Of a stretch of DNA of 64,000 nucleotides, positions 1 through 64,000 are shown in pieces. The translations under genes and the position numbers were made by a program. Each line of letters starts with the position of its first letter. Positions within the stretch are counted from its first letter, which is position 1. The notes under the pieces were generated by a model. That model saw nothing but the letters and a program-made list of their open reading frames with translations. It made no database searches and was not told the origin of the DNA. The stretch spans positions 113,422 to 177,421 of the forward strand of contig JAQGHA010000010.1 in NCBI GenBank assembly GCA_028289065.1. Reading direction: 5' to 3'. Origin of the DNA: Candidatus Saccharimonadota bacterium (GTDB taxonomy: Bacteria; Patescibacteriota; Saccharimonadia; Saccharimonadales; Saccharimonadaceae).

Positions 1-524
1 CCAAATAAACCAATGGAGTGTTGATCAAATGGTTTACCGTCGTTTGTAGTACCGGAAATAATAAAAGCCCGGCGACCACGGTAATGCAAAATAGCGTTAC
101 TATCAGGTAGGTACTGAGCAGTGTCAGTGTTACTACGCGAATCACCAATTGCGAAGGCTTGATACATAAACAGGCGAATATCACGGGCAGTGTCAGCGGT
201 GTTGATAATGTGAATATTACGCATAAAAACGCTCATTTCAGCATCAACAGTGTCATCGAATTCAAGAACAATGCCAAGGTTTTCGTTTTTAGCCATAGTA
301 AAGCCAATTAAACCGGTGTGCGGGTAATTATGGCTAAACGTCCAGCTCTCGTCATCAGTCCAACTTAATACGCCATCAATCCAGACGCCAACTTTATGCC
401 GTAAAGACGGGCCAGCGACATGGTTTTCGAAGCCAACATAGGGGTAGTAGAAATCGTGCACCACCCCGTATTTGTTTAAGCCAACATGCAGTTCGCCATT
501 ACTCAATACGATTGATCTAGCCAC
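1..524 (-). CDS. GH15-type glucan glucosidase, N-terminal part (runs off window)
   Basis: Reading the minus strand from a GTG at 524 gives an open frame to the window edge (about 174 codons). The N-terminus reads ARSIVLSNGELHVGLNKYG followed by DFYYPYVGFENH, typical of bacterial glucoamylase / glucodextranase-like GH15 proteins, which release glucose from alpha-glucan ends. The catalytic (alpha/alpha)6 barrel would lie beyond the window. An SD-like GGAGG (complement of 530-534) precedes the start. The start overlaps the GH57 stop by 8 nt, so the two are translationally coupled in a glycogen/alpha-glucan operon. The N-terminal half alone does not fix substrate specificity. Confidence 0.75.
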   Translation of the reverse strand, partial: MARSIVLSNGELHVGLNKYGVVHDFYYPYVGFENHVAGPSLRHKVGVWIDGVLSWTDDESWTFSHNYPHTGLIGFTMAKNENLGIVLEFDDTVDAEMSVFMRNIHIINTADTARDIRLFMYQAFAIGDSRSNTDTAQYLPDSNAILHYRGRRAFIISGTTNDGKPFDQHSIGLF

Positions 525-1746
525 TTAAGCCTCCTGTTCTGTGCGTTTCATGTAAGCGCCACCTGACGTCGCGAACAGCGTTAATGTAATAGAGGAAAGC
601 ATCGTACGGAGAGTCGTACGGGCTAAAGTAGGCGTGGACATCGCCATCGGTAAACCATTTAGTACACATATAATATGCGTGGTCAGAGGTTTGTAGTTTA
701 CGCCAATCAGCAATCAGTGCTTCGTCTTTGGTGCGAATGATGTCATCTTCAAGAGAATAGATGTGTTTCATAGCTTCATGTTGCATGCTGTTACCTACCC
801 AAGCGGTAAGGTCGCGTTCGCTGTCAGCCCAAGTGACGGTTTGCGGCATGCTAATTGTTCCAGCCGGTTCGTTGGCAGCAATTGCTTCAGAGGCAGTGTA
901 AAAAGTATTGTTAGAATCTTCTAACCAGCGACCAACAAACTCTTCGAAGAAATCGAAGATGCCAGTGTCTTCCCATTGGTGTTCGCCGAAGGTTTCGTAG
1001 TCCATAAACAAGTTAATGAGCGGTTGGTCTTGAATGGAAGCTTCCAGCCATTGATTATATTTATCAACGGTTAATGGCCACTCTTGCCATGAACGGTTGC
1101 TAAAACGGAAAGCGAGGTCGTCGCTGAGGCGATAATTCTTCAAAAGTAATGCAATATTTTCGGTGCCTTCAGGCTTGTATACAAAGTTAGGGCTGCGCCA
1201 GTCTAAAATTGGATCCCAACCTTCAGCTAGGATGCCTTTAAAGCCGTAATCATCGGCCCATTTTGCTAGGTCATTATTGTACGCTAGCTCTGTATTTCGA
1301 AAGACACTGGTTTCAACACCAAATAACTCACGGATTTTTGCTTTATGGGCTTCAACTTGGCGTTCGAATTCGGTACGGCTGTAAAAGAATGCTAGTGAGT
1401 GATAGTAAGTTTCGGCGACAATTTCAACTTGGCCGGTAGCCACCAAGCGTTTGAAGCTATCAAGAACATCTGGTGCCCATTGTTCAGCTTGTTCGATGAA
1501 TGTACCGGTAATACTAAGTGATACCTTAAACTCTGGGTGCTTGTTTAAAAGCTTTTCAAGTAAAGCATTCATTGGGCGGTATGATTTATCGGCGACTTTA
1601 TTTAAGATTTTTTCGTTACTACGGTTGCTTTGATTATCTGGGTCAACGAAGTAGTTGTGGTCGCTGGAGGTATCAAAGACACTATATTCGCGCACACGAA
1701 ACGGCTGATGGACGTGCATGTATAGAGTTATGCCGCGTTTGCTCAT
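517..1746 (-). CDS. Glycoside hydrolase family 57 (alpha-amylase-like)
   Basis: This 409-aa protein carries GH57 signatures: the N-terminal MHVHQPFR (motif 1, HQP), the FRNTELAYNND segment with the likely nucleophile Glu (motif 3), and LFMDYETFGEHQ with the likely acid/base Asp (motif 4). GH57 enzymes hydrolyse or transfer alpha-1,4/1,6-glucans by a retaining mechanism in a (beta/alpha)7 barrel. The length fits the shorter amylase-like members. No signal peptide is visible, so it probably acts on cytoplasmic glycogen. Its start overlaps the end of the glycosyltransferase gene by 4 nt (ATGA), and its stop overlaps the GH15 start. It could be an amylase or a branching enzyme. Confidence 0.88.
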   Translation of the reverse strand: MSKRGITLYMHVHQPFRVREYSVFDTSSDHNYFVDPDNQSNRSNEKILNKVADKSYRPMNALLEKLLNKHPEFKVSLSITGTFIEQAEQWAPDVLDSFKRLVATGQVEIVAETYYHSLAFFYSRTEFERQVEAHKAKIRELFGVETSVFRNTELAYNNDLAKWADDYGFKGILAEGWDPILDWRSPNFVYKPEGTENIALLLKNYRLSDDLAFRFSNRSWQEWPLTVDKYNQWLEASIQDQPLINLFMDYETFGEHQWEDTGIFDFFEEFVGRWLEDSNNTFYTASEAIAANEPAGTISMPQTVTWADSERDLTAWVGNSMQHEAMKHIYSLEDDIIRTKDEALIADWRKLQTSDHAYYMCTKWFTDGDVHAYFSPYDSPYDAFLYYINAVRDVRWRLHETHRTGGLSG

Positions 1747-2969
1747 GCAAATACCGCTTTCAATGGTGCCGCTTTAACATATTGACTCATGCACTTATTA
1801 GCAACATCATTCCATGATAGCTTGGCGTATTCACGAGTGACGTTAATACGCAGAGAATCTTTTAAGGCAGGCGAGGTAGCAATGCCGACCAGTTGGTCAG
1901 CTAAACGCTCGGTATCCCAGAAATCGTAGCGGAAAATGCTATTTAAGACTTCGCCAACACCAGATTGGTTGGTAACGATTAAAGCATTGTCGTGATGAGC
2001 CGCTTCTAAGGCGGTTAAACCGAACGGTTCGCTAATAGAGCTAAGGACGAATACGTCAGATACGCTGTAGGCATCGCGCCATTGTTTACCTCGTACGAAA
2101 CCAGTGAAGAAAATTTTATCGGAAATACCTAAATCAGCAGCTAAGCGAATAAGTTCATCCCGTTGTTCGCCATCACCAGCTAATAGCAGCGCAAAACGAT
2201 CGTACTTTTCAGAGGCTTTCGCAACAGCCCGTACAAGGTTAGCGAGGCCTTTTTGGATAGTGAAGCGGGTAATTGCGCTAATAATAGTGTATCCTTCGTC
2301 TTTTAGCCCTTCAAGGTAACGGTAGGTGCGATTATCGTATTCATATCCATCGTTGAGGCTATCGACGTCAATGGCGTTATGTACTACTTCAATTTTATCA
2401 GCCGGAATACCGTATTTTTCAACGATAATATCTTTGGTAATGGCGCTAACGGCAAGGATACGGTCAGCCATCATTAAGCCCTGGTATTCGATTTCATGCA
2501 CAATTGGATTACCGCGGTTACCACCCGCTCGGTCAAATTCAGTTGCATGAACGTGAACAATAAGCGGTGCTTTGGTTAATTCTTTAGCCCGCATACCAGC
2601 TTCCATGGTTAACCAATCGTGGGCGTGAATGGCATCGAATTGTTTACCGTCGACTAGCTCTTCAACGAAGTTATTGTAACGGTATTGCACGTCACGGATG
2701 GTTTTTAGTTCACCAAGTTCGTCGTGACCAGTTTCTTCAAGCAAGAAGTTAGAGTCGTAGGCGCCCATACCAAATTTATGAAGCGGCGAAAGCTGCGTAG
2801 CGCTATGCACTTTCATGAATTCAATATCATCGTGCTTAGCAGAATAGGGAACGACAAAGTCGATATCCGCGCCATTTAAAGCTAGGGCTTTGGAGAGATA
2901 ATAGCACGCAACACCCAACCCACCACTATTGTGTGGAGGTAACTCCCAACCCAACATTAATATTTTCAT
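1743..2969 (-). CDS. GT4/GT5-type glycosyltransferase (glycogen synthase-like)
   Basis: A 408-aa GT-B fold glycosyltransferase. The N-terminal domain starts MKILMLGWELPPHNSGGLG, with the Gly-rich nucleotide-sugar/acceptor loop typical of starch/glycogen synthase-like enzymes. HAHDWLTMEAG lies in the middle. The C-terminal domain has FTIQKGLANLVRAV, LLLAGDGEQRDEL and SISEPFGLTALEA (the E-x7-E donor-binding motif). It is the first gene of the alpha-glucan operon with GH57 and GH15 and is probably the chain-elongating enzyme for an intracellular polymer. An ACTATAAT -10-like box lies upstream on the minus strand near 3038-3045. The exact sugar donor cannot be told from sequence. Confidence 0.85.
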   Translation of the reverse strand: MKILMLGWELPPHNSGGLGVACYYLSKALALNGADIDFVVPYSAKHDDIEFMKVHSATQLSPLHKFGMGAYDSNFLLEETGHDELGELKTIRDVQYRYNNFVEELVDGKQFDAIHAHDWLTMEAGMRAKELTKAPLIVHVHATEFDRAGGNRGNPIVHEIEYQGLMMADRILAVSAITKDIIVEKYGIPADKIEVVHNAIDVDSLNDGYEYDNRTYRYLEGLKDEGYTIISAITRFTIQKGLANLVRAVAKASEKYDRFALLLAGDGEQRDELIRLAADLGISDKIFFTGFVRGKQWRDAYSVSDVFVLSSISEPFGLTALEAAHHDNALIVTNQSGVGEVLNSIFRYDFWDTERLADQLVGIATSPALKDSLRINVTREYAKLSWNDVANKCMSQYVKAAPLKAVFA

Positions 2970-3099
2970 ACCCCTATTTACGATCGCTGTGAGCGATACG
3001 CATAGCTCCTTTTATTTTTGGCCATGTTTTCTGCCCGTATTATAGTTCTAAGCGTAGGCTTTTACAACAGTTCTTACGCTTTAAATAAAACATTGTTGT

Positions 3100-4254
3100 T
3101 TATTCTTCCACAGCTGCTAATTCGTGGGCTCGCCATACGGGTACAGCCTGGCGAAATGGTAACAACTGACAGTAGCCATAGAGTTCCATTAAGCGCCGTG
3201 CATACGTGCCCGTGCGACCTGAAACGTAGACTCCAAACCACTCAGCGTATCCCCAGTGTGAGCCAACTGGAATACCGACCGGTGCAGATGTGGGTGCAAA
3301 ACGCCGTTGTGGACGCTTTGTAGCCAGCCGAGTAATGTTATTGGCGACGTGTGTGGCTTGTTTTAACGTAGGCCAGGCCGTTCCGCTGTATTTAACGGTA
3401 TTATTATCACCAATCACATACACATCGGCCAGGGCCTCTAAATATGGGTTAACGTTCACTCGTCCATCCTGGGCGAGGTGGAAGTTCTCGGCATTATGCT
3501 TGAAGAAGGGGTTATTGGTAACGCCTGATGTCCAGATAGCGGTGGTGGTAGCATATGGTTTGCCATCTATGATAATCTTATCGTCCTCTAAGGCACCAAC
3601 TTTATGGTTAGTCAGTACTTTCACGCCCTGCTTTTTAAGTTGCTGGCTGATTTTAGTTGAAGCGGTTTTTGAGAGGTGAGGCAAGATAGTCGGTGCAGCC
3701 TCGACTAATGTTACTTTAGAAGCAGTTTGCTTTAACCTATAGATCGCTTTGAGTTGCTTAAGGTAATCGTTTAATGCAGCTGCCATCTCAACGCCGCTTG
3801 AACCGGCGCCAATAATGAAATAGTCCTTATCAAGTTGCTGGTGAACCAGCTCGTCATGAATATGTTCGTGGAAGTTTTTAATTTGATCCAAGCTTTTCAT
3901 ACCATACGAGTGTTCTTTCATACCTTCAATGCCGAAGTAGGTAGTGACTGAACCTAAAGCGAGGATTAACTTATCGTAGTGATAGTCTTTTTTACCAGCA
4001 ATCAGGTGACGCTTAGGGTCAAAGCTGGTAATTTTATCTTGCACAATTTCCACATTTGGATGTTCAGCAAAGATTATTTTAAGAGGGATGACCGATTCGG
4101 CAAAACTTTTACCTGTTGCTGTAGCGTATAAAGTAGCATGGTGCAAGAAATATGATTCATCGGAAATTAAGGTAATTTTACCTATCTGCTTTTTGCTAAG
4201 TTCAAGAGCCGCCTTCACGCCACCAAAACCCCCACCAACAACTACCACATGCAT
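3100..4254 (-). CDS. Type II NADH dehydrogenase-like FAD oxidoreductase
   Basis: A 384-aa flavoprotein of the NDH-2 / pyridine nucleotide-disulfide oxidoreductase group. It begins with an FAD dinucleotide fold (VVVVGGGFGGVKAALEL), has a second NAD(P)H-binding Rossmann segment near residues 140-165 (YFIIGAGSSGVEMAAAL) and a C-terminal FAD contact (DVYVIGDNNTV). NDH-2 moves electrons from NADH to a membrane quinone without pumping protons. The C-terminal ~60 residues are short and amphipathic, compatible with membrane attachment. No other respiratory-chain gene is in view, so it may serve redox balance. It is a single-gene unit transcribed away from the gene at 4340. Confidence 0.88.
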   Translation of the reverse strand: MHVVVVGGGFGGVKAALELSKKQIGKITLISDESYFLHHATLYATATGKSFAESVIPLKIIFAEHPNVEIVQDKITSFDPKRHLIAGKKDYHYDKLILALGSVTTYFGIEGMKEHSYGMKSLDQIKNFHEHIHDELVHQQLDKDYFIIGAGSSGVEMAAALNDYLKQLKAIYRLKQTASKVTLVEAAPTILPHLSKTASTKISQQLKKQGVKVLTNHKVGALEDDKIIIDGKPYATTTAIWTSGVTNNPFFKHNAENFHLAQDGRVNVNPYLEALADVYVIGDNNTVKYSGTAWPTLKQATHVANNITRLATKRPQRRFAPTSAPVGIPVGSHWGYAEWFGVYVSGRTGTYARRLMELYGYCQLLPFRQAVPVWRAHELAAVEE

Positions 4255-4339
4255 GAATGCTCTCCCTTTTTCTTATGTTAATCGTATCAGGGTAAGGCTT
4301 AAGCGTAAAGACCGGCGAGAACGATGGTACAATACTTTT

Positions 4340-4663
4340 ATGATAGATACAGAGGACACTGCAATAATTGTACGTATCAGCGGAATAGCTTTATCAATTT
4401 TGTCCGCAGTTATTATGTTTATTAAACCTTTTGAATATGTTACTAATACGCTAACGGTATATTTTCTTCTGATTGCTGCGTCGGTTTTAGTGATAGTCGG
4501 ACAAGTTATGACAATTGTGGTCAATAAACCGGCTGATTTTAAAAGCAGCACTCAGCGCCACGAAGCAATATACGACGCTATTTCTATTGGAATAGTTATA
4601 GTATTGTTTTGTATTTTTTTTGTAATTCCTTTTATTTTAAAGCATACTTCTTGGCTGTCTTAA
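4340..4663 (+). CDS. Small membrane protein, three predicted TM helices, leaderless
   Basis: A 107-aa protein starting MIDTEDTAIIVRISGIA. Three hydrophobic stretches are visible: ALSILSAVIMFI, TVYFLLIAASVLVIVGQV and IVIVLFCIFFVIPFIL. I do not recognise a family. ATG 4340 is chosen over the upstream in-frame start because TGGTACAAT (extended -10, 4325-4333) lies 6 nt before it and no SD is present. That is the leaderless pattern seen at many other genes in this window. It is a single gene between a divergent NDH-2 gene and the lipoprotein gene. Confidence 0.6.
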   Translation: MIDTEDTAIIVRISGIALSILSAVIMFIKPFEYVTNTLTVYFLLIAASVLVIVGQVMTIVVNKPADFKSSTQRHEAIYDAISIGIVIVLFCIFFVIPFILKHTSWLS

Positions 4664-4744
4664 CAGTAGTAATTATTGTATAACAGGTGTATACTTTTGA
4701 TAATCGCCTTAAAAGACGATCTTGCCCTTCGACAGAATAGAGAC

Positions 4745-5581
4745 ATGATGAAAATGAAAGAGACGGCGTTTGCTGCAATTGTAGCCAGCGCCTTGGTGTT
4801 GTCGGGATGTACGGCATCTTCCTTGCCCGACCACAAACCGAGTGAGACTAGCACGAGCTCGCCCAGTTCAACAGACAGTGAAAGCAAGCCGGCTGCTCTG
4901 AATGTAGCCGAAGATGCATCGCTTCTACCAAAGTTCGCTACTGAAGCCGGAAGCGGCGCAAACGCCGGCCCAACGGCGCCCGGGGCGACAACTTCGACTG
5001 GTATCTACGATTCGAGCCAAGCCGCGCATGATAATTTCTATGCGTGGTGGCGCTATGAAGCCGTCGCTGCGCAAGACGGAAGGCTTTCGTTCGAAAAAAT
5101 TGTATATCCCATGGGTGCAATTGCCTGTGGTCGTATCGCCGCTGGTAGCTCGCCCGAAATGACAGCTACTCACCTCGACAAGAACTATGCAGTAACTGGT
5201 TCGGGTGCCCAAGGCGTGGTAGTTGGAGCACTCAATGCGCTGTGCCCCCGGTATAACACCGGGTATCAGTCGTTTTTCGACCAAAATGCACAAGCCTACG
5301 TTGAAGCGGTTGCTGAACGGTATACCCTCAATCCGCCCCATGCCGTATTTGATTACGGATGGTTCATGAAAGAAACTTGTGCCTACCTGGCAACAAGTAC
5401 CCGAGCCGGTGCTACTTTGTACAATCACATGGTGCACCTCAGCACACTCGGTGGCTTTTTCGCCGATGTTGCTCGAGCTGACATTGGCCCGGATGTACCA
5501 CGGGTAATGATCAAACTCGCTGTTTACAGCGGGTGCTTCGGATACTCACACATGCTTCCACCTGTCATCGCCAACTCCTGA
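4745..5581 (+). CDS. Secreted lipoprotein with Cys-containing helical repeats (DUF732-like?)
   Basis: About 278 aa. A lipoprotein signal is clear: MKMKETAFAAIVASALV then the lipobox LSGC, followed by a Ser/Thr/Pro-rich linker. The mature part has four well-spaced cysteines (ACGRIAAG, NALCPRYN, ETCAYLA, SGCFGYS), suggesting two disulfide-linked helical modules resembling actinobacterial DUF732 domains. That match is low confidence. The start is ATG 4745 or 4748; the upstream extension is discarded because it places the signal peptide internally. Codon use is clearly GC-richer than its neighbours, suggesting a different origin. It is probably surface-anchored. Confidence 0.7.
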   Translation: MMKMKETAFAAIVASALVLSGCTASSLPDHKPSETSTSSPSSTDSESKPAALNVAEDASLLPKFATEAGSGANAGPTAPGATTSTGIYDSSQAAHDNFYAWWRYEAVAAQDGRLSFEKIVYPMGAIACGRIAAGSSPEMTATHLDKNYAVTGSGAQGVVVGALNALCPRYNTGYQSFFDQNAQAYVEAVAERYTLNPPHAVFDYGWFMKETCAYLATSTRAGATLYNHMVHLSTLGGFFADVARADIGPDVPRVMIKLAVYSGCFGYSHMLPPVIANS

Positions 5582-5604
5582 CCCTGCAATCCATGTAGTA
5601 GCTT

Positions 5605-5636
5605 AAAGGCTCCGTGTGATACGCGGGGCCTTTTTG
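5605..5636 (+). terminator. Intrinsic terminator of the lipoprotein gene
   Basis: A GC stem (AAAGGCTCCG pairing with GCGGGGCCTTT, G-U pairs allowed) is followed directly by a T run, just downstream of the stop at 5581. Confidence 0.75.
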
Positions 5637-5669
5637 TTTTCTTTGGCATCTGTTAATATGGAGAAGCTT

Positions 5670-5744
5670 AGGGGTATAGTACAGCGGTTAGTGCGTAGGT
5701 CTCCAAAACCTGAAACCGTGGTTCGATTCCACGTACCCCTGCCA
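5670..5744 (+). tRNA. trnW: tRNA-Trp (CCA anticodon)
   Basis: The cloverleaf folds by eye. The acceptor AGGGGTA (5670-5676) pairs with TACCCCT (5734-5740), with discriminator G and an encoded CCA at 5742-5744. The D-stem is GTAC/GTGC. The anticodon stem TAGGT/ACCTG flanks loop CTCCAAA, and the T-arm contains GTTCGATTC. Anticodon CCA reads UGG (Trp). A TGTTAATAT extended -10-like box lies just upstream (about 5651-5659). The 3' half overlaps, antisense, the end of the serine recombinase gene. tRNA 3' ends are common integration sites for mobile elements. Confidence 0.95.
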
Positions 5745-7178
5745 AGAGGAATTATCATTACAAAGAGCCATCATTTCGTATGGTTCTTTTAATTTTAACA
5801 GTAGTTTTCTGCCCGAAAGTTCCGAGTTCGAAAGTACTTTTTTGAGTATTTTTCTTTTACCGAGATAATCGGCAGATGTAAAGATATTATGAGCATTTTT
5901 AGCAACTTCTAACAGATGAGAAACTGTTTCAAGTCTAGTATTGTCAGATAGTTCGAAAGTAGTTAGTTGGGTTTGTAGATTTGCTATAGAAGTTTGGTAT
6001 TCTTTTGTTTTACGTTCGTATAAACTATCGTCAATTTTGTTATCTAAATGGTCTTCGTATATTCTATCTATTCGATTCTCATATTTAGCTATTTCAGACT
6101 TAATAGCATTAGTTTTAGATTCTACGTTTTTTCTAGCCTCAAGTTTATCAGCGTTGATGAGTTCAAGGATTGTTTTAATAACGTCATCAGGTACGATTAG
6201 TTTCTTTAAGGTTTTTTCGTAGTGATAAGTGAATTCTTTTTCTCGTATGTATTGAGCGTCATGTTTATATTTAAATTGATTACAGTGGCCGTAAGTGTAC
6301 TTTTGCTTTTTAGTTTCAAAAGTTACTAAACATCCACATTCGGAACATCGAATCAAACCTTTATATGTGAACGGTAAACCGCCAACTGATTTAGGTTTGC
6401 TTCTATAGCCTCTACGGTTATCTTCACAAGCGTCAAATAATTCTTTAGTAATTATCTTTTCGTAATGATGTTCGTATAAATTGCCATTAACTTGCATGAA
6501 ACCATAATAAAAAGGGTTCTTAAGTACTCGTTCGATATGACTGACGGCACAAGTTATATTAAACTTTTCAAACCATAGTGCCTTAATCTGCCTAAGTGTT
6601 AACGAACCAGTAGAATAGCCTTCAAATGCTTCCTTTACGGCCTGAGCTTCTAGGGGATTGATATCAACCCATTTCTTGCCGTCTTTAACAGCGTTTAAGT
6701 AACCTCTTGGTGCTTTTCCAGCTAACAATCCATCTCTACGCATTTGTGCCTGACGGCGCTTTACGTTATCGCTAATAGTATTTGAGTAAAGTTGTGATGT
6801 GGAAGTATTTAATGAGAGCATAAACCACTGATTAGCTGAGGAGTATTGAGTCAATACTAGGTAATCAGAAATAAAGTGAAGTTCAATCTTTCCAGCCTTA
6901 CAGAGGCTGTTCAGAATCCTCACTTCTGACGAACTTGGGTCACGTGAATAACGGTCTACTTTATCGAAAACAAGGGCAATAGGTTCGGTTATATTTGAAA
7001 GCCTCGAAATGACTTTGTTAAATTCAACACGGTCGCCTTTATATGCACTCTCTTTAATTTCGACTAATTCAAAGTCAAACTCGTTTTTGAGTGCATAATC
7101 TTGCAATTTATAAACCTGAGCAGGTAAAGCCTCGGCTTGGTCATCAGTTGATACCCTGGCAATTAGAATTGCTTTCAT
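5688..7178 (-). CDS. Large serine site-specific recombinase (integrase)
   Basis: A 496-aa large serine recombinase. The N-terminal resolvase domain contains ARVSTDDQ with the catalytic Ser near residue 10 and the Arg-bearing DKVDRYSRD segment. A recombinase domain follows (RRQAQMRRDGLLAGKAPRGY), then a zinc beta-ribbon (IRCSECGCLVTFETKK ... HCNQFKYKH) and a C-terminal coiled coil (about residues 340-420). The family cuts and joins DNA through a 5'-phosphoserine link and directs integration. SD GAGGGAGA precedes ATG 7178, inside the small upstream gene. The last ~19 residues (SWQGYVESNHGFRFWRPTH) are encoded by the antisense strand of tRNA-Trp, so the element probably sits in that tRNA and part of the C-terminus comes from the target site. 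Confidence 0.93.
   Translation of the reverse strand: MKAILIARVSTDDQAEALPAQVYKLQDYALKNEFDFELVEIKESAYKGDRVEFNKVISRLSNITEPIALVFDKVDRYSRDPSSSEVRILNSLCKAGKIELHFISDYLVLTQYSSANQWFMLSLNTSTSQLYSNTISDNVKRRQAQMRRDGLLAGKAPRGYLNAVKDGKKWVDINPLEAQAVKEAFEGYSTGSLTLRQIKALWFEKFNITCAVSHIERVLKNPFYYGFMQVNGNLYEHHYEKIITKELFDACEDNRRGYRSKPKSVGGLPFTYKGLIRCSECGCLVTFETKKQKYTYGHCNQFKYKHDAQYIREKEFTYHYEKTLKKLIVPDDVIKTILELINADKLEARKNVESKTNAIKSEIAKYENRIDRIYEDHLDNKIDDSLYERKTKEYQTSIANLQTQLTTFELSDNTRLETVSHLLEVAKNAHNIFTSADYLGKRKILKKVLSNSELSGRKLLLKLKEPYEMMALCNDNSSWQGYVESNHGFRFWRPTH
5763..5792 (+). terminator. Probable tRNA-Trp terminator inside the recombinase gene
   Basis: AAGAGCCAT (5763-5771) pairs with ATGGTTCTT (5780-5788) and is followed by TT. 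The hairpin lies 18 nt after the tRNA CCA end and within the antisense recombinase coding region, so the same DNA codes for protein on the other strand. Confidence 0.6.
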
Positions 7179-7288
7179 TGATTCTCCCTCGATCTGTCAT
7201 CATTATACTTTAAATTATTCTTTTCAACCTCAAGAAGAATCTCAATATATTCTTTGAGTTCTATAATATCTTCTTGAGTTAGAATCAT
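7175..7288 (-). CDS. 37-aa acidic/helical protein between rep and recombinase genes
   Basis: A short frame, MILTQEDIIELKEYIEILLE then VEKNNLKYNDDRSRENQ. Its ATG (7288-7286) overlaps the Rep stop (7287-7285) as ATGA, and its stop TGA (7177-7175) overlaps the recombinase ATG (7178-7176) again as ATGA. This exact double overlap, the helical charged composition and the lack of any other use for the 107-nt gap support a real, translationally coupled gene. The product looks like a single amphipathic helix. It might regulate or partner Rep or the recombinase (a directionality factor is one possibility), but no family is recognised. Confidence 0.65.
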   Translation of the reverse strand: MILTQEDIIELKEYIEILLEVEKNNLKYNDDRSRENQ

Positions 7289-8091
7289 GGTTGGTGAGCG
7301 TCTATGTACGCATCTATTTCGGGGCTTTGACCTCTTACGAATTCAAACATTTCCCCGTGGTCATTAATATGACTATAAATAGGCTTAACGCCGTTATAGA
7401 AAAAATCGGGGTTATCTTCCTTTATAGGTTTCTTCAAACCTTTGGAAGCCCAGTATCTATTTTTTCCAAAAGTTGCAGTTAAGTCTTTACCTACGTATTT
7501 TTGAAGATATCGAGCAGTATTGGTTTTACTACCCTTATCGAGTATCAATTTAACAGTAGTGAAGCCGTGTGTATACTCTTCAAAGTTATAAACCGGTAGG
7601 TTATTGCTATCGAGCACCGGTTGACCGTTGTTTGGATTTAAGGCATTCGCTAATTTACCGTTATAGCCTCCAAATAACGCATGGAAGTGCAATGCGCCAT
7701 TCTTGTGTCTCTCGGTTACGAATATGTATCTAAATTTTCCATTTCTATCTCTTTGGTTCTTGACCCAGTTTTTTAGACGTTTGATAGAGTTTTCATCATC
7801 ATATCGTTCAGTGCCCATTGTGAAAGTACAGAATAGGTCGAAATCGTTACAGAGAATGTAGTCCTTAATAGATTTTCTGCTTCTCCTGATTGCTCTTTCC
7901 TGATTAGTCTCATAGATATATTCGTTATCTTCGTCTGATCTAAAGAACTTGGTTCGGCTTCCTCTTGGTGCTATTGTTATACCTTTCCTCATGGGCACAT
8001 TTGCCCTATAAATACGAACAGAGTCAGGGTACGTTGTGGCTTGTACGCTAACTGCAATATTCTCATTCATGATGTTATTTTTGTCCCACAT
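7285..8091 (-). CDS. HUH-type replication initiator (Rep / G2P-like)
   Basis: A 268-aa protein with features of rolling-circle initiators: a central ALHFHALFGG segment (H-hydrophobic-H, metal-binding HUH motif) after FVTERHKNG, and downstream NTARYLQKYVGKD with a candidate nucleophilic Tyr. Such enzymes nick one strand at an origin and stay linked through a 5'-phosphotyrosine. The length matches plasmid/phage Rep rather than a large relaxase. It is the first gene of the rep-orf37-recombinase operon, with 4-nt overlaps. Met8 is an alternative start. It suggests the element can replicate or transfer as a circle after excision. It could also act as a minimal relaxase, since none other is seen here. 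Confidence 0.75.
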   Translation of the reverse strand: MWDKNNIMNENIAVSVQATTYPDSVRIYRANVPMRKGITIAPRGSRTKFFRSDEDNEYIYETNQERAIRRSRKSIKDYILCNDFDLFCTFTMGTERYDDENSIKRLKNWVKNQRDRNGKFRYIFVTERHKNGALHFHALFGGYNGKLANALNPNNGQPVLDSNNLPVYNFEEYTHGFTTVKLILDKGSKTNTARYLQKYVGKDLTATFGKNRYWASKGLKKPIKEDNPDFFYNGVKPIYSHINDHGEMFEFVRGQSPEIDAYIDAHQP

Positions 8092-8705
8092 ATCAAGTAG
8101 GGTGGGACGTTGCTCTGGATATTTTTTGATATCGAAAAGAAACCTATATATAGGTACATTAGATTAAAGCTCCCGCTAAAAGTTGGTAATGGCTACCAGT
8201 TTATTTGCAGTTTAAATATACCGATTATTAGGGTATAAAAAATACACGCAAAAAAGATGATAGAGCCTGCTTTCTTATCTTCTTATTGCGTGTATTAATG
8301 CTTAGTACGGAATTATGAACGTTTGTAGATTTCCACGTCTGAGGGCACCGCTGCGTTTTTACCCCAACCATTTAAGGTCTATTCAGGTCTTATGGGGTCA
8401 TTATAACATTATGAAGTCACTGGCGAAAGATTCGGCACAGTGTTTCAATGGCAAGCTCGATTCTAGCACATGACTTCGTCAGGTGCGTATCGGCTTTTAA
8501 GCCGTTGAAACTTTTCCAATATAGTCATTTCTAACAGCCTACTATCATTACCTACCTCTGTAATTAACGTAATAGTACTATTATATTGACGCATATGCTA
8601 AAAGATGTAAATAATACAGCTAAAAAAGCGATACAAGTTGATTTTAATAAGTTATATTACTTTTAGGCCAGAAGGCCAATAACAGGGGGAAAGGGGAAAT
8701 GATGT
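8092..8705. other. Structured non-coding region next to rep; candidate origin
   Basis: There is no convincing gene in 614 bp. Visible structure: an 11-bp perfect inverted repeat AATACACGCAA (8241-8251) / TTGCGTGTATT (8286-8296); ACCCCA...TGGGGT around 8360-8400 enclosing two direct copies of AGGTCT; and nested stems GAAGTCA (8413-8419) / TGACTTC (8471-8477) and GTTTCAATGGC (8442-8452) / GCCGTTGAAAC (8501-8511, one mismatch). Stem-loops directly upstream of a rolling-circle rep gene are the usual place for a nick origin and Rep-binding repeats. A structured RNA is the alternative. Confidence 0.45.
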
Positions 8706-8897
8706 ATGTACTTTGTAATTAGAAAGAATCCAACTTGGAATCAGCAGTACTATTACTTGGTAAAAGCTAGCGGAAACCACGCTACGCTAGCAACCTCAGA
8801 AATGTACGTATCGAAACAGGCAGCAAAAGATTCACTAAATATCATATTTCGTGAGTCTAAAGACGCTACTTATACAGATGAAACCGGTGAGCAATAG
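8706..8897 (+). CDS. DUF1508/YegP-like small protein
   Basis: A 63-aa protein, MYFVIRKNPTWNQQYYYLVK then ASGNHATLATSEMY and SKQAAKDSL. The Y-F-x-hydrophobic strand, the ATSExY motif and the SKxxAK helix are typical of a single DUF1508 (YegP) domain, a small alpha/beta fold of unknown function often found in mobile regions. GGGGAAAGGGGAAA just upstream serves as the SD, so this gene does not follow the leaderless pattern. A terminator hairpin follows at 8921-8950. It lies between the candidate origin and the cassette array. Confidence 0.75.
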   Translation: MYFVIRKNPTWNQQYYYLVKASGNHATLATSEMYVSKQAAKDSLNIIFRESKDATYTDETGEQ

Positions 8898-8920
8898 CTA
8901 GTTCAACATCTTAATATCTT

Positions 8921-8953
8921 ACACCCATGTAGTTAGCGCTATATGGGTGTTTG
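8921..8953 (+). terminator. Terminator after the DUF1508 gene
   Basis: ACACCCAT (8921-8928) pairs with ATGGGTGT (8943-8950), followed by TTTG. Confidence 0.6.
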
Positions 8954-9078
8954 ATTCAACAAATATTATAGTAACAAACAATATTGAAAAAAACAGCATT
9001 AAATATGAAATCATTATATATCGCTCTTTCGTATATCAATAGACTAGCAACTTCTTAAGTGATACAATTCCATTAATT

Positions 9079-10047
9079 ATGGATGAGATACAGCTTTTAC
9101 TTGATGACCTATTTGATGGGCTAGATGAAACAAAACTTATAAGGGAAGGGGAAGACCTTAACTTTACCGATGTAAAGCAGGAGGTTCTTGTTACGCTAAA
9201 GTATCTGAGGTTACTTTCAGAAAATAAAAAATGGTATTATGAACTATCTAATCCGAAACAGCAAGCTGTATTGCAAGTTTCGCTTCAAACTATTGGCTAT
9301 CTTTTAGATATGAAAAACTTTACTATCAATCAGGCACGAGATTTTCAGCAAGAATGGAGGCAAATAATTGCCCAAGTAAGGGATTCGTATGATACATTCT
9401 ACGTAAATATAGTAAATGGTTTAATGTCATTTGTAGCATTAGAGGTTGCATCTACTAAAAATATTGATAGTGATTTGAAGAAGATAAAGAGCGGCCTGAA
9501 AGAAATACATTCTGCTGCAAAAGAAATCGAAGCAATTCGGCAGAATGTAGAAGTTGCAGCAGGAAAGACAAGCATAACTTCCTTTCAAACTTCTTTTGTA
9601 GAGCAAGCTAAAAAGCACGCCGATTCTGCTCAAAACTGGTTCAAAGGCTTAATAGTTAGTGGCTTAGTTGTTGCCTTACTCGGAGTAGTCTTTGTTATAT
9701 TAAGCTTTAACCAGGATTTTTTAAATACTGACCCTCGAGTGATCATCATTACTCTTACAATTAAACTTGTTGTTCTTTCGTCTGCAATATATTTTACCCG
9801 TATTTGTTCAAAAAATTATAATGCTCAAAAACATTTACAAACGATAAATGAACATCGGGTAAATGTTCTAGGTTCCTTACCTTCATTTATTGATTCGGTT
9901 AATGGAGATAATAAAGACTTAATGATTACAATTGGAGCAAAAACTGCATTTGAAGCTGGAGAAACAGGCCTTATTAGTACGAAGGAGGGTGCTGGTACGA
10001 GTAATGATGAGTTAACCCGTATCCTTGCTGATTTTATGAAGAGATAG
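9079..10047 (+). CDS. Two-TM coiled-coil protein upstream of the first array repeat
   Basis: A 322-aa protein. Residues 1-130 are acidic and helical, about 150-190 form a probable coiled coil (SDLKKIKSGLKEIHSAAKEI), and two TM helices follow (LIVSGLVVALLGVVFVILSF and IIITLTIKLVVLSSAIYF). A ~90-residue cytoplasmic tail ends the protein. I do not recognise the family. Paired TM helices after a coiled coil recur in membrane-acting defence effectors, but no effector domain is identified here. TGATACAAT (9063-9071) precedes ATG 9079 in the leaderless style. Its stop TAG lies inside the first array repeat, so it behaves like the first cassette gene. Confidence 0.6.
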   Translation: MDEIQLLLDDLFDGLDETKLIREGEDLNFTDVKQEVLVTLKYLRLLSENKKWYYELSNPKQQAVLQVSLQTIGYLLDMKNFTINQARDFQQEWRQIIAQVRDSYDTFYVNIVNGLMSFVALEVASTKNIDSDLKKIKSGLKEIHSAAKEIEAIRQNVEVAAGKTSITSFQTSFVEQAKKHADSAQNWFKGLIVSGLVVALLGVVFVILSFNQDFLNTDPRVIIITLTIKLVVLSSAIYFTRICSKNYNAQKHLQTINEHRVNVLGSLPSFIDSVNGDNKDLMITIGAKTAFEAGETGLISTKEGAGTSNDELTRILADFMKR

Positions 10048-10080
10048 TTCTAAACTCGTCCACTAGGGGCTGCCAAGCAT
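10046..10080 (+). repeat. Cassette site 1
   Basis: It starts AGTTCTAAACTC and carries the full core GTCCACTAGGGGCTGCCAAG. It overlaps the stop of the upstream gene (TAG 10045-10047). A type-A terminator follows (AGTCTCT/GGAGGCT, about 10094-10111, then T5). Confidence 0.85.
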
Positions 10081-10118
10081 GAGCAGTATAAAAAGTCTCT
10101 GTTTTGGAGGCTTTTTGT

Positions 10119-10150
10119 TTGACTTAATATTACAAAAATGTTATTATAAT
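10119..10150 (+). promoter_or_regulatory. Promoter for the 10203 gene
   Basis: TTGACT (10119-10124), a 17-nt spacer, then TATTAT (10142-10147) overlapping TATAAT at 10145-10150. It starts inside the T-run of the site-1 terminator. Confidence 0.7.
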
Positions 10151-10202
10151 ATCGATCATCTCGATCAAGTTGTATCCACTGAATTCTTAAAAAGGAGCTT
10201 TT

Positions 10203-10418
10203 GTGAAAAAGCACATCATTGCCATGATCATCATGGCAGCAGGATCTGTGATTGGACTGCTTGCGGGTCTGATCGTTCTTCTGTCGACCGACTACAATTG
10301 GATCGCTGCCGTAATCACGACCGTTGTCATCGTCGTGGTCATGGGATTCATCGGCTTCGTGATCGCCGCCATCAACATGATCCACATCGCAAAAAACCCT
10401 TCGAGGATGCTCAGTTAG
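10203..10418 (+). CDS. 71-aa two-TM membrane protein
   Basis: It starts at GTG 10203 after AAAAGGAGC (SD). The protein is nearly all membrane: MKKHIIAMIIMAAGSVIGLL, AGLIVLLS, a short polar turn around STDYNW, then AAVITTVVIVVVMGFIGFVI, ending IAKNPSRMLS. No family is recognised. Codon use is GC-rich and Gly/Val/Ile-dominated, unlike the AT-rich Nudix gene in the same cassette. It has its own canonical promoter and a strong terminator (10435-10488). It is one of several GC-rich small membrane-protein genes in this window and may have entered the array as a complete unit. Confidence 0.65.
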   Translation: MKKHIIAMIIMAAGSVIGLLAGLIVLLSTDYNWIAAVITTVVIVVVMGFIGFVIAAINMIHIAKNPSRMLS

Positions 10419-10434
10419 GTCTTCATAGTAACAC

Positions 10435-10488
10435 ACCCCGCCTCGAGCGTTGAGCCCCGTTGCTCCGTTGGAGTGGCGGGGTTCTCGT
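10435..10488 (+). terminator. GC-rich hairpin terminator after the 71-aa gene
   Basis: CCCCGCC (10436-10442) pairs with GGCGGGG (10475-10481) around a structured loop. A short T-rich stretch follows. Confidence 0.65.
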
Positions 10489-10542
10489 TTTTCTGGATAA
10501 TGTTCATATTTATGAGTTCCGAAATTTTGTTATAATTCAGCA

Positions 10543-10959
10543 ATGAAACAAGGTCAATACCCGGAGTCATTTTATAGAGTATCAGTAAAAGCAGTTATTC
10601 AGAATGATAGCGGCGAAGTATTAGCTGTTCATGAAGGCGAGGACTGGACACTTCCAGGAGGCGGTGTAGATCATGGAGAAGATCCGTTGACGGCACTCAA
10701 GCGCGAATTATATGAAGAGGCATTTATAACTTCAAAATTTGAAGCAGAATTCATAGGCACGGAATCATTTTACGTTGATAGTAAAGACGCTATGGCATTC
10801 TGGCTCATCTACAAAGTAAACATGACCGAACATAACTTTTCATTTAAACCAGGCGAAGATGCTGATGAAGTAGCATTTAGAAATCCTGCAGATTTCATAA
10901 AAAGCGATTCGTTATTTGCACGTCTTATATTCAAATATAGTTCGGAGCTCGTCCACTAG
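10543..10959 (+). CDS. Nudix hydrolase, C-terminus supplied by the cassette repeat
   Basis: A 138-aa protein with a full Nudix box: GGGVDHGEDPLTALKREL then YEEAF, matching G-x5-E-x7-R-E-U-x-E-E. The family hydrolyses nucleoside diphosphates linked to another group; substrate is unknown. TATAAT (10531-10536) sits 6 nt before ATG 10543, so the transcript is probably leaderless. The last residues SSELVH and the TAG stop are read from the next cassette repeat (site 2). It shares a cassette with the 10203 gene, as no site separates them. Confidence 0.88.
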   Translation: MKQGQYPESFYRVSVKAVIQNDSGEVLAVHEGEDWTLPGGGVDHGEDPLTALKRELYEEAFITSKFEAEFIGTESFYVDSKDAMAFWLIYKVNMTEHNFSFKPGEDADEVAFRNPADFIKSDSLFARLIFKYSSELVH

Positions 10960-10973
10960 GGGCTGCCAAGCAT
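10939..10973 (+). repeat. Cassette site 2
   Basis: AGTTCGGAGCTC plus the full core. It supplies the last six codons and stop of the Nudix gene. No short hairpin follows, but a canonical promoter does. Confidence 0.85.
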
Positions 10974-10980
10974 ATACATA

Positions 10981-11009
10981 TTGACATGTAGCTGTATTTA
11001 TGATAAAAT
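10981..11009 (+). promoter_or_regulatory. Canonical promoter for the 11167 gene
   Basis: TTGACA (10981-10986), a 17-nt spacer, TAAAAT (11004-11009), beginning 7 nt after cassette site 2. Confidence 0.8.
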
Positions 11010-11064
11010 GTTAACACACCGTGAAGCGCATGCTCCGATGTACATTTACAATTGTCTGTTGCTC

Positions 11065-11120
11065 CTAGTGAGTGGAAGTAAGGTTATTTAATTTTACAGC
11101 TTTACTCCCACTCACTATAG
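11065..11120 (+). promoter_or_regulatory. 5'-UTR hairpin ahead of the 84-aa gene
   Basis: GTGAGTGG then AGTAA (within 11065-11081) pair with TTACT and CCACTCAC (within 11102-11120), with one bulge per arm and a ~19-nt AT-rich loop. It lies between promoter and SD, so it is transcribed. It may protect the leader or attenuate; it is not a known riboswitch that I recognise. Confidence 0.5.
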
Positions 11121-11166
11121 CTGCTCATTGATTCATCCACGCACCATCCAACCAAAGGAGCAAAAA

Positions 11167-11421
11167 ATGGCCGTACAGGAATCAGAAACCGAAGTTCCGC
11201 TTTACGCCACACAAGGTGGAGGAATCGCCGCCTACAAAAACGGCAAGTTTGTCTGGCACTCAGAGATTCCTGGCTTCATGATTGCAGAAGGCGCTAAGGT
11301 CGGCGATGTGATCCCTGATGAATGGGGTGTTGTCGGAATCAACCCGGCTGCCCATCGTGAGATGGAGCAGGATCAGACGGACTCTTCTGACGACTATTGG
11401 GACTACAATCCCATGCCGTAA
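11167..11421 (+). CDS. 84-aa acidic protein, cassette gene, unknown function
   Basis: ATG 11167 is chosen because AAAGGAGC lies 6-7 nt upstream; earlier in-frame codons precede the SD. The protein starts MAVQESETEVPLYATQGGG, continues IAAYKNGKFVWHSEIPGF and ends with an acidic tail (SSDDYWDYNPMP). There is no signal peptide or TM segment and no family is recognised. GC-rich codons, its own -35/-10 promoter, a ~160-nt leader with a hairpin, and a 16-bp perfect hairpin downstream mark it as one of the GC-type units. Soluble cytoplasmic location is likely. Confidence 0.55.
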   Translation: MAVQESETEVPLYATQGGGIAAYKNGKFVWHSEIPGFMIAEGAKVGDVIPDEWGVVGINPAAHREMEQDQTDSSDDYWDYNPMP

Positions 11422-11446
11422 TTCCAAAGCAACAGAGAATAGTATC

Positions 11447-11503
11447 CAGGAGGGATGAGTAATATAAGCGTATACCTGCGTTTCAATTTACTCATCCCTC
11501 CTG
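11447..11503 (+). terminator. 16-bp perfect hairpin after the 84-aa gene
   Basis: CAGGAGGGATGAGTAA (11447-11462) is fully complementary to TTACTCATCCCTCCTG (11488-11503). There is no classic T-run. A second inverted repeat (11504-11545) follows immediately. Confidence 0.7.
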
Positions 11504-11545
11504 CAGTTCCCCAAATGTATTTATTGAAATATATTTAGTGAACTG
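11504..11545 (+). repeat. AT-rich inverted-repeat element, copy A
   Basis: CAGTTC (11504-11509) / GAACTG (11540-11545) enclose an AT-rich segment with CCAAATGTATTTATT. It shares position (after the hairpin of a GC-rich gene) and the TATTTATT motif with copies B (13138), C (17994) and D (50724). Confidence 0.45.
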
Positions 11546-11561
11546 ATAATTATAGAGATAT

Positions 11562-11596
11562 AGTTCTAAACTCTTCCACGAGGGGCTGCCAAGCAT
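11562..11596 (+). repeat. Cassette site 3 with terminator-promoter module
   Basis: AGTTCTAAACTC then a core with two changes (TTCCACGAGGGGCTGCCAAG). The hairpin at about 11612-11629 (ATCTCC/GGAGGCT) runs into T5 and then TGTTATGAT (-10 at 11636-11641), 6 nt before ATG 11648. Confidence 0.8.
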
Positions 11597-11647
11597 AAGC
11601 ATGATAGAAAAATCTCCGATTTGGAGGCTTTTTGTTATGATGAAGCA

Positions 11648-12124
11648 ATGGATATTAATAACCCATTTGAAACATTTTCAAAGACTGCATTTCGCTTAGA
11701 AGCATTGCCCGAGTATATAGTGGACAGTGAAAAAGCAGCTTTTAAAGAATATTTATCGTCAGGAAAGATTCATGACAAGTCTGCTTCGAGTTGGGCTAAA
11801 ACGGTTAATGAAAATATCCAGGCAGGCAAGTCGCTGAAACGGCTTAGACTTATTTCTGACGAACTTACATCATATGAACAGTATGAACTTTTAGCCTATC
11901 CAGGGATAAAATTTGGAGAGGAAATAAGACTCAATGCGCGTACAGTTTACCAAGATGACTATCAATATGATTTTTGGTTTTTTGATAAAAAATATATTTC
12001 TCAAATGAAATATGAGGTTGACGGCACCTATCTAAGCTCTGAAACACGAATAGCGAATAAAGAAGAAAGAGAGATGCTGGACTATTGGATGAGTGTTTTT
12101 GAAGAATCAGAAATAATCAAATGA
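11648..12124 (+). CDS. DUF6879-like cassette protein
   Basis: 158 aa from ATG 11648, chosen because TATGAT ends 6 nt upstream; the longer frame would begin inside the terminator. It has the arrangement of actinobacterial DUF6879 proteins: an N-terminal helical segment (KTAFRLEALPEYIVDSEKAA), then a conserved patch DDYQYDFWFFDKKYISQMKY with a D-F-W-x-F-D motif, and a C-terminal helix. DUF6879 function is unproven; members are common beside regulators in Streptomyces. It ends with TGA at the edge of cassette site 4. It is probably soluble and cytoplasmic. Confidence 0.65.
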   Translation: MDINNPFETFSKTAFRLEALPEYIVDSEKAAFKEYLSSGKIHDKSASSWAKTVNENIQAGKSLKRLRLISDELTSYEQYELLAYPGIKFGEEIRLNARTVYQDDYQYDFWFFDKKYISQMKYEVDGTYLSSETRIANKEEREMLDYWMSVFEESEIIK

Positions 12125-12158
12125 TTTCGATGTTCGTCCATTAGGGGCTGCCAAGCAT
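12124..12158 (+). repeat. Cassette site 4 with terminator-promoter module
   Basis: The left half is diverged (ATTTCGATGTTC) and the core has one change (GTCCATTAGGGGCTGCCAAG). Hairpin AGTCTCC/GGAGGCT at 12173-12190, then TGCTATGAT (-10 at 12198-12203). Confidence 0.82.
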
Positions 12159-12210
12159 AAGCATGATATAAAAGTCTCCGTTTTGGAGGCTTTTTGCTAT
12201 GATTGTAGCA

Positions 12211-12654
12211 ATGACTAATGAATACAAAGAAGCAATTCAAGCAGACAAGAATGATACACTCACCGAATGGCTGATTGATTATTTAAGTGACATTGAGCGA
12301 GGTCGTAATATTGCCCTTGCTGGTGGATTGGCCGAAGACGGTCAGTTCCATACTAATTTGATTAATTATCCTATCGAGAAATTTAAGATACTTCTAGGTC
12401 CAGACACCTCATTTCTATATTTTGAAGAACCGAATAAATTCAACACACGGGTAGAAGCGATGGTTGAAAGCTTAAAGAATGGCTGGAAACCTGTACCTTT
12501 TATCGCATCAGATTTATGGAACGAAGGACTTGAACTTAATGACGGAGCTCACCGAGCCGAAGCATTGAGAAGGTGTGGAGTAAAAACATACTCAACCGTC
12601 TTCTATTTTAGAAATCAAAAAGCGCTCGATAGTTTTGTTGAATCTCTTGAATAA
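12211..12654 (+). CDS. ParB/sulfiredoxin-fold-like cassette protein
   Basis: 147 aa from ATG 12211, which lies 7 nt after TATGAT; the earlier ATG at 12199 overlaps the -10 box and is unlikely. Near the C-terminus, WKPVPFIAS...LELNDGAHRAEALRRCG resembles the ParB N-terminal / Srx-like fold (D-G-x-H-R-x-x-A-L, where ParB has G-x-x-R). That fold binds nucleotides (CTP in ParB, ATP in sulfiredoxin) and also occurs in nucleases and kinases. No DNA-binding HTH follows, so plasmid partitioning is unlikely. It ends next to cassette site 5. Confidence 0.7.
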   Translation: MTNEYKEAIQADKNDTLTEWLIDYLSDIERGRNIALAGGLAEDGQFHTNLINYPIEKFKILLGPDTSFLYFEEPNKFNTRVEAMVESLKNGWKPVPFIASDLWNEGLELNDGAHRAEALRRCGVKTYSTVFYFRNQKALDSFVESLE

Positions 12655-12687
12655 GTTCGAAGCTCGTCCACTAGGGGCTGCCAAAGA
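12653..12687 (+). repeat. Cassette site 5
   Basis: A near-consensus left half plus the core up to TGCCAA, then AGAGCTTATG, the type-B downstream arm also seen at sites 6 and 10. An AATAGATCAC/GTGGTCAATT-like hairpin follows (about 12699-12724). Confidence 0.85.
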
Positions 12688-12739
12688 GCTTATGTTTTAA
12701 TAGATCACAGTAATGTGGTCAATTTGATTCCCCATACAT

Positions 12740-12768
12740 TTGACTTTTCATATGTCATATGCTATAAT
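12740..12768 (+). promoter_or_regulatory. Canonical promoter for the 12843 gene
   Basis: TTGACT (12740-12745), a 17-nt spacer, TATAAT (12763-12768). Confidence 0.85.
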
Positions 12769-12842
12769 ATAACTGTACTTGTGAGAAATACTCCAAGTTC
12801 AGGATTTGGAATTTCACATCTATTTCTATCGATTGGAGTATC

Positions 12843-13100
12843 ATGGGCCTCGGCTCGCACCCCGGACTATCCGTCCTGCATCGTCTTCGTAATGGAGAAA
12901 CGGTTGAAATCGAGAACACCGGTATCTTCGTCAAGCAAATCCCTGGTGAACTTCAGCCTGACGATGATTATGTCGGCGCTCGTAATACGGTCAACCTGTT
13001 AAGCGTTGACCGTATTGAGCAAGGCTGGGTTGTTCCTCGTGAGGCTGGTTACAGCTTCGACCTCGGCGAGTGTGTTAAGGTCGAGATTGTCGACTGCTAA
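12843..13100 (+). CDS. 85-aa cassette protein of unknown function (GC-type)
   Basis: It starts at ATG 12843 with GGAG 5 nt upstream. The protein MGLGSHPGLSVLHRLRNGET continues VEIENTGIFVKQIPGEL and ends ECVKVEIVDC. Predicted to be all-beta, small and soluble, with no TM segment or signal. No family recognised. GC-rich codons, the strong promoter and the perfect 9-bp GC hairpin downstream place it with the GC-type units. It shares its site-bounded cassette with no other gene. Confidence 0.6.
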   Translation: MGLGSHPGLSVLHRLRNGETVEIENTGIFVKQIPGELQPDDDYVGARNTVNLLSVDRIEQGWVVPREAGYSFDLGECVKVEIVDC

Positions 13101-13112
13101 ATCCTATCCTTC

Positions 13113-13139
13113 GCCCGAGAGCCCAAAAAACTCTCGGGC
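13113..13139 (+). terminator. GC hairpin after the 12843 gene
   Basis: GCCCGAGAG (13113-13121) pairs perfectly with CTCTCGGGC (13131-13139); it has an A-rich loop and lacks a 3' T-run. It adjoins inverted-repeat copy B. Confidence 0.65.
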
Positions 13140-13183
13140 AACACCCAGAGTTATTTATTGTGAATAAATAGTTGTGATTGTTG
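13138..13183 (+). repeat. AT-rich inverted-repeat element, copy B
   Basis: GGGCAAC joins the preceding hairpin, followed by TTATTTATT / AATAAATAG and GTGATTGTTG. It is the same type as copies C and D. Confidence 0.5.
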
Positions 13184-13189
13184 AACGAA

Positions 13190-13224
13190 AGTTAGAAGCT
13201 CGTCCACTAGGGGCTGCCATAGAG
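13190..13224 (+). repeat. Cassette site 6 with type-B terminator-promoter
   Basis: AGTTAGAAGCTC plus a core ending TGCCAT. The type-B hairpin (AATAGA...TCTATTTTTG) runs into TGTTATTAT (-10 at 13266-13271), 6 nt before ATG 13278. Confidence 0.85.
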
Positions 13225-13277
13225 CGTATGCTTAAATAGAATATATTGTAATGGTCTATTTTTGTTATTATGTAGAC

Positions 13278-13766
13278 ATGGAAAAGCCTATAAATTTGTA
13301 CCATGCATCGCCTCAAAAAGATGTTTCTGAATTTGAACCACGGAATGAGTCTCCACGTTACACAGGCGAAGAGAATCTTGTATTCGCAACGCCACACAAG
13401 GAGGTGGCTGCCATGTTTCTAGTACCGAAAGATATTCCAACGGAAATAGGTAAGTACGGAGATGATCATGTAGTATTTGTAAATGGTACTGCAGAGGAGT
13501 TTAAGGCGCATGATATAGGCGGTGCGATTTATACCCTGCCTAATGATACGTTTGTAACCGATAGAGGAATTGGTATGGGTGATGTCGAGTGGGTAAGTAA
13601 CCAGTCGGTTAAGCCTATTTCCAAGACATTATACGAAACATCCATTGATGCACTACATGATAACCACGTAAGTGTGTACTTCTTAAATAAGGATGTCTTT
13701 TCTAGAATTCAAGCCAACCCGAGCAATGGGCTTGAAATTGTCAAAAGTTCGAAGCTCGTCCACTAG
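13278..13766 (+). CDS. ADP-ribosyltransferase-fold-like cassette protein, tail from repeat
   Basis: 162 aa starting MEKPINLYHASPQKDVSEFE. The opening pattern (LYHASPQ...FEPR) and VFATPHKEVAAMF resemble small proteins with an ART/RNA 2'-phosphotransferase-like fold. The family call is tentative and no classical R-S-E triad is assigned. ATG 13278 lies 6 nt after TATTAT (leaderless). The C-terminal SSKLVH and the TAG stop are encoded by cassette site 7, so the last six residues come from the recombination site. The same tail occurs on the Nudix protein. Confidence 0.7.
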   Translation: MEKPINLYHASPQKDVSEFEPRNESPRYTGEENLVFATPHKEVAAMFLVPKDIPTEIGKYGDDHVVFVNGTAEEFKAHDIGGAIYTLPNDTFVTDRGIGMGDVEWVSNQSVKPISKTLYETSIDALHDNHVSVYFLNKDVFSRIQANPSNGLEIVKSSKLVH

Positions 13767-13780
13767 GGGCTGCCAAGCAT
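13746..13780 (+). repeat. Cassette site 7 (consensus copy)
   Basis: Exact consensus: AGTTCGAAGCTC plus the full core. Read in frame 1 it encodes SSKLVH-stop. Hairpin AGTCTCC/GGAGGCT is followed by TGTTATGAT (-10 at 13821-13826). Confidence 0.9.
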
Positions 13781-13833
13781 AAGCATGATGATAAAAGTCT
13801 CCGAAATGGAGGCTTTTTGTTATGATGAAAGTA

Positions 13834-14610
13834 ATGAAAAACTTAGTTATTGCCGTAAGTCCTGATTCTTCCCTTAAACTTCTTGGAGAATATGCAGACA
13901 TCATAGTACTTGATAAAGAATCTGTTCCGGTCACTATGCCATTTTATGAAACAGTTTATATTAGAAGCCACTTCGGTCGACCAGAAACCTTACCACAGGT
14001 TTATCGCACAGAAACTGAAGATATTATTAATCGAGCAAAACAGATAAATCCAAATATTAACTTCGTCGATGGCACCGACTCAGTAGACCTAATATTAGAC
14101 ACTGAAGACAAGTGGCGACAGTACGAGATTTACAGTAGCTTTATGCCGAATACAAAATTACTAAATGATAATTTAGACGTATCAGGTTTTGAGCGTCCAA
14201 TCTTTAAAAATCGGTTATCATCACATGGCAATGGGGTTACTTGGAATATAAATGAAACGACAATTCCCAGAGAAGATTGGCTCATTCAAGAATCACTAGA
14301 TATCACAGAAGAGTTACGCGTATACGTGATTAAGGGCAAAGTCTACCCAGTCGGTGCAATCCGTCAAAGCAAAACAATTGATCAAGGCACACAAGCAATT
14401 GACTCACGATATCTAACACCAGATGAAGTAGACTTCTGTCTAAAGATAGGGCTTCAAGCTCCCAGTTTAGATATAATTGGCCTAGATATTGCGCGTACTT
14501 CAAATGGCAAACTTTATCTGATTGAAGTGAATAGGTCACCCGGATTCGGTAAGTTTGCTGAATTAACAGGCGTTAATCTTGCAGATTTTCTGTATGATGA
14601 AAAGTTATAA
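13834..14610 (+). CDS. ATP-grasp (RimK-like) ligase, cassette gene
   Basis: 258 aa from ATG 13834, 7 nt after TATGAT. The ATP-grasp pattern is visible: an N-terminal pre-ATP-grasp domain (NLVIAVSPDSSLKLLGEYAD), then RPIFKNRLSSHGNGV (ATP-binding Lys and Gly-rich loop), WLIQESLDITEELRVYVI (hinge) and DIIGLDIARTSNGKLYLIEV followed by NRSPGF (Mg-binding D/E-x-N). Such enzymes join a carboxylate to an amine or thiol through an acyl-phosphate; the substrate is unknown. Its stop is the TAA in the degenerate site 8 (KL-stop). Confidence 0.82.
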   Translation: MKNLVIAVSPDSSLKLLGEYADIIVLDKESVPVTMPFYETVYIRSHFGRPETLPQVYRTETEDIINRAKQINPNINFVDGTDSVDLILDTEDKWRQYEIYSSFMPNTKLLNDNLDVSGFERPIFKNRLSSHGNGVTWNINETTIPREDWLIQESLDITEELRVYVIKGKVYPVGAIRQSKTIDQGTQAIDSRYLTPDEVDFCLKIGLQAPSLDIIGLDIARTSNGKLYLIEVNRSPGFGKFAELTGVNLADFLYDEKL

Positions 14611-14637
14611 CTTCGTGTACAGTGCCCTGCCAAGCAT
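14603..14637 (+). repeat. Cassette site 8 (degenerate)
   Basis: AGTTATAACTTCGTGTACAG then TGCCCTGCCAAGCAT: only the outer parts match the consensus and the GGGG block is lost. The downstream module is intact (AGTCTCC/GGAGGCT, TGTTATGAT with -10 at 14677-14682). Confidence 0.7.
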
Positions 14638-14689
14638 AAGTATTATAGAAAAGTCTCCGTTATGGAGGCTTTTTGTTATGATAAATATT

Positions 14690-14973
14690 ATGAATACCGA
14701 CTATGCAATCATAAGGCCACGACTGCACGCTGATTTTGAATTACCAACAAGACAAGAACTTTTGAAGTTGAAGCCTGGTGACAGTGTAAAGCTCATGTTT
14801 GAAGTTGGGAATGAAAATATCGAAAGAATGTGGTAACCCTTGCAGATACTTCGCGTGATGATACCTGGATAGGAACTATAGATAACGATGCTACCCAGCC
14901 ACTCACCGCAAATATATTGCCTGCAGATAAAGCCATAAGCTTTCATCCTTTAGATATTATCGCTACTTATTAA
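14690..14973 (+). pseudogene. DUF2314-like cassette gene with a one-base frameshift
   Basis: From ATG 14690 (7 nt after TATGAT) the frame reads MNTDYAIIRPRLHADFELPT ... KPGDSVKLMFEV, GNENIERMW, then stops at 14834-14836. A different frame continues at once with VTLADTSRDDTWIGTIDNDA and on to DIIATY-stop at 14973, next to cassette site 9. Joined (ERMW-VTLADTS), the product looks like a normal ~94-aa DUF2314-type protein (EVGNxxxERMWV...GTIDND). One missing G at 14831-14834 (TGG-GTA read as TGG-TAA) explains the break. It could be a real loss of function or a sequencing error. Confidence 0.7.
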
Positions 14974-15008
14974 AGTTCGAAGCTCGTCCACTAGGGGCTG
15001 CCAAGCAT
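14974..15008 (+). repeat. Cassette site 9 (consensus copy)
   Basis: AGTTCGAAGCTC plus the full core. Hairpin AGTCTCC/GGAGGCT, then TGTTATACT (-10 at 15049-15054), 6 nt before ATG 15061. Confidence 0.9.
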
Positions 15009-15060
15009 AAGCAGTATTAAATTAGTCTCCGTTTAGGAGGCTTTTTGTTATACTCATGAT

Positions 15061-15558
15061 ATGAATTTAGAATTTCCATATCAGTTAACGACATTCTTGG
15101 ATGACGAACCAACAATAGGTGAGCCAGTATATTATGGTGAGAACGGATGGTATCCACAAGTTGCGCTAAAGCGTAGGTTCAAAGCAGTCGGTATTACGGA
15201 GAATGAACTTCTTTTAAAAATGACAGAATACTTCAACTCAAAAAGAAGTTTTGAAATAAGAACTGGTGAACTTACACAACCTGAACGAATGCCAGTCAAA
15301 ATACTTGAAATAGCTCCAAATCCTGAGCTTATAAATTTTCACAATGATTTGATATCGTTTTTAGGAAATGCTATTTTGTCTAGATATCCTGAACGGGATG
15401 GTGCGAACTATTTACCACATGTAACAGCAGAATTTGACGGAAAAATGGTGATTAATGATAAAAAATACATTAATCAAACTTTTGATATTAAACGTATATA
15501 TTTGCTAAAAGATATTAGCGACGAGAATTCTGTTGCGTATAAAAGTTTTGATCTTTAG
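15061..15558 (+). CDS. 2H phosphoesterase / 2'-5' RNA ligase-like cassette protein
   Basis: A 165-aa protein. The C-terminal half has YLPHVTAEFDGK, matching the H-x-T/S motif of 2H phosphoesterases (LigT, 2'-5' RNA ligase-like, cyclic phosphodiesterases). The first H-x-T is not obvious; WYPQVALKR occupies its usual place, so the active site may be incomplete or shifted. Active family members process 2',3'-cyclic or 2'-5' RNA linkages. It is leaderless (TATACT ends 6 nt before the ATG). The stop at 15558 is 10 nt before cassette site 10. Confidence 0.65.
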   Translation: MNLEFPYQLTTFLDDEPTIGEPVYYGENGWYPQVALKRRFKAVGITENELLLKMTEYFNSKRSFEIRTGELTQPERMPVKILEIAPNPELINFHNDLISFLGNAILSRYPERDGANYLPHVTAEFDGKMVINDKKYINQTFDIKRIYLLKDISDENSVAYKSFDL

Positions 15559-15568
15559 TTCGTTGAAA

Positions 15569-15603
15569 AGTTCGAAGCTCGTCCACTAAGGGCTGCCATA
15601 GAG
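15569..15603 (+). repeat. Cassette site 10 with type-B terminator-promoter
   Basis: AGTTCGAAGCTC plus a core with one change (GTCCACTAAGGGCTGCCAT). Hairpin AATAGACTACT/AGTAATCTATT is followed by TTTTGCTATTAT (-10 at 15645-15650), 6 nt before ATG 15657. Confidence 0.88.
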
Positions 15604-15656
15604 CTTATGTTTAAATAGACTACTGTGAAGTAATCTATTTTTGCTATTATTGAAAG

Positions 15657-16292
15657 ATGATAATTAACGATGTGCCATTCATTTCAAATACGCCCGACGA
15701 TACACATTGTTTGCAGGCTGCGTATATGAGCATTGCAAAGTATTTCGACCCAAAGTTCGATTTCTCGATGGACGACTGGGCTATTCTTACTGGTTATGAA
15801 GAGGGCTTGGGTACTTGGGCCAACGCTGGGCTAGTTTGGTTTACTGAGAATGGTTACGAAGTAAAACACTATGAAACATTCGATTTTAAAGAGTTTATCA
15901 AAAGCCCTAAAGAATATATGATACAAATTCATGGTATAGAAGCTGGAAACTGGGGCTATGAACACACTAATGTTCCTAAAGAAATACAACGAATGAAAGA
16001 ACTATTAGCTGCAGACATTGTCGAGAACAAAGAGCCGAGCATTGAGGACATTAAAAACGGTCTGAACGAGGGATATTTACCTCGAGTAACTATTAATGCT
16101 TATGTACTTGACGAAGAAGTTGGATATGAAGGTCATGCGGTCGTCATTACAGGATATGATGATAAGTTTATAGTTCTTCATGATCCAGGCTTGCCTGCAT
16201 TAGCTAATCGAAAAATTCCTGTCGATGTATTTATGAATGCTTGGTCTGCTCAAGAAAAAGAACTTGATTTAATTCGTCTAATTCGTAAGTAA
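15657..16292 (+). CDS. C39-like cysteine peptidase domain protein
   Basis: A 211-aa protein with the peptidase C39-like order: Cys in THCLQAAYMSIAKYF (residues ~17-31), His in GYEGHAVVITGYDD, then an Asp in IVLHDPG. This arrangement fits papain-fold peptidases related to ABC-associated bacteriocin processing enzymes, but no transporter is fused or adjacent. No signal peptide is visible, so it probably acts in the cytoplasm. It is leaderless, with the ATG 6 nt after TATTAT, and its stop lies 1 nt before cassette site 11. Target unknown. Confidence 0.78.
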   Translation: MIINDVPFISNTPDDTHCLQAAYMSIAKYFDPKFDFSMDDWAILTGYEEGLGTWANAGLVWFTENGYEVKHYETFDFKEFIKSPKEYMIQIHGIEAGNWGYEHTNVPKEIQRMKELLAADIVENKEPSIEDIKNGLNEGYLPRVTINAYVLDEEVGYEGHAVVITGYDDKFIVLHDPGLPALANRKIPVDVFMNAWSAQEKELDLIRLIRK

Positions 16293-16293
16293 A

Positions 16294-16328
16294 AGTTCGA
16301 AGCTCGTCTACTAGGCGCTGCCAAGTAC
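16294..16328 (+). repeat. Cassette site 11 (slightly degenerate)
   Basis: AGTTCGAAGCTC then GTCTACTAGGCGCTGCCAAG: two changes in the core. Hairpin GTCTCC/GGAGAC (16344-16360) and TGTTATTAT (-10 at 16368-16373) follow. Confidence 0.85.
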
Positions 16329-16379
16329 AAGCATTATAGAGATGTCTCCATTTCGGAGACTTCTTGTTATTATGTAGAT

Positions 16380-16687
16380 ATGACAAATAGCTACCAAAGT
16401 CTTATAAAAAATAAGTTAGTAACCTTTACTCACGAATGTAACTTGAATGAGCCAGTATTTGATGACGTAACGAGTGTAGCGGCAATTCCTTCTTATGTGT
16501 AAACCCGGCCCATCAAGGAAAAGGAGTAGGTGAAGCAATAATGCATCAGTTATTCAAAGCAGTATATGGACTAAATGTTGCATACGTATATGCAAAATTA
16601 TCTAAGACGAACCCATTTAAAGAAAAAATGAAGCACTCAGGTTTTAAAGAAACTGGAAACAGCTTATTTATGGATGTCTATAACTAA
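16380..16687 (+). pseudogene. Broken GNAT acetyltransferase cassette
   Basis: ATG 16380 (6 nt after TATTAT) opens MTNSYQSLIKNKLVTFTHEC ... DVTSVAAIPSYV-stop (TAA 16500-16502). An overlapping different frame then reads FLCVNPAHQGKGVGEAIMHQ and continues to NSLFMDVYN-stop at 16687. The Q-G-K-G-V-G acetyl-CoA loop identifies GNAT motif A. The two parts together give only about 100 residues, shorter than the usual ~150, so a frameshift plus an internal deletion is likely. The promoter, site and terminator of the cassette remain. Confidence 0.8.
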
Positions 16688-16721
16688 AGTCTAAGCTAGT
16701 CCATTTACAGCTGCCCAGCAT
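16688..16721 (+). repeat. Cassette site 12 (degenerate)
   Basis: AGTCTAAGCTAGTCC then ATTTACAGCTGCCCAGCAT. It aligns over its full length with several mismatches. The following hairpin (AGTCTCT/AGAGGCT, 16736-16753) and T5 are kept, but no TATGAT follows. Confidence 0.65.
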
Positions 16722-16846
16722 ATGTAATATAGAAAAGTCTCTAATGTAGAGGCTTTTTGTCTGACTGCTCATGTTTGCATTTGGTTCGTAAAAATGAGTA
16801 AATACAAATGCTACTCACAACCTACCTTGCAAAGAAGGAGTAAGAA

Positions 16847-17056
16847 ATGAGAGTACCTGTAGTAGTCACGGTTACACGAGCCGAAGATTCGACTCAAGTG
16901 ATCGATTCACTGCATCAGAACGACGTCGTCTACTTTCCACGAATGTCGGAGGATTCCCCCTAAACCGTGGTTTCGGTTGGTGGATGTCGCTATTACGGTT
17001 CGAAGGATATCATCGATAACATCGGTGATATCGCGTACCGTGCCAGTCGTGGGTGA
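16847..17056 (+). pseudogene. GC-type small gene interrupted by an in-frame stop
   Basis: After SD AAGGAG, ATG 16847 reads MRVPVVVTVTRAEDSTQVID then SLHQNDVVYFPRMSEDSP and TAA (16961-16963). The same frame stays open afterwards: TVVSVGGCRYYGSKDIIDNI then GDIAYRASRG-TGA (17054-17056), with GC-rich coding character on both sides. The simplest reading is a 69-codon gene broken by one nonsense change. Alternatively only the 38-aa part is translated. Family unknown. A GC hairpin (AGCCCGCTCT / AGAGCGGGCT with T-run, about 17070-17147) follows. Confidence 0.5.
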
Positions 17057-17156
17057 ATAGTCCACAATCAACAGCCCGCTCTACGATAATGGAATTGCCC
17101 AACCTTTGGTTGATGAGCTGCTTATCTACTAAAAGAGCGGGCTTTTTCATACAAAT

Positions 17157-17190
17157 AGTTCGAAACACATCCACTAGGCCGCCCAACATA
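17157..17190 (+). repeat. Cassette site 13 (degenerate, last)
   Basis: AGTTCGAAACACATCCACTA then GGCCGCCCAACATAAGC: the left half is good, the right half diverged. No type-A or type-B hairpin is clear after it. No further copy is seen to the right. Confidence 0.65.
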
Positions 17191-17230
17191 AGCTATTTAC
17201 AAATACCTTATTTTGTGGTATTTTGTTTTT

Positions 17231-17503
17231 ATGAACGAAATGGACAATGTGCCTCAAAATTCTTATAGTGAACTCAGTAATGAGTATATTAGGGATTATG
17301 TGAAGCAGTCCGATGCGAACTGGTGTTTAAGGCATCTCGCTCTTGTAGCCAGTAGACGGATAGAAGGTGATGCCGACGATGCTGTTCAACGAATATATGA
17401 AAGCTCAGGTGGGATAACGATTTTATTGCATAGCGAAACGCTGCTTAACAGATTGACTAAGGTTTATAAATGTAGTATAATTACTCTATCTCAATTGGCG
17501 TAA
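17231..17503 (+). CDS. Short cassette ORF, possibly truncated
   Basis: 90 aa from ATG 17231 (17240 is an alternative): MNEMDNVPQNSYSELSNEYI then RDYVKQSDANWCLRHLAL. The N-terminal 70 residues look like an ordinary helical protein. The C-terminal part (LTKVYKCSIITLSQLA) is encoded by DNA holding a perfect promoter (17453-17481), so the original C-terminus was probably lost when the downstream GC-type unit joined. There is no clean -10 box at the usual distance. No family recognised. It belongs to the last, most decayed cassette. Confidence 0.5.
   Translation: MNEMDNVPQNSYSELSNEYIRDYVKQSDANWCLRHLALVASRRIEGDADDAVQRIYESSGGITILLHSETLLNRLTKVYKCSIITLSQLA
17453..17481 (+). promoter_or_regulatory. 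Canonical promoter inside the 17231 ORF
   Basis: TTGACT (17453-17458), a 17-nt spacer, TATAAT (17476-17481). It drives the 17570 gene. Confidence 0.85.
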
Positions 17504-17569
17504 ACCGAACGAGCGTGCGCCATCCATTCGAGCTCCAGCTCATGGCTGGACAACAATTAAGGGGTTTCT

Positions 17570-17935
17570 ATGTCCATCACCTCACTGACCGTTTCACCGA
17601 ATATCGATGCCATCAAGAAGCTGCGTGAGGCAACGTCAAGAAGTCGACGGGCGTTCGCAAGGCTCGTCGTAGTCTTCCTCTTCCTCGACCTCGCGGCGTC
17701 GATGTACTTCACCAGCCTGGTGGTGTCGCGGCGCGAACTGTACTACAGCTACGTCTACGGCCCGACAACCAAGGTTCCCTACGACTTCTGGTCGGACGGA
17801 TTGGTAGTCTTGGTTACGACAGCCGTCGTCATCGCAATCATCGGCTTCGTGCTGTACTTCATGGCGAAGCAAGTCATCGAGCGACTCACCGAGCAGGACA
17901 CGCTGGACGACGAGTACCGCAGCATCGAGCGGTAG
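17570..17935 (+). CDS. 121-aa two-TM membrane protein (GC-type)
   Basis: It starts at ATG 17570 behind AAGGGG. MSITSLTVSPNIDAIKKLRE is a short cytoplasmic start, followed by TM1 (ARLVVVFLFLDLAASMYF), an extracytoplasmic loop with several Tyr residues, TM2 (LVVLVTTAVVIAIIGFVLYF) and an acidic tail. No family recognised. GC-rich codons contrast with the upstream cassette ORFs. It has its own promoter and a 10-bp perfect hairpin downstream (17971-17998). No cassette site separates it from the next gene, so the array ends before it. Confidence 0.7.
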   Translation: MSITSLTVSPNIDAIKKLREATSRSRRAFARLVVVFLFLDLAASMYFTSLVVSRRELYYSYVYGPTTKVPYDFWSDGLVVLVTTAVVIAIIGFVLYFMAKQVIERLTEQDTLDDEYRSIER

Positions 17936-17970
17936 AAACTCTCAACCGAGATCCACCAACGCAACCAGAA

Positions 17971-17998
17971 GTTGCCCGAGGTGTAGATCTCGGGCAAC
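17971..17998 (+). terminator. 10-bp perfect GC hairpin after the 17570 gene
   Basis: GTTGCCCGAG (17971-17980) / CTCGGGCAAC (17989-17998). It lacks a T-run directly after the stem. Its right arm overlaps inverted-repeat copy C. Confidence 0.65.
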
Positions 17999-18036
17999 TC
18001 CCAAAGGTATTTATTTTTAAATGGTTTTGATTGTTG
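17994..18036 (+). repeat. AT-rich inverted-repeat element, copy C
   Basis: GGCAACTCCCAAAGGTATTT through to TTTTGATTGTTG. Arms CAAC/GTTG and CAAA/TTTG surround a TTTAAATGG loop, almost the same as copy D at 50724-50766. Confidence 0.55.
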
Positions 18037-18215
18037 AAGTGAGTGTAGGTAATCTCAAGAATCATAAAGCACTCTCATACGCTCACATAGATGACATATT
18101 TGCAAATTCTGCTAATTTGTTGTAAAAATAAACTATGTCCTTTTGAGTATGAACCGTAGTTCACTTATCAGGCTCACGATCCTTTTATCCCACATCTGAC
18201 AGAATAGAGCATACC

Positions 18216-19043
18216 ATGGAAGACAATTCGCATCTCTATGACGATCAGGAAGCTAAGAAAGGTCCAGATCCCGCTGTAGAAGAAGAAACGAGCAGTAAAC
18301 CCAAAAAAGTACCCAAGAAAGATCCCGTGTCTAGGACGATCATGGATCTTTCTCCGGAAGAGTACGCTCGCCTGCAGCTAGAAGTGCTGCGCGCGGCTCA
18401 AAGTGAAGTCGACTCTGTAGAAGAAAAACGGCGCAAAGCAGCCGCAGAAGCCGAAAAAAAGCGCCAGCAGGTAGAGGAAGCGGCACGTCTTGCAAAGATT
18501 CGCGCAAATACGCTGTTGCCGTATGATTTCGAATTCGGGTACATGAGCATGTTCACACGCCGTCGTTTTACGGGTTCACTCATCCTCGCAGCATTCATTG
18601 CCTGGTGTGTATATGTGCTTTGGCAAGGATTTTTGGGCAACAATGTAATCGACCCGTCGACTGCACTGCCAGAGGCGGTGGTTCTGCTTTACGGCTTGAT
18701 GCTGGTCATGTTGACAATCGTTGCGGTGTTCAATCTGTTGGTCATTGTGATGCACTTCAAGCGTGATCGACTGAAGGTTAAGGATGGAGTGTTGACCTAT
18801 GTGCCAGCAAGAGTCCTCTGGCTGTTCATGTTTGGTGGCGAGAAAAGCACTAAATCCATCGTGCTGAGCCAGGCAGGTACCCCTGACTTTCATCAGAATC
18901 CCATTGAAAACGTCTTCAACATGGATAGCACGTCACTGGTCTTAGATACGGCCGCTGACGAGAACGATGTCTTCAAAAAGCTTCGAGGCGTCAAACACAG
19001 CACTCTGCTGAAAGCCCACATCGCGAAGGCCCAGATACGATAG
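18216..19043 (+). CDS. Coiled-coil two-TM protein, possible PH-like C-terminus
   Basis: A 275-aa protein. Residues 1-55 are acidic and Lys/Pro-rich, about 60-100 form a charged coiled coil (VEEKRRKAAAEAEKKRQQVE), and two TM helices follow (SLILAAFIAWCVYVLW; LYGLMLVMLTIVAVFNLLVI). The C-terminal ~90 residues (RLKVKDGVLTYVPARVLWLF...) look like a bacterial PH-type beta domain, a weak call. The start ATG 18216 follows ACAGAATAGAGCATACC, very like the region before the lipoprotein gene at 4745. GC-rich. It precedes the T4SS operon but is separated from it by ~480 bp with terminators. Confidence 0.6.
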   Translation: MEDNSHLYDDQEAKKGPDPAVEEETSSKPKKVPKKDPVSRTIMDLSPEEYARLQLEVLRAAQSEVDSVEEKRRKAAAEAEKKRQQVEEAARLAKIRANTLLPYDFEFGYMSMFTRRRFTGSLILAAFIAWCVYVLWQGFLGNNVIDPSTALPEAVVLLYGLMLVMLTIVAVFNLLVIVMHFKRDRLKVKDGVLTYVPARVLWLFMFGGEKSTKSIVLSQAGTPDFHQNPIENVFNMDSTSLVLDTAADENDVFKKLRGVKHSTLLKAHIAKAQIR

Positions 19044-19520
19044 GAGATAAAAGACTCGTGATTGAGCCCGTGTTGCACACATTGCAACACGGGCTCGCTT
19101 TACTTACATAATAGTATTTATAATTTGCTAAAACAGCATATTTGTAGTATTATACAAATAAATACATACAGTTTAAGAACAGGGAGGGTGTCGAGCTTTT
19201 TTTGTTCGATTTCAAGCTTGGTGTTTCGTACGCATGAAAAGTATATGCGCAGTAGGCAACAGCAAATTTGTAACCGGATAAAAATCCGGTTTTTTGTGTC
19301 TTGTCGTAGTATATTTTAATACTCCAAACGCAGATTAGAACACCTTAACAATCTGTCGAAATGAAAAAATACATGTGAATTTATGCCTCTTTGGGCAGTG
19401 GCGATGCGTTGATAAATATACTTGTCAACACCTCGCCGCTGCCCTAAATGGGGACTCAGTAGCGTTGTAGCGGACAATTCGTCCATTCCAATATAATTGA
19501 TTCCCTAAGGAGGGAGCATA
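19044..19520. other. 477-bp gene-free region with hairpins ahead of the T4SS operon
   Basis: Three stem-loops stand out. GAGCCCGTGTTGC / GCAACACGGGCTC (19064-19096, 13 bp) ends the upstream gene. AACCGGAT / ATCCGGTT (19272-19291) is followed by T6, a textbook terminator with no clear gene before it. A long imperfect hairpin GGGCAGTGGCGA ... TCGCCGCTGCCC (19393-19444) lies in the likely T4SS leader. SD AAGGAGGG precedes ATG 19521. A small RNA ending at 19297 or a leader regulator is possible. The 43-codon GTG ORF at 19187 runs through the terminator and is not supported. Confidence 0.5.
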
Positions 19521-20840
19521 ATGGCTGTTAACCGTCGTGCTTTAAGGGGTATAGGGAAACCTAACCTCGAAATTGACGTCGATGAACCCATCTATGAAGG
19601 AGACCTCGACACACCCGTTGAGGATGTTCATCAACCGATCATTCCCGTTCCGACGCCAACGTTTGAAAAGATGCTGGCCGACGAATATCCGTGGCTGATC
19701 GAAGGCAAGCCAAACGACTCCAAGCTGCTTTTCGCAGTGTGGTGGTTGTATACCCGGCTTCGCCTTTACAAGTTCAAGCAGATCCCCCTTCCCAGGGAGG
19801 TTTGGTCGTACGCCAAGGCCGCGGAAGAGCGGAAAGAGGCCTCTAACAAGATCACGGTCCAAGAAGATGCAACCGGTCAAGTAAAACCAGTTTCTTACAA
19901 AGGCGGGGTTGGCAAAACCAACGTCGCCGCTGTTCTGAGTGCTGCTGCAAGTATCGCCACCGGAGAAGACATCGTGTTAATCGATGTCAACCTCGATGGT
20001 GCGACCGTTCTGAGCCGTTTTCCGATTGATCCCGAGCTCATGGGGAGAGGTATGACCACTCCCGAGCTCGTCGCGCTCTATGAAACGGCAATCGCGGAAA
20101 GCAAGATGTGGCAACCTGTCGAGGAGGATGACCCTGAAGAGGGTATATTCGTCGACCAGGACAGGCTCGAAAATGGGCCATTCTCGCCGGCGATTGCTGC
20201 ACCAACGATTCGAGATCTGTTGAAGATGCCTAACCGGCCTTACAAGGATCCCGTCTCGAAGGTAATCCTCATCGCAGACGATTTCTCCAAGATTCGTCTG
20301 ACCGAAGAACAGTTCGAGCATGCACTGGAATACGCAATGCAACTCGGTTACCTCGCGGTAGCCGACACGCCTCCAGGCTCGAACCAGATCGCCAATAACG
20401 GAATCGACCGCAAGGTATCGCTTCCGCTTCGCATCGGCCGCTACGACCAAGAAATCTCACTGCAGCGAGTTAGCTCGATGCGGGGGGACAACGAGGTCGA
20501 AGTAGTCGAGATGCACACGGATGTTTCCAAGCGGTCAAGCAGCTCAAAGCTGCGTAGCCGCTGGAACACTCCACTAGTTGTGTTGAATGCGACGCCCAAG
20601 CGGCACTGCAACCGGCGAACCCAGTACGAGTTTGCCGAGCGCTTCGGTACGGTGCCGGATCACGTGATGCTCATTCCGTTCATCGAAAACCTCGACAAGA
20701 ATCACATCGACATCGAGGGCTACGACGCTCGGACGCGGTACCACATCTATGACCTGGTATACCGTACCTTCCAGAAGCTCGCCGAGATCAACGAACACAT
20801 CGCGGCAACCGCCGCGGTGACCAGTCAACCCGAAATCTAG
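19521..20840 (+). CDS. ParA/MinD-like ATPase of the T4SS operon
   Basis: A 439-aa protein with ~125 extra N-terminal residues before a deviant Walker A (SYKGGVGKTNVAAVLSAAAS) and the following IVLIDVNLDGATVLSRF (switch/Walker A' region). YLAVADTPPGSNQIANNG fits Walker B. The C-terminus is VVLNATPKRHCNRRTQYEFA with charged helices. This P-loop family positions or sorts membrane-associated cargo. ParA-like proteins recur in Gram-positive conjugation operons, where they may recruit substrate or place the machine at a pole. First gene of the operon, with strong SD AAGGAGGG. The large insertion between switch regions is unusual. Confidence 0.8.
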   Translation: MAVNRRALRGIGKPNLEIDVDEPIYEGDLDTPVEDVHQPIIPVPTPTFEKMLADEYPWLIEGKPNDSKLLFAVWWLYTRLRLYKFKQIPLPREVWSYAKAAEERKEASNKITVQEDATGQVKPVSYKGGVGKTNVAAVLSAAASIATGEDIVLIDVNLDGATVLSRFPIDPELMGRGMTTPELVALYETAIAESKMWQPVEEDDPEEGIFVDQDRLENGPFSPAIAAPTIRDLLKMPNRPYKDPVSKVILIADDFSKIRLTEEQFEHALEYAMQLGYLAVADTPPGSNQIANNGIDRKVSLPLRIGRYDQEISLQRVSSMRGDNEVEVVEMHTDVSKRSSSSKLRSRWNTPLVVLNATPKRHCNRRTQYEFAERFGTVPDHVMLIPFIENLDKNHIDIEGYDARTRYHIYDLVYRTFQKLAEINEHIAATAAVTSQPEI

Positions 20841-20871
20841 CGGCGAAAGCTGCCTGAACAAAGGAAAAGCA

Positions 20872-21222
20872 ATGGAAACCATCAATGCCATCCTCGAGGT
20901 GGTCAACAACTTGCCGGTGCACTTGCTGGCACTGCCCGTGGAACCGATTCACGAGCCGCCCGCCGATTGCGGCGTCATCAGCGGGCTTCTGAACAATGAA
21001 ATCGTTCAGAAGTTCTGGGGATGGACAAAGGCTATCCCGGTTCTCGGGAAGTACATCCTAGTCCCGATTTTGGCTGTTGTCCTCGCCATGTACTGGTTCG
21101 GCATGAAGCATGCCGGAAACAAGATACTCAAGGTGATCATGTCGGCGGTCGTGTTGACCATTGTCATACTCATCTTGCCGGGTCTCACCGAAGGAACGAA
21201 CATGTTCGGATCCTGCGGTTAG
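20872..21222 (+). CDS. VirB2-like small two-TM protein
   Basis: A 116-aa protein behind AAAGGAAAAGC. An N-terminal segment with Cys (PPADCGVISGLL) is followed by two TM helices (GKYILVPILAVVLAMYWFGM and ILKVIMSAVVLTIVILILPG) and a short tail ending FGSCG. Size, two TM helices and position just upstream of a VirB6-like gene fit a VirB2/TrbC-type pilin or channel subunit. No sequence signature of VirB2 is strong enough to be sure. The two cysteines could form a disulfide outside the membrane. Confidence 0.6.
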   Translation: METINAILEVVNNLPVHLLALPVEPIHEPPADCGVISGLLNNEIVQKFWGWTKAIPVLGKYILVPILAVVLAMYWFGMKHAGNKILKVIMSAVVLTIVILILPGLTEGTNMFGSCG

Positions 21223-21300
21223 TCGCACCGGGTAGCCCGCCACGGATTTGTCTGTGGCGGGCTACCCCCCCCGTTTTTTCATCACAAGTTTTGAAAGGCG

Positions 21301-22815
21301 GTGACAACCGTGCTCTTTGGTTTTGACCCCATCAGCTGGCTTCTCGGGTTCTACGTGAAGGCGCTCGTCGTAACGATGAACTCCATCATGCAGCTCGTAG
21401 AGGTTGCTCTGCTACATCGTCCAACCATGACTGATTTTCCGATGTTTGACGACCTCGGAGGTCAGGCTGTGGGCAGTGCAATACCCATCTCGCGATTGGT
21501 GTTGTATTTCGTTCTGGCGTTTGCCATCTTCCTGCCAAAGGCTCGCGGTCGAATTATCCCGGCGATTGTTTTTGCCGTGATCATCTCGATCGCCACGCCC
21601 TACTGGTACAGGATTATCGGTGGAATGCTGGAATGGAGTAAGGATTTGACGAAAATGATGCTGTCTATCTTCGGAGATTCAGCAGTGGGTTCGAGTGAAC
21701 AAATCCTGAATGGTGCAGGCCAAATATTCAAGTTCAACTTTGCACCGCTGGCCGCGGTCGATCTGATTCTGGGCTCAGTGACGCTCATGAACGCCGTGGC
21801 TTCCGGGATGGTCGTACTCGCAATATCATTTGGGTACGCCGTCCTGACACAGATTCTGGCATTCGTCGGCTTATTCGTCGCAGCCCTTCTTGGGTTTGGC
21901 GGACGAGTTGATAAGTTGTTCCAGGCAATCGTATCAATTAGCTTGGTCGCTATTCTCTTCGGAGTTCCGGTGATGACGCTGATTATCGAAGTCGGGAAGG
22001 CGTTTTCGCAAAGTGAAGGGTGGGGTGTTGCAACCGGTGGCTCGGCGTTCGCGCAGGGTTTCGTGTTGAATGCCGCACTCTTCATAGCAGCACTTTCACA
22101 AGTGGTGCTGACATTCCTGTTTTACAAGGCAACCCAAACCGTCATGGGAAAGCTGAACACGTTTATTAGTGGAGGGAATATTTCTGCCCGCATGATGGGA
22201 AGAGATTTGAACCCGAACATGACGCAACAGCAATCCGTCAATCGTGCAATGACCGAGCCCGAAAGAGGGCTTCAGAGGGAGAGACCTGGATTACTCGGTG
22301 AGGGAAAGAACATCGCCCGTGGCGTAGCAAGAGACAAGGTAAGGCAAGGGCTAACTAAACCACGCCCTTCGCCTCAGGCTATTTCCGGTCCAGTCAGCAC
22401 AAGCACCGCTCCAGGTGTCCCATCAGGAGCGGCGTCTTCATCAACATCGCCCCTGGCGGCCGGTACGGCTGCAGGATCTGAAACGACGAGAATCCTTGTC
22501 GGTGAAGGTGCTGCAAGTGCCGGGACAACAGGCGCTAGCGCTATTGGTGCTGCAGAGACCGGAGTGGCCGTAAGTACTGCTGGTGCTGCCGTTGGTGGCG
22601 CCGCAGCATCTGGAGCAGCCGCAGGAACAACTGCTGCTGCAACTACCGCCACAACTGCTGCAACCGTAGGAACCGCAGCTGCAGCTGGCGCCCCAACAGG
22701 GGGCGTCGGTGCTGCTGTGGTCCTCGGAACTGTTGCTGCAAAGCACGGTATCGATACGGCCAAAGAAGTTAAACGCAGTGCGGATGCCGAGCGTCCTACA
22801 AGTAAAGGGAGTTGA
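21301..22815 (+). CDS. VirB6/TrbL-like polytopic membrane protein
   Basis: About 504 aa. At least six TM helices lie in residues 1-290 (SAIPISRLVLYFVLAFAIFL, AIVFAVIISIATPYWY, VVLAISFGYAVLTQILAFVG, AILFGVPVMTLIIEVG, FIAALSQVVLTFLFYKA). The tail is a long Ala/Thr/Gly-rich low-complexity stretch (22560-22740). VirB6/TrbL proteins form the inner-membrane channel that takes substrate from VirB4. The start is either GTG 21301 (abutting GGCG) or GTG 21310, which has better SD spacing. The Ala-rich tail matches the cytoplasmic extensions of Gram-positive VirB6 homologues. Confidence 0.72.
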   Translation: MTTVLFGFDPISWLLGFYVKALVVTMNSIMQLVEVALLHRPTMTDFPMFDDLGGQAVGSAIPISRLVLYFVLAFAIFLPKARGRIIPAIVFAVIISIATPYWYRIIGGMLEWSKDLTKMMLSIFGDSAVGSSEQILNGAGQIFKFNFAPLAAVDLILGSVTLMNAVASGMVVLAISFGYAVLTQILAFVGLFVAALLGFGGRVDKLFQAIVSISLVAILFGVPVMTLIIEVGKAFSQSEGWGVATGGSAFAQGFVLNAALFIAALSQVVLTFLFYKATQTVMGKLNTFISGGNISARMMGRDLNPNMTQQQSVNRAMTEPERGLQRERPGLLGEGKNIARGVARDKVRQGLTKPRPSPQAISGPVSTSTAPGVPSGAASSSTSPLAAGTAAGSETTRILVGEGAASAGTTGASAIGAAETGVAVSTAGAAVGGAAASGAAAGTTAAATTATTAATVGTAAAAGAPTGGVGAAVVLGTVAAKHGIDTAKEVKRSADAERPTSKGS

Positions 22816-22818
22816 CCC

Positions 22819-24399
22819 ATGGCTGATAAAGTAAAACCAGAGGACCTAACTCTGCACCCAAGAGGGCGAAGTCCTCGCTATGGATCACTGGGAGGTTTGG
22901 ACTTTCCGTTCATCCTTATCGTCGGGTCTGGTTTCTATATAGGATCAGACCTGGCTGCCGGGCCGATGCGTAGCTGGGTAACCATCCTAGGTGCGGTCGG
23001 TCTGCTGTTTTCGTTGATACGGTTAGGGAGATACAACAGGCGTCTTTACATGATGCCGAGCTTCCTTACCGCGAATTACTGGCTACGTCGTATCCGACAC
23101 AATCGGCTCTGGACGCAACAGCCAACAACGACACAGACGGTCGAAATCGCGAAGAAGGACGTTAGTTCGGCGCAGTCAATCCTGCCCATCCGAACCGTTC
23201 GATTTGGCGACCTGGGGCTCGTAGTGAACGAGAAATACAAGATGGTCTCGTTCGCTGTCAAAATTTCAGGTACCAACATCACGACGAAGACCATCTCTGA
23301 GCAGCAGGCCTTCAATGTCAAGCTGAGCAAAGCGCTGACATTCGCCTTCGCAACGGTTCGTCGATCTAACCCATGGATCGGCATGATCTACCGTTCTCGC
23401 CCGGACAACCCGTACGAGTACGAAAAAATCCTCCTCGATATCGTCGATGACCGAACACTGGTCCCGCAAGGAGAAACAAAACCGCTCGCAGAATGGGATG
23501 AAAACGACTACATAAATGCATTCGTGCATCAGGTCGTCGTTCAAGAGGGTCTCGAGACAATCGAGACACTCGTCGAGCCAGAAATGGTGTTCATGTTCAC
23601 TGTCAAGTACAGTAAACACTTCGGGAATGTTCTTGCAGAAGCCCAAAAAGCAAAAAGCAAGACGGAGGTGAAGTTTAGCTACAGAGACCTCCAAAAAGAG
23701 CCCTTCCACCGTCTTCAACAAGCGATTGTCCCGCTGTTGAGCGACGTCATGACGGGTGAACTTTCCGTAATGAACTTCGATGAAATGGTCATGTACCTGC
23801 GTAAGGCGCACGACCTGGACATCTCCCGGTACTACCTGGAAGCCTACCTTGCCGAACAAAGAGGCGAGTCGTTGTCCAGCACTAGCTGGATGCCGGTCGG
23901 CTACATCGACGAGTACAAAGACAAGGTCGACGTAAACGGGAGCTGGTCTGCCACCATCTACCCGACGTCCTTTCCTGATGAGTTCGCGTTCCCTTTCACA
24001 GGGCGCGCGTTCTACACTCCCAGAACGCTGCACTACACTGCAGCGACAATTGGGAAGATAACAAAGGGAGACCACCGCTATCGGTTCATTCAAGGCAAGA
24101 GTGACATGTCCGCCGGTGCGAAGGACTTCTTTGGGATCACCAGTAGTGGACCCAGGGCGCACCAGGCAGAGCGAGATGCCTACAACACAATGGCTCAGCT
24201 GGATAAATCAGGGTGGGCGGTTACATACCAGCCCATGTTGACCGTCAGCAAGCCGACTGAACGAGAGTTGGAAGAAACTCTCAACGAAGTCACCGCACAA
24301 CTTGATGGTTTGTTTTTTGAACCTCAGCGCGTGCTTGGTGAAAGCGTTCAGTGGGAGGAGTTTTTCACGGCCTCCACAGGTATTCCGCTTCACTTCTAA
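22819..24399 (+). CDS. SCO6880/VirB4 N-terminal-half-like T4SS protein
   Basis: 526 aa. Two short TM helices near the start (LDFPFILIVGSGFYIGSD; WVTILGAVGLLFSLIRLG) resemble a PrgI/VirB3-like module. A large soluble domain follows that resembles the N-terminal part of VirB4 ATPases or actinobacterial SCO6880-type proteins (FAVKISGTNITTKTISEQQA; LTVSKPTERELEETLNEV; WEEFFTASTGIPLHF). No Walker A is present. The next gene supplies the ATPase, so a VirB3-VirB4 fusion appears to have been split into two polypeptides. It starts 3 nt after the VirB6-like stop, with SD AAGGGAG. Confidence 0.65.
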   Translation: MADKVKPEDLTLHPRGRSPRYGSLGGLDFPFILIVGSGFYIGSDLAAGPMRSWVTILGAVGLLFSLIRLGRYNRRLYMMPSFLTANYWLRRIRHNRLWTQQPTTTQTVEIAKKDVSSAQSILPIRTVRFGDLGLVVNEKYKMVSFAVKISGTNITTKTISEQQAFNVKLSKALTFAFATVRRSNPWIGMIYRSRPDNPYEYEKILLDIVDDRTLVPQGETKPLAEWDENDYINAFVHQVVVQEGLETIETLVEPEMVFMFTVKYSKHFGNVLAEAQKAKSKTEVKFSYRDLQKEPFHRLQQAIVPLLSDVMTGELSVMNFDEMVMYLRKAHDLDISRYYLEAYLAEQRGESLSSTSWMPVGYIDEYKDKVDVNGSWSATIYPTSFPDEFAFPFTGRAFYTPRTLHYTAATIGKITKGDHRYRFIQGKSDMSAGAKDFFGITSSGPRAHQAERDAYNTMAQLDKSGWAVTYQPMLTVSKPTERELEETLNEVTAQLDGLFFEPQRVLGESVQWEEFFTASTGIPLHF

Positions 24400-24433
24400 G
24401 CAAGGCGAAGTGATCATTTCGACAGTTAAGGTG

Positions 24434-24519
24434 TTCCCTGGGGGCTGTAAGGCGTAAGCTTTGCAGTCCCCAGGTTAACATCCCAGTTTTATATCTATAA
24501 ATGGATAGATGCAAAACTG
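24434..24519 (+). repeat. Two hairpins between the split VirB4 genes
   Basis: CCTGGGG (24437-24443) / CCCCAGG (24468-24474) is followed by CAGTTTT...TCTAT (24484-24498) / ATAGA...AAAACTG (24506-24519) around an AAATGG loop. The GC-hairpin-then-AT-hairpin order mirrors inverted-repeat copies A-D. They may stop or process the mRNA between the two halves and so set their ratio. Confidence 0.5.
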
Positions 24520-24566
24520 AGGTGTCAACCGACTCCTCATGAATCACTTTACAACTAGGAAAGCAG

Positions 24567-26102
24567 GTGTACGTCATGGACGGACCAGCATTTGAAGCAG
24601 GCCTCAAGGCATTCGTGCTTTGGCAGTCTGTGATTACCAACGCGCCACTCCAAAAGCGCGGCCTTTTGTTTGGGTACGAGCTTGAGACGTTGCGACGTCT
24701 CTACTTCAACCCCTTCACTCTTCAAGTCGACACTACGACGTGCTTGATGGAAGGTTCGCGCAACATGGGCAAGAGCGCCACCCTCAAAATCTTGTTCACC
24801 TTGTTGATGTCACTCGAAATCAACGAACTTGATAGCGAGGGTAACCTCGAGTACTTCCGTGCTCGGTCATTCAGTCGCAAATCATCAAAGGCGACGACTG
24901 AGGATGGGAGTGTGTACCACCCCGAATTCGAGCTTCTGGCCGAGGCTATGAAGCAAAAAATGTTTGTCCTAGGTCAGGGAACTGGCCTCAACTTGTTGAG
25001 TATCTTCAACAAAGAAACGGACATCATCGAATTCGTACTGGCGGCAATTGAGATGGAGCTGGAGCGCACACCGGGCCCAGACGTCACAAACGTCATCATG
25101 GTCGGTGTCAACAAGATGGTGCAGGAAGTCCAACCGACGCAAGTTTCGTTGGGCGTCTTGAACAACAAGCTCAGCGAACTTTCGTTCGCAGACCAGGAGA
25201 CGTACCACGTCAACTACCGCGCCCAGGTCGCTGAAACCTTCGAGCTGGACAATGCAGACCTGAAGAAAGAAGTGAAGGTCGTTAAAGCGACAGAAGTGCA
25301 GCAGGTGCGGCCTGAGCACATCCGAGCATCGAGCGAAGCTCGGTTCTACCAGGCCATCGACCTCGCCATGACGTGCATACACCAGATTCTCGAAGGAGAT
25401 TACGGTGGAGCGTTTAATGGATATGTCGACGTGTACGACGTGCTTGCGCGCCGTGTTGGTCACATTGACCTAGAGGCACTTCCGCCAAAGGGTCAAGCGC
25501 TTTTCGAGATGGCATTGCTGCGAGCGCAGTCGAATGCCATCATTGCCTCAAAGCAGGATATTGGCGGTGGCCGTAACCTTCTGAAAACGATTCCGCACTA
25601 CAACGCGGGCGACGAAGAAGGCATTGCCATCAAGAGCCCAGCGCACCTTCGGTCGCTGGCGCTTTGGATGATCCGGCAACGGTCATTCCCAACAGCAGAC
25701 TTCCGTACTATCCAGTTCGGAAGCCAACTGCTCCAAGCAGGAGACGCTGGTTCAGCTATGCGCGGGCTTGCACTTGAGATCGAGCAGGGCTTTGGCTACC
25801 GGATGATCTTCGGACAGCCCAGGCAGAAGAAAACCCTTGATCGCTACCGCGAGCTCAACCTGGCCGAGCCATATGTCCAATTGATTCCGGATTTGAAACC
25901 GGGTCAAATGATTCTGTTGCCGAAGGACAACGAACCAGTGGTGTCACGAATCATCGTGCCGCCATCGTTGCGTTCGGTCATCAAGACGGACGCTGCACGA
26001 CACATCACCGACAAGGTGGACCGTGGCAAAGAGGCGGCTGAGATGCGCGAGCGTTTCGCAACGCTGCGTCCCCACGGAACACTCCTGAAGAAGAAAGCGT
26101 GA
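24567..26102 (+). CDS. VirB4/TraC-like ATPase (C-terminal half)
   Basis: 511 aa. The Walker A is LMEGSRNMGKSATLKIL near residues 58-74. The middle contains VTNVIMVGVNKMVQEV and a helical stretch, and FGYRMIFGQPRQKKTLDRYR lies near the C-terminus, in the style of VirB4/TrwK motor domains. VirB4 powers assembly and substrate handling in type IV secretion. The start is GTG 24567 (SD AGGA six nt before, the same spacing as the 20872 gene) or ATG 24576. The Walker B Asp/Glu pair is not obvious by eye, so activity is inferred from Walker A and position. Confidence 0.72.
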   Translation: MYVMDGPAFEAGLKAFVLWQSVITNAPLQKRGLLFGYELETLRRLYFNPFTLQVDTTTCLMEGSRNMGKSATLKILFTLLMSLEINELDSEGNLEYFRARSFSRKSSKATTEDGSVYHPEFELLAEAMKQKMFVLGQGTGLNLLSIFNKETDIIEFVLAAIEMELERTPGPDVTNVIMVGVNKMVQEVQPTQVSLGVLNNKLSELSFADQETYHVNYRAQVAETFELDNADLKKEVKVVKATEVQQVRPEHIRASSEARFYQAIDLAMTCIHQILEGDYGGAFNGYVDVYDVLARRVGHIDLEALPPKGQALFEMALLRAQSNAIIASKQDIGGGRNLLKTIPHYNAGDEEGIAIKSPAHLRSLALWMIRQRSFPTADFRTIQFGSQLLQAGDAGSAMRGLALEIEQGFGYRMIFGQPRQKKTLDRYRELNLAEPYVQLIPDLKPGQMILLPKDNEPVVSRIIVPPSLRSVIKTDAARHITDKVDRGKEAAEMRERFATLRPHGTLLKKKA

Positions 26103-26108
26103 TAGAAC

Positions 26109-27314
26109 ATGCGAAAATCTTGGGTGGCGATTGTCATACTGCTGTTGGCAGTCGCCATCTTCGGTCCCATCGTTCTTCTGAGCGGTGTGATTGTAGGTGG
26201 TGGTGCTATCATTGCGGCGGCTGGCTGCCAAGCACCATTGCTTCAAGTAGCAGTTGCGCAGACAGCAGAAAGTACTACAACACTGCCAAAAGCAACTACG
26301 GAGTATCTCGAAAAAAGGAACGTCAAATCACTTGCTGAGCAAAACATGGAACGTTATCTCGCAGCCCAAACAGCTGAGGGAGTTCCATGGCAAGTGATAG
26401 CAGCGTTGCACTATCGTGAGGCCGGCATGGATCCAACCAAGTCGATCTCCAACGGCGCAACACTTGGAAGTGGTGTCAATGTCGACGGCGTTAACGTCGT
26501 CGAAGATGCCAACCAAGATGCTATCAACATGGCAAAGCATTTCAAGCGAATGGCAAAGTCTGTCTACGGCATCGATGTTGAAAAAGATGCTATGACAGCC
26601 GAGCTGTGGGGACAGGCCTTCTTGGCCTATAACCGCGGTTCGCTGTACAAGAGACAAGGAAGCACCTACGATCAGTCACCATACGTGATGAACGGGCTCG
26701 ATGAGAGTCATATGAATATGCGTTGGGTTGCTGCCGATACCGTTAACGGCGTCGATGGCAACAAGGCTGGTGCATTAACTGTGCTTCAGTACCTCGGAGC
26801 TGGATCATCCAATGCAAGCAGCGGGCTTAGCTGTGAAGCAACGTCGGTTACGGCCGACTTGGCCAATCCGCTTGACGGAAAAATGGTCGTATCGAGCATC
26901 TTTGGCGAGCGATTCCACCCTATCTATCATCGCTGGATTCTGCATGATGGCTTGGATATTGTCGGAAGTAGCGGCATCCAAGCAATTTCTGCAGGAAAAG
27001 TGGTGTGGTCGGGTCCTAACGGTACGTTAGGCAATTATGTGAAGATCGATCATGGCAACGGACTAATGTCCGGGTACGGCCACATGTCAAGCATCGATAG
27101 CGCCGTCAAGGTTGGCGCGACGGTTCAGGCAGGTCAGCACCTTGGTGTAATGGGAAAGACGGGCGCCGTAACTGGGGTGCACGTTCATCTGAAGATATGG
27201 GTACCCGATAGTACCGGGAAATCTGTGTCGACAGACCCTGAAGAGTTTTTGGCTACGCACGGTATCATCATCCCGCGCCAGTCTGGACTCCCCAAAAGTC
27301 CCTACGTAAAATGA
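26109..27314 (+). CDS. Two-domain peptidoglycan hydrolase (transglycosylase-like + M23)
   Basis: A 401-aa exported or membrane-anchored protein. An N-terminal TM anchor (VAIVILLLAVAIFGPIVLL) precedes a lytic-transglycosylase-like helical domain (PWQVIAALHYREAGMDPTKS with the likely catalytic Glu). The C-terminal M23/LytM domain runs from GERFHPIYHRWILHDGLDIV (HxxxD) to GVHVHLKI (HxH). Such enzymes open the wall for the T4SS channel; in Gram-positive systems VirB1-like hydrolases have the same two-domain layout. It starts 6 nt after the VirB4 stop and is last in the operon, followed by a strong terminator at 27419. Confidence 0.85.
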   Translation: MRKSWVAIVILLLAVAIFGPIVLLSGVIVGGGAIIAAAGCQAPLLQVAVAQTAESTTTLPKATTEYLEKRNVKSLAEQNMERYLAAQTAEGVPWQVIAALHYREAGMDPTKSISNGATLGSGVNVDGVNVVEDANQDAINMAKHFKRMAKSVYGIDVEKDAMTAELWGQAFLAYNRGSLYKRQGSTYDQSPYVMNGLDESHMNMRWVAADTVNGVDGNKAGALTVLQYLGAGSSNASSGLSCEATSVTADLANPLDGKMVVSSIFGERFHPIYHRWILHDGLDIVGSSGIQAISAGKVVWSGPNGTLGNYVKIDHGNGLMSGYGHMSSIDSAVKVGATVQAGQHLGVMGKTGAVTGVHVHLKIWVPDSTGKSVSTDPEEFLATHGIIIPRQSGLPKSPYVK

Positions 27315-27418
27315 ATTCGTTCATTGGGACAGGCATATTCACGGCCGACAATACTGGATAGCGTTATGATCGACGCTTCATTCGATCGTCCTACAGGGTT
27401 TGATTATCCTGTAGTTGC

Positions 27419-27464
27419 CGCGGCAGCGGGCAGCCTCTTTCGGGAGGACTGCCCGCTGTCGCGG
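27419..27464 (+). terminator. T4SS operon terminator hairpin
   Basis: CGCG-CAGCGGGCAG / CTGCCCGCTG-CGCG with one mismatch (27419-27433 / 27449-27463). Confidence 0.75.
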
Positions 27465-27475
27465 ACAAACAATAC

Positions 27476-27498
27476 GCACCATAATGGGTGCTTTTTTT
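27476..27498 (+). terminator. Second short terminator
   Basis: GCACCATAATGGGTGC (27476-27491) is self-complementary at its arms and is followed by T7. Confidence 0.65.
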
Positions 27499-27528
27499 AT
27501 GCTATTTTGTTGAAACTGTAAAAGAAAT

Positions 27529-27555
27529 AAAAAGCCTTCGTTTAGAAGGCTTTTT
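27529..27555. terminator. Bidirectional terminator between convergent operons
   Basis: AAAAAGCCTTC (27529-27539) / GAAGGCTTTTT (27545-27555). Perfect arms with A- and T-runs serve the T4SS operon on plus and the 27573 gene on minus. Confidence 0.85.
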
Positions 27556-27572
27556 ATAATTTATGACGGTAT

Positions 27573-30503
27573 TTATTTTACCTCAGCTTTTAGTAACCCG
27601 TCTGTATAAGCATATGTATAATTTGCATTATCGAACTGACCTATTGGATATTCATGAGCTGTATCCCAGCTATCTGGAGCCGCATTACAACCAGCTTCAC
27701 CAACAATAATCATACCTTTAACCCTGTCGAACCCAAGAACAACACCAGTATGACCACAAATTCCGCCACCCGGGCAAGACTGTGATCCAAAACGAGTACT
27801 AAATATTGCATTCACACGAGGTGTATGACCAATTTCTACTTGTGGGTTCCTTGCAGAAAGGTTCCGTATAACCGTCCCACCGTTTCCAGGTTGCGTACCA
27901 GCACCCATACCGCCAATGGTAGTAAACTTATTAATGAAGTATGCCGAGAAAGAAACGCAGTTGGAAAGCGGGCCGCCTCTACAATCTTGAGCAGCGCCAC
28001 CAATATACTGCATACTATCGGCCTTGTTATCGAGATATCTCTTAACAAATCCTTTTGCTTCTTCGATGGTCATTCCATCTTGAAGCTTTCTTAGACGTTC
28101 AGCTTCGACACGAGCCGCCGCTGCAGCTGCTGCTTCACCTTTTATCGCTTCCATTTGTCCATTTACTTGGTCAAAAATCTGTTGTGCTTCAATAACGCGT
28201 TTATCACCATGAGAAACTTTTTCATTAGGACGTTCAAAGTTCCATCGCCAATACGCAGCAGCTGCTGCTGGGTCGGTTATTCCAACAAAGCCTTCCCATT
28301 CATTTGCCTCCGGATTATCACGCTGGGTTCTGCCCTTCGACTCATCGATAGTGAAATTCACTTGGTAGGTAGGGTCTAGTACAGATACACCTTTTTCTTT
28401 GGCGGTGTTTTCCAAAGCTATTCGTCGTCCAAATGTATGTTGGAATAAACCTAAGCCTTTATCCTTTCGGGAAGTTTCCTCTTCTATTCCAGGCTTGTAA
28501 TACTTAGACTCAACGGATGAATTTCCAGCTGCTCCAGCGGCTGCTGCGAGCGACGCGCCAGCTGCGACCATCTGCCTTACAATAATTGTCTTTGCCTCTG
28601 GCCAACCAAAAGCGGCCGCTGCACGGTCAATTCCACCTTGCAACAAACGGTTAGGGTCAGCAGCAATAGCTTCAATTTCACTAAGTGCCGAGTTGCCTTG
28701 TGCGGCGGCGTCAGCGGCTGCTTTCGCTTCTGCGGCAGCCTTTGCTTCAGCATCTTTAAATCCTTGAATCTCCGCTGCCTGATCGGTGTCCGAAACGCTT
28801 GCAAGTAAAATGTAGGCATACATCGTCTCAACTGGTAATAAATGCGGCTCTTCGATATTAGCTTGAAGAGCGCCACCATTAGCAGCTAATGCATCTTTTG
28901 CTATTCCAACGTACTTTTCGAATAATTTCGCTTGATATGCGTCTGCCGGTGCTTTTATATCAGTGAGTAATGATTGAACATCAGGGGAATCCAGTACACT
29001 TTTATCATTAGCAGCAGCATCAAGTACGCTGAGGGCGGTGAGGGCAGTATTAATATAATGTACATCGGTGTGAAAACCTTTTACTGAATTTAAGTCTTTG
29101 AATGTTACTTGCATTAAGCGAGATTGTTTTACAAGTTCTGCATTGGTAGTTTCATATACCGGCACACCTTCTTGGTAAGTGGTTGAGACTACATCTTTAT
29201 TATGGAATTTCAAACGTATAAACGAAGCAGCAGAAGAAACATCGCCTTTATTAATAAGGTCTTTAATTTTTTGTATAACTAGCTGTTCGGGTGTCGCAGT
29301 TTTTTCATCTAGTTCAGGGACATCGCTTACTACATCAGGTACAGCCGATATTGGTTGAGACTCAATAAGCTTGCCATCTTCATCAATGGCCGTGTCGGGT
29401 AAACCGATATTATCAGGGTTAATATTTGTATCAAGTTTTGCTTTCAGATTTTCTTCGGGCGATGATGGAAAAATAGAGGTGTTGGGTTTTTCTGATTCTT
29501 TTAGTTCGACATTTACAGCGACATGAGTTTCAGAAATCGTTCTGGCGGCAGGAACTTCCGGCGCTGGAAAAACAGATGTAGATTCTTTTTCTTTGACAGT
29601 ATTTATATCATTTCCTACGCCCACTTCAATTTGACTAGAACTGGCAACAGGGGCTTCTGGTGTACCGAAAACGCTAGCTGAAGGCTTCGCTATAACTTGA
29701 TTGGTTGGCAATCCAACTTCGATAGCTGTTTCACCATTTTGAGTACTCACATTCGATGAGGCTTTGGTTGTTTGTATAGGACTTGCAAATGCCACGGTGT
29801 TTGCGGTGAGAACAGATGTTGCAACCATGGCAACAGTACCGGTACTTCTAATAATTTTTGCATGTTTTTTTGTAAAATTCGCAATATCTTCAACATACGA
29901 GGGTATTGTTTCGAATTCTATAGCAACGTTCAAATCATCAAGTATTTTATCTGCCAAATTCAATGCCGACAGCTCAGAAGCGGTAACTGACTTTTTCTGA
30001 GAGGAAGCATGGAGTTTTTTGTGACTTTTTTGTACATACTCTCTTTTTAAATTTCTAATCTTATCATCACCGATAGCTAATCCTATGGCAACAAAAGCAT
30101 CATTCATGTGATCTTCGAGAGTTATTTCAGGATTAAGTGCAATATCGATATATACCTTAGCCATATCCAATAGCGTCGATTCAGGAAAGTCTAAGTCACA
30201 AGTCTTTTTTATTGCCTCGCTGAATTTGGTTTCGGCATCGCGAATTTTATTTGCCTTACCTCTCGTTTGAGGCCTGATTTTGTGAACATCATCATTGTAT
30301 GAACTAAGTGTGCTCCAAAATGCATCAATCGCTAATTCATGACATATTTCATGCTCGGAGGTGACTATATTCTTTGGTAAATCGTCATATATCCGCTTAA
30401 TACCGTCTAAACCTGGTTTTCGGCCAAGCGATAAACTACGAGAATTAGTATTTTTAGTTTCAACTTCTAGTTCTTTTTCTCGGCGTATTTTAAGCGGTCC
30501 CAT
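27573..30503 (-). CDS. 976-aa membrane-anchored protein with tail-lysozyme-like and CHAP-like domains
   Basis: Residues 1-220 are cytoplasmic-looking and helical. A TM segment follows near 222-245 (GTVAMVATSVLTANTVAFA). A long Ser/Pro/Glu-rich linker leads to an Ala-rich helical region. The C-terminal ~300 residues contain a phage-tail-lysozyme-like domain (AAGNSSVESKYYKPGIEEE ... GLGLFQHTF) and a CHAP/NlpC-like segment (CRGGPLSNCVSFSAYFINKF; GICGHTGVVLGFD) with candidate Cys and His. It probably cuts peptidoglycan outside the cell. Last gene of the minus-strand operon; it ends against the T4SS operon. Such a protein could remodel the cell's own or a host's wall. Confidence 0.75.
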   Translation of the reverse strand: MGPLKIRREKELEVETKNTNSRSLSLGRKPGLDGIKRIYDDLPKNIVTSEHEICHELAIDAFWSTLSSYNDDVHKIRPQTRGKANKIRDAETKFSEAIKKTCDLDFPESTLLDMAKVYIDIALNPEITLEDHMNDAFVAIGLAIGDDKIRNLKREYVQKSHKKLHASSQKKSVTASELSALNLADKILDDLNVAIEFETIPSYVEDIANFTKKHAKIIRSTGTVAMVATSVLTANTVAFASPIQTTKASSNVSTQNGETAIEVGLPTNQVIAKPSASVFGTPEAPVASSSQIEVGVGNDINTVKEKESTSVFPAPEVPAARTISETHVAVNVELKESEKPNTSIFPSSPEENLKAKLDTNINPDNIGLPDTAIDEDGKLIESQPISAVPDVVSDVPELDEKTATPEQLVIQKIKDLINKGDVSSAASFIRLKFHNKDVVSTTYQEGVPVYETTNAELVKQSRLMQVTFKDLNSVKGFHTDVHYINTALTALSVLDAAANDKSVLDSPDVQSLLTDIKAPADAYQAKLFEKYVGIAKDALAANGGALQANIEEPHLLPVETMYAYILLASVSDTDQAAEIQGFKDAEAKAAAEAKAAADAAAQGNSALSEIEAIAADPNRLLQGGIDRAAAAFGWPEAKTIIVRQMVAAGASLAAAAGAAGNSSVESKYYKPGIEEETSRKDKGLGLFQHTFGRRIALENTAKEKGVSVLDPTYQVNFTIDESKGRTQRDNPEANEWEGFVGITDPAAAAAYWRWNFERPNEKVSHGDKRVIEAQQIFDQVNGQMEAIKGEAAAAAAARVEAERLRKLQDGMTIEEAKGFVKRYLDNKADSMQYIGGAAQDCRGGPLSNCVSFSAYFINKFTTIGGMGAGTQPGNGGTVIRNLSARNPQVEIGHTPRVNAIFSTRFGSQSCPGGGICGHTGVVLGFDRVKGMIIVGEAGCNAAPDSWDTAHEYPIGQFDNANYTYAYTDGLLKAEVK

Positions 30504-30506
30504 GTA

Positions 30507-32111
30507 CTAATCTTCCTTCGGTGTTTCACTTTTTTTATCAGAATATACTACTACTTGTGCCTTACGTAAAATGTTTTTACCCAATTTTCCTACAAGCGTT
30601 TCCCAGATTGTATCAATTTTTTCTCTCATTACTTCATCGAGCTTTTGGGTATTTTTAGGTATAGAGACGACATCGCTAACGTTTAGTATTCCTACTTCAG
30701 GTATTTGCAATAGGGGAGGTAGAGGCTTATCGATGAAAGCTTTTATGTAATCGTCATCAGCGTCATCATTCGCGTCATAACTTTGATCAAGTTCTCTTTG
30801 CATTGCCCTCGTCGCTACATATAAAGGTTTGAGAATATCAAATACATCAGCTGGTTTTACAAGTCTTGGACTTTGAATGATTTTATCATATTGCTGCATC
30901 ATATCTGAGGTTATACCACTATGTACAGAAATAGTTGGAGCAACTTCATTGAATTCAAAATTCAAAACTTTCTGCTGATCATCAATTGTTTTTAGTATTT
31001 CATCAAATTTTTTTCTAGTACGGTCTATAACAAGCTCAACTTCTTCAATGACGTCAATAACTGCATTCTTTTCGATTTCATTATCACTCAGCGCTTCGTC
31101 AATTAATGAAATATTTTTTAGAATAGCAATAAGTTCTTTTGAAGTCGCATTTTCTTTAGCTTTTTTAATAAATTCTTCGATTTGGTCCATGCTAACATCT
31201 ACGATTTCATCTTCGTCATCTTCGGAAAAATCAATCGTATCTATCGTTTCTGAATCATGAATTATCTCAGCTGGCTCAAAAATCCCACTTTCATCGTCTT
31301 TTCTTGCCAATTCCGCTTCGGCCAGTTTTATTCTTTTTTCTTCTTCTGCGGCGATAATTGGCCCGGCAAGTGCTTCACGCTCATTGAGCTCGTCGGTTAC
31401 AGCAAGAAGTCTAACTTTGAAAAGCTTAGTTCGATCCTCTTCTAGTGTTTCTAACCGGGTATCCAAAACAACGATTTTTTCTTCCGCATCTGCAAGAATT
31501 TTTTCATGTTCTTCATATTCTGCTCGGTGAACGTTTATAGAATCAATTGCAGCGTCTCGTCGTTTTTCATGTTCTTCTTGGCTTTTTTCACCTGATTTTA
31601 TGTAGAACGTTATATCTTCTATAGCCTTGCTACTAGCCTTCAAGAGGTCGTCAGCTTTACTTTTACTAGCTGTAGCTTCATTAGTTCTTGAACCCTTTTC
31701 ATTTAATAAGCCATTCACGAGGTGATCTCGATATGCTGTAAGCGCGTCTATCTGCAATTGGATAGCTTGATCCGTTAAAGCAATCTTTCTTTCATAGGTA
31801 TCATCCGTATATTGAGTTATTTGATCGGCTGCTTTTGTAATTTTTTCAAAAGTAGCTTGTGCAAATACCTCCATGGTTTGTAGCTTTTCATTTGCGTCAT
31901 TATATCGTTTATGAATTCGGTCAGCATTAGCCTCAAGTGTACTTTCTGATTTAGGTTCGTTTGCTTCTTCTGGTTCTTCGACTATTTCCCCAATTGAAAT
32001 AGATTGATCTTGTGGTTCTAAATCATCAGGAGATATACTCGAATGTAGCAACACGTCGGTTGGCACACTATTGTGTTCGGTATTGTTCAGTTGCTCATAG
32101 ATAGTAGACAT
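30507..32111 (-). CDS. 534-aa acidic coiled-coil protein
   Basis: Starts MSTIYEQLNNTEHNSVPTDV. Dominated by heptad-like charged helices from about residue 60 to 420 (TMEVFAQATFEKITKAADQI, KILADAEEKIVVLDTRLETL), with a very acidic stretch around 300 (SEDDEDEIVDVSMDQIEEF). No TM segment or signal is seen. No family recognised. It is likely a cytoplasmic scaffold or ruler for the envelope proteins encoded on both sides. Its stop lies 3 nt upstream of the 976-aa gene's start, so the two are tightly coupled. Confidence 0.65.
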   Translation of the reverse strand: MSTIYEQLNNTEHNSVPTDVLLHSSISPDDLEPQDQSISIGEIVEEPEEANEPKSESTLEANADRIHKRYNDANEKLQTMEVFAQATFEKITKAADQITQYTDDTYERKIALTDQAIQLQIDALTAYRDHLVNGLLNEKGSRTNEATASKSKADDLLKASSKAIEDITFYIKSGEKSQEEHEKRRDAAIDSINVHRAEYEEHEKILADAEEKIVVLDTRLETLEEDRTKLFKVRLLAVTDELNEREALAGPIIAAEEEKRIKLAEAELARKDDESGIFEPAEIIHDSETIDTIDFSEDDEDEIVDVSMDQIEEFIKKAKENATSKELIAILKNISLIDEALSDNEIEKNAVIDVIEEVELVIDRTRKKFDEILKTIDDQQKVLNFEFNEVAPTISVHSGITSDMMQQYDKIIQSPRLVKPADVFDILKPLYVATRAMQRELDQSYDANDDADDDYIKAFIDKPLPPLLQIPEVGILNVSDVVSIPKNTQKLDEVMREKIDTIWETLVGKLGKNILRKAQVVVYSDKKSETPKED

Positions 32112-32131
32112 AATAAATCCTTTCTTGTACG

Positions 32132-33505
32132 TTATGGTGCTACGGTTGGCATTGGTTCTGGGGTTGATGTAGGGCTTTTTGTCGGTACTTCAACATCTAA
32201 CGGCTGTAAAGCTCCGATTGTTATTTTTGCAGATCTGATATTGAACTTATTGTCTGTCGCGAAGCCTACGGGTGGGGTGACAGTAGCTGCGGGCATTTTT
32301 GTTGCATCATCTAGAGGCACATCGGGAAGCAATTTATAGCTACCACCCTTAAAAAGAGGGGGTACCTTAGGGTTGCCTACAATCTGTTGAATGATGGCGT
32401 TATCAATCGCTTTTTCAACCGTAAGAGCATCTCCTGGTAAATCAATATTGTCTTGACTAGCTAAGACTTCACTCAGTTCTTGAATTGCTTTAATTTTTGC
32501 ATACTGGTACATAGTCTGTTGTTGAGCAGAGTCGGCGTATGAAGCAACCAACGCTTCTCTGGCTGCATTAAATACCTCATCCTTACCAAGTTTCAGGAAT
32601 AACCCATACTCCGGGTTGGGGAATGTCATAAATTCACCTTCATGAGGGTCGGCGTCAACGTATGCTCCATCATTCTGATATTGAATCTGCATATCTATAT
32701 CAAACAGGCTTTTAGGGTCCCTGAAGGTAATTACTAGTTTCGATCGATCGACTGTAACAAAGTCCCCTTGAACTTCGATAGAACCGGTTGGATCACAAAT
32801 ATTAACTCCAAAAGGAATATTATTTAACGTAACTTCAGGGAAACCGCTATTTGTCACAAACTTTCTAAGGTCAATACCGTTTCCAAGGACCGCTTGACCT
32901 TCTGCTTGCTTATTAATATTTTCTTCAGTTAAATAAGGCTTCTGCTTTATAGGCGTAGCACTATTTGCGTCTGCAAGCAGTATTTCTTCAGCTATTTCAC
33001 CACTAAGGCTGACCGCCAAAATAGTTTTTTCAGGTTTATCACAAGTATCAGGGTCAAAAGGAGAAACACCTAAGGTTTCAAGCGGAGAAACCTCGGTTAT
33101 GTCTTCGTTGTTGAAGTTAAATTTTAAATTATCTAATGCAGATGTTGCGTTATCTCGAACCCCGCCGAGGTTAAATCCATAAGCACCACCCGCGACAACG
33201 GCAATTGCTAGGGCGGCTATAGATGATTTTTTTACTATTTTTCTTAAATGCTCGTTCTTTTTACCAGGCGTAACGTTATTCTCAGCGGCTCTTGGTGCTG
33301 GTGTATCATTTTTTGGTCGAGTCTCGGGGGCAGGCTGTACGACGGGTCGAGGCTGAGGCTGCTGTCGTTGTTGTGGCTGCTGTTGCCTTTGTCTGGCTTG
33401 TTCGGTTGTTCTACTTGAAAGCCATTTACTTAGATCATTAATATCTACACCAGTGTGATGGTCGTCGTATTTCTCTTGTTCGGATTTGTTTAAAAATTCA
33501 CCCAT
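32132..33505 (-). CDS. 457-aa single-TM protein with Q/P-rich N-terminus, DUF4230-like
   Basis: Residues 1-85 are hydrophilic with a Gln/Arg/Pro repeat tract (ARQRQQQPQQRQQPQPRPV). A TM helix follows near 95-115 (SSIAALAIAVVAGGAYGFNL). The outer domain has VTVDRSKLVITFRDPKSLFD and AKIKAIQELSEVLASQDNI, a pattern similar to the downstream part of DUF4230 proteins. It shares this build (disordered cytoplasmic N-terminus, one TM, alpha/beta outer domain) with the 34224 gene product, so the two may be paralogues. Translation overlaps the upstream gene by 1 nt. Confidence 0.6.
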   Translation of the reverse strand: MGEFLNKSEQEKYDDHHTGVDINDLSKWLSSRTTEQARQRQQQPQQRQQPQPRPVVQPAPETRPKNDTPAPRAAENNVTPGKKNEHLRKIVKKSSIAALAIAVVAGGAYGFNLGGVRDNATSALDNLKFNFNNEDITEVSPLETLGVSPFDPDTCDKPEKTILAVSLSGEIAEEILLADANSATPIKQKPYLTEENINKQAEGQAVLGNGIDLRKFVTNSGFPEVTLNNIPFGVNICDPTGSIEVQGDFVTVDRSKLVITFRDPKSLFDIDMQIQYQNDGAYVDADPHEGEFMTFPNPEYGLFLKLGKDEVFNAAREALVASYADSAQQQTMYQYAKIKAIQELSEVLASQDNIDLPGDALTVEKAIDNAIIQQIVGNPKVPPLFKGGSYKLLPDVPLDDATKMPAATVTPPVGFATDNKFNIRSAKITIGALQPLDVEVPTKSPTSTPEPMPTVAP

Positions 33506-34224
33506 TATTTTGCCGCCATAGTGTCATTACTAATAAATGGTAGATAGCTTAGTAACTTTTCACTATATTCATTCGTGTAGCACGATAGGTTAAATAGATA
33601 AGGCGCATGTCCACATGCTTCAGCCGCTTGATCTCCGTAATTCATAACTGCGGCCGCTGGAATACCGAGAACGCTAGTTGTCGCTACAAAAGCCATGCTA
33701 AACATCAATCCTGAGGAAAGCGGTTTACGAAGTGGCGGACGCTCATATTTAACATTTGAACCAGGGTCTGGATCAGAGTCTGAATTAGAACCTTGATCAT
33801 CATCAGGAACTTGAGGAAGGACAACAGTTTCTTGCGTAGCAAAACTATCTGGTTCTGATGAACTAATCATGGTACTACCTGAAATATCTTCAATCTCTTC
33901 ATCGTCTGACCAAGACCCCTGAGAAGTATTGTAATTCTCCGTTTGCGGTTGGCTACCTGCAGAATTCAGAGTTGAAGCCAGACTGGCAATTCCTAGTATC
34001 GCAGGGTGTACTTCACCGCTTGAAGAACTGGTTTTGATTTTTAAACTCATTTCGAACTTATTAGTCCCAGTTCCAGGACTGAGGAATTTTTGTTCAGGCT
34101 GGGCCTGAAGTTCGTTTATCCGTGGTACATGCTCCACAATTTTTCCTTTTTCATCAACGGAAAATACTACGCCTTCATGCCGATATTTTTTTCCAGGCAC
34201 TGGTATAAATTCAGAGTTTGTCAT
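33505..34224 (-). CDS. 239-aa protein with C-terminal TM helix
   Basis: Starts MTNSEFIPVPGKKYRHEGVV. A long acidic, probably disordered region (residues ~90-165, rich in Ser, Asp, Pro) leads to a TM helix near 173-195 (SGLMFSMAFVATTSVLGIPA). A short outer domain follows with two Cys (ACGHAPYLFNLSCYTNEYSE) that could be disulfide-bonded. No family recognised. It sits between two single-TM proteins with 1-nt overlaps on both sides, so it is probably a stoichiometric part of the same membrane complex. Confidence 0.6.
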   Translation of the reverse strand: MTNSEFIPVPGKKYRHEGVVFSVDEKGKIVEHVPRINELQAQPEQKFLSPGTGTNKFEMSLKIKTSSSSGEVHPAILGIASLASTLNSAGSQPQTENYNTSQGSWSDDEEIEDISGSTMISSSEPDSFATQETVVLPQVPDDDQGSNSDSDPDPGSNVKYERPPLRKPLSSGLMFSMAFVATTSVLGIPAAAVMNYGDQAAEACGHAPYLFNLSCYTNEYSEKLLSYLPFISNDTMAAK

Positions 34225-35384
34225 TACTTGGCATCCTTATTGGTTTTCGTTGAAGTAGACTTGTCTTCTAACGCCGGCAGAGCGCTTTCTACCACACCAC
34301 ACGTCATAGGTTTACTTGCTTCTTCTTTCTTTGAAGAAAATATCCCTACCTCTGTATAATCATTTAGCTCGTCAATATTCCCTTGATCAGGTTTAATATT
34401 GTTCGTTTGTTTGATAACAATCTTAGCATTTCTTACAAGTTTTGCTGTTTTTTCCAATGTCATCTTTGATAGTGCGATAGACACTTCATTTCTATAGTTA
34501 TCTACATCAAGAATCTTGCCTTTTACTGCCTCACGAAGGTTATTTTTCAATTTTTCATCATATCCTTCAACGGCTTTTGAAATAAGGGGAGTACATTCTT
34601 TGTCAACTTGCGTAAGTATAATAAAATCGGCGTATCTTTCGAGCGTCTGTTCAATGTTCAACTTTTTTGTTTTCATCTCTTGGACTATATCAAGATCTGC
34701 CATCTTGATATCTTTAATATTTAGATCCTCTAAACGGTTATCTATCGAGTCAGCAACAAGTGTCCAAAAATCAAGCTGTTCTTTTATTTCACTTGGAGCA
34801 CTGTCGTACGTCTTAGCCGATCCATCTTTTATATGAACATCTGCAGTAAGAGCAGCTTTGGATGCCGTTATGGTTAATTGTTCTGTATTAGGATCTAAGG
34901 TTACGGCAACTTGTTTAGTATCGAGCATAACATCGGTTTCAATGATAGCTTTGCGAGTGACATAGTCGGAATTAAAATCTTTTCCAGCAAAAGATTGATC
35001 CATAGCAATGGTCACTCCCTCTACCGCCGTCTCTGCATGAGCAAGAGACACTGTATCCATGTCATCCATGTATGCATGAAGAATTTTAGCATGCCCATTG
35101 CTCGTGACTCCACCTTCGCTGACAACTTTTGGCGACGTAGCATTCGCTACCGAGACTATGTACCCAACACCACTAACAGCCCCTACCAGAATACCGGCAA
35201 CTGCCACTCCACCCATGATGCTAACAAGATTACCACCAGAGAAATAACGCCTGGTCTTTCTTTCCGGTATATTTTGAGTTAATTCGTCGCGTTGTTGTGT
35301 TGACTCGCTATTAGAAATACCGCCCATTGCAAGAAGTTCTTCAACCTGTCGTTGGTTGTATGTTGGTGTCTTTGGTTTTCTCAT
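34224..35384 (-). CDS. 386-aa single-TM protein with DUF4230-like outer domain
   Basis: ATG 35384 is chosen: GGGAGTG lies 5 nt upstream, and the 30-codon extension covers the promoter -10. After ~70 polar residues a TM helix follows (LVSIMGGVAVAGILVGAVSG). The outer part contains GVTIAMDQSFAGKDFNSDYV and KQVAVTLDPNTEQLTITASK, typical of DUF4230 in order and hydrophobic pattern. DUF4230 proteins are membrane-anchored and uncharacterised. First gene of the five-gene minus-strand operon, driven by TTGACA-17-TATATA, with a palindrome upstream (35497-35515). Confidence 0.65.
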   Translation of the reverse strand: MRKPKTPTYNQRQVEELLAMGGISNSESTQQRDELTQNIPERKTRRYFSGGNLVSIMGGVAVAGILVGAVSGVGYIVSVANATSPKVVSEGGVTSNGHAKILHAYMDDMDTVSLAHAETAVEGVTIAMDQSFAGKDFNSDYVTRKAIIETDVMLDTKQVAVTLDPNTEQLTITASKAALTADVHIKDGSAKTYDSAPSEIKEQLDFWTLVADSIDNRLEDLNIKDIKMADLDIVQEMKTKKLNIEQTLERYADFIILTQVDKECTPLISKAVEGYDEKLKNNLREAVKGKILDVDNYRNEVSIALSKMTLEKTAKLVRNAKIVIKQTNNIKPDQGNIDELNDYTEVGIFSSKKEEASKPMTCGVVESALPALEDKSTSTKTNKDAK

Positions 35385-35445
35385 TATCACACTCCCAGGT
35401 GTATATAATTTAGAGCTGCCACTCCAGCCGACTAACTTATGTATA

Positions 35446-35474
35446 TATATAAACTTAATTTGCTTTAATGTCAA
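35446..35474 (-). promoter_or_regulatory. Promoter of the envelope operon
   Basis: On the minus strand TTGACA (complement of 35469-35474) is separated by 17 nt from TATATA (about 35451-35446). Confidence 0.75.
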
Positions 35475-35496
35475 CTGTTGCTATTAAAATTAAAAT

Positions 35497-35515
35497 ATCT
35501 CACTACAAGTGAGAT
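35497..35515. promoter_or_regulatory. Palindromic operator candidate
   Basis: ATCTCACT-ACA-AGTGAGAT is a perfect 8-bp inverted repeat centred about 34 bp upstream of the -35 box of the envelope operon. The position suggests an activator site. Confidence 0.55.
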
Positions 35516-35567
35516 TACTATTCCTTTATTTATTCGACAGAAACAAAAATGAGAAGTTATTGTGAGG

Positions 35568-35604
35568 AGGTAGTGTGGGGCAAAATGAGCCAACCACACT
35601 ACCT
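35568..35604 (-). terminator. Terminator hairpin of the 35624 gene
   Basis: AGGTAGTGTGG (35568-35578) / CCACACTACCT (35594-35604), a perfect 11-bp stem. Confidence 0.7.
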
Positions 35605-35623
35605 TCCACGACACCACGATGTG

Positions 35624-36175
35624 CTACTGGTTGTTGACGATGAACTCTTTCAGCCGCTTGTCGCGCCGAGCGGCACGGGAGGACGTTAATGCCAGCCTCG
35701 GGAGCTTCGGTCGTGTGAACGACTCGATCGGAATGTTCACCTTTAGCTTATTCCACAGGAGACCGATGGTCAGAAGGAGGAATAAGATCAGGTAGACTAT
35801 GCTCGATCGTCCAGCCCAGCCATCCACCGCCAGAAGGTTTCCCTCGGGAAGGAATGACAAGAACGAATTCGCTCGCAGTACAGCTCCACCGCCAGTATCC
35901 ATGACAAACACGGTTACACAGAAGGGTGCAATGATCGACACCACGGCTTGAACAACTGTTTGCATAGGTACATCAGCACCACTGCGAACTCGGTTAGCCG
36001 AACGTAGCGTCACCGCCATCACGACGAATAGGCCGACAAGTACGAAGACAGAAACGAGCATGGAGATGATGCTTTTCAGGATCAACAGCACCCCTCCGGC
36101 CGAAATCAAATCAACGCTGTGCAAGATTATCCCGAATGCCGCAAGGGCAAGCAAGACCGTTCGATATTGCAACAT
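35624..36175 (-). CDS. 183-aa four-TM membrane protein (GC-type)
   Basis: Starts MLQYRTVLLALAAFGIILHS. Four hydrophobic segments are visible (TVLLALAAFGIILHSVDLI; IISMLVSVFVLVGLFVVMAV; AVVSIIAPFCVTVFVM; IVYLILFLLLTIGLLW). A basic C-terminal tail follows (LALTSSRAARRDKRLKEFIV). No family recognised. GC-rich codons. TGCTATCAT on the minus strand (about 36246-36254) may be its -10. It lies divergently from the 36395 gene and shares a regulatory interval with it. Confidence 0.65.
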   Translation of the reverse strand: MLQYRTVLLALAAFGIILHSVDLISAGGVLLILKSIISMLVSVFVLVGLFVVMAVTLRSANRVRSGADVPMQTVVQAVVSIIAPFCVTVFVMDTGGGAVLRANSFLSFLPEGNLLAVDGWAGRSSIVYLILFLLLTIGLLWNKLKVNIPIESFTRPKLPRLALTSSRAARRDKRLKEFIVNNQ

Positions 36176-36305
36176 GTCTTTCTTCTTTCTACTGGGTCAG
36201 GGTCGTATGCTCCTATGACATAGGGGCACATGCAAAATGATAGCATTCATTTTCTTTTATGCAAATAATGTTTTAAGAAACTTATTTTACTAACTGTAAA
36301 TAATA

Positions 36306-36340
36306 TTGACATAAATTCATTTACAGGTACACTGTAAATG
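36306..36340 (+). promoter_or_regulatory. Promoter overlapped by a 9-bp palindrome (operator)
   Basis: TTGACA (36306-36311) and TACACT (36328-36333, 16-nt spacer). CATTTACAG (36318-36326) - GTACA - CTGTAAATG (36332-36340) is a perfect inverted repeat that covers the -10, and a further half-site CTGTAAAT lies at about 36294. This is the classic layout for a dimeric repressor. Confidence 0.75.
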
Positions 36341-36394
36341 TCGTATAGCGTAACTGAAAAATTCATGATTCACAAACGAGAGCAGGTGATTAGT

Positions 36395-36736
36395 ATGTCC
36401 TTCTTCATAAACGTAAGGCCTCCGAAAGTAGGTTGGATAGAGTCCGGCAAGCGGTTCTTCTACAACGATGAGGAGAGGAGCCGGTTTCCATTTGTAGCCA
36501 GGGCCTTGGCTACAGTCCTAAGGACAGTGTTCTTCGTGGGTGGACCAATAACATTACTGGACGACATCGGTAACGCCGTGCCGGGTCTCAACATTTTTAC
36601 CATGGGAAATGATGTTGTGGCTGCGTTCACTCTGTTCGCACTCATCCGGATCTGCGTGATTCATCACCAGGCCAATAGTCTAATCGAGATGAAAGTCTTG
36701 GCTGCCGACTATCGAATGCTCAGGAACTCTCTGTAA
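36395..36736 (+). CDS. 113-aa membrane protein under operator control (GC-type)
   Basis: The start ATG 36395 follows GCAGGTG; the longer frame from 36338 would begin inside the operator. The protein MSFFINVRPPKVGWIESGKR continues RFFYNDEERSRFP, then two moderately hydrophobic segments (VLRTVFFVGGPITLLDDIG; VVAAFTLFALIRICVIH). No family recognised. The palindrome across its promoter suggests tight repression by a regulator encoded outside this window. A GC hairpin (36752-36787) follows. Confidence 0.6.
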   Translation: MSFFINVRPPKVGWIESGKRFFYNDEERSRFPFVARALATVLRTVFFVGGPITLLDDIGNAVPGLNIFTMGNDVVAAFTLFALIRICVIHHQANSLIEMKVLAADYRMLRNSL

Positions 36737-36751
36737 CCGTGCGACGCCCCA

Positions 36752-36787
36752 GGGCACCGAAAGAGACTTCGTTCTCGATCGGTGCCC
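36752..36787 (+). terminator. GC hairpin after the 36395 gene
   Basis: GGGCACCGA (36752-36760) / TCGGTGCCC (36779-36787), perfect. Confidence 0.65.
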
Positions 36788-36817
36788 TCGGGCACAACAA
36801 CTCGACTTACGTTCCTT

Positions 36818-36890
36818 ACCACCAATTTAGGTGGTTTTTTGTTATCATAGGCACGTAAAAACACCGCCTTTGAAGACGGTGTTTTTTAGT
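36818..36890 (+). terminator. Tandem terminators with an orphan extended -10 between them
   Basis: ACCACC/GGTGGT plus T6 (36818-36841) is followed directly by TGTTATCAT (36840-36848), the same terminator-promoter fusion as in the cassettes. Then comes a second hairpin, AACACCG/CGGTGTT (about 36861-36887), with T6 on plus and A-run on the other side. The second also serves the 36899 gene on minus. No ORF fits between them. Confidence 0.6.
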
Positions 36891-36898
36891 AGTGTGCC

Positions 36899-37105
36899 TT
36901 AGAGTTTAATAACCCAAATCAACACAGCGGCGGCTACTGCGGCCAGGACAAAGAACAGTCCTAAACCTACAGGTGAACCCCAGCTAAACCATGAACCCCA
37001 AGCTCGCCAGTGACTCCAGTGGGCTTTGGAAAGTTCCTGCCACTCGGCGTACTGTTGCTTAGCTTCTTGGTCTCGCTTTAGCTTTTTTTCTTCGCGATCA
37101 ACCAT
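36899..37105 (-). CDS. 68-aa C-tail-anchored membrane protein
   Basis: MVDREEKKLKRDQEAKQQYA (charged, helical) then a Trp-rich segment (WSHWRAWGSWFSWGSPVG) and a C-terminal TM helix (LFFVLAAVAAAVLIWVIKL). SD AAGGAGATC precedes the ATG. No family recognised. The Trp/Gly-rich stretch next to the membrane may be an interfacial helix. It is a single-gene unit with the bidirectional terminator at its 3' end. Confidence 0.7.
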   Translation of the reverse strand: MVDREEKKLKRDQEAKQQYAEWQELSKAHWSHWRAWGSWFSWGSPVGLGLFFVLAAVAAAVLIWVIKL

Positions 37106-37239
37106 AGTGATCTCCTTGTTAAATTATCGACCTGCCGTTGTTCGATAGAATACCGCAAATCTGTGAATGTCGTTGGCAGGCGACCAGACCGCTAGGCGGA
37201 TTTATTTCAAAGCTATAATAGCATATTCATTTAAGGCTG

Positions 37240-37932
37240 TTAATGAGCTTCGGAAACAGCAAGCTTTTTACGGAACCGGTTTGATAAACCTTTAGCTATA
37301 ACCGTGACAATAAGTACCCAGGCAATACTCACACTCCAGCCCGCCAGCACATCGGTAGGGTAGTGAACGCCCATGTAGAGCCTTGAAAGCCCAATAAGGA
37401 TAATGGTACTAGCGCCAGCAATAATCGCTGTTAATCGCCATTTTGTATTCCACAATATCACTATTAGACATAACACTAAGGCGCAGCTCACCATGGCATG
37501 GCCACTTGGAAAAGAGTAGCCCGTTTCAGTAATAGCAGACTGCCAGAAGGCCGGGCGATCGCGATGGAAGATAAGCTTCAACAGGAAGTTTGCTAAGGCC
37601 GCACCACCAACCCCGAACAGAACAATCAAAGCGTTCAATCGTTGTTTACGATATATAATATAAGCCAATATCAGTATTGTTATCGGCAATATACTTTCGA
37701 CGTTTCCAATAGTAGTAATAAACAAGAAAAATCCATCTAAAAACGGTGTCGATAAAGAATGGATGTAATTTAATAAGACTATTTCGATATGGATTGGTTC
37801 GTTTTCCAGCACTTCGTCGGCCAGCTTAACGAAGACTATGATTGGAGTCCAAAAGAGTACAAAAGCTAACCCAAGCCGAATTGCCTTGCGGCCTTTAAAT
37901 ATATTGAGAAAACGTTTCATGTTGTTATTCAT
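37240..37932 (-). CDS. PAP2-family phosphatase (undecaprenyl-PP or lipid phosphatase)
   Basis: A 230-aa polytopic protein with all three PAP2 motifs: KLIFHRDRP (K-x6-RP), YSFPSGHAM (PSGH) and SRLYMGVHYPTDVLAG (SR-x5-H-x3-D). These residues form the phosphohistidine active site on the outer face of the membrane. BacA-independent undecaprenyl-pyrophosphatases and phosphatidylglycerophosphate phosphatases belong here; the substrate cannot be chosen from sequence alone. Six TM helices are visible. Met1 or Met5 may start translation. Confidence 0.9.
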   Translation of the reverse strand: MNNNMKRFLNIFKGRKAIRLGLAFVLFWTPIIVFVKLADEVLENEPIHIEIVLLNYIHSLSTPFLDGFFLFITTIGNVESILPITILILAYIIYRKQRLNALIVLFGVGGAALANFLLKLIFHRDRPAFWQSAITETGYSFPSGHAMVSCALVLCLIVILWNTKWRLTAIIAGASTIILIGLSRLYMGVHYPTDVLAGWSVSIAWVLIVTVIAKGLSNRFRKKLAVSEAH

Positions 37933-38023
37933 TAATACTCAGTATACGCTGTGAGATACCTCACAGCTGCATTGTTTTTTAATTGTTATTATTTTTAAGT
38001 AATTAATGAACAAGGAGAAATAT

Positions 38024-38701
38024 ATGGAATCTAACACATCCAAAGCTGGCATTATTGTCGCTGCTATTGTAGCGCTCGCAATCGGTGCTTTTGGTGGTTA
38101 CATGATCGGCAATAATATGAACGACATGAACACCAACGAATCATCATCAAATCAACAGTCAGTCAAACAAGCTGACTTACGCGTAGCATTAAATAACGCT
38201 CTGCGTGAGCACGTGACTTCTAGCCTGGTTGTAGCGCGTAATATCGTAGATAATGCACCTACAGCAAAAATAGAAGGCGCCAAGGCCGCTCAAACCGCTA
38301 ATGCCGTTGCCATCGCAACTGCCGTGGGTGATATTTACGGTGAAGATGCTCAAACGGCTATTACTACACCATTCGTAGAACACATTGCTCAATCAAATAA
38401 CTACGCTCAAGCTGTCGCAAATGGTGACACTATGGCACAAGCGACTTCACTTTCAGCCCTTCGCGCCGAACTGCGTAAAGTAGCGACTGTCTTCAACAGT
38501 GTTATCCCTAGCGTACCAACTGACACACTTTATGACGCATTAAGCGCTCACGAAGACTTGCTTAACCAAGCAGCAGTTGAATATAAGGCAGGTAACTTTG
38601 AAAAAGCCTACAACTTAGAGAATGAAGCCCTTGTGCAAATCTCTGGCGGTGCTGAAGCACTTACAACCGGTATCGTTAAGTCAAAACCTGACATGTTCTA
38701 A
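38024..38701 (+). CDS. Single-TM protein with helical outer domain
   Basis: 225 aa from ATG 38024, chosen because AAGGAG lies 7 nt before it. An N-terminal TM helix (AGIIVAAIVALAIGAFGGYM) precedes an Asn/Ser-rich linker and a helical extracellular domain of about 170 residues (ADLRVALNNALREHVTSSLV ... LSAHEDLLNQAAVEYKAGNF). The repeated His/Asp/Glu-bearing helices recall ferritin-like or four-helix bundles, but no metal site is proven. A terminator (ATACCCA/TGGGTAT, about 38723-38744) follows. Confidence 0.65.
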   Translation: MESNTSKAGIIVAAIVALAIGAFGGYMIGNNMNDMNTNESSSNQQSVKQADLRVALNNALREHVTSSLVVARNIVDNAPTAKIEGAKAAQTANAVAIATAVGDIYGEDAQTAITTPFVEHIAQSNNYAQAVANGDTMAQATSLSALRAELRKVATVFNSVIPSVPTDTLYDALSAHEDLLNQAAVEYKAGNFEKAYNLENEALVQISGGAEALTTGIVKSKPDMF

Positions 38702-38862
38702 TAGAACAAATTCTAATAAATATACCCATCGTTTGGTGGGTATATTTTATTTGATGAAAATTAAGCTGAGGAAGTACTTAGGAAGTAGGTTTTAACCACA
38801 ACCTCTACACCTTGTATAAGGGGTGAATAATTGGTAAAATAAAGGCAATACATTGGGGGTAT

Positions 38863-39561
38863 ATGATCGGAAATAATTTACGAGGAAACGTAGTTTCCCG
38901 GGCTATGCGAGTGCCCTTAGTAAAATGGGTGAAGGAACATAAAGGTAACAGTATCGCTATAAGCGGTATTATCTTGCTAATTATCATTGGGATAGTTGTA
39001 CTATTTGCTGTAACCCATGAAAAAACCGCTGAAGTAAAACTTACGCAAGTTGGGCTAGACTACCAACAAAAGCTACCTGAACTGAAAAAATCCGTCGATA
39101 AGACACCTAACGATGCTACTGCCCGTAAAAACTATGGCGTTGCTTTATATGCTACTGGCGACTTGGAAGGTGCCAAGAAACAATACGGACAAGCTGCCAA
39201 GCTTAATAATAAAGACGCTGTTATTCTTAATAACCTCGGTAATATTTATCGTGACTTAGGTAATGTCGATAAAGCGATTGATACATACAATAAATCGATT
39301 CAGCTTAATCCCAAATCGCTCAATACATATGCCAATTTAGCTAACATACAGATGTATAGCGAAAATAAACCTCAAGATGCTATTGACACTTATAATCGCG
39401 GGCTCTCCGAATTACCTAATAATACGCAACTTGAGTTGTTATTAGCCATTGCCTATGAACACGCGGGCGATGTATCGAATGCTAAGAAAACTTACAATGC
39501 CATATTGTCACATGATGCGAACAATAGTGCATCGAAGTTAGCGCTTGAACGATTACGCTAG
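38863..39561 (+). CDS. Membrane-anchored TPR-repeat protein
   Basis: 232 aa. A TM helix near residues 30-48 (AISGIILLIIIGIVVLFAVT) is followed by at least four TPR units (NYGVALYATGDLEGAKKQYG; NNLGNIYRDLGNVDKAIDTY; NLANIQMYSENKPQDAIDTY; AIAYEHAGDVSNAKKTYNAI). TPRs bind partner proteins. It lies 54 nt upstream of the giant surface protein, on the same strand and outside the membrane, so it may help fold, anchor or display that protein. The start is near GGGGG (38851-38855). Confidence 0.82.
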   Translation: MIGNNLRGNVVSRAMRVPLVKWVKEHKGNSIAISGIILLIIIGIVVLFAVTHEKTAEVKLTQVGLDYQQKLPELKKSVDKTPNDATARKNYGVALYATGDLEGAKKQYGQAAKLNNKDAVILNNLGNIYRDLGNVDKAIDTYNKSIQLNPKSLNTYANLANIQMYSENKPQDAIDTYNRGLSELPNNTQLELLLAIAYEHAGDVSNAKKTYNAILSHDANNSASKLALERLR

Positions 39562-39615
39562 CTGGCGACGACTCAGATAAGCATTCAATAAACACAACTA
39601 TAAGATAGGTAAAGG

Positions 39616-42600
39616 GTGATAGAAAATATAAAATACGGATATACGAAGAGGGTAAAGAACGCAGTTGTTTCTGTATTTTTATTCGTACTTAGCGTACTGG
39701 CCGTAACTGTATTTATTGACCCAGTACAAGCACTGGCTGCACCAGTTGTAACAAGTGTTGCACCGTCATCAGTGAGTCCAAATGGTGGTGACAGTATTAC
39801 CATCACTGGAAGTGATTTCGTTGATGGCGCCTTGGTGTACTTTGATAATATCCCAGCATCGTCCGTTACTTTCATCAGTCCCGAAACGCTGACTGCGGTA
39901 ACTCCGGCGAATAATACGGGAGTTAAAGATGTAACTGTTATAAATCCGGACACATCAGAAAATACATTAGTTAATAGCCTTACGTACACTGAATCAACCA
40001 TGACAGTTACTAGCATTGCGCCTACATCGGGTACGGTATTAGGAGATGACGATGTACTCATTTCCGGATCGAATTTTAGCCCTGGCGTCGCCGAAATTAC
40101 CAAAGTTAGCACCGGTGGAGCATTTTCTTGTGGAATTTATAACAATGAGGCGTACTGCTGGGGTGATAACAGTTTCGGTCAACTAGGTAATAATTCGAAG
40201 ACCCAATCCAGAGTACCAACACCCGTAGATACCTCTGGCGTGCTTGCCGGCAAAACAATCACTTCAATAAGCGCCGGTGATTACCGCGCTTGTTTGGTGA
40301 CGTCCGATAACCTTGCCTATTGTTGGGGATACGGTGATAACGGTGAATTAGGCAATGGGGGATACACTGCATCTCTTGTACCTGTCAAAGTACTATTGAC
40401 CGGTGCCCTTGAGGGCAAAACAGTAAAATCAATCTCAACTGGCCTCTTTCATACCTGTGTTGTTGCCTCTGATGACAAAGCCTATTGCTGGGGGAGTAAT
40501 AGCAGTGGCCAATTAGGTAACAATTCGACAGTCACGGCCCGCGTGCCGGTAGCAGTCAGTACAGCCGGTGTGTTAGCTAATAAAAATATTGCATCAATTG
40601 AAGCCGGTGGTCTTATTACCTGTGCCGTCACTACCGATGGTCAGGCGTCTTGTTGGGGTGCAAACTATTACGGCCAACTAGGTAACGGTGGAGTAAACCA
40701 ATCAAACACTCCAAAAGCAATTTATATGTTCGGTGTTTTATCGAATAAAACTATTACATCAATAAGCAGTACGAACGATCATACATGTTTAATTGCATCT
40801 GATGCGCAGGTATATTGTTGGGGTGGACCAAATGACTATGGACAATATGGAACCGGCGCCACTGGAACACAATCTGAAATTCCAGTAGCGACATATACTG
40901 GCGGGGAGATAGCGGGAAAAACCATAGTCGCTATTAGTACTGGTGCATACCATACATGTGCGCTTGATTCTGACAGTAAAGCATATTGTTGGGGTCGAAA
41001 CGAGTCAGGTCAACTTGGCATTGGGTCAAATTCAACTGCAACCCGTCCTGCAGCTGTTATTGCATCGGGCGCCTTGGCTCATAGAAAGATAACATCCATC
41101 AGTACTGGTACGGTACAAACATGCGTAAGTACCAACGATGGAGCGGCTATTTGTTGGGGTGTTAATATTCAAGGTCAGCTAGGTAATGGCTCAACAACCG
41201 CTTCCAACACGCCAGTTCAAGTAGCCAACGCGGCTATAAAAAATATAGATGTGACATTTGGCGGAATTGCTGCAACCAACGTGCAAATAGTATCTTCAAC
41301 TTCATTAAGCGCCAAGACACCTGCTCAATCTGCCGGCGCAAAAGATGTTGCGGTATCTCGTTATGATAGCGAAGTTGTCACGCTTCCGAATGCGTATACC
41401 TACATTGCAAACTCTTCTATAACGTCGGTCTCTCCAGCCAATGCGCCGAAAACAGGTGGCGACACAATTACAATTACCGGTACGGGCTTTGATGCAAATA
41501 CAAAAGTGAAATTGGCTGGAAATTATATCGATACCGTAACGTATATTGATGAAACCACGTTAACATTTATTACACCTGCAGCCGCTTCAGCTGGGCCGGT
41601 TGATGTATCGATTGAGGATACATCTGGGGCAACATCTACACTTACCGATGCATTTACGTACACCATACCGGATCCTGTGCTTGTATCAGTTTCACCGGCA
41701 GTGGGGCCTATGAATGGCGGCACTTCGATTACTATTAATGGTACTGGTTTTGATGCAAACCCAGATGGAGCCACATGGTATCAGGTACATATTGGCGACA
41801 TTTTAGCTACAGATGTAACATACGTAAACGATACGACACTGACTGCATCCACGCCGGCGGGCACCATTGGAATGAACGATGTTTCGGTCTCAAGCATATA
41901 TACGAATACCGTAACGCTGGCAGAAAGCTATACATATATAGCTCAGTCATATGCGTTTACGAATACCGCCTTAAACTTATCAAAGGATGAAATAGGTACG
42001 TTAGTTATTACCGCCCGTAATGGAAGCAATGCGCCCGTGACATCAACCGTACCTACCACAGTGACACTGGCGACAACGTCGGCTGGAGGTGCTTTTGCGC
42101 GCAACCTCAGCGAAGATATTACTAGTCGCTGGAGTTATACAACGGTTATTATTCCTGCCGGGCAATCGTCGGTGAATGTGTATTACAAAGATACAGCCAT
42201 AGGCACCCCAACAATTACGGGTACAGTCGAAGGTGTTGCATCGTTTACTCAACTTGCAACCATTAGCTCGCCATTTAGGTTTGTCGTTAATGGTGTCAGT
42301 GACCCAATTAAAGCCGGTGTGCCGAGCTCAGTTACTATTCGAGTTACCGATAAAAATGGCGTCCAACGTAATGATTACACCGGCACTATTGTGTTTAGTT
42401 CAGATGATCCACTCGCAACCTTACCGCTCAGTTATACGATGAAGCCAACTGATTATGGTATAAAGACGTTCACTAATGGTGTAACGATGGGAAGCGTTGG
42501 CGAATTCTGCGTTACAGCAGCCGATTCAGTTGATAGTGCGCTTGTAACGGGCCAACAGTGTAGCATTACTGTTCAATCGGCTACCGTTGGTACTATTTCA

Positions 42601-45600
42601 AAATTAGCTATTATCACCCCAGAACAACATATTACCGCTGGGAATTACAGTTCACCAATCACCATCCAAACTCAAAATGACTCAGGTGTAAGCGTTCCAG
42701 TCGCCAGCCAACAACACATCTATCTTTATTCGCCCTCAACCAGCGCCGAATTTAGCAATGACGGTGTAACTTGGTCGGGTACAATGCCTTTTGATACAAC
42801 TATTGAAACCGGCACCTCGTCAACAAATGTATATTTCCGGGATTCAGTTGCCCATACAACAACTATTAAGGCGAGCGATAATTCATCTGAAGCAACTGGA
42901 GCTGACTTTGGTTGGTTGAATGCTAACCAATCAATAACAACCGGTTTATCGCCACCAACCAAACTACGCGTTACTGGATTACAAGCCATGCTAAGCGGTC
43001 AAAAATCCTCCTATATGGTTGAATTAATAGACGACGCAGGCAATCTTGTTAGTACAGACTCCGATATTACCATTCGCGTAGATGGAGACACCCTGACCTC
43101 TCGCTTTTATAACCCAGCCACCAACCCAACCAGGACAGCCGGACCAACAGAATTTATTATCCCAACCGGCTTAAGTGGTGTAACTATTGGCTTTAGTGAT
43201 ACAACCCTAAGCTCCGGTACTGACTTCACTCGTCTTACATTTATTGATGGTCGTCCTCAAACCGATGCCATCCGATTACAAGACGCCACAAAAGACGTAC
43301 AGATTGTAGCGGCTCTACCAACCCAAATTAGTCTTAATGCCGAACTTACGACCATGGAAGCCGGCAACTCAACTGCAGTAGATATTCAATTACTTGACGA
43401 TGACGACCAAATTGCTCCTGCCGTTGAAACGACCGTTATCAACTTAGGTAGTTCTACCGGAAGCGGTCGTTACTCGCTGACCCAAACACCATTGACACCC
43501 ATATCATCGATCACTTTAGAGCAAGGTCAAACTACAAAACGCATATATTTCCAAGATACTGTTGCTGGAACGAGTACGTTAAGTGCCAGTCGAGCCAACA
43601 TGACGTCACAATCGGATAGTATTGAAATTACTACTTCCAATACCACGCGATTTGGTATTACTCCATTCAGTTCAACGACAACGGTTAACAATAGCTCTGA
43701 AGCCTTCACTATTACGAGTTATGACGTTTTTGGCAATATCGTCGTTCAAGATGCAGCACTGAACGTATACCTATACAGTGACCAGCCATCAACCGGCTTT
43801 TCAAACTCGCCAGCCGGCCCATGGAATGTAAGCTCGACTACAATCCCTGCTGGGCAATCATCGGTACAATTTTATGCAAAAGATTCGTCATTTTATGACA
43901 ACCCATTACAATTAACCGTCAGCGATAAATCTAGTTTAGATACCCCAGATACCGATATTGCCAATGCAACTGCCTCGCTATCAATAACCAGCCAACCCAT
44001 TTCCAGTATTGCCATCACATCAACTCCACAAACCGTTATTGCGGGTACTGTAGCTAATAAAATTGATGTCGAATTACGCGAAAGCAACGGCACACCAGCC
44101 TTACAAGACGGTACTGCGCGTGTAAATATCTCCATTTCTAATGGTAAATTTATAGCCACCAATGACGCTTCAGCCGTCACGATTAACAGTGTAGCCATAC
44201 CACGCGGTACGGCCACAGCATCGTTTTATTATTACAGCGAAAAGGCGGGGACATACACTATTAACGCCACAGTTACCGGAACCGCTACGACAACTACGCA
44301 GGCTATAACGGTTGATGCTGCCGCACCATCAAAGGTCATATACGAATTAGGGACACCACCAACCACTCCGAATGTAGCAACCAATGCGATTAAAGCCGTT
44401 ATTCGTGACCCGTTTAATAACAATGCTCATTTCAATAACGATAAAACCCTCACCTTAGCATCAACATGTACAACTGGATCATTCTCGTTAAGCAATACTA
44501 ATTGGCAAGGCATATCATCAATAAATATTACCGCCGGTGTCAGCGATGCGACCTATTACTATAAAGACAGTAACCCGGGTACGTGTACGCTCACTTCATC
44601 AATTAGTGGTATTACAACCGCCAGCCAGCAGGTGACAATAAATAGTTTTGCGGTGCAAAGTTTAGTCTTTTCAACGACCGCTCAAACTATAAAAGCTGGT
44701 GAGAAGACAGGTGTTATTACCGTTGAACTTCGTAAAGCCGATGGATCACCGGCATATCAAAATGGTTCAACCCAATTACAACTACAAGCAGACAGCGGCC
44801 AGTTCTTCGCTAACTCAGGTGATACGCAAACCGTCAGTACGATTACTATTGCTGCTGACCAAGCATCAGCCTCATTCTACTATTCTGGCACCTTATCCGG
44901 CACACGGACTATTACCGCTAGTATAGCGGGTGCGCCTAACTCGGTATCGCAACAAGTTACTATTACACCAGAACAAGCGTCTCAACTTAGCTTTACCACC
45001 CAACCGCAAACTGTTCCCGAAGGGTCGCCATCGGCTATAGTGCACGTAGCAATTCAGGACATGTATGGTAATAGTACACAAATTACCTCTAATAAGGTAT
45101 TGAACCTTACTTCAACTTGTATCAGCGGTACTTTCTCGGAAGACGATGTTGATTGGCAACCAGTCGCGAGTATTGCATTACCAAGTGGCAGCACTGACGC
45201 GAGTTTCTTTTACCGTTCGATGATTCAGGGAAGCTGTAGTTTAACGGTGAGTGCGAATGGGCTGCAATCTGCTAGTCAAAATATGACAATTTCTGATAGC
45301 AATTTCCCGGTGAGAATTGGTTTAAGTGTGCCGAGTGAAGAAGTAATAAAAGGTGAGACGCGCAATATTCTCATTTCATTATTAGATCAAAATGGTGATA
45401 TATCAGCAGCGAAGGTACGCACAACCGTATATGTTTCGACATCGTCGGACGGAGTATTTAATAACGCCAGCGTCGTCATTAATCCGGGAAGTTCAACGGC
45501 AACAGTTACGTATAAAAATAACATCTCTGACCAGGTGACTATTTATGCTCGCGACCAAGTGGGAGCTACAGACAGTGTAGGAAGCTTAGCAGATACCAGC

Positions 45601-48600
45601 GCTACCCTGACATACATTGAAGGCGCACCGTCGTCGGTTAAAATTCAAGCTCCTTCAACCGCCCCAGTAGGTGCGTCGACTGCTATAACAACATCATTAT
45701 TAAATACATACGGTTTACCCGTTTCGGCTGCTAGTAACACAATCGTTACATTTAGTTCGACCGATCAAACTGGGTTATTTTATGATGCCAATGGAAACAC
45801 TACTACTCAAATTACTGTTCTTGCCGGTCAGTCGCAAGCTACTATAAAATATCGTCAAACTACCGTTAACGTTGCTACCATCCGAGCGCAATCAACCAAC
45901 CTAACCCAAGCAACTTTGGATATTTCGACTATATCGCAAAACAATATTTCTGAAATTAGGTTCATTACCGGCCCGCAAACACTGGAAGTAGGTGTCGAAG
46001 GGACATTCCGAGTAGGATTATACGATGAATACGGTAACGTAGCCGTATCAAGCGGTGACATTACCTTGTATGCACAGTCAAATAGTACAAGTGTGTTATC
46101 GAACAATGGGCAGTTTACTATACCAGCCGGGCAATCAAATGCGACCTTTACCTATAAACAAAATACGGTTGGCCCGTTCACTATTACGGTGAGTGATTCA
46201 CTGACGGGTACTTCTGGTGCAATAACTACGATTACTCAAAATGGCGAAGCGATTGTGGGTAACCCGAAATCATTCCGTATTACACCAACTAATACCCAAC
46301 TCGAACGCGGCGGGGTCACAAATGCCATTACTGTCGAACTTCTGAATACTAATAATCAGGCGACACCGGCTACTAATGGAGGCCAGGTCGTCAACCTCGG
46401 CGACGTAAATAGTATTGGAAAATATTCATCAACACCTAACGGTAACTTTACCAGCCAGTTAGCGCTCACAGTACTTAATGGACAGACTTCGGCAACCTTT
46501 TATTACCGCAATGATACCAGTGCAGCCGGCACCTATTCAGTAGCAGCGAGTAGTACATTTGGTCAAACGCTTATTACTAAAAATGCGTCTGTCACTTTGG
46601 TTTACGGCGAACCAACTCAGCTGAAATACATTACTCAACCAATTACAGTCGAGGCAAATAGCCCATCGCGTGTGCTAACTATTCAACTGCAAAACCAATA
46701 TGGTAAGGGGGTGCCTGCGAATGGTGACAAAACAGTGTATCTATCAAGTGACTCAAACACTGGCCAATTTGCCAGTTCAAAAGTTGATTGGGGAGTCGAT
46801 AGTATTATTATTCAAAATGGCGCTTCAACGGCTGACTTTTACTACAAGGATACCGAAACGGGCGGACGGACAATTACCGCCAGTGATACATTACCGTTAT
46901 CTCCCGATGTCCTGCTTGCTAACGGGGTACAGCCACTCAGTGTCATCCCATCAACGAATACGCAACGAATTGTTAACAATTTCTTGGTTACTAATATTTC
47001 CGACCCTCAATCACAAGGTACGAATAGCTCGCTGGTTTTAATCGCTCGTGATGTTGATGGCTACATTGTTGAAAATTATAGTGGAACCGTGACATTTACC
47101 AGCAACGACCCACAAGCCGAATTACCGGATGATTATACATTTATTCCAAGTGTCGATAAGGGTGTAAGAGTATTTACCAATCACGTGTCATTTAGTACTG
47201 AGGGCGAAATGGTAGTCACAGCCACCGATACCAATGGCATTAACGGTGAACAGGCCGATATTACCGTCGGCGAGGCAAATACTAACCCAATTACTGCCCT
47301 GGCAATTACTCAGCCATCGTCACCGGTTACGATTGCGCCAAATACTACATCGCCAAACATCACTATTGAACTGCGCGATGCACTTGGTCATTCGACCAAT
47401 GCGGCAACGGGCGGTATGGCAATTCGCTTAACAAGCTCGTCGGCTACAGGCCAATTCGCCACCAGCACTGGCGGCCCATGGCAATCTAGCCTTGTTTTGA
47501 ATATTGCTGAAGGTCAAAGTTATACAAACGTTTATTACCGCGATTCAGCGGTTGGCGATGCAACTATTACTGCCCGTGATTGGAATAATGCGGCAGATAA
47601 TTCAGCTATTAGCAATGCTACTCTCGATGTTCTTGTTCATCGTACGTACGTTGCAGGTCAACAAACCATTCAAACACTTAACGCTTTAGGCCAGTACGAA
47701 ACAAGTGCACAGCTATTCGCACATACTAACGATGGGTCAGTAACAGGTAGAGTTAATAATGTCTTCAATTCACGTAACTTAGTAGATAACCAACCGGTAG
47801 CAGTGGAATGGCGAGTTCAATGGCGACAAGGTGTTAACCTTATCATGTCGGACAGCGCAAGTAATGAAACCGCTTTCACGTTTAATGTTGACCCAATTAA
47901 TACAACGGCTGGGGCTAATAACTTCTATGCGGTCGCCGAAACCACCGAAACCACATTCCAAGATAGTTACAGTGTCGTTAGTAAACAGCTTCAAGCTACT
48001 GTGTCGCCATGGAAAACAAGTATCGCCACTCAAAGCTACGCGCTTAACAGTAAACCGGTGGCTGCGACGGTAAAATTCCAAAATAATAATGCAGCCGCAA
48101 ACCCGGTGATCGTAAACATCTTCTTACTTCCAGCCGATGCTACAAATACAGTAAATGCAGTCAATGTCACTGGATATGCATCGCCCGGCAGCACGCTCGA
48201 ATATAGTATTCCTGCCGGTATTGCATCCTTAGGCGGAACATACAAGCTACTTGCCGTGACCTATGATGCCGATGGCAATACAACCTCACAGGTAGTTTCT
48301 AGCAGCTTTACAGTAATGGAAACTGCACCAATTGTTCCAACCACGCCGGTATCGCCAACTGACCCAACCAGCAATGACCCATCAACGCCTTCAGACACAT
48401 CAACAACTATTCCCGTTACTGAACCCGAAATACCAGTTAAGCCGGTGTCGCCTGAAGCGCCGTCGGCTGGTTCAGGAACAACCCCGACACCAATCGTTGC
48501 AGGTGCTGCCAATGACGCCTTAACAACCGCCGCAATTTTTGCTACCTACGGTACAACGCTGTTTGTTGGAATATTCTTATTCCGTGAATCATATAAAGAA

Positions 48601-49773
48601 TGGGCGCGAATCCACCGCATACGTACAGTGCTAAAACGTGAGCAGCAACTAGCGAACGACAAGAACACGTTCCTTTCACTGGCCTCGCATTACCTACGAA
48701 CCCCAATTACCATCTTAGATGCAACCGTAGGTATGATTCCAAACAGCGCCGTACTCAAATCGGTAGTCACTTCGTTACGCTTAAAAGCCGATGCCTTACT
48801 TGAAAATGGAGTGGCAACCACCCTAGCTGATATTAATAGCCCAGATATACAAAAAATTACCCGTACTGCGTTTGCATCGATATATTTCTGGCTTCCAATT
48901 GTCGTTTCAATCGCCTTAACCCTAGCTGTGACGCTACTGCTCAATACCGCCGCATCAGGCGTGACGCTCAATGATACGTTGGTTTATACGGCAATTATAG
49001 TATCGGCACTTGTATTAATAGTTGGCTTTGGAGCCCGAACGCTATATATAAACAAAGAAGTGTCGGCTGCTAAACAGATCATGGAACAGCATAGGTCACA
49101 GCTATTTAGTGCCAAAACCAGCTTTATAACCGCCCTACAAACAGAACTTTCAAATGAGATTCTACAGCTTCGTGAAGCACTTTCGACTAACACTACAATC
49201 CCGCTCAATGTTAAACCGCTGATTGAAGATGGTACGCAGCGTCTGCAAGGCCTTGTATCGAAACTGTCTGTGATTGCTAATATTAATGGTGTTTCTATGC
49301 AGGCAGATGATTTCACACCGCAGGAATTGGTGCAATCTAGCATTCAAATGCATCAAACTGAAATTGAACAAAAAAACCTAGTGGTAGAACAGAATTACAC
49401 CGAAAATGCGAAAGTGACACAAGACCAACGGATGCTTCGTTATGTTACCGGCACGGTATTGAATAATGCTGTTATGTTCTCACAGCCAAATAGCCATATC
49501 GAGATTAACTCTACTAAGAAGGGACGAAACACCCAAGTATCGATCACTAATGAAGATAGTTCATTTGGAAGCGCTGAAACAATCAGCGCAATGTTCGAAC
49601 CATTCAACCATGCTACTCATGAGAATGACTTAACCGTTGATGGCATCGGTTTAAGCCTGTACCTAGATAAATTGATTATGGAACATTTAGGTGGTTCAAT
49701 TTCAGCTAGTAACTCCGCCTTGCGACACAGTGCGACCATCAATATATTATTCCCTTCCGCTAAGTCATTATAG
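39616..49773 (+). CDS. Giant surface protein: IPT + RCC1 propeller + Ig-like repeats + histidine-kinase-like end
   Basis: 3385 aa from GTG 39616. A signal/TM lies at 16-34. An IPT/TIG domain occupies ~44-125. A second IPT begins at ~128 and is interrupted at ~161-545 by seven RCC1 repeats (markers such as AYCWGDNSFGQLG), then resumes (NIDVTFGGIAATNVQIV). Two more IPT domains follow to ~780. About 2000 residues of Ig-like repeats lead to a Pro/Thr linker and a TM near 2975. Inside the cell, FLSLASHYLRTPITILDA looks like an H-box, two TM helices follow, then a helical segment and an HATPase-like end (N-box LNNAVMFS; DGIGLSLYLDKLIMEHLGG). It is probably an adhesin or sensor passing a contact signal inward. 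Confidence 0.85.
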   Translation: MIENIKYGYTKRVKNAVVSVFLFVLSVLAVTVFIDPVQALAAPVVTSVAPSSVSPNGGDSITITGSDFVDGALVYFDNIPASSVTFISPETLTAVTPANNTGVKDVTVINPDTSENTLVNSLTYTESTMTVTSIAPTSGTVLGDDDVLISGSNFSPGVAEITKVSTGGAFSCGIYNNEAYCWGDNSFGQLGNNSKTQSRVPTPVDTSGVLAGKTITSISAGDYRACLVTSDNLAYCWGYGDNGELGNGGYTASLVPVKVLLTGALEGKTVKSISTGLFHTCVVASDDKAYCWGSNSSGQLGNNSTVTARVPVAVSTAGVLANKNIASIEAGGLITCAVTTDGQASCWGANYYGQLGNGGVNQSNTPKAIYMFGVLSNKTITSISSTNDHTCLIASDAQVYCWGGPNDYGQYGTGATGTQSEIPVATYTGGEIAGKTIVAISTGAYHTCALDSDSKAYCWGRNESGQLGIGSNSTATRPAAVIASGALAHRKITSISTGTVQTCVSTNDGAAICWGVNIQGQLGNGSTTASNTPVQVANAAIKNIDVTFGGIAATNVQIVSSTSLSAKTPAQSAGAKDVAVSRYDSEVVTLPNAYTYIANSSITSVSPANAPKTGGDTITITGTGFDANTKVKLAGNYIDTVTYIDETTLTFITPAAASAGPVDVSIEDTSGATSTLTDAFTYTIPDPVLVSVSPAVGPMNGGTSITINGTGFDANPDGATWYQVHIGDILATDVTYVNDTTLTASTPAGTIGMNDVSVSSIYTNTVTLAESYTYIAQSYAFTNTALNLSKDEIGTLVITARNGSNAPVTSTVPTTVTLATTSAGGAFARNLSEDITSRWSYTTVIIPAGQSSVNVYYKDTAIGTPTITGTVEGVASFTQLATISSPFRFVVNGVSDPIKAGVPSSVTIRVTDKNGVQRNDYTGTIVFSSDDPLATLPLSYTMKPTDYGIKTFTNGVTMGSVGEFCVTAADSVDSALVTGQQCSITVQSATVGTISKLAIITPEQHITAGNYSSPITIQTQNDSGVSVPVASQQHIYLYSPSTSAEFSNDGVTWSGTMPFDTTIETGTSSTNVYFRDSVAHTTTIKASDNSSEATGADFGWLNANQSITTGLSPPTKLRVTGLQAMLSGQKSSYMVELIDDAGNLVSTDSDITIRVDGDTLTSRFYNPATNPTRTAGPTEFIIPTGLSGVTIGFSDTTLSSGTDFTRLTFIDGRPQTDAIRLQDATKDVQIVAALPTQISLNAELTTMEAGNSTAVDIQLLDDDDQIAPAVETTVINLGSSTGSGRYSLTQTPLTPISSITLEQGQTTKRIYFQDTVAGTSTLSASRANMTSQSDSIEITTSNTTRFGITPFSSTTTVNNSSEAFTITSYDVFGNIVVQDAALNVYLYSDQPSTGFSNSPAGPWNVSSTTIPAGQSSVQFYAKDSSFYDNPLQLTVSDKSSLDTPDTDIANATASLSITSQPISSIAITSTPQTVIAGTVANKIDVELRESNGTPALQDGTARVNISISNGKFIATNDASAVTINSVAIPRGTATASFYYYSEKAGTYTINATVTGTATTTTQAITVDAAAPSKVIYELGTPPTTPNVATNAIKAVIRDPFNNNAHFNNDKTLTLASTCTTGSFSLSNTNWQGISSINITAGVSDATYYYKDSNPGTCTLTSSISGITTASQQVTINSFAVQSLVFSTTAQTIKAGEKTGVITVELRKADGSPAYQNGSTQLQLQADSGQFFANSGDTQTVSTITIAADQASASFYYSGTLSGTRTITASIAGAPNSVSQQVTITPEQASQLSFTTQPQTVPEGSPSAIVHVAIQDMYGNSTQITSNKVLNLTSTCISGTFSEDDVDWQPVASIALPSGSTDASFFYRSMIQGSCSLTVSANGLQSASQNMTISDSNFPVRIGLSVPSEEVIKGETRNILISLLDQNGDISAAKVRTTVYVSTSSDGVFNNASVVINPGSSTATVTYKNNISDQVTIYARDQVGATDSVGSLADTSATLTYIEGAPSSVKIQAPSTAPVGASTAITTSLLNTYGLPVSAASNTIVTFSSTDQTGLFYDANGNTTTQITVLAGQSQATIKYRQTTVNVATIRAQSTNLTQATLDISTISQNNISEIRFITGPQTLEVGVEGTFRVGLYDEYGNVAVSSGDITLYAQSNSTSVLSNNGQFTIPAGQSNATFTYKQNTVGPFTITVSDSLTGTSGAITTITQNGEAIVGNPKSFRITPTNTQLERGGVTNAITVELLNTNNQATPATNGGQVVNLGDVNSIGKYSSTPNGNFTSQLALTVLNGQTSATFYYRNDTSAAGTYSVAASSTFGQTLITKNASVTLVYGEPTQLKYITQPITVEANSPSRVLTIQLQNQYGKGVPANGDKTVYLSSDSNTGQFASSKVDWGVDSIIIQNGASTADFYYKDTETGGRTITASDTLPLSPDVLLANGVQPLSVIPSTNTQRIVNNFLVTNISDPQSQGTNSSLVLIARDVDGYIVENYSGTVTFTSNDPQAELPDDYTFIPSVDKGVRVFTNHVSFSTEGEMVVTATDTNGINGEQADITVGEANTNPITALAITQPSSPVTIAPNTTSPNITIELRDALGHSTNAATGGMAIRLTSSSATGQFATSTGGPWQSSLVLNIAEGQSYTNVYYRDSAVGDATITARDWNNAADNSAISNATLDVLVHRTYVAGQQTIQTLNALGQYETSAQLFAHTNDGSVTGRVNNVFNSRNLVDNQPVAVEWRVQWRQGVNLIMSDSASNETAFTFNVDPINTTAGANNFYAVAETTETTFQDSYSVVSKQLQATVSPWKTSIATQSYALNSKPVAATVKFQNNNAAANPVIVNIFLLPADATNTVNAVNVTGYASPGSTLEYSIPAGIASLGGTYKLLAVTYDADGNTTSQVVSSSFTVMETAPIVPTTPVSPTDPTSNDPSTPSDTSTTIPVTEPEIPVKPVSPEAPSAGSGTTPTPIVAGAANDALTTAAIFATYGTTLFVGIFLFRESYKEWARIHRIRTVLKREQQLANDKNTFLSLASHYLRTPITILDATVGMIPNSAVLKSVVTSLRLKADALLENGVATTLADINSPDIQKITRTAFASIYFWLPIVVSIALTLAVTLLLNTAASGVTLNDTLVYTAIIVSALVLIVGFGARTLYINKEVSAAKQIMEQHRSQLFSAKTSFITALQTELSNEILQLREALSTNTTIPLNVKPLIEDGTQRLQGLVSKLSVIANINGVSMQADDFTPQELVQSSIQMHQTEIEQKNLVVEQNYTENAKVTQDQRMLRYVTGTVLNNAVMFSQPNSHIEINSTKKGRNTQVSITNEDSSFGSAETISAMFEPFNHATHENDLTVDGIGLSLYLDKLIMEHLGGSISASNSALRHSATINILFPSAKSL

Positions 49774-49790
49774 TAAGCTATATAAAATAA

Positions 49791-49825
49791 AATGACGCCA
49801 GTCGTATAAGTGTACTGGCGTCATT
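49791..49825. terminator. Bidirectional terminator between giant protein and FKBP genes
   Basis: AATGACGCCAGT (49791-49802) / ACTGGCGTCATT (49814-49825), 12 bp perfect. Confidence 0.85.
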
Positions 49826-49844
49826 GTTTTTAGTTATTGCTAAA

Positions 49845-50237
49845 TTATTGAACAGCTATTAGTTCAATATCAAATACTAAATCACTATTCGGTGGGATAG
49901 CTGATGAAGCCCGGCGGCCACCATAGGCCATTTCTGAAGGAATTACTAAGCGCCGAGTGCCGCCAACTTTCATACCAGGTACACCAATAGTCCAGCCGTC
50001 AATTACTTGATGAAGCCCGAAAGTTGCTGGACGACCGGAGTCGTGGCTGCTTTCAAAAATTGAACCGTCGGTACAGAGCGCGCCGGTGTAGTGAGCAGTA
50101 ATGGTAGCGCCAACTGGAACTTCTTCGCCGGTTCCAACAACCAAATCAATAGTTTGGAGTTCTGCGACTTTAGTTTTCTTTCCTAGCGGAATATAGTCTT
50201 GTAACGTAGTGCCTTTAAGCTTGTGTGGATTAGTCAT
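49845..50237 (-). CDS. FKBP-type peptidyl-prolyl isomerase
   Basis: 130 aa. After ~30 extra N-terminal residues comes a complete FKBP domain: VPVGATITAHYTGALCTDGS, FESSHDSGRPATFGL, VIDGWTIGVPGMKVGGTRRL, VIPSEMAYGGR, IPPNSDLVFDIELI. It has no signal peptide, so it catalyses proline isomerisation in the cytoplasm. It is leaderless: on the minus strand TGGTATAAT lies 6 nt before the ATG. It is a single gene convergent with the giant surface protein and shares its terminator. Confidence 0.93.
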   Translation of the reverse strand: MTNPHKLKGTTLQDYIPLGKKTKVAELQTIDLVVGTGEEVPVGATITAHYTGALCTDGSIFESSHDSGRPATFGLHQVIDGWTIGVPGMKVGGTRRLVIPSEMAYGGRRASSAIPPNSDLVFDIELIAVQ

Positions 50238-50340
50238 ATAACTATTATACCAAGCTCGTAGACAGTCGTAAGTATTGCTATATATTGTATTTTAGTATAT
50301 TGTATTTTTATCTCAGAACACTAGAGAGCCCTTTTTCCAT

Positions 50341-50360
50341 TTTTTAGCGAAAGCTAAAAA
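50341..50360 (+). promoter_or_regulatory. GAAA-tetraloop hairpin in the 50378 leader
   Basis: TTTTTAGC-GAAA-GCTAAAAA, a perfect 8-bp stem with a stable GNRA loop, just 18 nt before the start codon. Confidence 0.55.
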
Positions 50361-50377
50361 CCAACCATCGGAGTGTC

Positions 50378-50671
50378 ATGACTACTGACGTATCGACCAA
50401 ACCGCTTTCCCGAGGCCAGCTTCGCATCCGATCCAGCGATGCCCACGAAGCCAGCCAGTATTTTTTGGTGTGCTTCGTACCCGGCGTGTCCGCCTTTTTG
50501 CTTGCATTGAAGGCAGCTATGGACAAATCCTGGGAGGATACAGCTGACATAGCTGTCATCTTGCTGGTGAGCTTCATCCTCGCAGTCGTCACCAGTCTCT
50601 GGCTGGCAACGATCAGGTTGAGCCGCTACTACACCAACAAGGCCGACCAGTACGACCACAAGCTCCGATAA
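50378..50671 (+). CDS. 97-aa two-TM membrane protein (GC-type)
   Basis: ATG 50378 with CGGAG upstream. MTTDVSTKPLSRGQLRIRSS is a basic start, then TM1 (YFLVCFVPGVSAFLLALKAA) and TM2 (DIAVILLVSFILAVVTSLWL) with a polar, Tyr-rich tail. No family recognised. GC-rich coding, small size, two TM helices and a downstream hairpin plus inverted repeat closely match the unit at 17570, though the protein sequences are not obviously alike. Its leader has the GAAA hairpin. Confidence 0.65.
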   Translation: MTTDVSTKPLSRGQLRIRSSDAHEASQYFLVCFVPGVSAFLLALKAAMDKSWEDTADIAVILLVSFILAVVTSLWLATIRLSRYYTNKADQYDHKLR

Positions 50672-50677
50672 TCACTC

Positions 50678-50766
50678 CCCGAGAGTGATACCCTTGAGCG
50701 AGTGTTGCCAGGGTAAATCTCGGGCAACAATCAAAGTTATTTATGCTAAATGGTTTTGATTGTTGC
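50678..50766 (+). repeat. GC hairpin plus inverted-repeat element, copy D
   Basis: CCCGAGA (50678-50684) / TCTCGGG (50718-50724). GTTGCC (50704-50709) can pair with GGCAAC (50723-50728). The same segment, GCAACAATCAAA (50724-50735), is perfectly complementary to TTTGATTGTTGC (50755-50766). The middle arm can therefore pair either left or right but not both. Confidence 0.65.
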
Positions 50767-50813
50767 TACCAAAGTAAAGCTAGATACCATGTTTGTTTGC
50801 TATGATGAGAGCA

Positions 50814-52154
50814 ATGAAATCACATCAAAACCGAATTCTTCTCATCGCTATTCTTGCATCCTTTGTTGCCTTTCTTGACGGGTCGGTAGTGGGGGTAGCG
50901 CTGCCTCAAATAAGCGAGCAGCTCGGCGGTGGTTTGCTCACGCAACAATGGGTGAACGATGCCTACTTAATTACACTCGGTACCTTAATTCTTGCCGCCG
51001 GCTCATTGTCAGACATTTTCGGCCGTAAAAAAATTATTACTATCGGTCTAATCGGCTTCTTAGTTACGTCGTTACTTTGTGCGGTCGCACCCACCGCTGA
51101 ATTCTTGATTATATCGCGTAGCTTACAGGGTATTGCCGGAGCGTTACTCGTACCAAGCTCATTGGCAATTATTATTAGTGCCTTTACGGGCAGCGAACAA
51201 GCCAAAGCCATCGGGAGATGGACAGCCTGGACGGGGATTGCCTTTATTATTGGCCCACTAGTGGGTGGTTTATTAGTCGACTTTTCTTCATGGCGTTTAA
51301 TCTTCGCTATTAATATCATCCCGATCGTCATAGCACTGATACTACTAAAGCGGCTTAATTTCGAAGAGGAAATGAAAACCCGCGCTAAGGTAGATGTCAC
51401 TGGCATTATTTTGGGGGCAGTTGGGTTAGGCGGTATCGTCTATGCCCTTATTGAGCAGGGGAATTATGGCTGGAGCAGTTCCCTTATATGGGGTACGTTC
51501 GTTGCTGGCCTTATATCACTCATCGTGTTTATATATCACGAGCGAGTTACCAAACAACCAATGCTTCCACTTCATTTATTTACGGTGCAAAATTTTAGCG
51601 TCGGTAACATTGCGACGTTCTTCATTTATGCCGCTTTAGCACTGCAAGGTTTTTTATTAGTTATCTTCCTTCAACAAGTTGCTGGTTATTCAGCGACTAT
51701 GGCAGGGTTAGTATCACTTCCAATAACATTCATTATGTTTTTCTTATCGTCTAAATTCGGAGCATTATCTGGGAAATACGGCCCACGATTATTTATGGCG
51801 ATAGGTCCAATCGTTGCTGGGCTGGGTACGTTATATATGCTAACCGTCTCATTGCCGACCGATTATTGGACACAATTACTACCAGCAATTATATTATTCG
51901 GCTTAGGCTTATCTATAACCGTCGCTCCATTAACATCGGCAATTTTAGGCTCAATTAAACCAGCCCAAGCCGGCATAGGCTCGGCCATTAACAATGCCGT
52001 TTCCCGAATCGCCGGACTGCTATCGGTAGCAGTTATTGGGCTATTTATGGGCACAAATGTGACCCTTGAAGGCTTTCACCAAGGCATGATACTTTGTACT
52101 GTTCTACTATTCGTAGGTGGGGTAGTCTCGGCTATTGGTATCAAAAATAGTTAA
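50814..52154 (+). CDS. MFS drug:H+ antiporter (DHA2/EmrB-QacA type)
   Basis: 446 aa from ATG 50814, 7 nt after TGCTATGAT (50798-50806). The longer frame starts before the -10 and is rejected. DHA2 features: FVAFLDGSVVGVALPQISEQ (motif D1), GSLSDIFGRKKIITIG (motif A), and ISRSLQGIAGALLVPSSLAI followed by a motif-C-like IGPLVGG. About 12-14 TM helices. Exports drugs or other small molecules with proton influx. Single-gene transcription unit. Confidence 0.9.
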   Translation: MKSHQNRILLIAILASFVAFLDGSVVGVALPQISEQLGGGLLTQQWVNDAYLITLGTLILAAGSLSDIFGRKKIITIGLIGFLVTSLLCAVAPTAEFLIISRSLQGIAGALLVPSSLAIIISAFTGSEQAKAIGRWTAWTGIAFIIGPLVGGLLVDFSSWRLIFAINIIPIVIALILLKRLNFEEEMKTRAKVDVTGIILGAVGLGGIVYALIEQGNYGWSSSLIWGTFVAGLISLIVFIYHERVTKQPMLPLHLFTVQNFSVGNIATFFIYAALALQGFLLVIFLQQVAGYSATMAGLVSLPITFIMFFLSSKFGALSGKYGPRLFMAIGPIVAGLGTLYMLTVSLPTDYWTQLLPAIILFGLGLSITVAPLTSAILGSIKPAQAGIGSAINNAVSRIAGLLSVAVIGLFMGTNVTLEGFHQGMILCTVLLFVGGVVSAIGIKNS

Positions 52155-52220
52155 TTGAGTTCGTTGTTTTATTACTAAATTTGTGTTATAAAAAGCATCG
52201 TCAGTCTACGAGAGGAAATT

Positions 52221-52388
52221 ATGGATGCAGTTCTCGAGCTACCCGTGATCTCAAGCGAGATCGAAGAGGAAGCCGTCTGTTCATGTTCGTGCAGAGCCTG
52301 CGAAAGCAACGACCACTGTCACAGAGCTGAAACATCGTGCTTCTGGTACAAACGACTCAAACCCCGTTACCACTCGCAAGGGTGGTAA
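52221..52388 (+). CDS. 55-aa Cys-rich protein (metal-binding?)
   Basis: ATG 52221 behind GAGAGGAAA. The sequence opens MDAVLELPVISSEIEEEAVC and continues SCSCRACESNDHCHRAETSC before a basic/aromatic end (FWYKRLKPRYHSQGW). Six of seven clustered positions are Cys or His in C-x-C-x-C-x2-C and C-x-H patterns, suggesting a small zinc knuckle or a metallothionein-like peptide. It is GC-rich with an SD, like other GC-type genes. Its last codons form the left arm of its own terminator (52361-52394). Too short for standard ORF cut-offs. Confidence 0.6.
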   Translation: MDAVLELPVISSEIEEEAVCSCSCRACESNDHCHRAETSCFWYKRLKPRYHSQGW

Positions 52389-52394
52389 CGGGGT
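52361..52394 (+). terminator. Terminator overlapping the end of the Cys-rich gene
   Basis: ACCCCGTTACCAC (52361-52373) / GTGGTAACGGGGT (52382-52394), a perfect 13-bp stem that includes the stop codon. Confidence 0.8.
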
Positions 52395-52467
52395 GCTTTC
52401 ATTTATAACTCAGGAGTTTAGGCTCTATATATTGCAAACTTAAGCATTATGTGATATAATACATATA

Positions 52468-52884
52468 ATGAATCGGCTTACTCCTGAAACTATTTCGCCA
52501 ACACCTCTATCTTTGGCAGAACAAGCGTTCCTTGATCGCCAAAACTTCGACGGTACTCAACGTGTACGTACAGAGCAAGTCGGCCGTAAGTTGCTTGCCT
52601 TGCTTTCTCCTACTGTTAGCGAGCAATATTCATGGCTTAAAACAACCAACCCCACTGATCACACAAATTACGCACAAGGTTTAGTGGAAATTAAACAGTT
52701 ACAGCAAGCTATTCTTCTAGAAAAAGGAGAATACCCTGACGGGCCCGGTACCTATAGAAATTTGCAGTACGCCCATCGGATGGAAGCGGTTGGAACAGCC
52801 GTGTTAGTATCAGAAGCTTTGATGGGTGGCGATGTCTTAAATGGCACAGTGCCAATTATGGATGAAATATTAAATAATAATTAA
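52468..52884 (+). CDS. 138-aa soluble protein, unknown
   Basis: Starts MNRLTPETISPTPLSLAEQA; mostly helical and hydrophilic (QVGRKLLALLSPTVSEQYSW; HRMEAVGTAVLVSEALMGGD). No signal, TM segment or known motif. It is leaderless: TGATATAAT (52452-52460) with the ATG 7 nt later. Single gene with nothing obviously linked on either side. Confidence 0.6.
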   Translation: MNRLTPETISPTPLSLAEQAFLDRQNFDGTQRVRTEQVGRKLLALLSPTVSEQYSWLKTTNPTDHTNYAQGLVEIKQLQQAILLEKGEYPDGPGTYRNLQYAHRMEAVGTAVLVSEALMGGDVLNGTVPIMDEILNNN

Positions 52885-52983
52885 ATTCAAACATGTAAGA
52901 TATTTTACAGTCTGAAAGCAAGCTTAGTTATATAGTAGCTCCAGAGCATATAGCTCAAATACAGGTATAAATGAAGGGATAAG

Positions 52984-53211
52984 ATGGACGTATCAACAGC
53001 AATTACACTGCTTACAATCAATGTCATAGTCCTCTCAATTGTTATTATATTTATAATAGTTGTAGCGATTATTCTCATTGTGAAGCTGAACAAGGTAGCC
53101 AAAAATGTCCAGCAAACGACAGCGAATTTTGCTCACTTGAGCGAGTGGTTGTCACCAGCTAAACTGTTTGGCACATTAGCGAAAACTATTAGTACATTTA
53201 AGAAACGATAA
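52984..53211 (+). CDS. 75-aa single-TM protein (DUF948-like)
   Basis: An N-terminal TM helix (VIVLSIVIIFIIVVAIILIV) is followed by a cytoplasmic helix (KLNKVAKNVQQTTANFAHLS) and a basic tail. The build resembles small DUF948-type proteins that often stand next to YtxH genes in Gram-positive bacteria, as here (14 nt upstream). SD AAGGG. The pair probably forms a membrane stress or envelope module. Confidence 0.65.
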   Translation: MDVSTAITLLTINVIVLSIVIIFIIVVAIILIVKLNKVAKNVQQTTANFAHLSEWLSPAKLFGTLAKTISTFKKR

Positions 53212-53225
53212 TTAAAGGAGATAAT

Positions 53226-53570
53226 ATGGGAAAAATTGAAAGCGTAATTTTAGTAGCAGTTGGTAGTTTTATTGCTGGTGTGCTTTTAGCACCAAAAAGT
53301 GGTAAAGAAACCCGTCAAGACATTATGGATAAAACAAATGACTTGAAGGGAAAAGCCAGCGATGGCATGCGTGAAATGAAAAAAGGCGCAGCATCAGTAA
53401 AAGACGAGATTACTGATGGTTTTGAAAATGTTAAAGACATTGCTAAAGATGCAACCGGTGATGCTAAACGAACAGCTGCCCGCGTTAAGAACGAAGCGAC
53501 TGCACGAGCTGATGCTGTAAAGCAAAAGACCCAACGCACTGCTGATAACGTCAACGACACCCGTAGTTAA
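53226..53570 (+). CDS. YtxH-like stress/gas-vesicle-family protein
   Basis: 114 aa. An N-terminal membrane/glycine segment (VAVGSFIAGVLLAPKSGKET) with the YtxH hallmark L-L-A-P-x-S-G-x-E-T-R is followed by long amphipathic helices of LEA-like repeats (GFENVKDIAKDATGDAKRTA). YtxH proteins are general-stress proteins of unclear mechanism. SD AAAGGAG before ATG 53226. It forms an operon with the DUF948-like gene. Confidence 0.82.
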   Translation: MGKIESVILVAVGSFIAGVLLAPKSGKETRQDIMDKTNDLKGKASDGMREMKKGAASVKDEITDGFENVKDIAKDATGDAKRTAARVKNEATARADAVKQKTQRTADNVNDTRS

Positions 53571-53622
53571 TTGTATTTACAAAGCTATATAAATAAGAGG
53601 CACGAAAGTGCCTCTTATTTTA

Positions 53623-55413
53623 TTATTCTTCGATAAAGCCACCAGATTGGTGCTTCCACAACTTAGCGTAAGAGCCTTTAGCCTTAACCAGTTCTTCGTG
53701 TGAGCCTTGTTCGGCTATTTCGCCGTCTTTAAGTACGACAATCCGATCAAGTTTAGAAATAGTCGAAAGGCGGTGAGCAATAACGATGCTAGTGCGACTT
53801 TTCATAAGTTTGGCTAAAGCATCTTGGATTAGCGCTTCGCTTTCACTGTCCAGAGCAGACGTAGCCTCGTCTAGCACTAGGATAGGGGCATCTTTGATAA
53901 TTGCCCGCGAAATTGCAATGCGCTGCCGTTGACCACCTGAGAGCTTCACGCCGCGTTCACCAACCACCGTATCTAACCCAGCCGGCATCTTTTTAATGAA
54001 TTCCCAGGCGTGAGCTTGTTTGGCGGCTTTAATAACTTCACGGTCAGTAGCATTTGGTTTTCCATAGGCAATATTTTCACGGATACTTCGGTGAAACAGT
54101 AGTGGCTCTTGGGGAACATACGCAACGGAGTGGCGTAGGCTTTGTTGGGTCACTTTAGAGATGTCTTGATTATCGAATAGGATAGCCCCGGATTGGAGAT
54201 CCGTAAAACGAAGCAGCAGGCGAGTGAGGGTAGTTTTGCCGGAACCAGATGGCCCAACGAAACCTACTTGCTCACCAGCTTTAATATCGAATGATAAGTT
54301 TTTAAATAGCATATCATCAGGCAGAGCATCAGCATGTCGAAAGGCAACATTTCGGAATTCGATTTTACCTTTTTTAATTTTAAGCTTTTTGGCATTTGGT
54401 ATATCAACAACCGAATGGGCTTCTTGTAAAATATTCGTCATTTCATAGGCATCACCGAAAGCACGTGATGTCGCTCGCAGGATATTATTAAAACCCCATA
54501 ACTGACCGAGTATTTGCGTACTATATGTAATGGCTAATACTAAAGTACCTATCTGAACTCCAAACCATTGTTGGCCACCGATTAATACAATAAACGCCAA
54601 GCCACTAAGCGCCACAATGACCACTCCAAAGCCTATGTCGCGTTTGGTTGAGGCGACCATTAAATTATTCGTTGCCTTGCTGGCTTGCACATTCAGCACG
54701 TCGTAGCGTGAGCGTTCTACGTCTTCATGGGCACCGCCTTTGACGGCCATTATATTAGTAATACTATCAGCCAACTGGCCGCTCAATTTCGTTTTCGTCT
54801 CGGCTTCAGCAATGGTGAGCTTTTGGACATTCTTGAAACTGATAGTCGCAATAATCATAAAGACAGCCGCAAAAACGGCAATGAAGGCCGTAAATAGTGG
54901 CAATTGCGGTCCAAGAATAATAAAGGTAAACAGAAACGAGAACATCAGTGGCAGTAAGTTGAACATAACCATATTTGATAAAATTACGAATGATGAAGCA
55001 AATTTATTTACCTGCGACACCAGCGAACCACCAAAGCGGGCGTTGTGGAAATCCAACGATTGCGTTGCCAGGGTGTCAAAACTTTTTCGGTTCAGGCCAT
55101 AGATTACTTTAGTTTCTAGTGTCCAACCCAAAAACAAAACCGCTCGCCACAAAACAAGTTCACCTAAAGCGATAGATATAATGTAGGCAATTATCCAAGG
55201 TGAGAAAGTTTGAAATAATGTATCAGGGCTATAAGTGTTAGTGGTAAGTTCATTGATGACATGGGCGATTATCCATCCGGTAGCGTAGGTATTTAAAAAA
55301 ATCGCTAACGGAATAAATAGTAAGGTTGGTATGAGTAGCTTCTTATTAAGCCGAACTTCATTCCAGTACAACGCCAACGTCTGCTTCATAGAGGTAAAAT
55401 TATTATTTTTCAT
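53623..55413 (-). CDS. ABC exporter half-transporter (TM + NBD)
   Basis: 596 aa with an N-terminal six-TM exporter domain and a C-terminal nucleotide-binding domain: Walker A GFVGPSGSGKTTLTRLLL, Q-loop VAYVPQEPLLF, signature LSGGQRQRIAISRA, Walker B ILVLDEATSALD, H-loop IVIAHRLSTIS. Works as a dimer, exporting lipid, peptide or drug; the substrate is unknown. On minus, TATAAT ends 7 nt before the ATG (leaderless). Divergent from the SDR gene, with a short shared promoter region of ~50 bp. Confidence 0.92.
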   Translation of the reverse strand: MKNNNFTSMKQTLALYWNEVRLNKKLLIPTLLFIPLAIFLNTYATGWIIAHVINELTTNTYSPDTLFQTFSPWIIAYIISIALGELVLWRAVLFLGWTLETKVIYGLNRKSFDTLATQSLDFHNARFGGSLVSQVNKFASSFVILSNMVMFNLLPLMFSFLFTFIILGPQLPLFTAFIAVFAAVFMIIATISFKNVQKLTIAEAETKTKLSGQLADSITNIMAVKGGAHEDVERSRYDVLNVQASKATNNLMVASTKRDIGFGVVIVALSGLAFIVLIGGQQWFGVQIGTLVLAITYSTQILGQLWGFNNILRATSRAFGDAYEMTNILQEAHSVVDIPNAKKLKIKKGKIEFRNVAFRHADALPDDMLFKNLSFDIKAGEQVGFVGPSGSGKTTLTRLLLRFTDLQSGAILFDNQDISKVTQQSLRHSVAYVPQEPLLFHRSIRENIAYGKPNATDREVIKAAKQAHAWEFIKKMPAGLDTVVGERGVKLSGGQRQRIAISRAIIKDAPILVLDEATSALDSESEALIQDALAKLMKSRTSIVIAHRLSTISKLDRIVVLKDGEIAEQGSHEELVKAKGSYAKLWKHQSGGFIEE

Positions 55414-55463
55414 TCTTATAATTATATAACATCGCAGCCAGCTTTTTTGTTATGATAGGCCAT

Positions 55464-56294
55464 ATGAGTTCTATTTATACCGCATACAAAGATAAAATTA
55501 TTGTCGTAGCCGGCGGTGCATCTGGCATTGGCGAACATATTGTCAGGCAATTATCCGTGTTTGCTAAAACCGTTATTATTATGGATCGTAACAAAAAAGC
55601 TGGCACAACTATTGTTAAAGACCTAGCCGATGAAGTGTTCGTTGAACAAGTGGAGATGAAAGACACTAAAGATGTTCAAAAGGTCTTGAAACGAATTAAT
55701 AGCAAGTACGGCACAATTGACTATTTCTTTAATACAGCCGGTACTTTTTTAGCCGGAGAGATCCGCGATACTCCAGTTGAAGATTGGCATCTTATTGCCG
55801 AACGGAACTTACAACCAATTATTAACGGCACTGCTACCGTCTATGAAATTATGCGCGATAACGGGCATGGTCACATTATCAACGTGGCATCGGCAGCTGG
55901 TTTATTTATCGTTCCAGCAATGAGTGTATATGGAGCCACAAAAGCAGCAGTGGTTAGCTTGTCGCTCGGTTTACGCCTTGAAGCTAAAACGCTCAATATC
56001 AAAGTCAGCGTTGTTTGCCCTACTGTTGTTGAAACGCCACTCTACGAAACCGCCATGTACGATGGCATAGACAAAGAAAAAGCTTTAGATTATTTGAAAA
56101 AATCAAAGGCTCAACAACCTCAAAAAGCTGCTCGCCGTATTATTGAGGCAACTGCTAAGAATAAAGCGATTATCCATACTGCACATAGCACCCTTTTTGC
56201 CTGGGCATTATACCGTTTTTCGCCAACACTTTATATTGCTACTGCTCGACGGTTCGTAACATTGTACCGAAAATCACTTCGTTCCCACTATTAG
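55464..56294 (+). CDS. Short-chain dehydrogenase/reductase
   Basis: 276 aa from ATG 55464, 7 nt after TGTTATGAT; the frame's first ATG overlaps that -10. Classical SDR: VVAGGASGIGEHIVRQL (TGxxxGIG-type cofactor site), FNTAGTF (NAG-type), HIINVASAAGL with catalytic Ser, and YGATKAAV (YxxxK). A C-terminal segment (TLFAWALYRFSPTLYIATAR) may contact the membrane. Reduces or oxidises a carbonyl/alcohol with NAD(P)H; substrate unknown. Confidence 0.9.
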   Translation: MSSIYTAYKDKIIVVAGGASGIGEHIVRQLSVFAKTVIIMDRNKKAGTTIVKDLADEVFVEQVEMKDTKDVQKVLKRINSKYGTIDYFFNTAGTFLAGEIRDTPVEDWHLIAERNLQPIINGTATVYEIMRDNGHGHIINVASAAGLFIVPAMSVYGATKAAVVSLSLGLRLEAKTLNIKVSVVCPTVVETPLYETAMYDGIDKEKALDYLKKSKAQQPQKAARRIIEATAKNKAIIHTAHSTLFAWALYRFSPTLYIATARRFVTLYRKSLRSHY

Positions 56295-56357
56295 TGAAGT
56301 TTTTTACAGTATTCGTCTTACGTTGCTCCTACACTTAATGTATATAAAGGAGAACCT

Positions 56358-56483
56358 ATGGACGACGAAGAAATTGAAACCCCAGATATCTCAAGTGATC
56401 CAACCGCCTCAGAACATTTACCAGTGGCTGGTGAAATACCAGAGCCTGATCATCAAGTGTCAGAAGACGATTTAGACATTTAA
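56358..56483 (+). CDS. 41-aa acidic peptide
   Basis: ATG 56358 behind AAGGAGAACCT reads MDDEEIETPDISSDPTASEH then LPVAGEIPEPDHQVSEDDLD and I. Very acidic, Pro-rich, probably disordered. The SD is strong, and the stop lies 1 nt before the start of the next gene, which supports translation and coupling. No family recognised. Too short for usual gene finding. Confidence 0.55.
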   Translation: MDDEEIETPDISSDPTASEHLPVAGEIPEPDHQVSEDDLDI

Positions 56484-56484
56484 T

Positions 56485-56835
56485 ATGAGTAAAAATACAT
56501 CTAATCGTTTGGTGCCTATTTCTATTGGCTTAGTTATGTTAGGTTTCGGCGTCCATCAAGTACTTGAATCAAAAAAGTGGAGAAGTTACGTACCAAAAAT
56601 CGTTAGTGATATAGTGCCGCTTAAACCCGAGGTAATTGTTACCGCCCATGGCTCGGGAAACATAATTTTAGGTTTGATGTACATATTTTTTAATAAATAT
56701 GCATTTTCTCGTTGGGTAGCCACGGCTTGGTGGTTCAATGTCATGCTACTTTGTGGCCGACATAGTAAAAAAGAAGGGTTACGCGATTTACCAATTTTTA
56801 TTACCAGTTTTTGGTATGCGCTTAAACGCCGTTAA
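56485..56835 (+). CDS. Small membrane protein (DoxX-like build)
   Basis: 116 aa with hydrophobic segments LVPISIGLVMLGFGVHQVL, VTAHGSGNIILGLMYIFF and WVATAWWFNVMLLCG. Spacing of the helices and the short length resemble DoxX/DUF6-like small membrane proteins, but this is not a firm assignment. It begins 1 nt after the acidic peptide's stop, so the two are co-translated. Confidence 0.6.
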   Translation: MSKNTSNRLVPISIGLVMLGFGVHQVLESKKWRSYVPKIVSDIVPLKPEVIVTAHGSGNIILGLMYIFFNKYAFSRWVATAWWFNVMLLCGRHSKKEGLRDLPIFITSFWYALKRR

Positions 56836-56894
56836 TAGTTACATTCATAAAGTTTATCGATCTATTGGGCATGTTATATTTGTAAGTAACAATT

Positions 56895-57425
56895 ATGAAT
56901 AAACTAACACTTTCAGACTTTAACTTTCTTCTGTCGGAAACTCCTATAAAACCACGTTTAAAAAACGAACTCAGGTTTGTTACCAGTACTGAAAATATGT
57001 CCGACGAAGAGTGGAACGATAGAGAACTACTGAGCATCACAGATAGAAACGGCAATAAGGGTGTTTTACTTATCTCAATTGACGACAATTTATACATATT
57101 ACCTTACGAATTTAAAGCTGGCATTACCAGCTTGTCAACCGGCCGGTCACAATCAATCATTTGCGACTTCTGCCAAACTTGGCAATACGGGAACAAGGCC
57201 GGTAGTATTAGCTTTAGTAAGGATAGAGTCTCAAGCATCAGCTACTTGTGTTGTGGCGATTTAAAATGCAGTATGCATGTACGCAATAAAACCAGCGCAG
57301 CCCATACTTCACGTGCACAGCTACGCGAAGACTTATCAATTGAACAAAGAATCGAGCGCTTAAACAGCCGTATGAAAATTATAGTATCTGGTTTACCGTT
57401 GGAACCTGTTCACTTATCAATGTAA
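56895..57425 (+). CDS. FBP-domain (EF-G-binding, treble-clef zinc finger) protein
   Basis: 176 aa. The C-terminal half has ICDFCQTWQYGNKAGSISFS and SYLCCGDLKCSMHVRNKTSA, the C-x2-C...C-x-x-x-x-C treble clef of the FBP (elongation-factor-G-binding, FusB-like) zinc-finger family. FusB-type proteins bind EF-G and release it from stalled ribosomes, giving fusidic-acid tolerance. The N-terminal helical half (FNFLLSETPIKPRLKNELRF) fits the same family. Intrinsic resistance or ribosome-rescue role inferred. Confidence 0.78.
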   Translation: MNKLTLSDFNFLLSETPIKPRLKNELRFVTSTENMSDEEWNDRELLSITDRNGNKGVLLISIDDNLYILPYEFKAGITSLSTGRSQSIICDFCQTWQYGNKAGSISFSKDRVSSISYLCCGDLKCSMHVRNKTSAAHTSRAQLREDLSIEQRIERLNSRMKIIVSGLPLEPVHLSM

Positions 57426-57464
57426 ATTTGCTATACTTGGTATAGTAATATAGAAAGCAAAATT

Positions 57465-58520
57465 ATGACTGATAAAGAAATAGCAAAAATTAAATTTGGA
57501 CTGGATTCCTTTGGCGATATTCCGGTTGATGAGAATGGGAAACTATTTACCCATGCCGAAGCAATCCGCCAAGTAATTAAAGAGGCGGTGCTTGCAGATA
57601 AGCTTGGTATTGATGTCATTGCGCTCGGTGAACATCACCGACCTGATTTTTCTATTTCTAGCCCAGAAACGGTCTTAGCAGCGATAGCTGGTCAAACGAA
57701 AAATATAAAATTGGCATCGGGTGTAACGGTTTTGAGTTCGGACGACCCAGTACGGGTATTTGAGCGTTTTTCGACACTTGACGCAGTATCTAATGGCCGA
57801 GCGCAAGTTATTTTAGGCCGTGGTTCATTTACTGAATCGTTCCCATTATTTGGCTACGAGCTAACTGATTACGAAACATTATTTGCAGAAAAGATTGAAT
57901 TGTTTACGCAATTGTTAAAAGAGAAACCAGTAACATGGCAGGGCACAAAACGGGCACCACTTGATAATGCCGATGTGTATCCAAAAACTGAATCAGGTCA
58001 CTTGGATACTTTAGTGGGCGTTGGTGGTTCACCGCAATCAATGGTGCGGGCTGCTCACTATGGCCTTCCAGTTGTCTTAGCTATCATCGGTGGTTCTCCG
58101 GAGCGTTTTGTACCGTACATTGACTTATATAAAAGGGCTGCCAAAGAATTTGGGACTGAAGCGCATCCGGTAGGTATGCATTCACCTGGTTTTATTGCTG
58201 ATAGCGATAAAGAAGCTCGTGACATTGCTTGGCCGGCCCATAAAAAAAATTTTGACCGCATTGGGAAAACCCGTGGCTGGTCGCCGATTACCCGTGACCA
58301 CTTTATTAATGAAGTAGAAAATGGCTCATTGTATATTGGCTCTGTTGAAACAGTTGCTCAAAAAATTGCCAAGGCCATTAAGGCGCTTGGCGTTCAACGT
58401 TTCGACCTAGTGTATGGTGGTGGCCCGATGCCTGCCAGTGCTCGATTAAAAATGGTACAGTTGTACGGTGAAAAAGTCATTCCACGAGTTCGCGAACTGC
58501 TTGCTGAAAAGTCTGAATAA
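57465..58520 (+). CDS. Luciferase-like (LLM class) flavin-dependent oxidoreductase
   Basis: 351 aa TIM-barrel protein with LLM features: AVLADKLGIDVIALGEHHRP, LASGVTVLSSDDPVRVFERF, VSNGRAQVILGRGSFTESFP, and a late LVYGGGPMPASARLKMVQ. The family uses FMNH2 or F420H2. It is followed at once by an F420-reductase-like gene, so the two could form a cofactor-linked pair. Start ATG 57465 with weak SD. First gene of a three-gene operon with no spacing between stops and starts. Confidence 0.88.
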   Translation: MTDKEIAKIKFGLDSFGDIPVDENGKLFTHAEAIRQVIKEAVLADKLGIDVIALGEHHRPDFSISSPETVLAAIAGQTKNIKLASGVTVLSSDDPVRVFERFSTLDAVSNGRAQVILGRGSFTESFPLFGYELTDYETLFAEKIELFTQLLKEKPVTWQGTKRAPLDNADVYPKTESGHLDTLVGVGGSPQSMVRAAHYGLPVVLAIIGGSPERFVPYIDLYKRAAKEFGTEAHPVGMHSPGFIADSDKEARDIAWPAHKKNFDRIGKTRGWSPITRDHFINEVENGSLYIGSVETVAQKIAKAIKALGVQRFDLVYGGGPMPASARLKMVQLYGEKVIPRVRELLAEKSE

Positions 58521-59168
58521 ATGAATATCAAAACCATCGGTATTATTGGAGCAGGAAAAGTTGGCATTGTATTAGCTCAGCTGGCTTTAAAAGCTGGCTA
58601 CCAAGTATTTATAGCCGGGTCAGCGAGTGCTGATAAAATCGCTTTGACGGTTTCAGTTTTAGCTCCAGGTGCGATAGCACTGACAAGTAAAGAAGTTGCT
58701 GAGCGGTCTGACGTTATTATTCTCGCTATTCCACTTGGCAAATACCAACAACTTCCAAAAGATGAACTTGACGGAAAGCTGGTTATTGATGCTATGAACT
58801 ACTGGTGGGAAATTGATGGCGATCGACCCGACTTAACAAACCCAGGCGTATCATCAAGTGAAGTTGTCCAGCAGTACTTATCTCAGTCACGAGTTGTTAA
58901 AGCCTTTAACCATATTGGCTATCACGATCTGCATGACGAAAGCCGGCCCGAAGGTGCATCCAACCGAAAAGCCATTGCAATTGCTGGCGATAGTGCAGAA
59001 GACATACGTGAAGTTACGCAAATCGTGAATAACCTGGGCTTTGACCCGGTTTTTATTGGCAAATTATCTGAAGGTATCAAACTACAGCCGGGTGGCCAAG
59101 TATTTGGTGCACACGTTGACGCACCTCAGCTTCGTCAGATGATTAAAAATTTTGCTATTATTAAGTAA
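58521..59168 (+). CDS. NADPH-dependent F420 reductase-like (NADP_Rossmann) protein
   Basis: 215 aa. Starts MNIKTIGIIGAGKVGIVLAQ with a Gly-rich Rossmann loop. DVIILAIPLGKYQQLPKDEL and KAFNHIGYHDLHDESRPEGA follow, as in F420H2:NADP+ oxidoreductases and relatives. Most CPR bacteria are not known to make F420, so its true cofactor may differ. ATG 58521 follows directly after the LLM stop (58518-58520). Probably supplies or recycles reducing equivalents for the LLM enzyme. Confidence 0.82.
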   Translation: MNIKTIGIIGAGKVGIVLAQLALKAGYQVFIAGSASADKIALTVSVLAPGAIALTSKEVAERSDVIILAIPLGKYQQLPKDELDGKLVIDAMNYWWEIDGDRPDLTNPGVSSSEVVQQYLSQSRVVKAFNHIGYHDLHDESRPEGASNRKAIAIAGDSAEDIREVTQIVNNLGFDPVFIGKLSEGIKLQPGGQVFGAHVDAPQLRQMIKNFAIIK

Positions 59169-59876
59169 ATGATAAATACTTTCACCAGCCCTCATCAAGA
59201 ACATCATAAATCCCAACGCGCCCCTTGGTTAAGAGCCGCTGTGCTTGGTGTTAATGACGGAATCGTTTCCACGTCTGGATTGATGCTTGGAGTATTAGGA
59301 GCATCAGCAAACCATACGGCAATTTTGACCGCGGGTATAGCTGGCTTAGTTGCGGGCGCAATTTCTATGGGAATGGGTGAATACGTTTCAGTAAGCTCTC
59401 AAAAAGATTCTGAAAAAGCTGATATAGACATTGAACGACGTTCTATTGCATCAAATCCTACTGAAGAACTTGCCGAATTGGCCTGGATCTACGAACAACG
59501 AGGCGTAGAAAAAAGCCTAGCTCTTAAAGTGGCAACTCAACTTCACGCCAATGACGCTGTAAATGCTCATGCTCGTGACGAATTAAATATTAATCAAAGA
59601 ATTTTGGCAAATCCACGACAAGCAGCAGTTGCATCAACCATCGCTTTTTCTGTAGGAGCAGCACTACCAATTATTGCTACGTTACTTGCAAATAATTCTA
59701 ATGGCGCGCATGTCATTATCGCCTTTTCGATGGTTGGTTTAGCTATATCAGGCAGCATAGGAGCATACATTGGTGGTGGCAATAAATTACGCGCTGCATT
59801 ACGAGTTTTGATAGGTGGCGCAGCAGCTATGACTATTACGTATGCCATTGGGCTTTCCATCGGTACATTCCTTTAA
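59169..59876 (+). CDS. VIT1/CCC1-family iron/manganese transporter
   Basis: 235 aa. TM1 and the signature LGVNDGIVSTSGLMLGVLGA and AGAISMGMGEYVSVSSQKDS are characteristic of VIT/CCC1 proteins. A cytoplasmic helical metal-binding loop (residues ~80-140, rich in Glu and His) is followed by three more TM helices. Transports Fe2+ or Mn2+ across the membrane, probably detoxifying. Starts directly after the F420-reductase-like stop. Confidence 0.92.
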   Translation: MINTFTSPHQEHHKSQRAPWLRAAVLGVNDGIVSTSGLMLGVLGASANHTAILTAGIAGLVAGAISMGMGEYVSVSSQKDSEKADIDIERRSIASNPTEELAELAWIYEQRGVEKSLALKVATQLHANDAVNAHARDELNINQRILANPRQAAVASTIAFSVGAALPIIATLLANNSNGAHVIIAFSMVGLAISGSIGAYIGGGNKLRAALRVLIGGAAAMTITYAIGLSIGTFL

Positions 59877-59933
59877 ACACTTACAGCAAGCTGTTTTTTT
59901 AACCCTTCTAAAATGGTATAATGTATTAAAGTA

Positions 59934-60857
59934 ATGGATTTTGTACAAGAAATAACTGACTTTTTTGCTGAACCCAACGCCTATCGTTCGGTACTTATTT
60001 TGATAGGGTCAATTATCTTGTCATATATCTTAAGTAAATTCTTAGCAGCCGGGATTATCAAAATAGCACAAGCGGTTTCAGTGCGTTCTGACAAAGAATC
60101 AAATGAAGAACGGTTCATTCGCTTGCGACAAGTTGAAACCTACCTTAGCGTGACCGTAGCGGTCATTAGGGCGACAGTGGTTGCGGTTGTGGCCTATGTG
60201 GTGTGGCGAATGATTAGCCCGTTAACAAGCAGCGGGGCAGCTGCTATTGGTGCAAGTGCCTTTTTTGTAGTGTTCGCCGGCCAAACACTCGGTACAATTT
60301 TACGCGACATTACCTCGGGTGCCATTATGATCATCGAGCAATGGTTTAACGTCGGCGACTTCGTAAAAATCGAGCCCTTTGGTAATGTTGCCGGAGTCGT
60401 TGAAAGACTGACGCTTCGTTCAACGAAGCTCCGGAGTATTAGTGGTGAAGTTGTGTGGATACATAACCAACAAATTCATGCCGCCCATGTGACACCACGC
60501 GGTGTCCGAACTGTCGCCGTTGACGTCTTCGTCCGTGATAAAGACGAAGGCTTAAAAACGCTCAAAGAACTTATTAAAGCCGTGCCTGTTGGCTCAACAA
60601 TGCTAGCCAGTCCACTGAAAGTTTCGAAACCAGAAGAATGGGGGACATCACTATGGCGTATTACCATTACTGGACAAACCGCTCCCGGCCGAGAATGGCT
60701 AATTGAAAACTTCTTTGTAAATGCCATCAAAGAAGTTGACTCAACAGTACGCAATAAAATGAACCGTGTGTTTGTATATGAACCAATTGCTCGTTATGCT
60801 GACCCAGTGGCTGACAAAAAATTCAAACGGGCCGTTCGAGCTCGAAAAAATAACTAA
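59934..60857 (+). CDS. MscS-family mechanosensitive channel
   Basis: 307 aa. Three TM helices (SVLILIGSIILSYILSKFLA; VTVAVIRATVVAVVAYVVW; IGASAFFVVFAGQTLGTILR) include the Gly/Ala-rich pore helix, and the MscS beta domain follows (IIEQWFNVGDFVKIEPFGNV; ISGEVVWIHNQQI). Opens under membrane tension to protect from osmotic shock. TGGTATAAT (59913-59921) lies 12 nt before the ATG. Confidence 0.93.
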   Translation: MDFVQEITDFFAEPNAYRSVLILIGSIILSYILSKFLAAGIIKIAQAVSVRSDKESNEERFIRLRQVETYLSVTVAVIRATVVAVVAYVVWRMISPLTSSGAAAIGASAFFVVFAGQTLGTILRDITSGAIMIIEQWFNVGDFVKIEPFGNVAGVVERLTLRSTKLRSISGEVVWIHNQQIHAAHVTPRGVRTVAVDVFVRDKDEGLKTLKELIKAVPVGSTMLASPLKVSKPEEWGTSLWRITITGQTAPGREWLIENFFVNAIKEVDSTVRNKMNRVFVYEPIARYADPVADKKFKRAVRARKNN

Positions 60858-61051
60858 GCCTTTTTACTGCTTTTACCGTTGTGCCAATATCCACAAAACT
60901 CACATACATATTGTTGAAGAATTCTAGCCGGCGCTGATAATTCTGCCTCAATTTCAGTAGCATATTTTCGCTTCTTTTTAGTACCCACCAAACAGTACTC
61001 GGTCGGGTTCGGTACAAGTGGAAAGGCAGGGCTCCGTTTGATGTGTTTCAT
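60854..61051 (-). CDS. 65-aa C-x2-C protein, leaderless
   Basis: ATG 61051 is chosen because TATACT lies 6 nt upstream on minus; the longer frame from 61087 includes the promoter. MKHIKRSPAFPLVPNPTEYC then LVGTKKKRKYATEIEAE and LQQYVCEFCGYWHNGKSSKK. A single C-x2-C with a following His suggests a half zinc ribbon, possibly dimeric. The protein is strongly basic. Its stop overlaps the MscS stop by 4 nt, convergently. Confidence 0.6.
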   Translation of the reverse strand: MKHIKRSPAFPLVPNPTEYCLVGTKKKRKYATEIEAELSAPARILQQYVCEFCGYWHNGKSSKKA

Positions 61052-61182
61052 ATACCTAGTATATCTTCTGGACGGCAATTGTAACAAAATAATATAATTG
61101 CAACTTACGCACTTTGTTGGTTAAATGTAATACGTACCGAAAAATTTTCGGAAGTTCTTTGCAAATGAAAGCGGTGTGAATC

Positions 61183-61653
61183 ATGGAAGCTTTTTGGCGA
61201 ATACTTACAGATCTTTTCAACGAAATCGCCTTCCTACTGGGACCCGGCTTTTTCGGTTTCGACACGTTCTACCTAGGGATTGCCCTGTTTTTCGTCGTTG
61301 TCACACTCATCTTTGACGCCCATTGGGTAGAAAAGTGGCGCCCCAAAAACTTCTGGATTACCGTGCCGTGTGCAGTCATCGCAGCCTGGACGACGGTGCT
61401 GGCGATCCACGGTTCCGAAAACGTCGCTTTCCTGGTTTCACTAATCGTGTTGGCGATATGGCTGGTCAAGCTCCTCGGAGCATTGAAAAAACGCATCATC
61501 TGGAAGATTGTCGTCATCCTGGTGACTGTGTTCATCGTCATCGTCATCGTCAACATGACGAAGGATCAGCCTGAAAGCAATTTCGTGGCGACTATGATTA
61601 ACGAGGGGGTCAATATCCTGGGTAATTTCCTAGAGTCTTTGGCCAATCGTTAG
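61183..61653 (+). CDS. 156-aa multi-TM membrane protein (GC-type)
   Basis: MEAFWRILTDLFNEIAFLLG then TM segments (YLGIALFFVVVTLIFDAHWV; WITVPCAVIAAWTTVLAIHG; VAFLVSLIVLAIWLVKLLGA; IVVILVTVFIVIVIVNMT) and a short amphipathic end. No family recognised. GC-rich codons. A ~37-nt GC hairpin (61673-61709) and a second terminator (about 61724-61744) follow. It resembles the other orphan GC-type membrane genes in architecture. Confidence 0.65.
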   Translation: MEAFWRILTDLFNEIAFLLGPGFFGFDTFYLGIALFFVVVTLIFDAHWVEKWRPKNFWITVPCAVIAAWTTVLAIHGSENVAFLVSLIVLAIWLVKLLGALKKRIIWKIVVILVTVFIVIVIVNMTKDQPESNFVATMINEGVNILGNFLESLANR

Positions 61654-61672
61654 GCTCACCACTACTCGAAAT

Positions 61673-61744
61673 GTTCCGGACCTCCGCTTAGGCGATGAGG
61701 GTCCGGAACGTTTCGGGGAACATAACACCCATGTGGTGTTTTTT
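61673..61744 (+). terminator. Two tandem hairpins after the 61183 gene
   Basis: GTTCCGGACC (61673-61682) / GGTCCGGAAC (61700-61709), then ACACC/GGTGT with T6 (about 61725-61744). Confidence 0.75.
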
Positions 61745-61842
61745 ATTTGCATAAATATAATATTGATGTAAAACTTATATCTAGATTTTGGCGCAAGCCA
61801 CTATCTCGTACTCTCAATCTCGACTATCGAGGAAGGTGTGAC

Positions 61843-62820
61843 GTGACTGACAATCCGCAAGACAACCCCGACGAAAGCGAACAACCGCCCGACAAACCAG
61901 CGATTGGTATGGGCGGCAACCAGTCGACACCCGACGACGTCCCGAACGACGATAGCCCCTCAGACCCGCCGCCCGACGAGGATCCGCGAGAGCGGAGCTT
62001 CATGAACATGTTGACGAGATGGTTCATCGAAATCGAACCACTCGTCGAGGACATGATAGTCAGGGCGCACGTCCGGGCTCAGAACGCGATGAAGGACAAG
62101 ACCGAGCCCAATATTCGTTATGAATCGCGGAAGCATTTTCTGCAGATTTTCTGGGTAATGACGATTTGCTGGTTGCTGTACATTTTTCTGGGAGCTGCGT
62201 ACATAGCGGGCTCCGGAAATGCACCAGCAGCACTCATGGGAGTAATCGCCATTTACAGCATTGCTTGGGCAATTTGGCGTTTTTCCATCCACCTGCATGT
62301 CAACCGAAAGAACGTTTTCAACGAGGCAGCTTTCAAACGGTTTAGAAGACAGAAGGTGCTGGCAGTGTTTGGCTTGACCGCCGTCGGCTCTTTGGTGTTT
62401 ACCTACATCGCGAACCTTCTCAGTGTGGCACCAGGCTGGACGACAGTGTATCTGGTAGCCTGTATCGTGTTGACCTACATCACCCTGCGGGAGCATTACA
62501 AGTGGGCGGAGCTGTATGTAGTCAAAATTGGATGGGACCTGTTTGCGAAACGCCCTGAAAATGGGCTGTTCCTGCTGGCACCGTTCAATCGCCACCTATA
62601 CTTGCTCAACGTCAACACCATCACCCGGGCCTCTTCGTACCTTGCGCATGCCATCGGGTGCGACCGGTTCCGGCTCTTGCTTGACGGCGGTCCACCCGAC
62701 GAAGAAAAAGATTCAGAGGGGTATGAAAATGCAATGTTCTGGATGAATTCGAAATACATCAAGGACGGGGAGCTTTTCGATCGCGCAATCAACCAGGCAA
62801 TCGAAAGCAAGCGAGGCTGA
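61843..62820 (+). CDS. 325-aa membrane protein with disordered acidic N-terminus (GC-type)
   Basis: The start GTG 61843 has GAGGAAGG before it; the 35-codon extension is AT-rich leader. Residues 1-50 are acidic and Pro/Asp-rich (DNPQDNPDESEQPPDKPAIG). Three or four TM helices follow around 100-220 (VMTICWLLYIFLGAAYIAGS; ALMGVIAIYSIAWAIWRF; VLAVFGLTAVGSLVFTYIAN; VYLVACIVLTYITLR), then a soluble C-terminus. No family recognised. Ends with a strong terminator at 62827-62862. Confidence 0.65.
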   Translation: MTDNPQDNPDESEQPPDKPAIGMGGNQSTPDDVPNDDSPSDPPPDEDPRERSFMNMLTRWFIEIEPLVEDMIVRAHVRAQNAMKDKTEPNIRYESRKHFLQIFWVMTICWLLYIFLGAAYIAGSGNAPAALMGVIAIYSIAWAIWRFSIHLHVNRKNVFNEAAFKRFRRQKVLAVFGLTAVGSLVFTYIANLLSVAPGWTTVYLVACIVLTYITLREHYKWAELYVVKIGWDLFAKRPENGLFLLAPFNRHLYLLNVNTITRASSYLAHAIGCDRFRLLLDGGPPDEEKDSEGYENAMFWMNSKYIKDGELFDRAINQAIESKRG

Positions 62821-62826
62821 GAGCTA

Positions 62827-62862
62827 CGCCCGCTGTCTAGTTATCCGACTAGGCAGCGGGCG
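62827..62862 (+). terminator. Intrinsic terminator of the 61843 gene
   Basis: CGCCCGCTG (62827-62835) pairs with CAGCGGGCG (62854-62862); T5 follows. Confidence 0.85.
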
Positions 62863-62919
62863 CTTTTTCTTTTTTCTAAAATATTTCATCGGAATTCGAC
62901 GAGGTGATATACTACTGCC

Positions 62920-63393
62920 ATGAGTATAGAAAACGAAAAATTAACACCACGTCACCCGCATGTAAAAATTGTCCGACACATCGTTCCTGTAGATGTTGAA
63001 CCGATAACAAAACCTTCTAAAGATTCTTTCCACCGCATCTCGATGATTGTCTCCACTAAATTGGGCTCACCAATAGCGTTTCTTCTAGCCGTATTACTTA
63101 TCGTTGTATGGATTTTAACCGGCCCACTTTTTCACTTTTCCGATACCTGGCAGTTGGTAATTAATACCACTACAACGATCGTGACTTTCTTAATGGTATT
63201 CGCGATTCAAAATACCCAAAACCGCGACGCTCGTGCCATGCAATTGAAGCTTAATGAACTTATTAAAGGTAGCCGGGGCGCTCGCACCGAATTCGTTGAT
63301 ATTGAAGACTTAACCGACACCGAACTTGATGTCATGCAAGCTCAATTTAAAGAGTTACACGATCAAATCCTTGAGAAAAAAGCCAAACTCTAA
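62920..63393 (+). CDS. Low-affinity iron permease-like membrane protein
   Basis: 157 aa. The central [20 protein letters not shown] ... [20 protein letters not shown] then [20 protein letters not shown] matches the Fe_permease (low-affinity iron permease) family pattern: two TM helices, then Q-N-x-x-N-R-D-x-x-A and E-L-I. Bacterial members are not proven iron carriers. Leaderless: TGATATACT lies 6 nt before the ATG. Single gene. Confidence 0.85.
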
Positions 63394-63461
63394 ACTGTTT
63401 TGCTAAATAAAACTCCTAAATGCTATACTATAAAAAACGTAAGCACTAAGGAGTTCAGTTT

Positions 63462-64000
63462 GTGAGTAAAATAAAACAAGCCGGTATCTTCGTGCTCGGA
63501 CTGGCCCTTAGTTTTGCGCTTATTCCTGTATCGACATACGCCCAAACAGCTATTCAACCGCCCGTTACCGAAGCCCGTTGTACCATTGCAAGAGAAAGAA
63601 TAACAACGCACATTGCCAATATAACCACCCTTCAAACTGACAGGGCTACGTTGCAAACTTCTATTACCAACCGTATTAACGCCTACATAACCACCGCTAC
63701 CGATGCTGGTTATCCTGATATCTCAGAACTCACTACTGCTCGAGATTCTGTTACGAAAGCGATAAGTACCTACACTATTCAGGCGGCGGCCTATAAAACA
63801 GCCTTAAATAAGGTAGAGAGTACACCTTGTGGAGAGGGAACAGGCGAGTTTGTTATTGCCGTTAACTCCGCTCGTACTGAACTTATTAACTTACGAACTA
63901 AAAGTGCAGCCGTAAAGACTGCGGTTAAGCAGGAGGCTGTACCGGCACTATACGATTACGCTGCCTGGCTGAAAACCGCGACTAGCGACACCAAGGAGAA
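63462..64000 (+). CDS. Secreted helical protein, cut by window end
   Basis: GTG 63462 follows AAGGAG. A signal peptide is clear (MSKIKQAGIFVLGLALSFAL IPVSTYAQ). The mature part is helical with many Thr/Ala (ERITTHIANITTLQTDRATL; TARDSVTKAISTYTIQAAAY) and two Cys so far (ARCTIARE; TPCGEG). The frame is open to the last base (about 179 codons). No family recognised. TGCTATACT (63421-63429) may be its -10. An exported coiled-coil surface protein is likely. Confidence 0.7.
   Translation, partial: MSKIKQAGIFVLGLALSFALIPVSTYAQTAIQPPVTEARCTIARERITTHIANITTLQTDRATLQTSITNRINAYITTATDAGYPDISELTTARDSVTKAISTYTIQAAAYKTALNKVESTPCGEGTGEFVIAVNSARTELINLRTKSAAVKTAVKQEAVPALYDYAAWLKTATSDTKE

Follow-up and report, generated by a model that had tools for sequence, protein, structure and literature searches.

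The question raised by this locus is why the gene of a large serine recombinase should end inside a tRNA gene, and whether the C-terminus encoded there matters to the enzyme. The features concerned, in the window (the whole stretch of DNA analysed, 64,000 nucleotides), are the following:

5670-5744, plus strand: tRNA-Trp(CCA), called by ARAGORN, the putative integration target, its sequence intact after integration
5688-7178, minus strand: large serine recombinase, 496 aa, with Resolvase and Recombinase domains and a weak Zn ribbon; codons 479-496 and the stop are antisense to tRNA-Trp
5688-5744, minus strand: coding overlap of recombinase and tRNA-Trp (W479 QGYVESNHGFRFWRPTH stop), 57 nt
5762-5789, plus strand: terminator-like hairpin serving tRNA-Trp, within the recombinase coding sequence, on the element-borne P' side

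The first-pass annotation had placed the last ~19 codons of the recombinase inside the tRNA gene, its stop in the D-arm region and the tRNA terminator inside the recombinase gene. These placements held: the overlap consists of 18 codons plus the stop, which reads TTA on the plus strand (5688-5690) within the D-loop, and the terminator-like hairpin was found inside the recombinase frame. The Trp479 codon, TGG, is the antisense of the tRNA's CCA (5742-5744), and ARAGORN and a search of the assembly found a single copy of this tRNA gene. Our reading, to which we give a probability of about 80%, is that the overlap is the attL junction of an element that forms one unit of a tRNA-anchored cassette array, and that the antisense-encoded tail is most likely a tolerated by-product in the recombinase branch to which the window belongs.

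The recombinase matched the Pfam Resolvase (6e-16) and Recombinase (9e-10) domains, while its zinc ribbon scored 23.6 bits, slightly under the Pfam cut-off of 25.3, and PHROGs assigned the protein as an integrase. Foldseek comparison of its AlphaFold model (mean pLDDT of 81) showed matches to the SPbeta-type, Bxb1, PhiC31 and LI (Listeria) integrases; a sequence search of the PDB gave zero matches. S10, a serine of the catalytic type, was invariant in an alignment of 21 homologues. Homologues were present in 90 of the 294 genomes of the order (E<=1e-20). No close relatives were obtained from viral contigs searched with the single recombinase protein, and a profile search of viral contigs retrieved relatives with ~30% identity.

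The overlap might be no more than an accident of annotation, the functional recombinase ending before the tRNA and the antisense frame being open by chance, and most tRNA-Trp genes are in fact open for 18 codons in the relevant antisense frame. We regard this as very improbable, since there are zero stop codons between the conserved domain and the tRNA, since conservation extends up to W479, the last invariant residue of the 21-sequence alignment, which lies opposite the CCA of the tRNA, and since the same geometry recurs. Among the order's 30 closest homologues, 25 had their 3' end in an antisense tRNA (9 tRNA-Asn, 7 tRNA-Gln, 6 tRNA-Gly and 1 each of tRNA-Trp, tRNA-Ser and tRNA-Pro), three further homologues of these 30 adjoined a 24-nt half-site with the tRNA spacing and without a recognised tRNA, and distant relatives across the phylum had the same antisense ending, with tRNA-Asn, tRNA-Ser and tRNA-His. 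Judged from this comparison of sequences, the overlap is not due to chance. It was near-universal among the homologues, but mostly in integrated-looking elements. The length over which the antisense frame stays open was mostly 18 codons for tRNA-Trp and usually 13 for tRNA-Asn, while tRNA-Gln was open throughout; tail length is a property of the tRNA type. Odd C-terminal peptides such as DSNPR at the end of many recombinases of the phylum would be explained as antisense tRNA read at attL.

The limits of the element were set by its two junctions, and its parts are these:

5745-10075, no strand assigned: recombinase-bearing element, array unit 1, 4331 bp
5721-5744, plus strand: B-type (attB) half-site GTTCGA-N12-CTGCCA, 24 nt, comprising the T-arm and acceptor end of the tRNA
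5739-5746, plus strand: shared att core CTGCCAAG, common to attL and attR (10070-10077)
10047-10075, plus strand: P-type half-site GTTCTA-N17-CTGCCA, 29 nt, at the right end of the element (attR)
7285-8091, minus strand: rolling-circle replication protein (REP_ORF2-G2P), neighbour of the recombinase
8706-8897, plus strand: DUF1508 small protein, a gene of the element
9079-10047, plus strand: element gene for a protein of unknown function

Comparison of the junctions showed that the left one reads TACCC-CTGCCAAG-AGGAATT and the right one, at 10047-10077, ACTAGGGG-CTGCCAAG-CATGAGC, so that the core, CTGCCA(AG), consists of the final 6 bp of tRNA-Trp and 2 bp beyond them. The crossover would take place within this shared core. 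No direct repeat of the tRNA 3' half was found elsewhere in the genome, because the duplication is only 6-8 bp long. The first-pass annotation had considered the case of an attachment site in the 3' half of the tRNA, with a core outside the coding overlap as the refuting observation. The core does lie inside the overlap and at its edge, and the location shrinks to the last 6 bp of the tRNA. When the ends of the element were joined in a script, the excised reading ended in CNDNSSWQPLVDEFRTISS and the integrated reading in CNDNSSWQGYVESNHGFRFWRPTH, each followed by a stop, which predicts a shift of the C-terminus upon integration from SWQPLVDEFRTISS to SWQGYVESNHGFRFWRPTH. The suggestion that excision alters the recombinase C-terminus is thus borne out at the level of prediction, whereas the companion suggestion that excision might remove the stop is not, the predicted excised form still ending at a stop. 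The predicted circle junction joins ACTAGGGGCTGCCA of the P side to AGAGGAATTATC, and the predicted restored site, which retains the complete tRNA, joins tRNA-Trp to AGCATGAGC. The same pairing, with differing integrated and predicted excised tails, was found for the elements of 13 relatives, a few of whose right ends had a low site-matrix score and are less certain. No RDF candidate was found.

The two kinds of half-site differ in length by 5 bp, the tRNA form being GTTCGN-N12-NNGCCA (24 nt) and the cassette form GTTCGN-N17-NNGCCA (29 nt). A pattern search permitting lengths of 25-34 nt retrieved 15 sites from the order, spread over 11 of 392 genomes and with a length of 29 nt for 14 of them, while the reversed control pattern gave 0 matches. 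In a GTDB scan the matches in Saccharibacteria-labelled records were 28-29 nt long, and those scattered in other phyla may be due to chance. In serine integrases the zinc-ribbon motif is 5 bp closer to the centre in attB than in attP (PMC3783163); with lengths of 24 and 29 nt, the tRNA end thus has the character of an attB half-site, and the repeat that of an attP half-site. The 5-bp difference was confined to the left half, the right half showing none, and the 29-nt sites look like duplex half-sites. Sites in G244, G269 and G150 were considered as free attP junctions and dropped, their half-sites having the 24-nt B-type spacing.

Beyond the right end of the element, the window contains a series of short units:

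10076-10968, plus strand: cassette 2 (NUDIX protein), with a P site at its end
10969-11591, plus strand: cassette 3
11592-12153, plus strand: cassette 4 (DUF6879)
12154-12683, plus strand: cassette 5
12684-13219, plus strand: cassette 6
13220-13775, plus strand: cassette 7 (DUF6886), with an ORF that stops at the TAG within the P site
13776-15003, plus strand: cassette 8 (ATP-grasp), with a decayed P-like copy inside at ~14610 and a homologue in the G179 array
15004-15598, plus strand: cassette 9 (2'-5' RNA ligase-like), with homologues in the G101 and G179 arrays
15599-16323, plus strand: cassette 10 (C39 peptidase-like)
16324-17186, plus strand: decaying distal cassette(s), the last P-like site (17158-17186) being degenerate

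The 29-nt half-site was present in 10 copies from 10047 to 16323, with a degenerate copy at 17158, and a 19-nt piece of it gave 9 matches when 0.03 were expected. Besides the proteins named above, the cassettes of the window encode unknowns. Between 10076 and 16323 the right halves of the cassettes are either AGCATAAGC or (T)AGAGCTTATGC, which is nearly the reverse complement of the former. The idea that these right halves are the native downstream flank of tRNA-Trp was dropped: similar ones occur in arrays at other tRNAs, and the flanks of other tRNA-Trp genes are different. Sequence on the 3' side of tRNA-Trp is variable; in the window this region covers about 5745-49845 and includes an M23 peptidase gene and further genes at 18-27 kb. 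A neighbour homologous to window positions 49845-50237 lies ~3.4 kb behind tRNA-Trp in relatives (e.g. G295, L067) and 44 kb behind it in the window. Five copies of a diverged repeat with ~165-bp spacing and Trp-Gly-like coding, perhaps of an RCC1-like repeat protein, were seen at 40450-41163.

The array-bearing stretches under study held 76 cassettes, with a median of 686 bp. The longest ORF was on the tRNA strand in 56 of the 60 cassettes under 2 kb. An extended -10 box was found 4-8 nt before the start codon at 37 of 76 cassette starts (3 expected), and a hairpin before a T-run, as in a terminator, in 38 of 76 cassettes (about 2 expected); many cassettes therefore look like self-contained, possibly leaderless, expression units. 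With a position weight matrix trained on the sites of the window and of the pattern search, and in stretches picked for a tRNA, a recombinase or a P site, a choice that biases positional counts, 76 of 85 P sites were downstream of a same-strand tRNA, 0 were solely upstream of one, and the other 9 were in a stretch without a same-strand tRNA. The NN doublet, whose columns were left unscored in the matrix, was the tRNA's own in 65 of 76 sites (CT for tRNA-Trp, GA for tRNA-Asn, CA or TA for tRNA-Gln). Arrays from different genera held related cassettes, and one cassette family occurred in a tRNA-Gln as well as a tRNA-Trp array; cassettes common to several arrays had at most about 62% protein identity between them. 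At the species-level sampling of these genomes, recent cassette movement was not seen.

The recombinase element was located directly at the tRNA, with cassettes farther out, in the window and in G029, G171, G096 and G206. In G226, a cassette half-site was joined to a degraded recombinase 3' end within the array (a P-P' junction, the tail ending in STWQPLVDVFRTFVMTN and a stop), as expected if later cassettes had landed at the tRNA. Insertion would thus be tRNA-proximal, and the recombinase element would be the newest unit of the window array. Other insertions split the tRNA from the array in G297 and in G034/G181, where tRNA 3' fragments were still joined to a cassette right half; at L070 (G297) a different recombinase overlaps tRNA-Trp, and the tRNA 3' fragment of ~48 bp joined to the cassette right half is 8.4 kb away. 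At L148 (G153), a nearly identical terminator follows both tRNA-Trp and a single P site (8698 and 9493), as if a cassette had copied the native tRNA flank.

The repeats could instead be mere terminator and promoter modules spread by homologous recombination or by another recombinase, in which case the element would be an ordinary island beside an unrelated array. This is compatible with the DNA matches to the window array, found in 29 of 295 genomes of the family and in many cases to the site module alone, and with the best matches between genomes, many of which covered site modules only, at 80-94% identity, while matching genes had 64-70%. It is also compatible with the right halves of the cassettes (AGCATAAGC or TAGAGCTTATGC), which are unlike the P' half at the left end of recombinase elements, and with G130, where a cassette directly follows tRNA-Trp and a homologue search did not find the recombinase. 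However, the 29-nt P half-site of the cassettes, tRNA-matched core included, also terminates the recombinase elements themselves, and the P-P' junction of G226 is inside an array. We consider independent spread of modules unlikely, and favour the array reading, with which the cassette at tRNA-Trp in G130 also agrees.

In the mechanism that we propose for such an array, a large serine recombinase would insert its own element at the 3' terminus of a tRNA gene, with the T-arm and acceptor end (GTTCGN-N12-NNGCCA) as attB half-site. A crossover within NNGCCA would leave the tRNA with its full sequence, and the element would supply the new terminator. The second half-site of the element (P') would be the 3' end of the recombinase gene, and the reading frame would therefore cross the core and take its last 10-30 codons from the far side: from antisense tRNA if the element is integrated, or from a P half-site (GTTCGN-N17-NNGCCA) if it is circular or if a cassette has landed in front of it. 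The other units would be non-autonomous cassettes, each composed of a right half-site, a terminator, a promoter, a gene and a P half-site, inserted successively at the tRNA end and probably moved in trans by the same recombinase family.

The remaining question is whether the change of tail has a function. The first-pass annotation had suggested that the form of the enzyme is coupled to its integration state, and the window branch speaks against this: tails track the tRNA type, the last invariant residue is W479, and residues 477-496 had a pLDDT below 50 in the AlphaFold model. The tail of this branch, disordered in the model and dictated by the tRNA, is probably passive. A functional switch, in which the P half-site would encode a selected free-form tail (W-L-P-L-V-D-V-L-R-N) and integration would substitute antisense tRNA, altering activity or stability, appears doubtful for the window family. 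In 14 elements the tails predicted for the excised form have WLxL(V/M)DxLR in common, and of the six frames of the P site, that of the recombinase was the most conservative and the freest of stops by a wide margin. Yet the P sequence is also preserved in cassettes, where it is not translated, the results of column shuffles, frame-specific as they are, do not separate constraint on the DNA from constraint on the protein, and past the 29-nt site the tails of the window branch are unrelated.

A case for a switch can also be drawn from the phage branch, on IMG/VR contigs, whose recombinases had ~30% identity to that of the window; at L169, phage structural and lysis genes adjoin the junction. A P-type half-site was present at the junction in L169 and L160/162/164/165, and tRNA-Gln at the same place in L166 and L158/159. 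The recombinases of L166 and L169, which are 78.5% identical, diverge at the core and form a natural attL/attP pair. Over a conserved C-terminal stretch of 24 residues, the free-form tails scored 61, 61 and 40 BLOSUM units in comparisons where shuffles reached at most 25-28, and in two of the three comparisons the changes fell mostly on third codon positions. This stretch was predicted to be a helix (pLDDT of about 70-84) and ends in LAA, IAA or VAA, a resemblance to the ssrA tag, and the tRNA-Gln-integrated relatives were without it. No end repeats were found in the phage contigs, nor was the L166 element's far end. Coupling to the integration state may thus be real in the phage branch, which makes integration-state control of an integrase testable, while for the window branch we retain the passive tail.

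More broadly, we lean towards the view that Saccharibacteria possess a serine-recombinase counterpart of integrons, anchored on tRNA genes, with circular single-gene cassettes of matched doublet and a recombinase that is itself a cassette-like unit, and that in its phage relatives the crossover also switches the C-terminus of the recombinase from a helix whose ending is degron-like to antisense tRNA. If true, this would be a serine-recombinase gene-capture platform in bacteria with very small genomes, the variable regions behind tRNA genes in Saccharibacteria would be explained, and serine-integrase att sites would have a readable rule (tRNA core doublet plus 5-bp spacing). No earlier description of such a system was found in the open-access literature.

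Comparison with the large serine integrases (LI/A118, Bxb1, PhiC31 and SPbeta) showed the same domain order, fold, invariant catalytic-type serine and short core, as well as an attP half-site 5 bp longer than that of attB (PMC3783163). Here, however, attB is a universal part of tRNA genes, their T-arm and acceptor end, the core doublet goes with the tRNA type, and attP overlaps the 3' coding end of the recombinase itself. Tycheposons and tRNA islands (Islander/TIGER; PMC4383910) resemble the present arrays in that cargo units have accreted at a tRNA anchor, but mainly employ tyrosine integrases and restore a tRNA 3' fragment. SCC islands with Ccr recombinases also use a serine recombinase, insert at the 3' end of a conserved gene without disrupting it, and have a region downstream of attB divided by direct-repeat att sites (PMC4723332). 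SCC membership calls for a CcrA, CcrB or CcrC recombinase and an attB in rlmH, whereas here the CcrB model gave 69 bits against a cut-off of 900, far below the cut-offs of the CcrB and CcrC models, the target is tRNA-Trp, and each unit is a cassette of ~0.7 kb with a single gene and, in many cases, a terminator and promoter of its own. In mycobacteriophage BPs, attP is inside a reading frame, and integration changes the C-terminus of the protein and removes an ssrA-like tag (PMC4557955). An attP core in frame with differing integrated and free products was likewise found here, as a prediction for the window junction and as the natural pair L166/L169, but it is the repressor that is switched in BPs and the recombinase itself here, and the tag-like ending is confined to the phage branch. 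A search of the source genome with the integron integrase model TIGR02249 gave nothing over the cut-off, and two tyrosine recombinases of this genome are on other contigs. Like integrons, the arrays consist of small cassettes, each with one gene and a recombination site, that share an orientation and lie beside an anchor at whose end insertion apparently takes place; they differ in having a serine rather than a tyrosine recombinase, a tRNA end rather than attI, many cassettes that appear to carry promoters and terminators, and a recombinase whose gene travels in a cassette-like unit.

Follow-up and report, generated by a model that had tools for sequence, protein, structure and literature searches.

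A five-gene operon on a Saccharimonadota island as a possible stand-alone, VirB1-like wall-opening module

What might a five-gene envelope operon do beside a T4SS on which it converges, and do the two belong together? The operon sits on an island in the genome of a tiny Candidatus Saccharimonadota bacterium, within the 64,000-nucleotide stretch of DNA that we analysed (the window), and our literature search found no account of it. Our preferred answer, tentatively held and at somewhat less than even confidence, is that it is a VirB1-like module for opening the wall, one that stands alone and travels as cargo of the island, with a function that we infer. The five co-directional minus-strand genes described in an earlier note on this DNA are confirmed by the ORF list, which runs from 35384 to 27573 with products P5 to P1 of 386, 239, 457, 534, and 976 aa and intergenic gaps of -1, -1, 20, and 3 nt:

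35446..35474, minus strand: promoter-like TTGACA-17-TATATA, 90 nt upstream of P5, read by eye from the sequence
35392..35396, minus strand: Shine-Dalgarno-like GGGAG, preceding the P5 ATG at 35384
34224..35384, minus strand: P5, 386 aa, one TM segment at about 49-78, ectodomain with Cys264 and Cys362 (hydrophobicity)
33505..34224, minus strand: P4, 239 aa, one TM segment at about 173-195, short ectodomain with Cys204/Cys215 (hydrophobicity)
32132..33505, minus strand: P3, 457 aa, QP-rich N-terminal tail, one TM segment at about 90-110, ectodomain with Cys155 and Cys237
30507..32111, minus strand: P2, 534 aa, soluble, cytoplasmic, probably coiled coil (hydrophobicity, heptad test)
27573..30503, minus strand: P1, 976 aa, wall hydrolase (profile matches, hydrophobicity, alignment with hydrolases of other genomes)
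27527..27557, minus strand: the operon's own terminator-like hairpin, 13 pairs (terminator scan)
27476..27491, plus strand: a second terminator-like hairpin, that of the converging T4SS operon (terminator scan)

The one shared promoter that had been claimed thus has a candidate; from its sequence, TTGACA-17-TATATA is plausible as the single promoter of the operon, and it is missing from the output of a consensus promoter scanner.

The membrane topology proposed for P5, P4, and P3 also held up, with a single hydrophobic segment in each and none in P2 at a threshold of 1.6. P2 had been called a coiled-coil scaffold; it is soluble and its heptad signal is suggestive, but 28 of 300 shuffles reach the same signal. 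P3 and P5 had been likened to DUF4230, the apparent common feature being a single TM segment followed by an ectodomain; we discarded this identity, as no profile, that of Pfam included, matches either protein or their counterparts in a second genome, G174 (E up to 5). A paralogous origin of P3 and P5 was likewise discarded—their profile comparison covers only the TM stretch, at a probability of 0.8. P1 is the sole member of the operon with convincing relatives in Pfam, NCBIfam, PHROGs, PADLOC, and PDB sequences, and it is because P2-P5 have none there that a P1-P5 complex is drawn from gene order. Two single-sequence AlphaFold models had mean pLDDT values of 34.5 and 32.3, too low to be of use.

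P1 supplies the enzymatic content of the operon. Its N-terminal domain (1-215) is followed by a hydrophobic segment at about 222-240, a linker to about 410, a conserved helical domain (470-600), and two catalytic modules: Phage_lysozyme2 (PF18013) at 641-778, above the Pfam cut-off with E 4.3e-21, and CHAP (PF05257) at 843-934, which scored 28.0 bits (cut-off 26) in a scan of the C-terminus by itself. Both of the modules named in the earlier note were therefore found by Pfam, but they share the C-terminal third rather than occupying opposite ends of the protein. Aligned with hydrolases of other genomes, the lysozyme module has a Glu that is conserved, as are a Cys, a His, and a Glu of the CHAP module; we take these to be the catalytic positions, and the retained residues are catalytic-looking.

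The hydrophobic segment of P1, absent from the earlier note, scores 1.41, under the TM threshold of 1.6, and may instead act as a signal peptide within the protein, freeing the hydrolase. P1 would then be a secreted lysin acting against competitors or the host bacterium, with the other genes serving as an export or retention device. At the close of the hydrophobic stretch, the window's P1 reads AFA|SP and the G174 homologue AAA|QA, both presumably compatible with signal-peptidase sites; however, a signal peptide after some 200 residues would be unusual and Pfam found no wall-binding domain in P1, and we regard a secreted lysin as distinctly improbable.

The operon is real: a syntenic operon with the same gene order is present in G174, a genome of a different family in the same order, which makes a chance origin very unlikely. 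Homology is clear for P3 (28% identity, z 18.5) and for the N-terminal half of P1, and weak for P2 (z 4.7) and P5 (z 3.8, reached by 0 of 200 shuffles). The place of P4 is taken by a 186-aa TM protein that matches by position only, with no sequence similarity (z -0.4). Cysteines 155 and 237 of P3 and 264 and 362 of P5 align with cysteines in G174; the Cys pair noted earlier in P4 is present (C204, C215), but is without counterpart in the G174 ectodomain. At the catalytic end, the G174 P1 carries a lysozyme-like part and VanY (E 3.5e-14) instead of Phage_lysozyme2 and CHAP, and this lysozyme-like part is similar to the N-part of the M23 protein of the window's T4SS (27% over 155 columns, E 6e-7). 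A swapped catalytic end on a syntenic operon indicates that the chassis is conserved and that wall hydrolases can be exchanged on it.

Only these two instances of the operon are known. The tally by P3 profile gave 6 of 344 genomes at E 0.01, of which 2 were accepted. Weak matches were left out before counting: to P5 in G176 and G261 (E 0.008-0.009), to the P1 N-terminal part in G045, G064, G076, and G081 (E 0.002-0.009), and to the P3 profile in G107, G238, G272, and G359 (E 1.8e-5 to 0.007). The compared neighbourhoods of G107 and G176 hold no operon, and a 123-aa ORF in G176 resembles part of P5 (E 1.7e-4); by blastp, the stretches of G081, G045, and G261 lack matches to P2-P5, with weak P1 matches in G081 (E 1e-4) and G045 (E 0.003). 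The comparison of surroundings covers these five genomes. P1 itself finds matches in 12 of 61 relatives (own genome included), and these are not relatives of the operon because, the self match excepted, all lie in the catalytic end at residue 641 or beyond. On plasmids, neither P5 nor the N-part of P1 has a match.

A phage origin deserves consideration, as the lysozyme domain family takes its name from a phage tail lysozyme. A relative in G027 with this domain, a 415-aa hydrolase, has sequence matches to 'Morphogenesis protein 1' structures (3csq, E 5.6e-6), which we take to be phi29 gp13; the lysozyme domain of this tail-knob lysozyme/endopeptidase is related to that of P1 through the G027 protein. 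The phi29 protein carries a second, peptidase domain. P1, in contrast, has a membrane-tethered architecture and no virion or packaging genes lie nearby. A comparison of P1 and P3 with 50,697 phage records gave no match, four scans of viral contigs matched patterns with no confirmed relative, and PHROGs gave no convincing match in the operon. We discarded a prophage module, and a phage-derived tail or lysis module is very improbable.

Does the operon work with the T4SS beside it? This second, divergent T4SS lies in the same island, its end about 260 nt from that of the five-gene operon:

18216..27314, plus strand: T4SS operon (profiles, position), including a 2-TM protein
19521-20840, plus strand: ParA/MinD-like ATPase
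20872-21222, plus strand: small TM protein
21301-22815, plus strand: VirB6-like protein, named by topology and position
22819-24399, plus strand: VirB4 N-part, a weak match (NF045975, E 0.01)
24567-26102, plus strand: VirB4 C-part ATPase (profile-profile match)
26109-27314, plus strand: M23 hydrolase, the last gene (Pfam)
35624-36175, minus strand, and 36338-36736, plus strand: two small TM genes on the far side of the five-gene operon, with T4SS-like base composition

The VirB4 C-part matches the housekeeping VirB4 with probability 98 and E 1.3e-13 in a profile-profile comparison, identifying a VirB4 ATPase. The convergence noted earlier, with a wall hydrolase as the last T4SS gene, was borne out. 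The earlier note proposed that operon and T4SS may together make up a single apparatus that spans the envelope and serves to transfer DNA or attach to a host, in keeping with their proximity and the wall hydrolases in both. However, in profile searches 11 of the 344 genomes of the order have this T4SS and 2 have the operon, and the window's genome is the only one with both (an overlap of at least one genome has a chance probability P of about 0.06). The operon is absent from the flanks of the T4SS in the nine loci read among the 10 other T4SS genomes, and G174 has no match to the neighbouring T4SS type, its VirB4 included. The two operons have separate terminators, and their GC3 values separate them completely (0.52-0.76 against 0.26-0.32). 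Given the counts, the sole overlap, and the split in GC3, the tie between operon and neighbouring T4SS is weak; the joint apparatus is unsupported and, in our estimate, improbable. What stands of the envelope complex is topology, hydrolase modules, and gene order shared with G174—not joint work with this T4SS. The operon may still cooperate functionally with it, or with the oriC T4SS.

The window encodes a serine recombinase (5688-7178), an integrase as in a conjugative element (ICE), and a rolling-circle-type initiator (7285-8091), and the Pfam-scanned window genes include no T4CP or relaxase match. Target-site duplications round the operon or the larger block do not rise above chance. An integron-like cassette array, of which our literature search found no account, is anchored at tRNA-Trp.

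Among the closest known systems are the VirB1-type hydrolases of monoderm (MPF-FATA) T4SSs, for example PrgK of pCF10. Like P1, such hydrolases are multi-domain and machine-attached, joining a glycan-cleaving module to CHAP or another peptidase (PMC12102498). P1 differs in the 215-residue domain ahead of its membrane segment, and in having its own operon with four uncharacterised partners; VirB1-like proteins have a regular place in or beside the virB4 cluster, whereas P1 is adjacent yet convergent in the window. Within Saccharibacteria, the oriC T4SS hydrolases (415 aa in G027; C10, 419 aa, in the window's own genome) also combine Phage_lysozyme2 with a CHAP or NlpC/P60-like partner, and their catalytic modules can be aligned with those of P1. 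In the G027 protein, Phage_lysozyme2 is above and CHAP just below the Pfam cut-off; its cluster lies beside dnaA/dnaN/recF, with these and the T4SS names taken from our own ORF reading. The oriC hydrolases are located inside the T4SS cluster and have nothing like the long N-terminal half that P1 carries, and P2, P3, P5, and the helical domain of P1 have no profile match among the oriC T4SS-cluster proteins.

How would such a module work? The five genes seem to encode a membrane complex by which a two-part wall-cutting enzyme is kept in place and aimed. P5, P4, and P3 would form the complex, with ectodomains stabilised by disulfides, and cytoplasmic P2 would bridge it to the unusual N-terminal domain of P1. 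P1 would cross the membrane once and display its hydrolase on the flexible linker, restricting the cutting of glycan and peptide to one place in the envelope. There the cell may open its own wall to make room for a surface machine, of which a T4SS of one or the other kind is the likeliest, or the enzyme may act where the cell touches a host bacterium; the operon would move as island cargo and not be integral to the neighbouring T4SS. A membrane-tethered hydrolase that has a cytoplasmic domain and a cytoplasmic partner also recalls regulated self-wall enzymes. On this view the operon, with its exchangeable hydrolases, would serve growth or division by remodelling the wall of the cell that makes it, in the manner of an FtsEX-type hydrolase regulator, and would again be island cargo. 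This is unlikely: an island position and presence in 2 of 344 genomes are ill-suited to a core growth function, and Pfam and NCBIfam found no ATPase in the operon.

Ca. S. epibionticum cannot grow epibiotically without its T4SS, which is devoid of recognisable coupling and relaxase proteins (PMC10633639). At stake is how Saccharibacteria, a parasitic lineage, open their own and the host's wall to surface machines. In the boldest version, which we consider quite unlikely, the operon would be an undescribed, laterally transferred Saccharibacteria envelope machine—a membrane scaffold with exchangeable wall-cutting heads, each fitted to host peptidoglycan, with which these episymbionts would breach the host bacterium's wall or seat a secretion channel there. 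If P1 is a mere cargo lysin or self-remodelling enzyme, the importance is modest; if the wall-opening reading is true, the operon, a scaffold on which hydrolase heads can be swapped, would be a discrete, testable gene set for wall opening, and an example of such a module passing between families.

The five genes of the minus-strand operon (window 35384 to 27573) lie where the earlier note had placed them. Their spacing, given there as 0–20 nt, keeps its upper limit, and its lower limit shifts to one-nucleotide overlaps—the measured gaps are -1, -1, 20, and 3 nt. Read 5' to 3', the products are:

P5, minus strand, first gene, 386 aa
P4, minus strand, second gene, 239 aa
P3, minus strand, third gene, 457 aa
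P2, minus strand, fourth gene, 534 aa
P1, minus strand, fifth and last gene, 976 aa

A promoter-like sequence (TTGACA, 17 nt, TATATA), found by eye and not listed by the consensus scanner, lies 5' of P5; 3' of it, on our reading of the sequence, GGGAG precedes the P5 ATG. Downstream of P1 stands a terminator-like hairpin of 13 pairs, distinct from that of the converging type IV secretion system (T4SS) operon.

Hydropathy scanning gives P5, P4, and P3 one transmembrane (TM)-like stretch apiece and P2 none at the threshold applied; in P1 a hydrophobic stretch of lower score lies at about 222–240 (window score 1.41), matched at about 202 (1.44) in the P1 counterpart of G174, a genome from another family of the order. 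Profile searches lent no support to the DUF4230 label proposed earlier. Phage_lysozyme2 falls within the catalytic third of P1 (641–778, E 4.3e-21), and CHAP (843–934) passes its cut-off of 26 with 28.0 bits in a scan of only the last 162 residues, with no match in the full-length scan. Alignments with other genomes' hydrolases show a conserved Glu, Cys, His, and Glu in these modules, presumably the catalytic residues.

Among 61 near genomes, our own counted, full-length P1 finds matches in 12, which, the self match aside, are confined to residues 641 onward, and P3 finds no relative (1/61, its own genome). Searches of the order's 344 genomes with P5 and the P1 N-part yielded, for the latter, a match in G174 (E 1e-6), surrounded by a syntenic operon of 324, 186, 154 (extra), 440, 507, and 1026 aa. 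Shuffle tests (200 per pair) gave z values of 21.1 for the P1 N-part, 18.5 for P3, 4.7 for P2, and 3.8 for P5, with no signal for P4; on these values, sequence homology is firm for P3 and P1 and likely for P2 and P5, and the P4 counterpart is assigned by position. Within P1, the helical domain alone reaches 15.9 and the N-terminal domain 3.6, with no signal from the linker and Ala-rich parts. The catalytic ends are unlike: the G174 protein carries VanY (E 3.5e-14), and another part, without a Pfam match, is probably lysozyme-like in our own reading and is similar (E 6e-7) to the N-part of the M23 protein in the window. The P3 profile hits 6/344 genomes at E 0.01 (two accepted), 1/93 in G174's family (G174 itself), and 1/202 across the phylum (our own genome); the operon is known from two instances.

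The earlier note proposed that the operon and the neighbouring T4SS may form one apparatus; co-occurrence speaks against this. The ATPase half of this system's divergent VirB4 is a 511-aa protein (window 24567–26102), compared as a nine-row profile (probability 98, E 1.3e-13 against the genome's own housekeeping VirB4); none of the nine members matches VirB4 in Pfam. A 526-aa gene of its own (22819–24399) encodes the N-part, which has only a weak VirB4 match, and most loci read have a separate ORF of about 520–600 aa 5' of the C-part. The C-part profile is present in 11 of the order's 344 genomes. Nine of the ten other loci were read (G001, from the window's own genus, G218, G096, G196, G100, G121, G299, G032, and G156; at G294 blastp did not recover the VirB4 ORF), and the five-gene operon stands at none of them, the G096 contig being only 10.8 kb; operon-bearing G174 is outside the 11. 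The T4SS loci themselves (window 18216–27314; G001:C1:608315-615517; others) represent a second, Pfam-invisible T4SS lineage among Saccharibacteria, with VirB4 as two adjoining genes and a ParA/MinD-like ATPase.

Composition also separates the two: GC3 is 0.52–0.76 in T4SS genes versus 0.26–0.32 in operon genes (Mann-Whitney P 0.006), and two small genes past the operon (35624–36736) are T4SS-like at 0.59–0.63. The pattern looks like that of an operon inserted within a T4SS block; no duplicated ends were found. The block sits beyond a tRNA-Trp island. The gene at 3100–4254 has a counterpart likewise near tRNA-Trp in G013, G004, G008, and G003, the last with DNA matching 36949–37012 and the gene at 49845 nearby. 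G014 and G015 have tRNA-Trp, an array, and right-hand genes, without the block and without a T4SS profile match.

The gene of a large serine recombinase overlaps tRNA-Trp (5670–5744) at its 3' end and adjoins that of a rolling-circle-type replication initiator, the two together spanning 5688–8091; these are possible mobility genes of the island. An integron-like cassette array occupies 10046–17193: a repeat (AGTTCGAAGCTCGTCCACTAGGGGCTGCCAAGCATAAGC), present about 13 times, marks the ends of small ORFs of unrelated kinds (NUDIX, ATP-grasp, C39-like, others), and a terminator-like stem and a TATGAT-like -10 mostly come after it. Part of the repeat, CTGCCA and further bases, recurs in the tRNA-Trp 3' end and flank, best in G004; arrays begin directly past tRNA-Trp in G014, G015, and G134 (another genus), and 17/101 family genomes hold at least one copy. 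Literature searches found no published description, and the array may be more novel than the operon. Further along, a 3385-aa protein (39616–49773) unusually brings RCC1 repeats and TIG domains together with an ATPase domain of the histidine-kinase type at its C-terminus.

P1 shares its catalytic modules with hydrolases of the Saccharibacteria oriC T4SS cluster, the one beside dnaA/dnaN/recF on our reading of the ORFs: a 415-aa hydrolase of G027 has Phage_lysozyme2 and CHAP (the latter just under the Pfam cut-off), and our own genome's has Phage_lysozyme2 and a weak NlpC/P60. Another G027 hydrolase (L017 14985–16895), adjoining dnaA/dnaN/recF, has a GDSL lipase-like domain (E 4.9e-6, under the Pfam cut-off) after Phage_lysozyme2; its CHAP-like end is seen by alignment. 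In Ca. S. epibionticum the T4SS is essential for epibiotic growth (PMC10633639), and lysozyme and peptidase homologues directly downstream of virB4 are reported to have been essential in that organism as well (PMC12102498). Given this module kinship and essentiality, a wall-opening role is the most economical reading of the operon. The novelty lies in the scaffold, made up of three TM proteins, a soluble and elongated one, and the 600-residue N-terminal half of P1, for which domain, family, and cluster comparisons gave no known match. Gene order suggests that these proteins would form a membrane complex, whose target may be the cell's own wall or that of its host.
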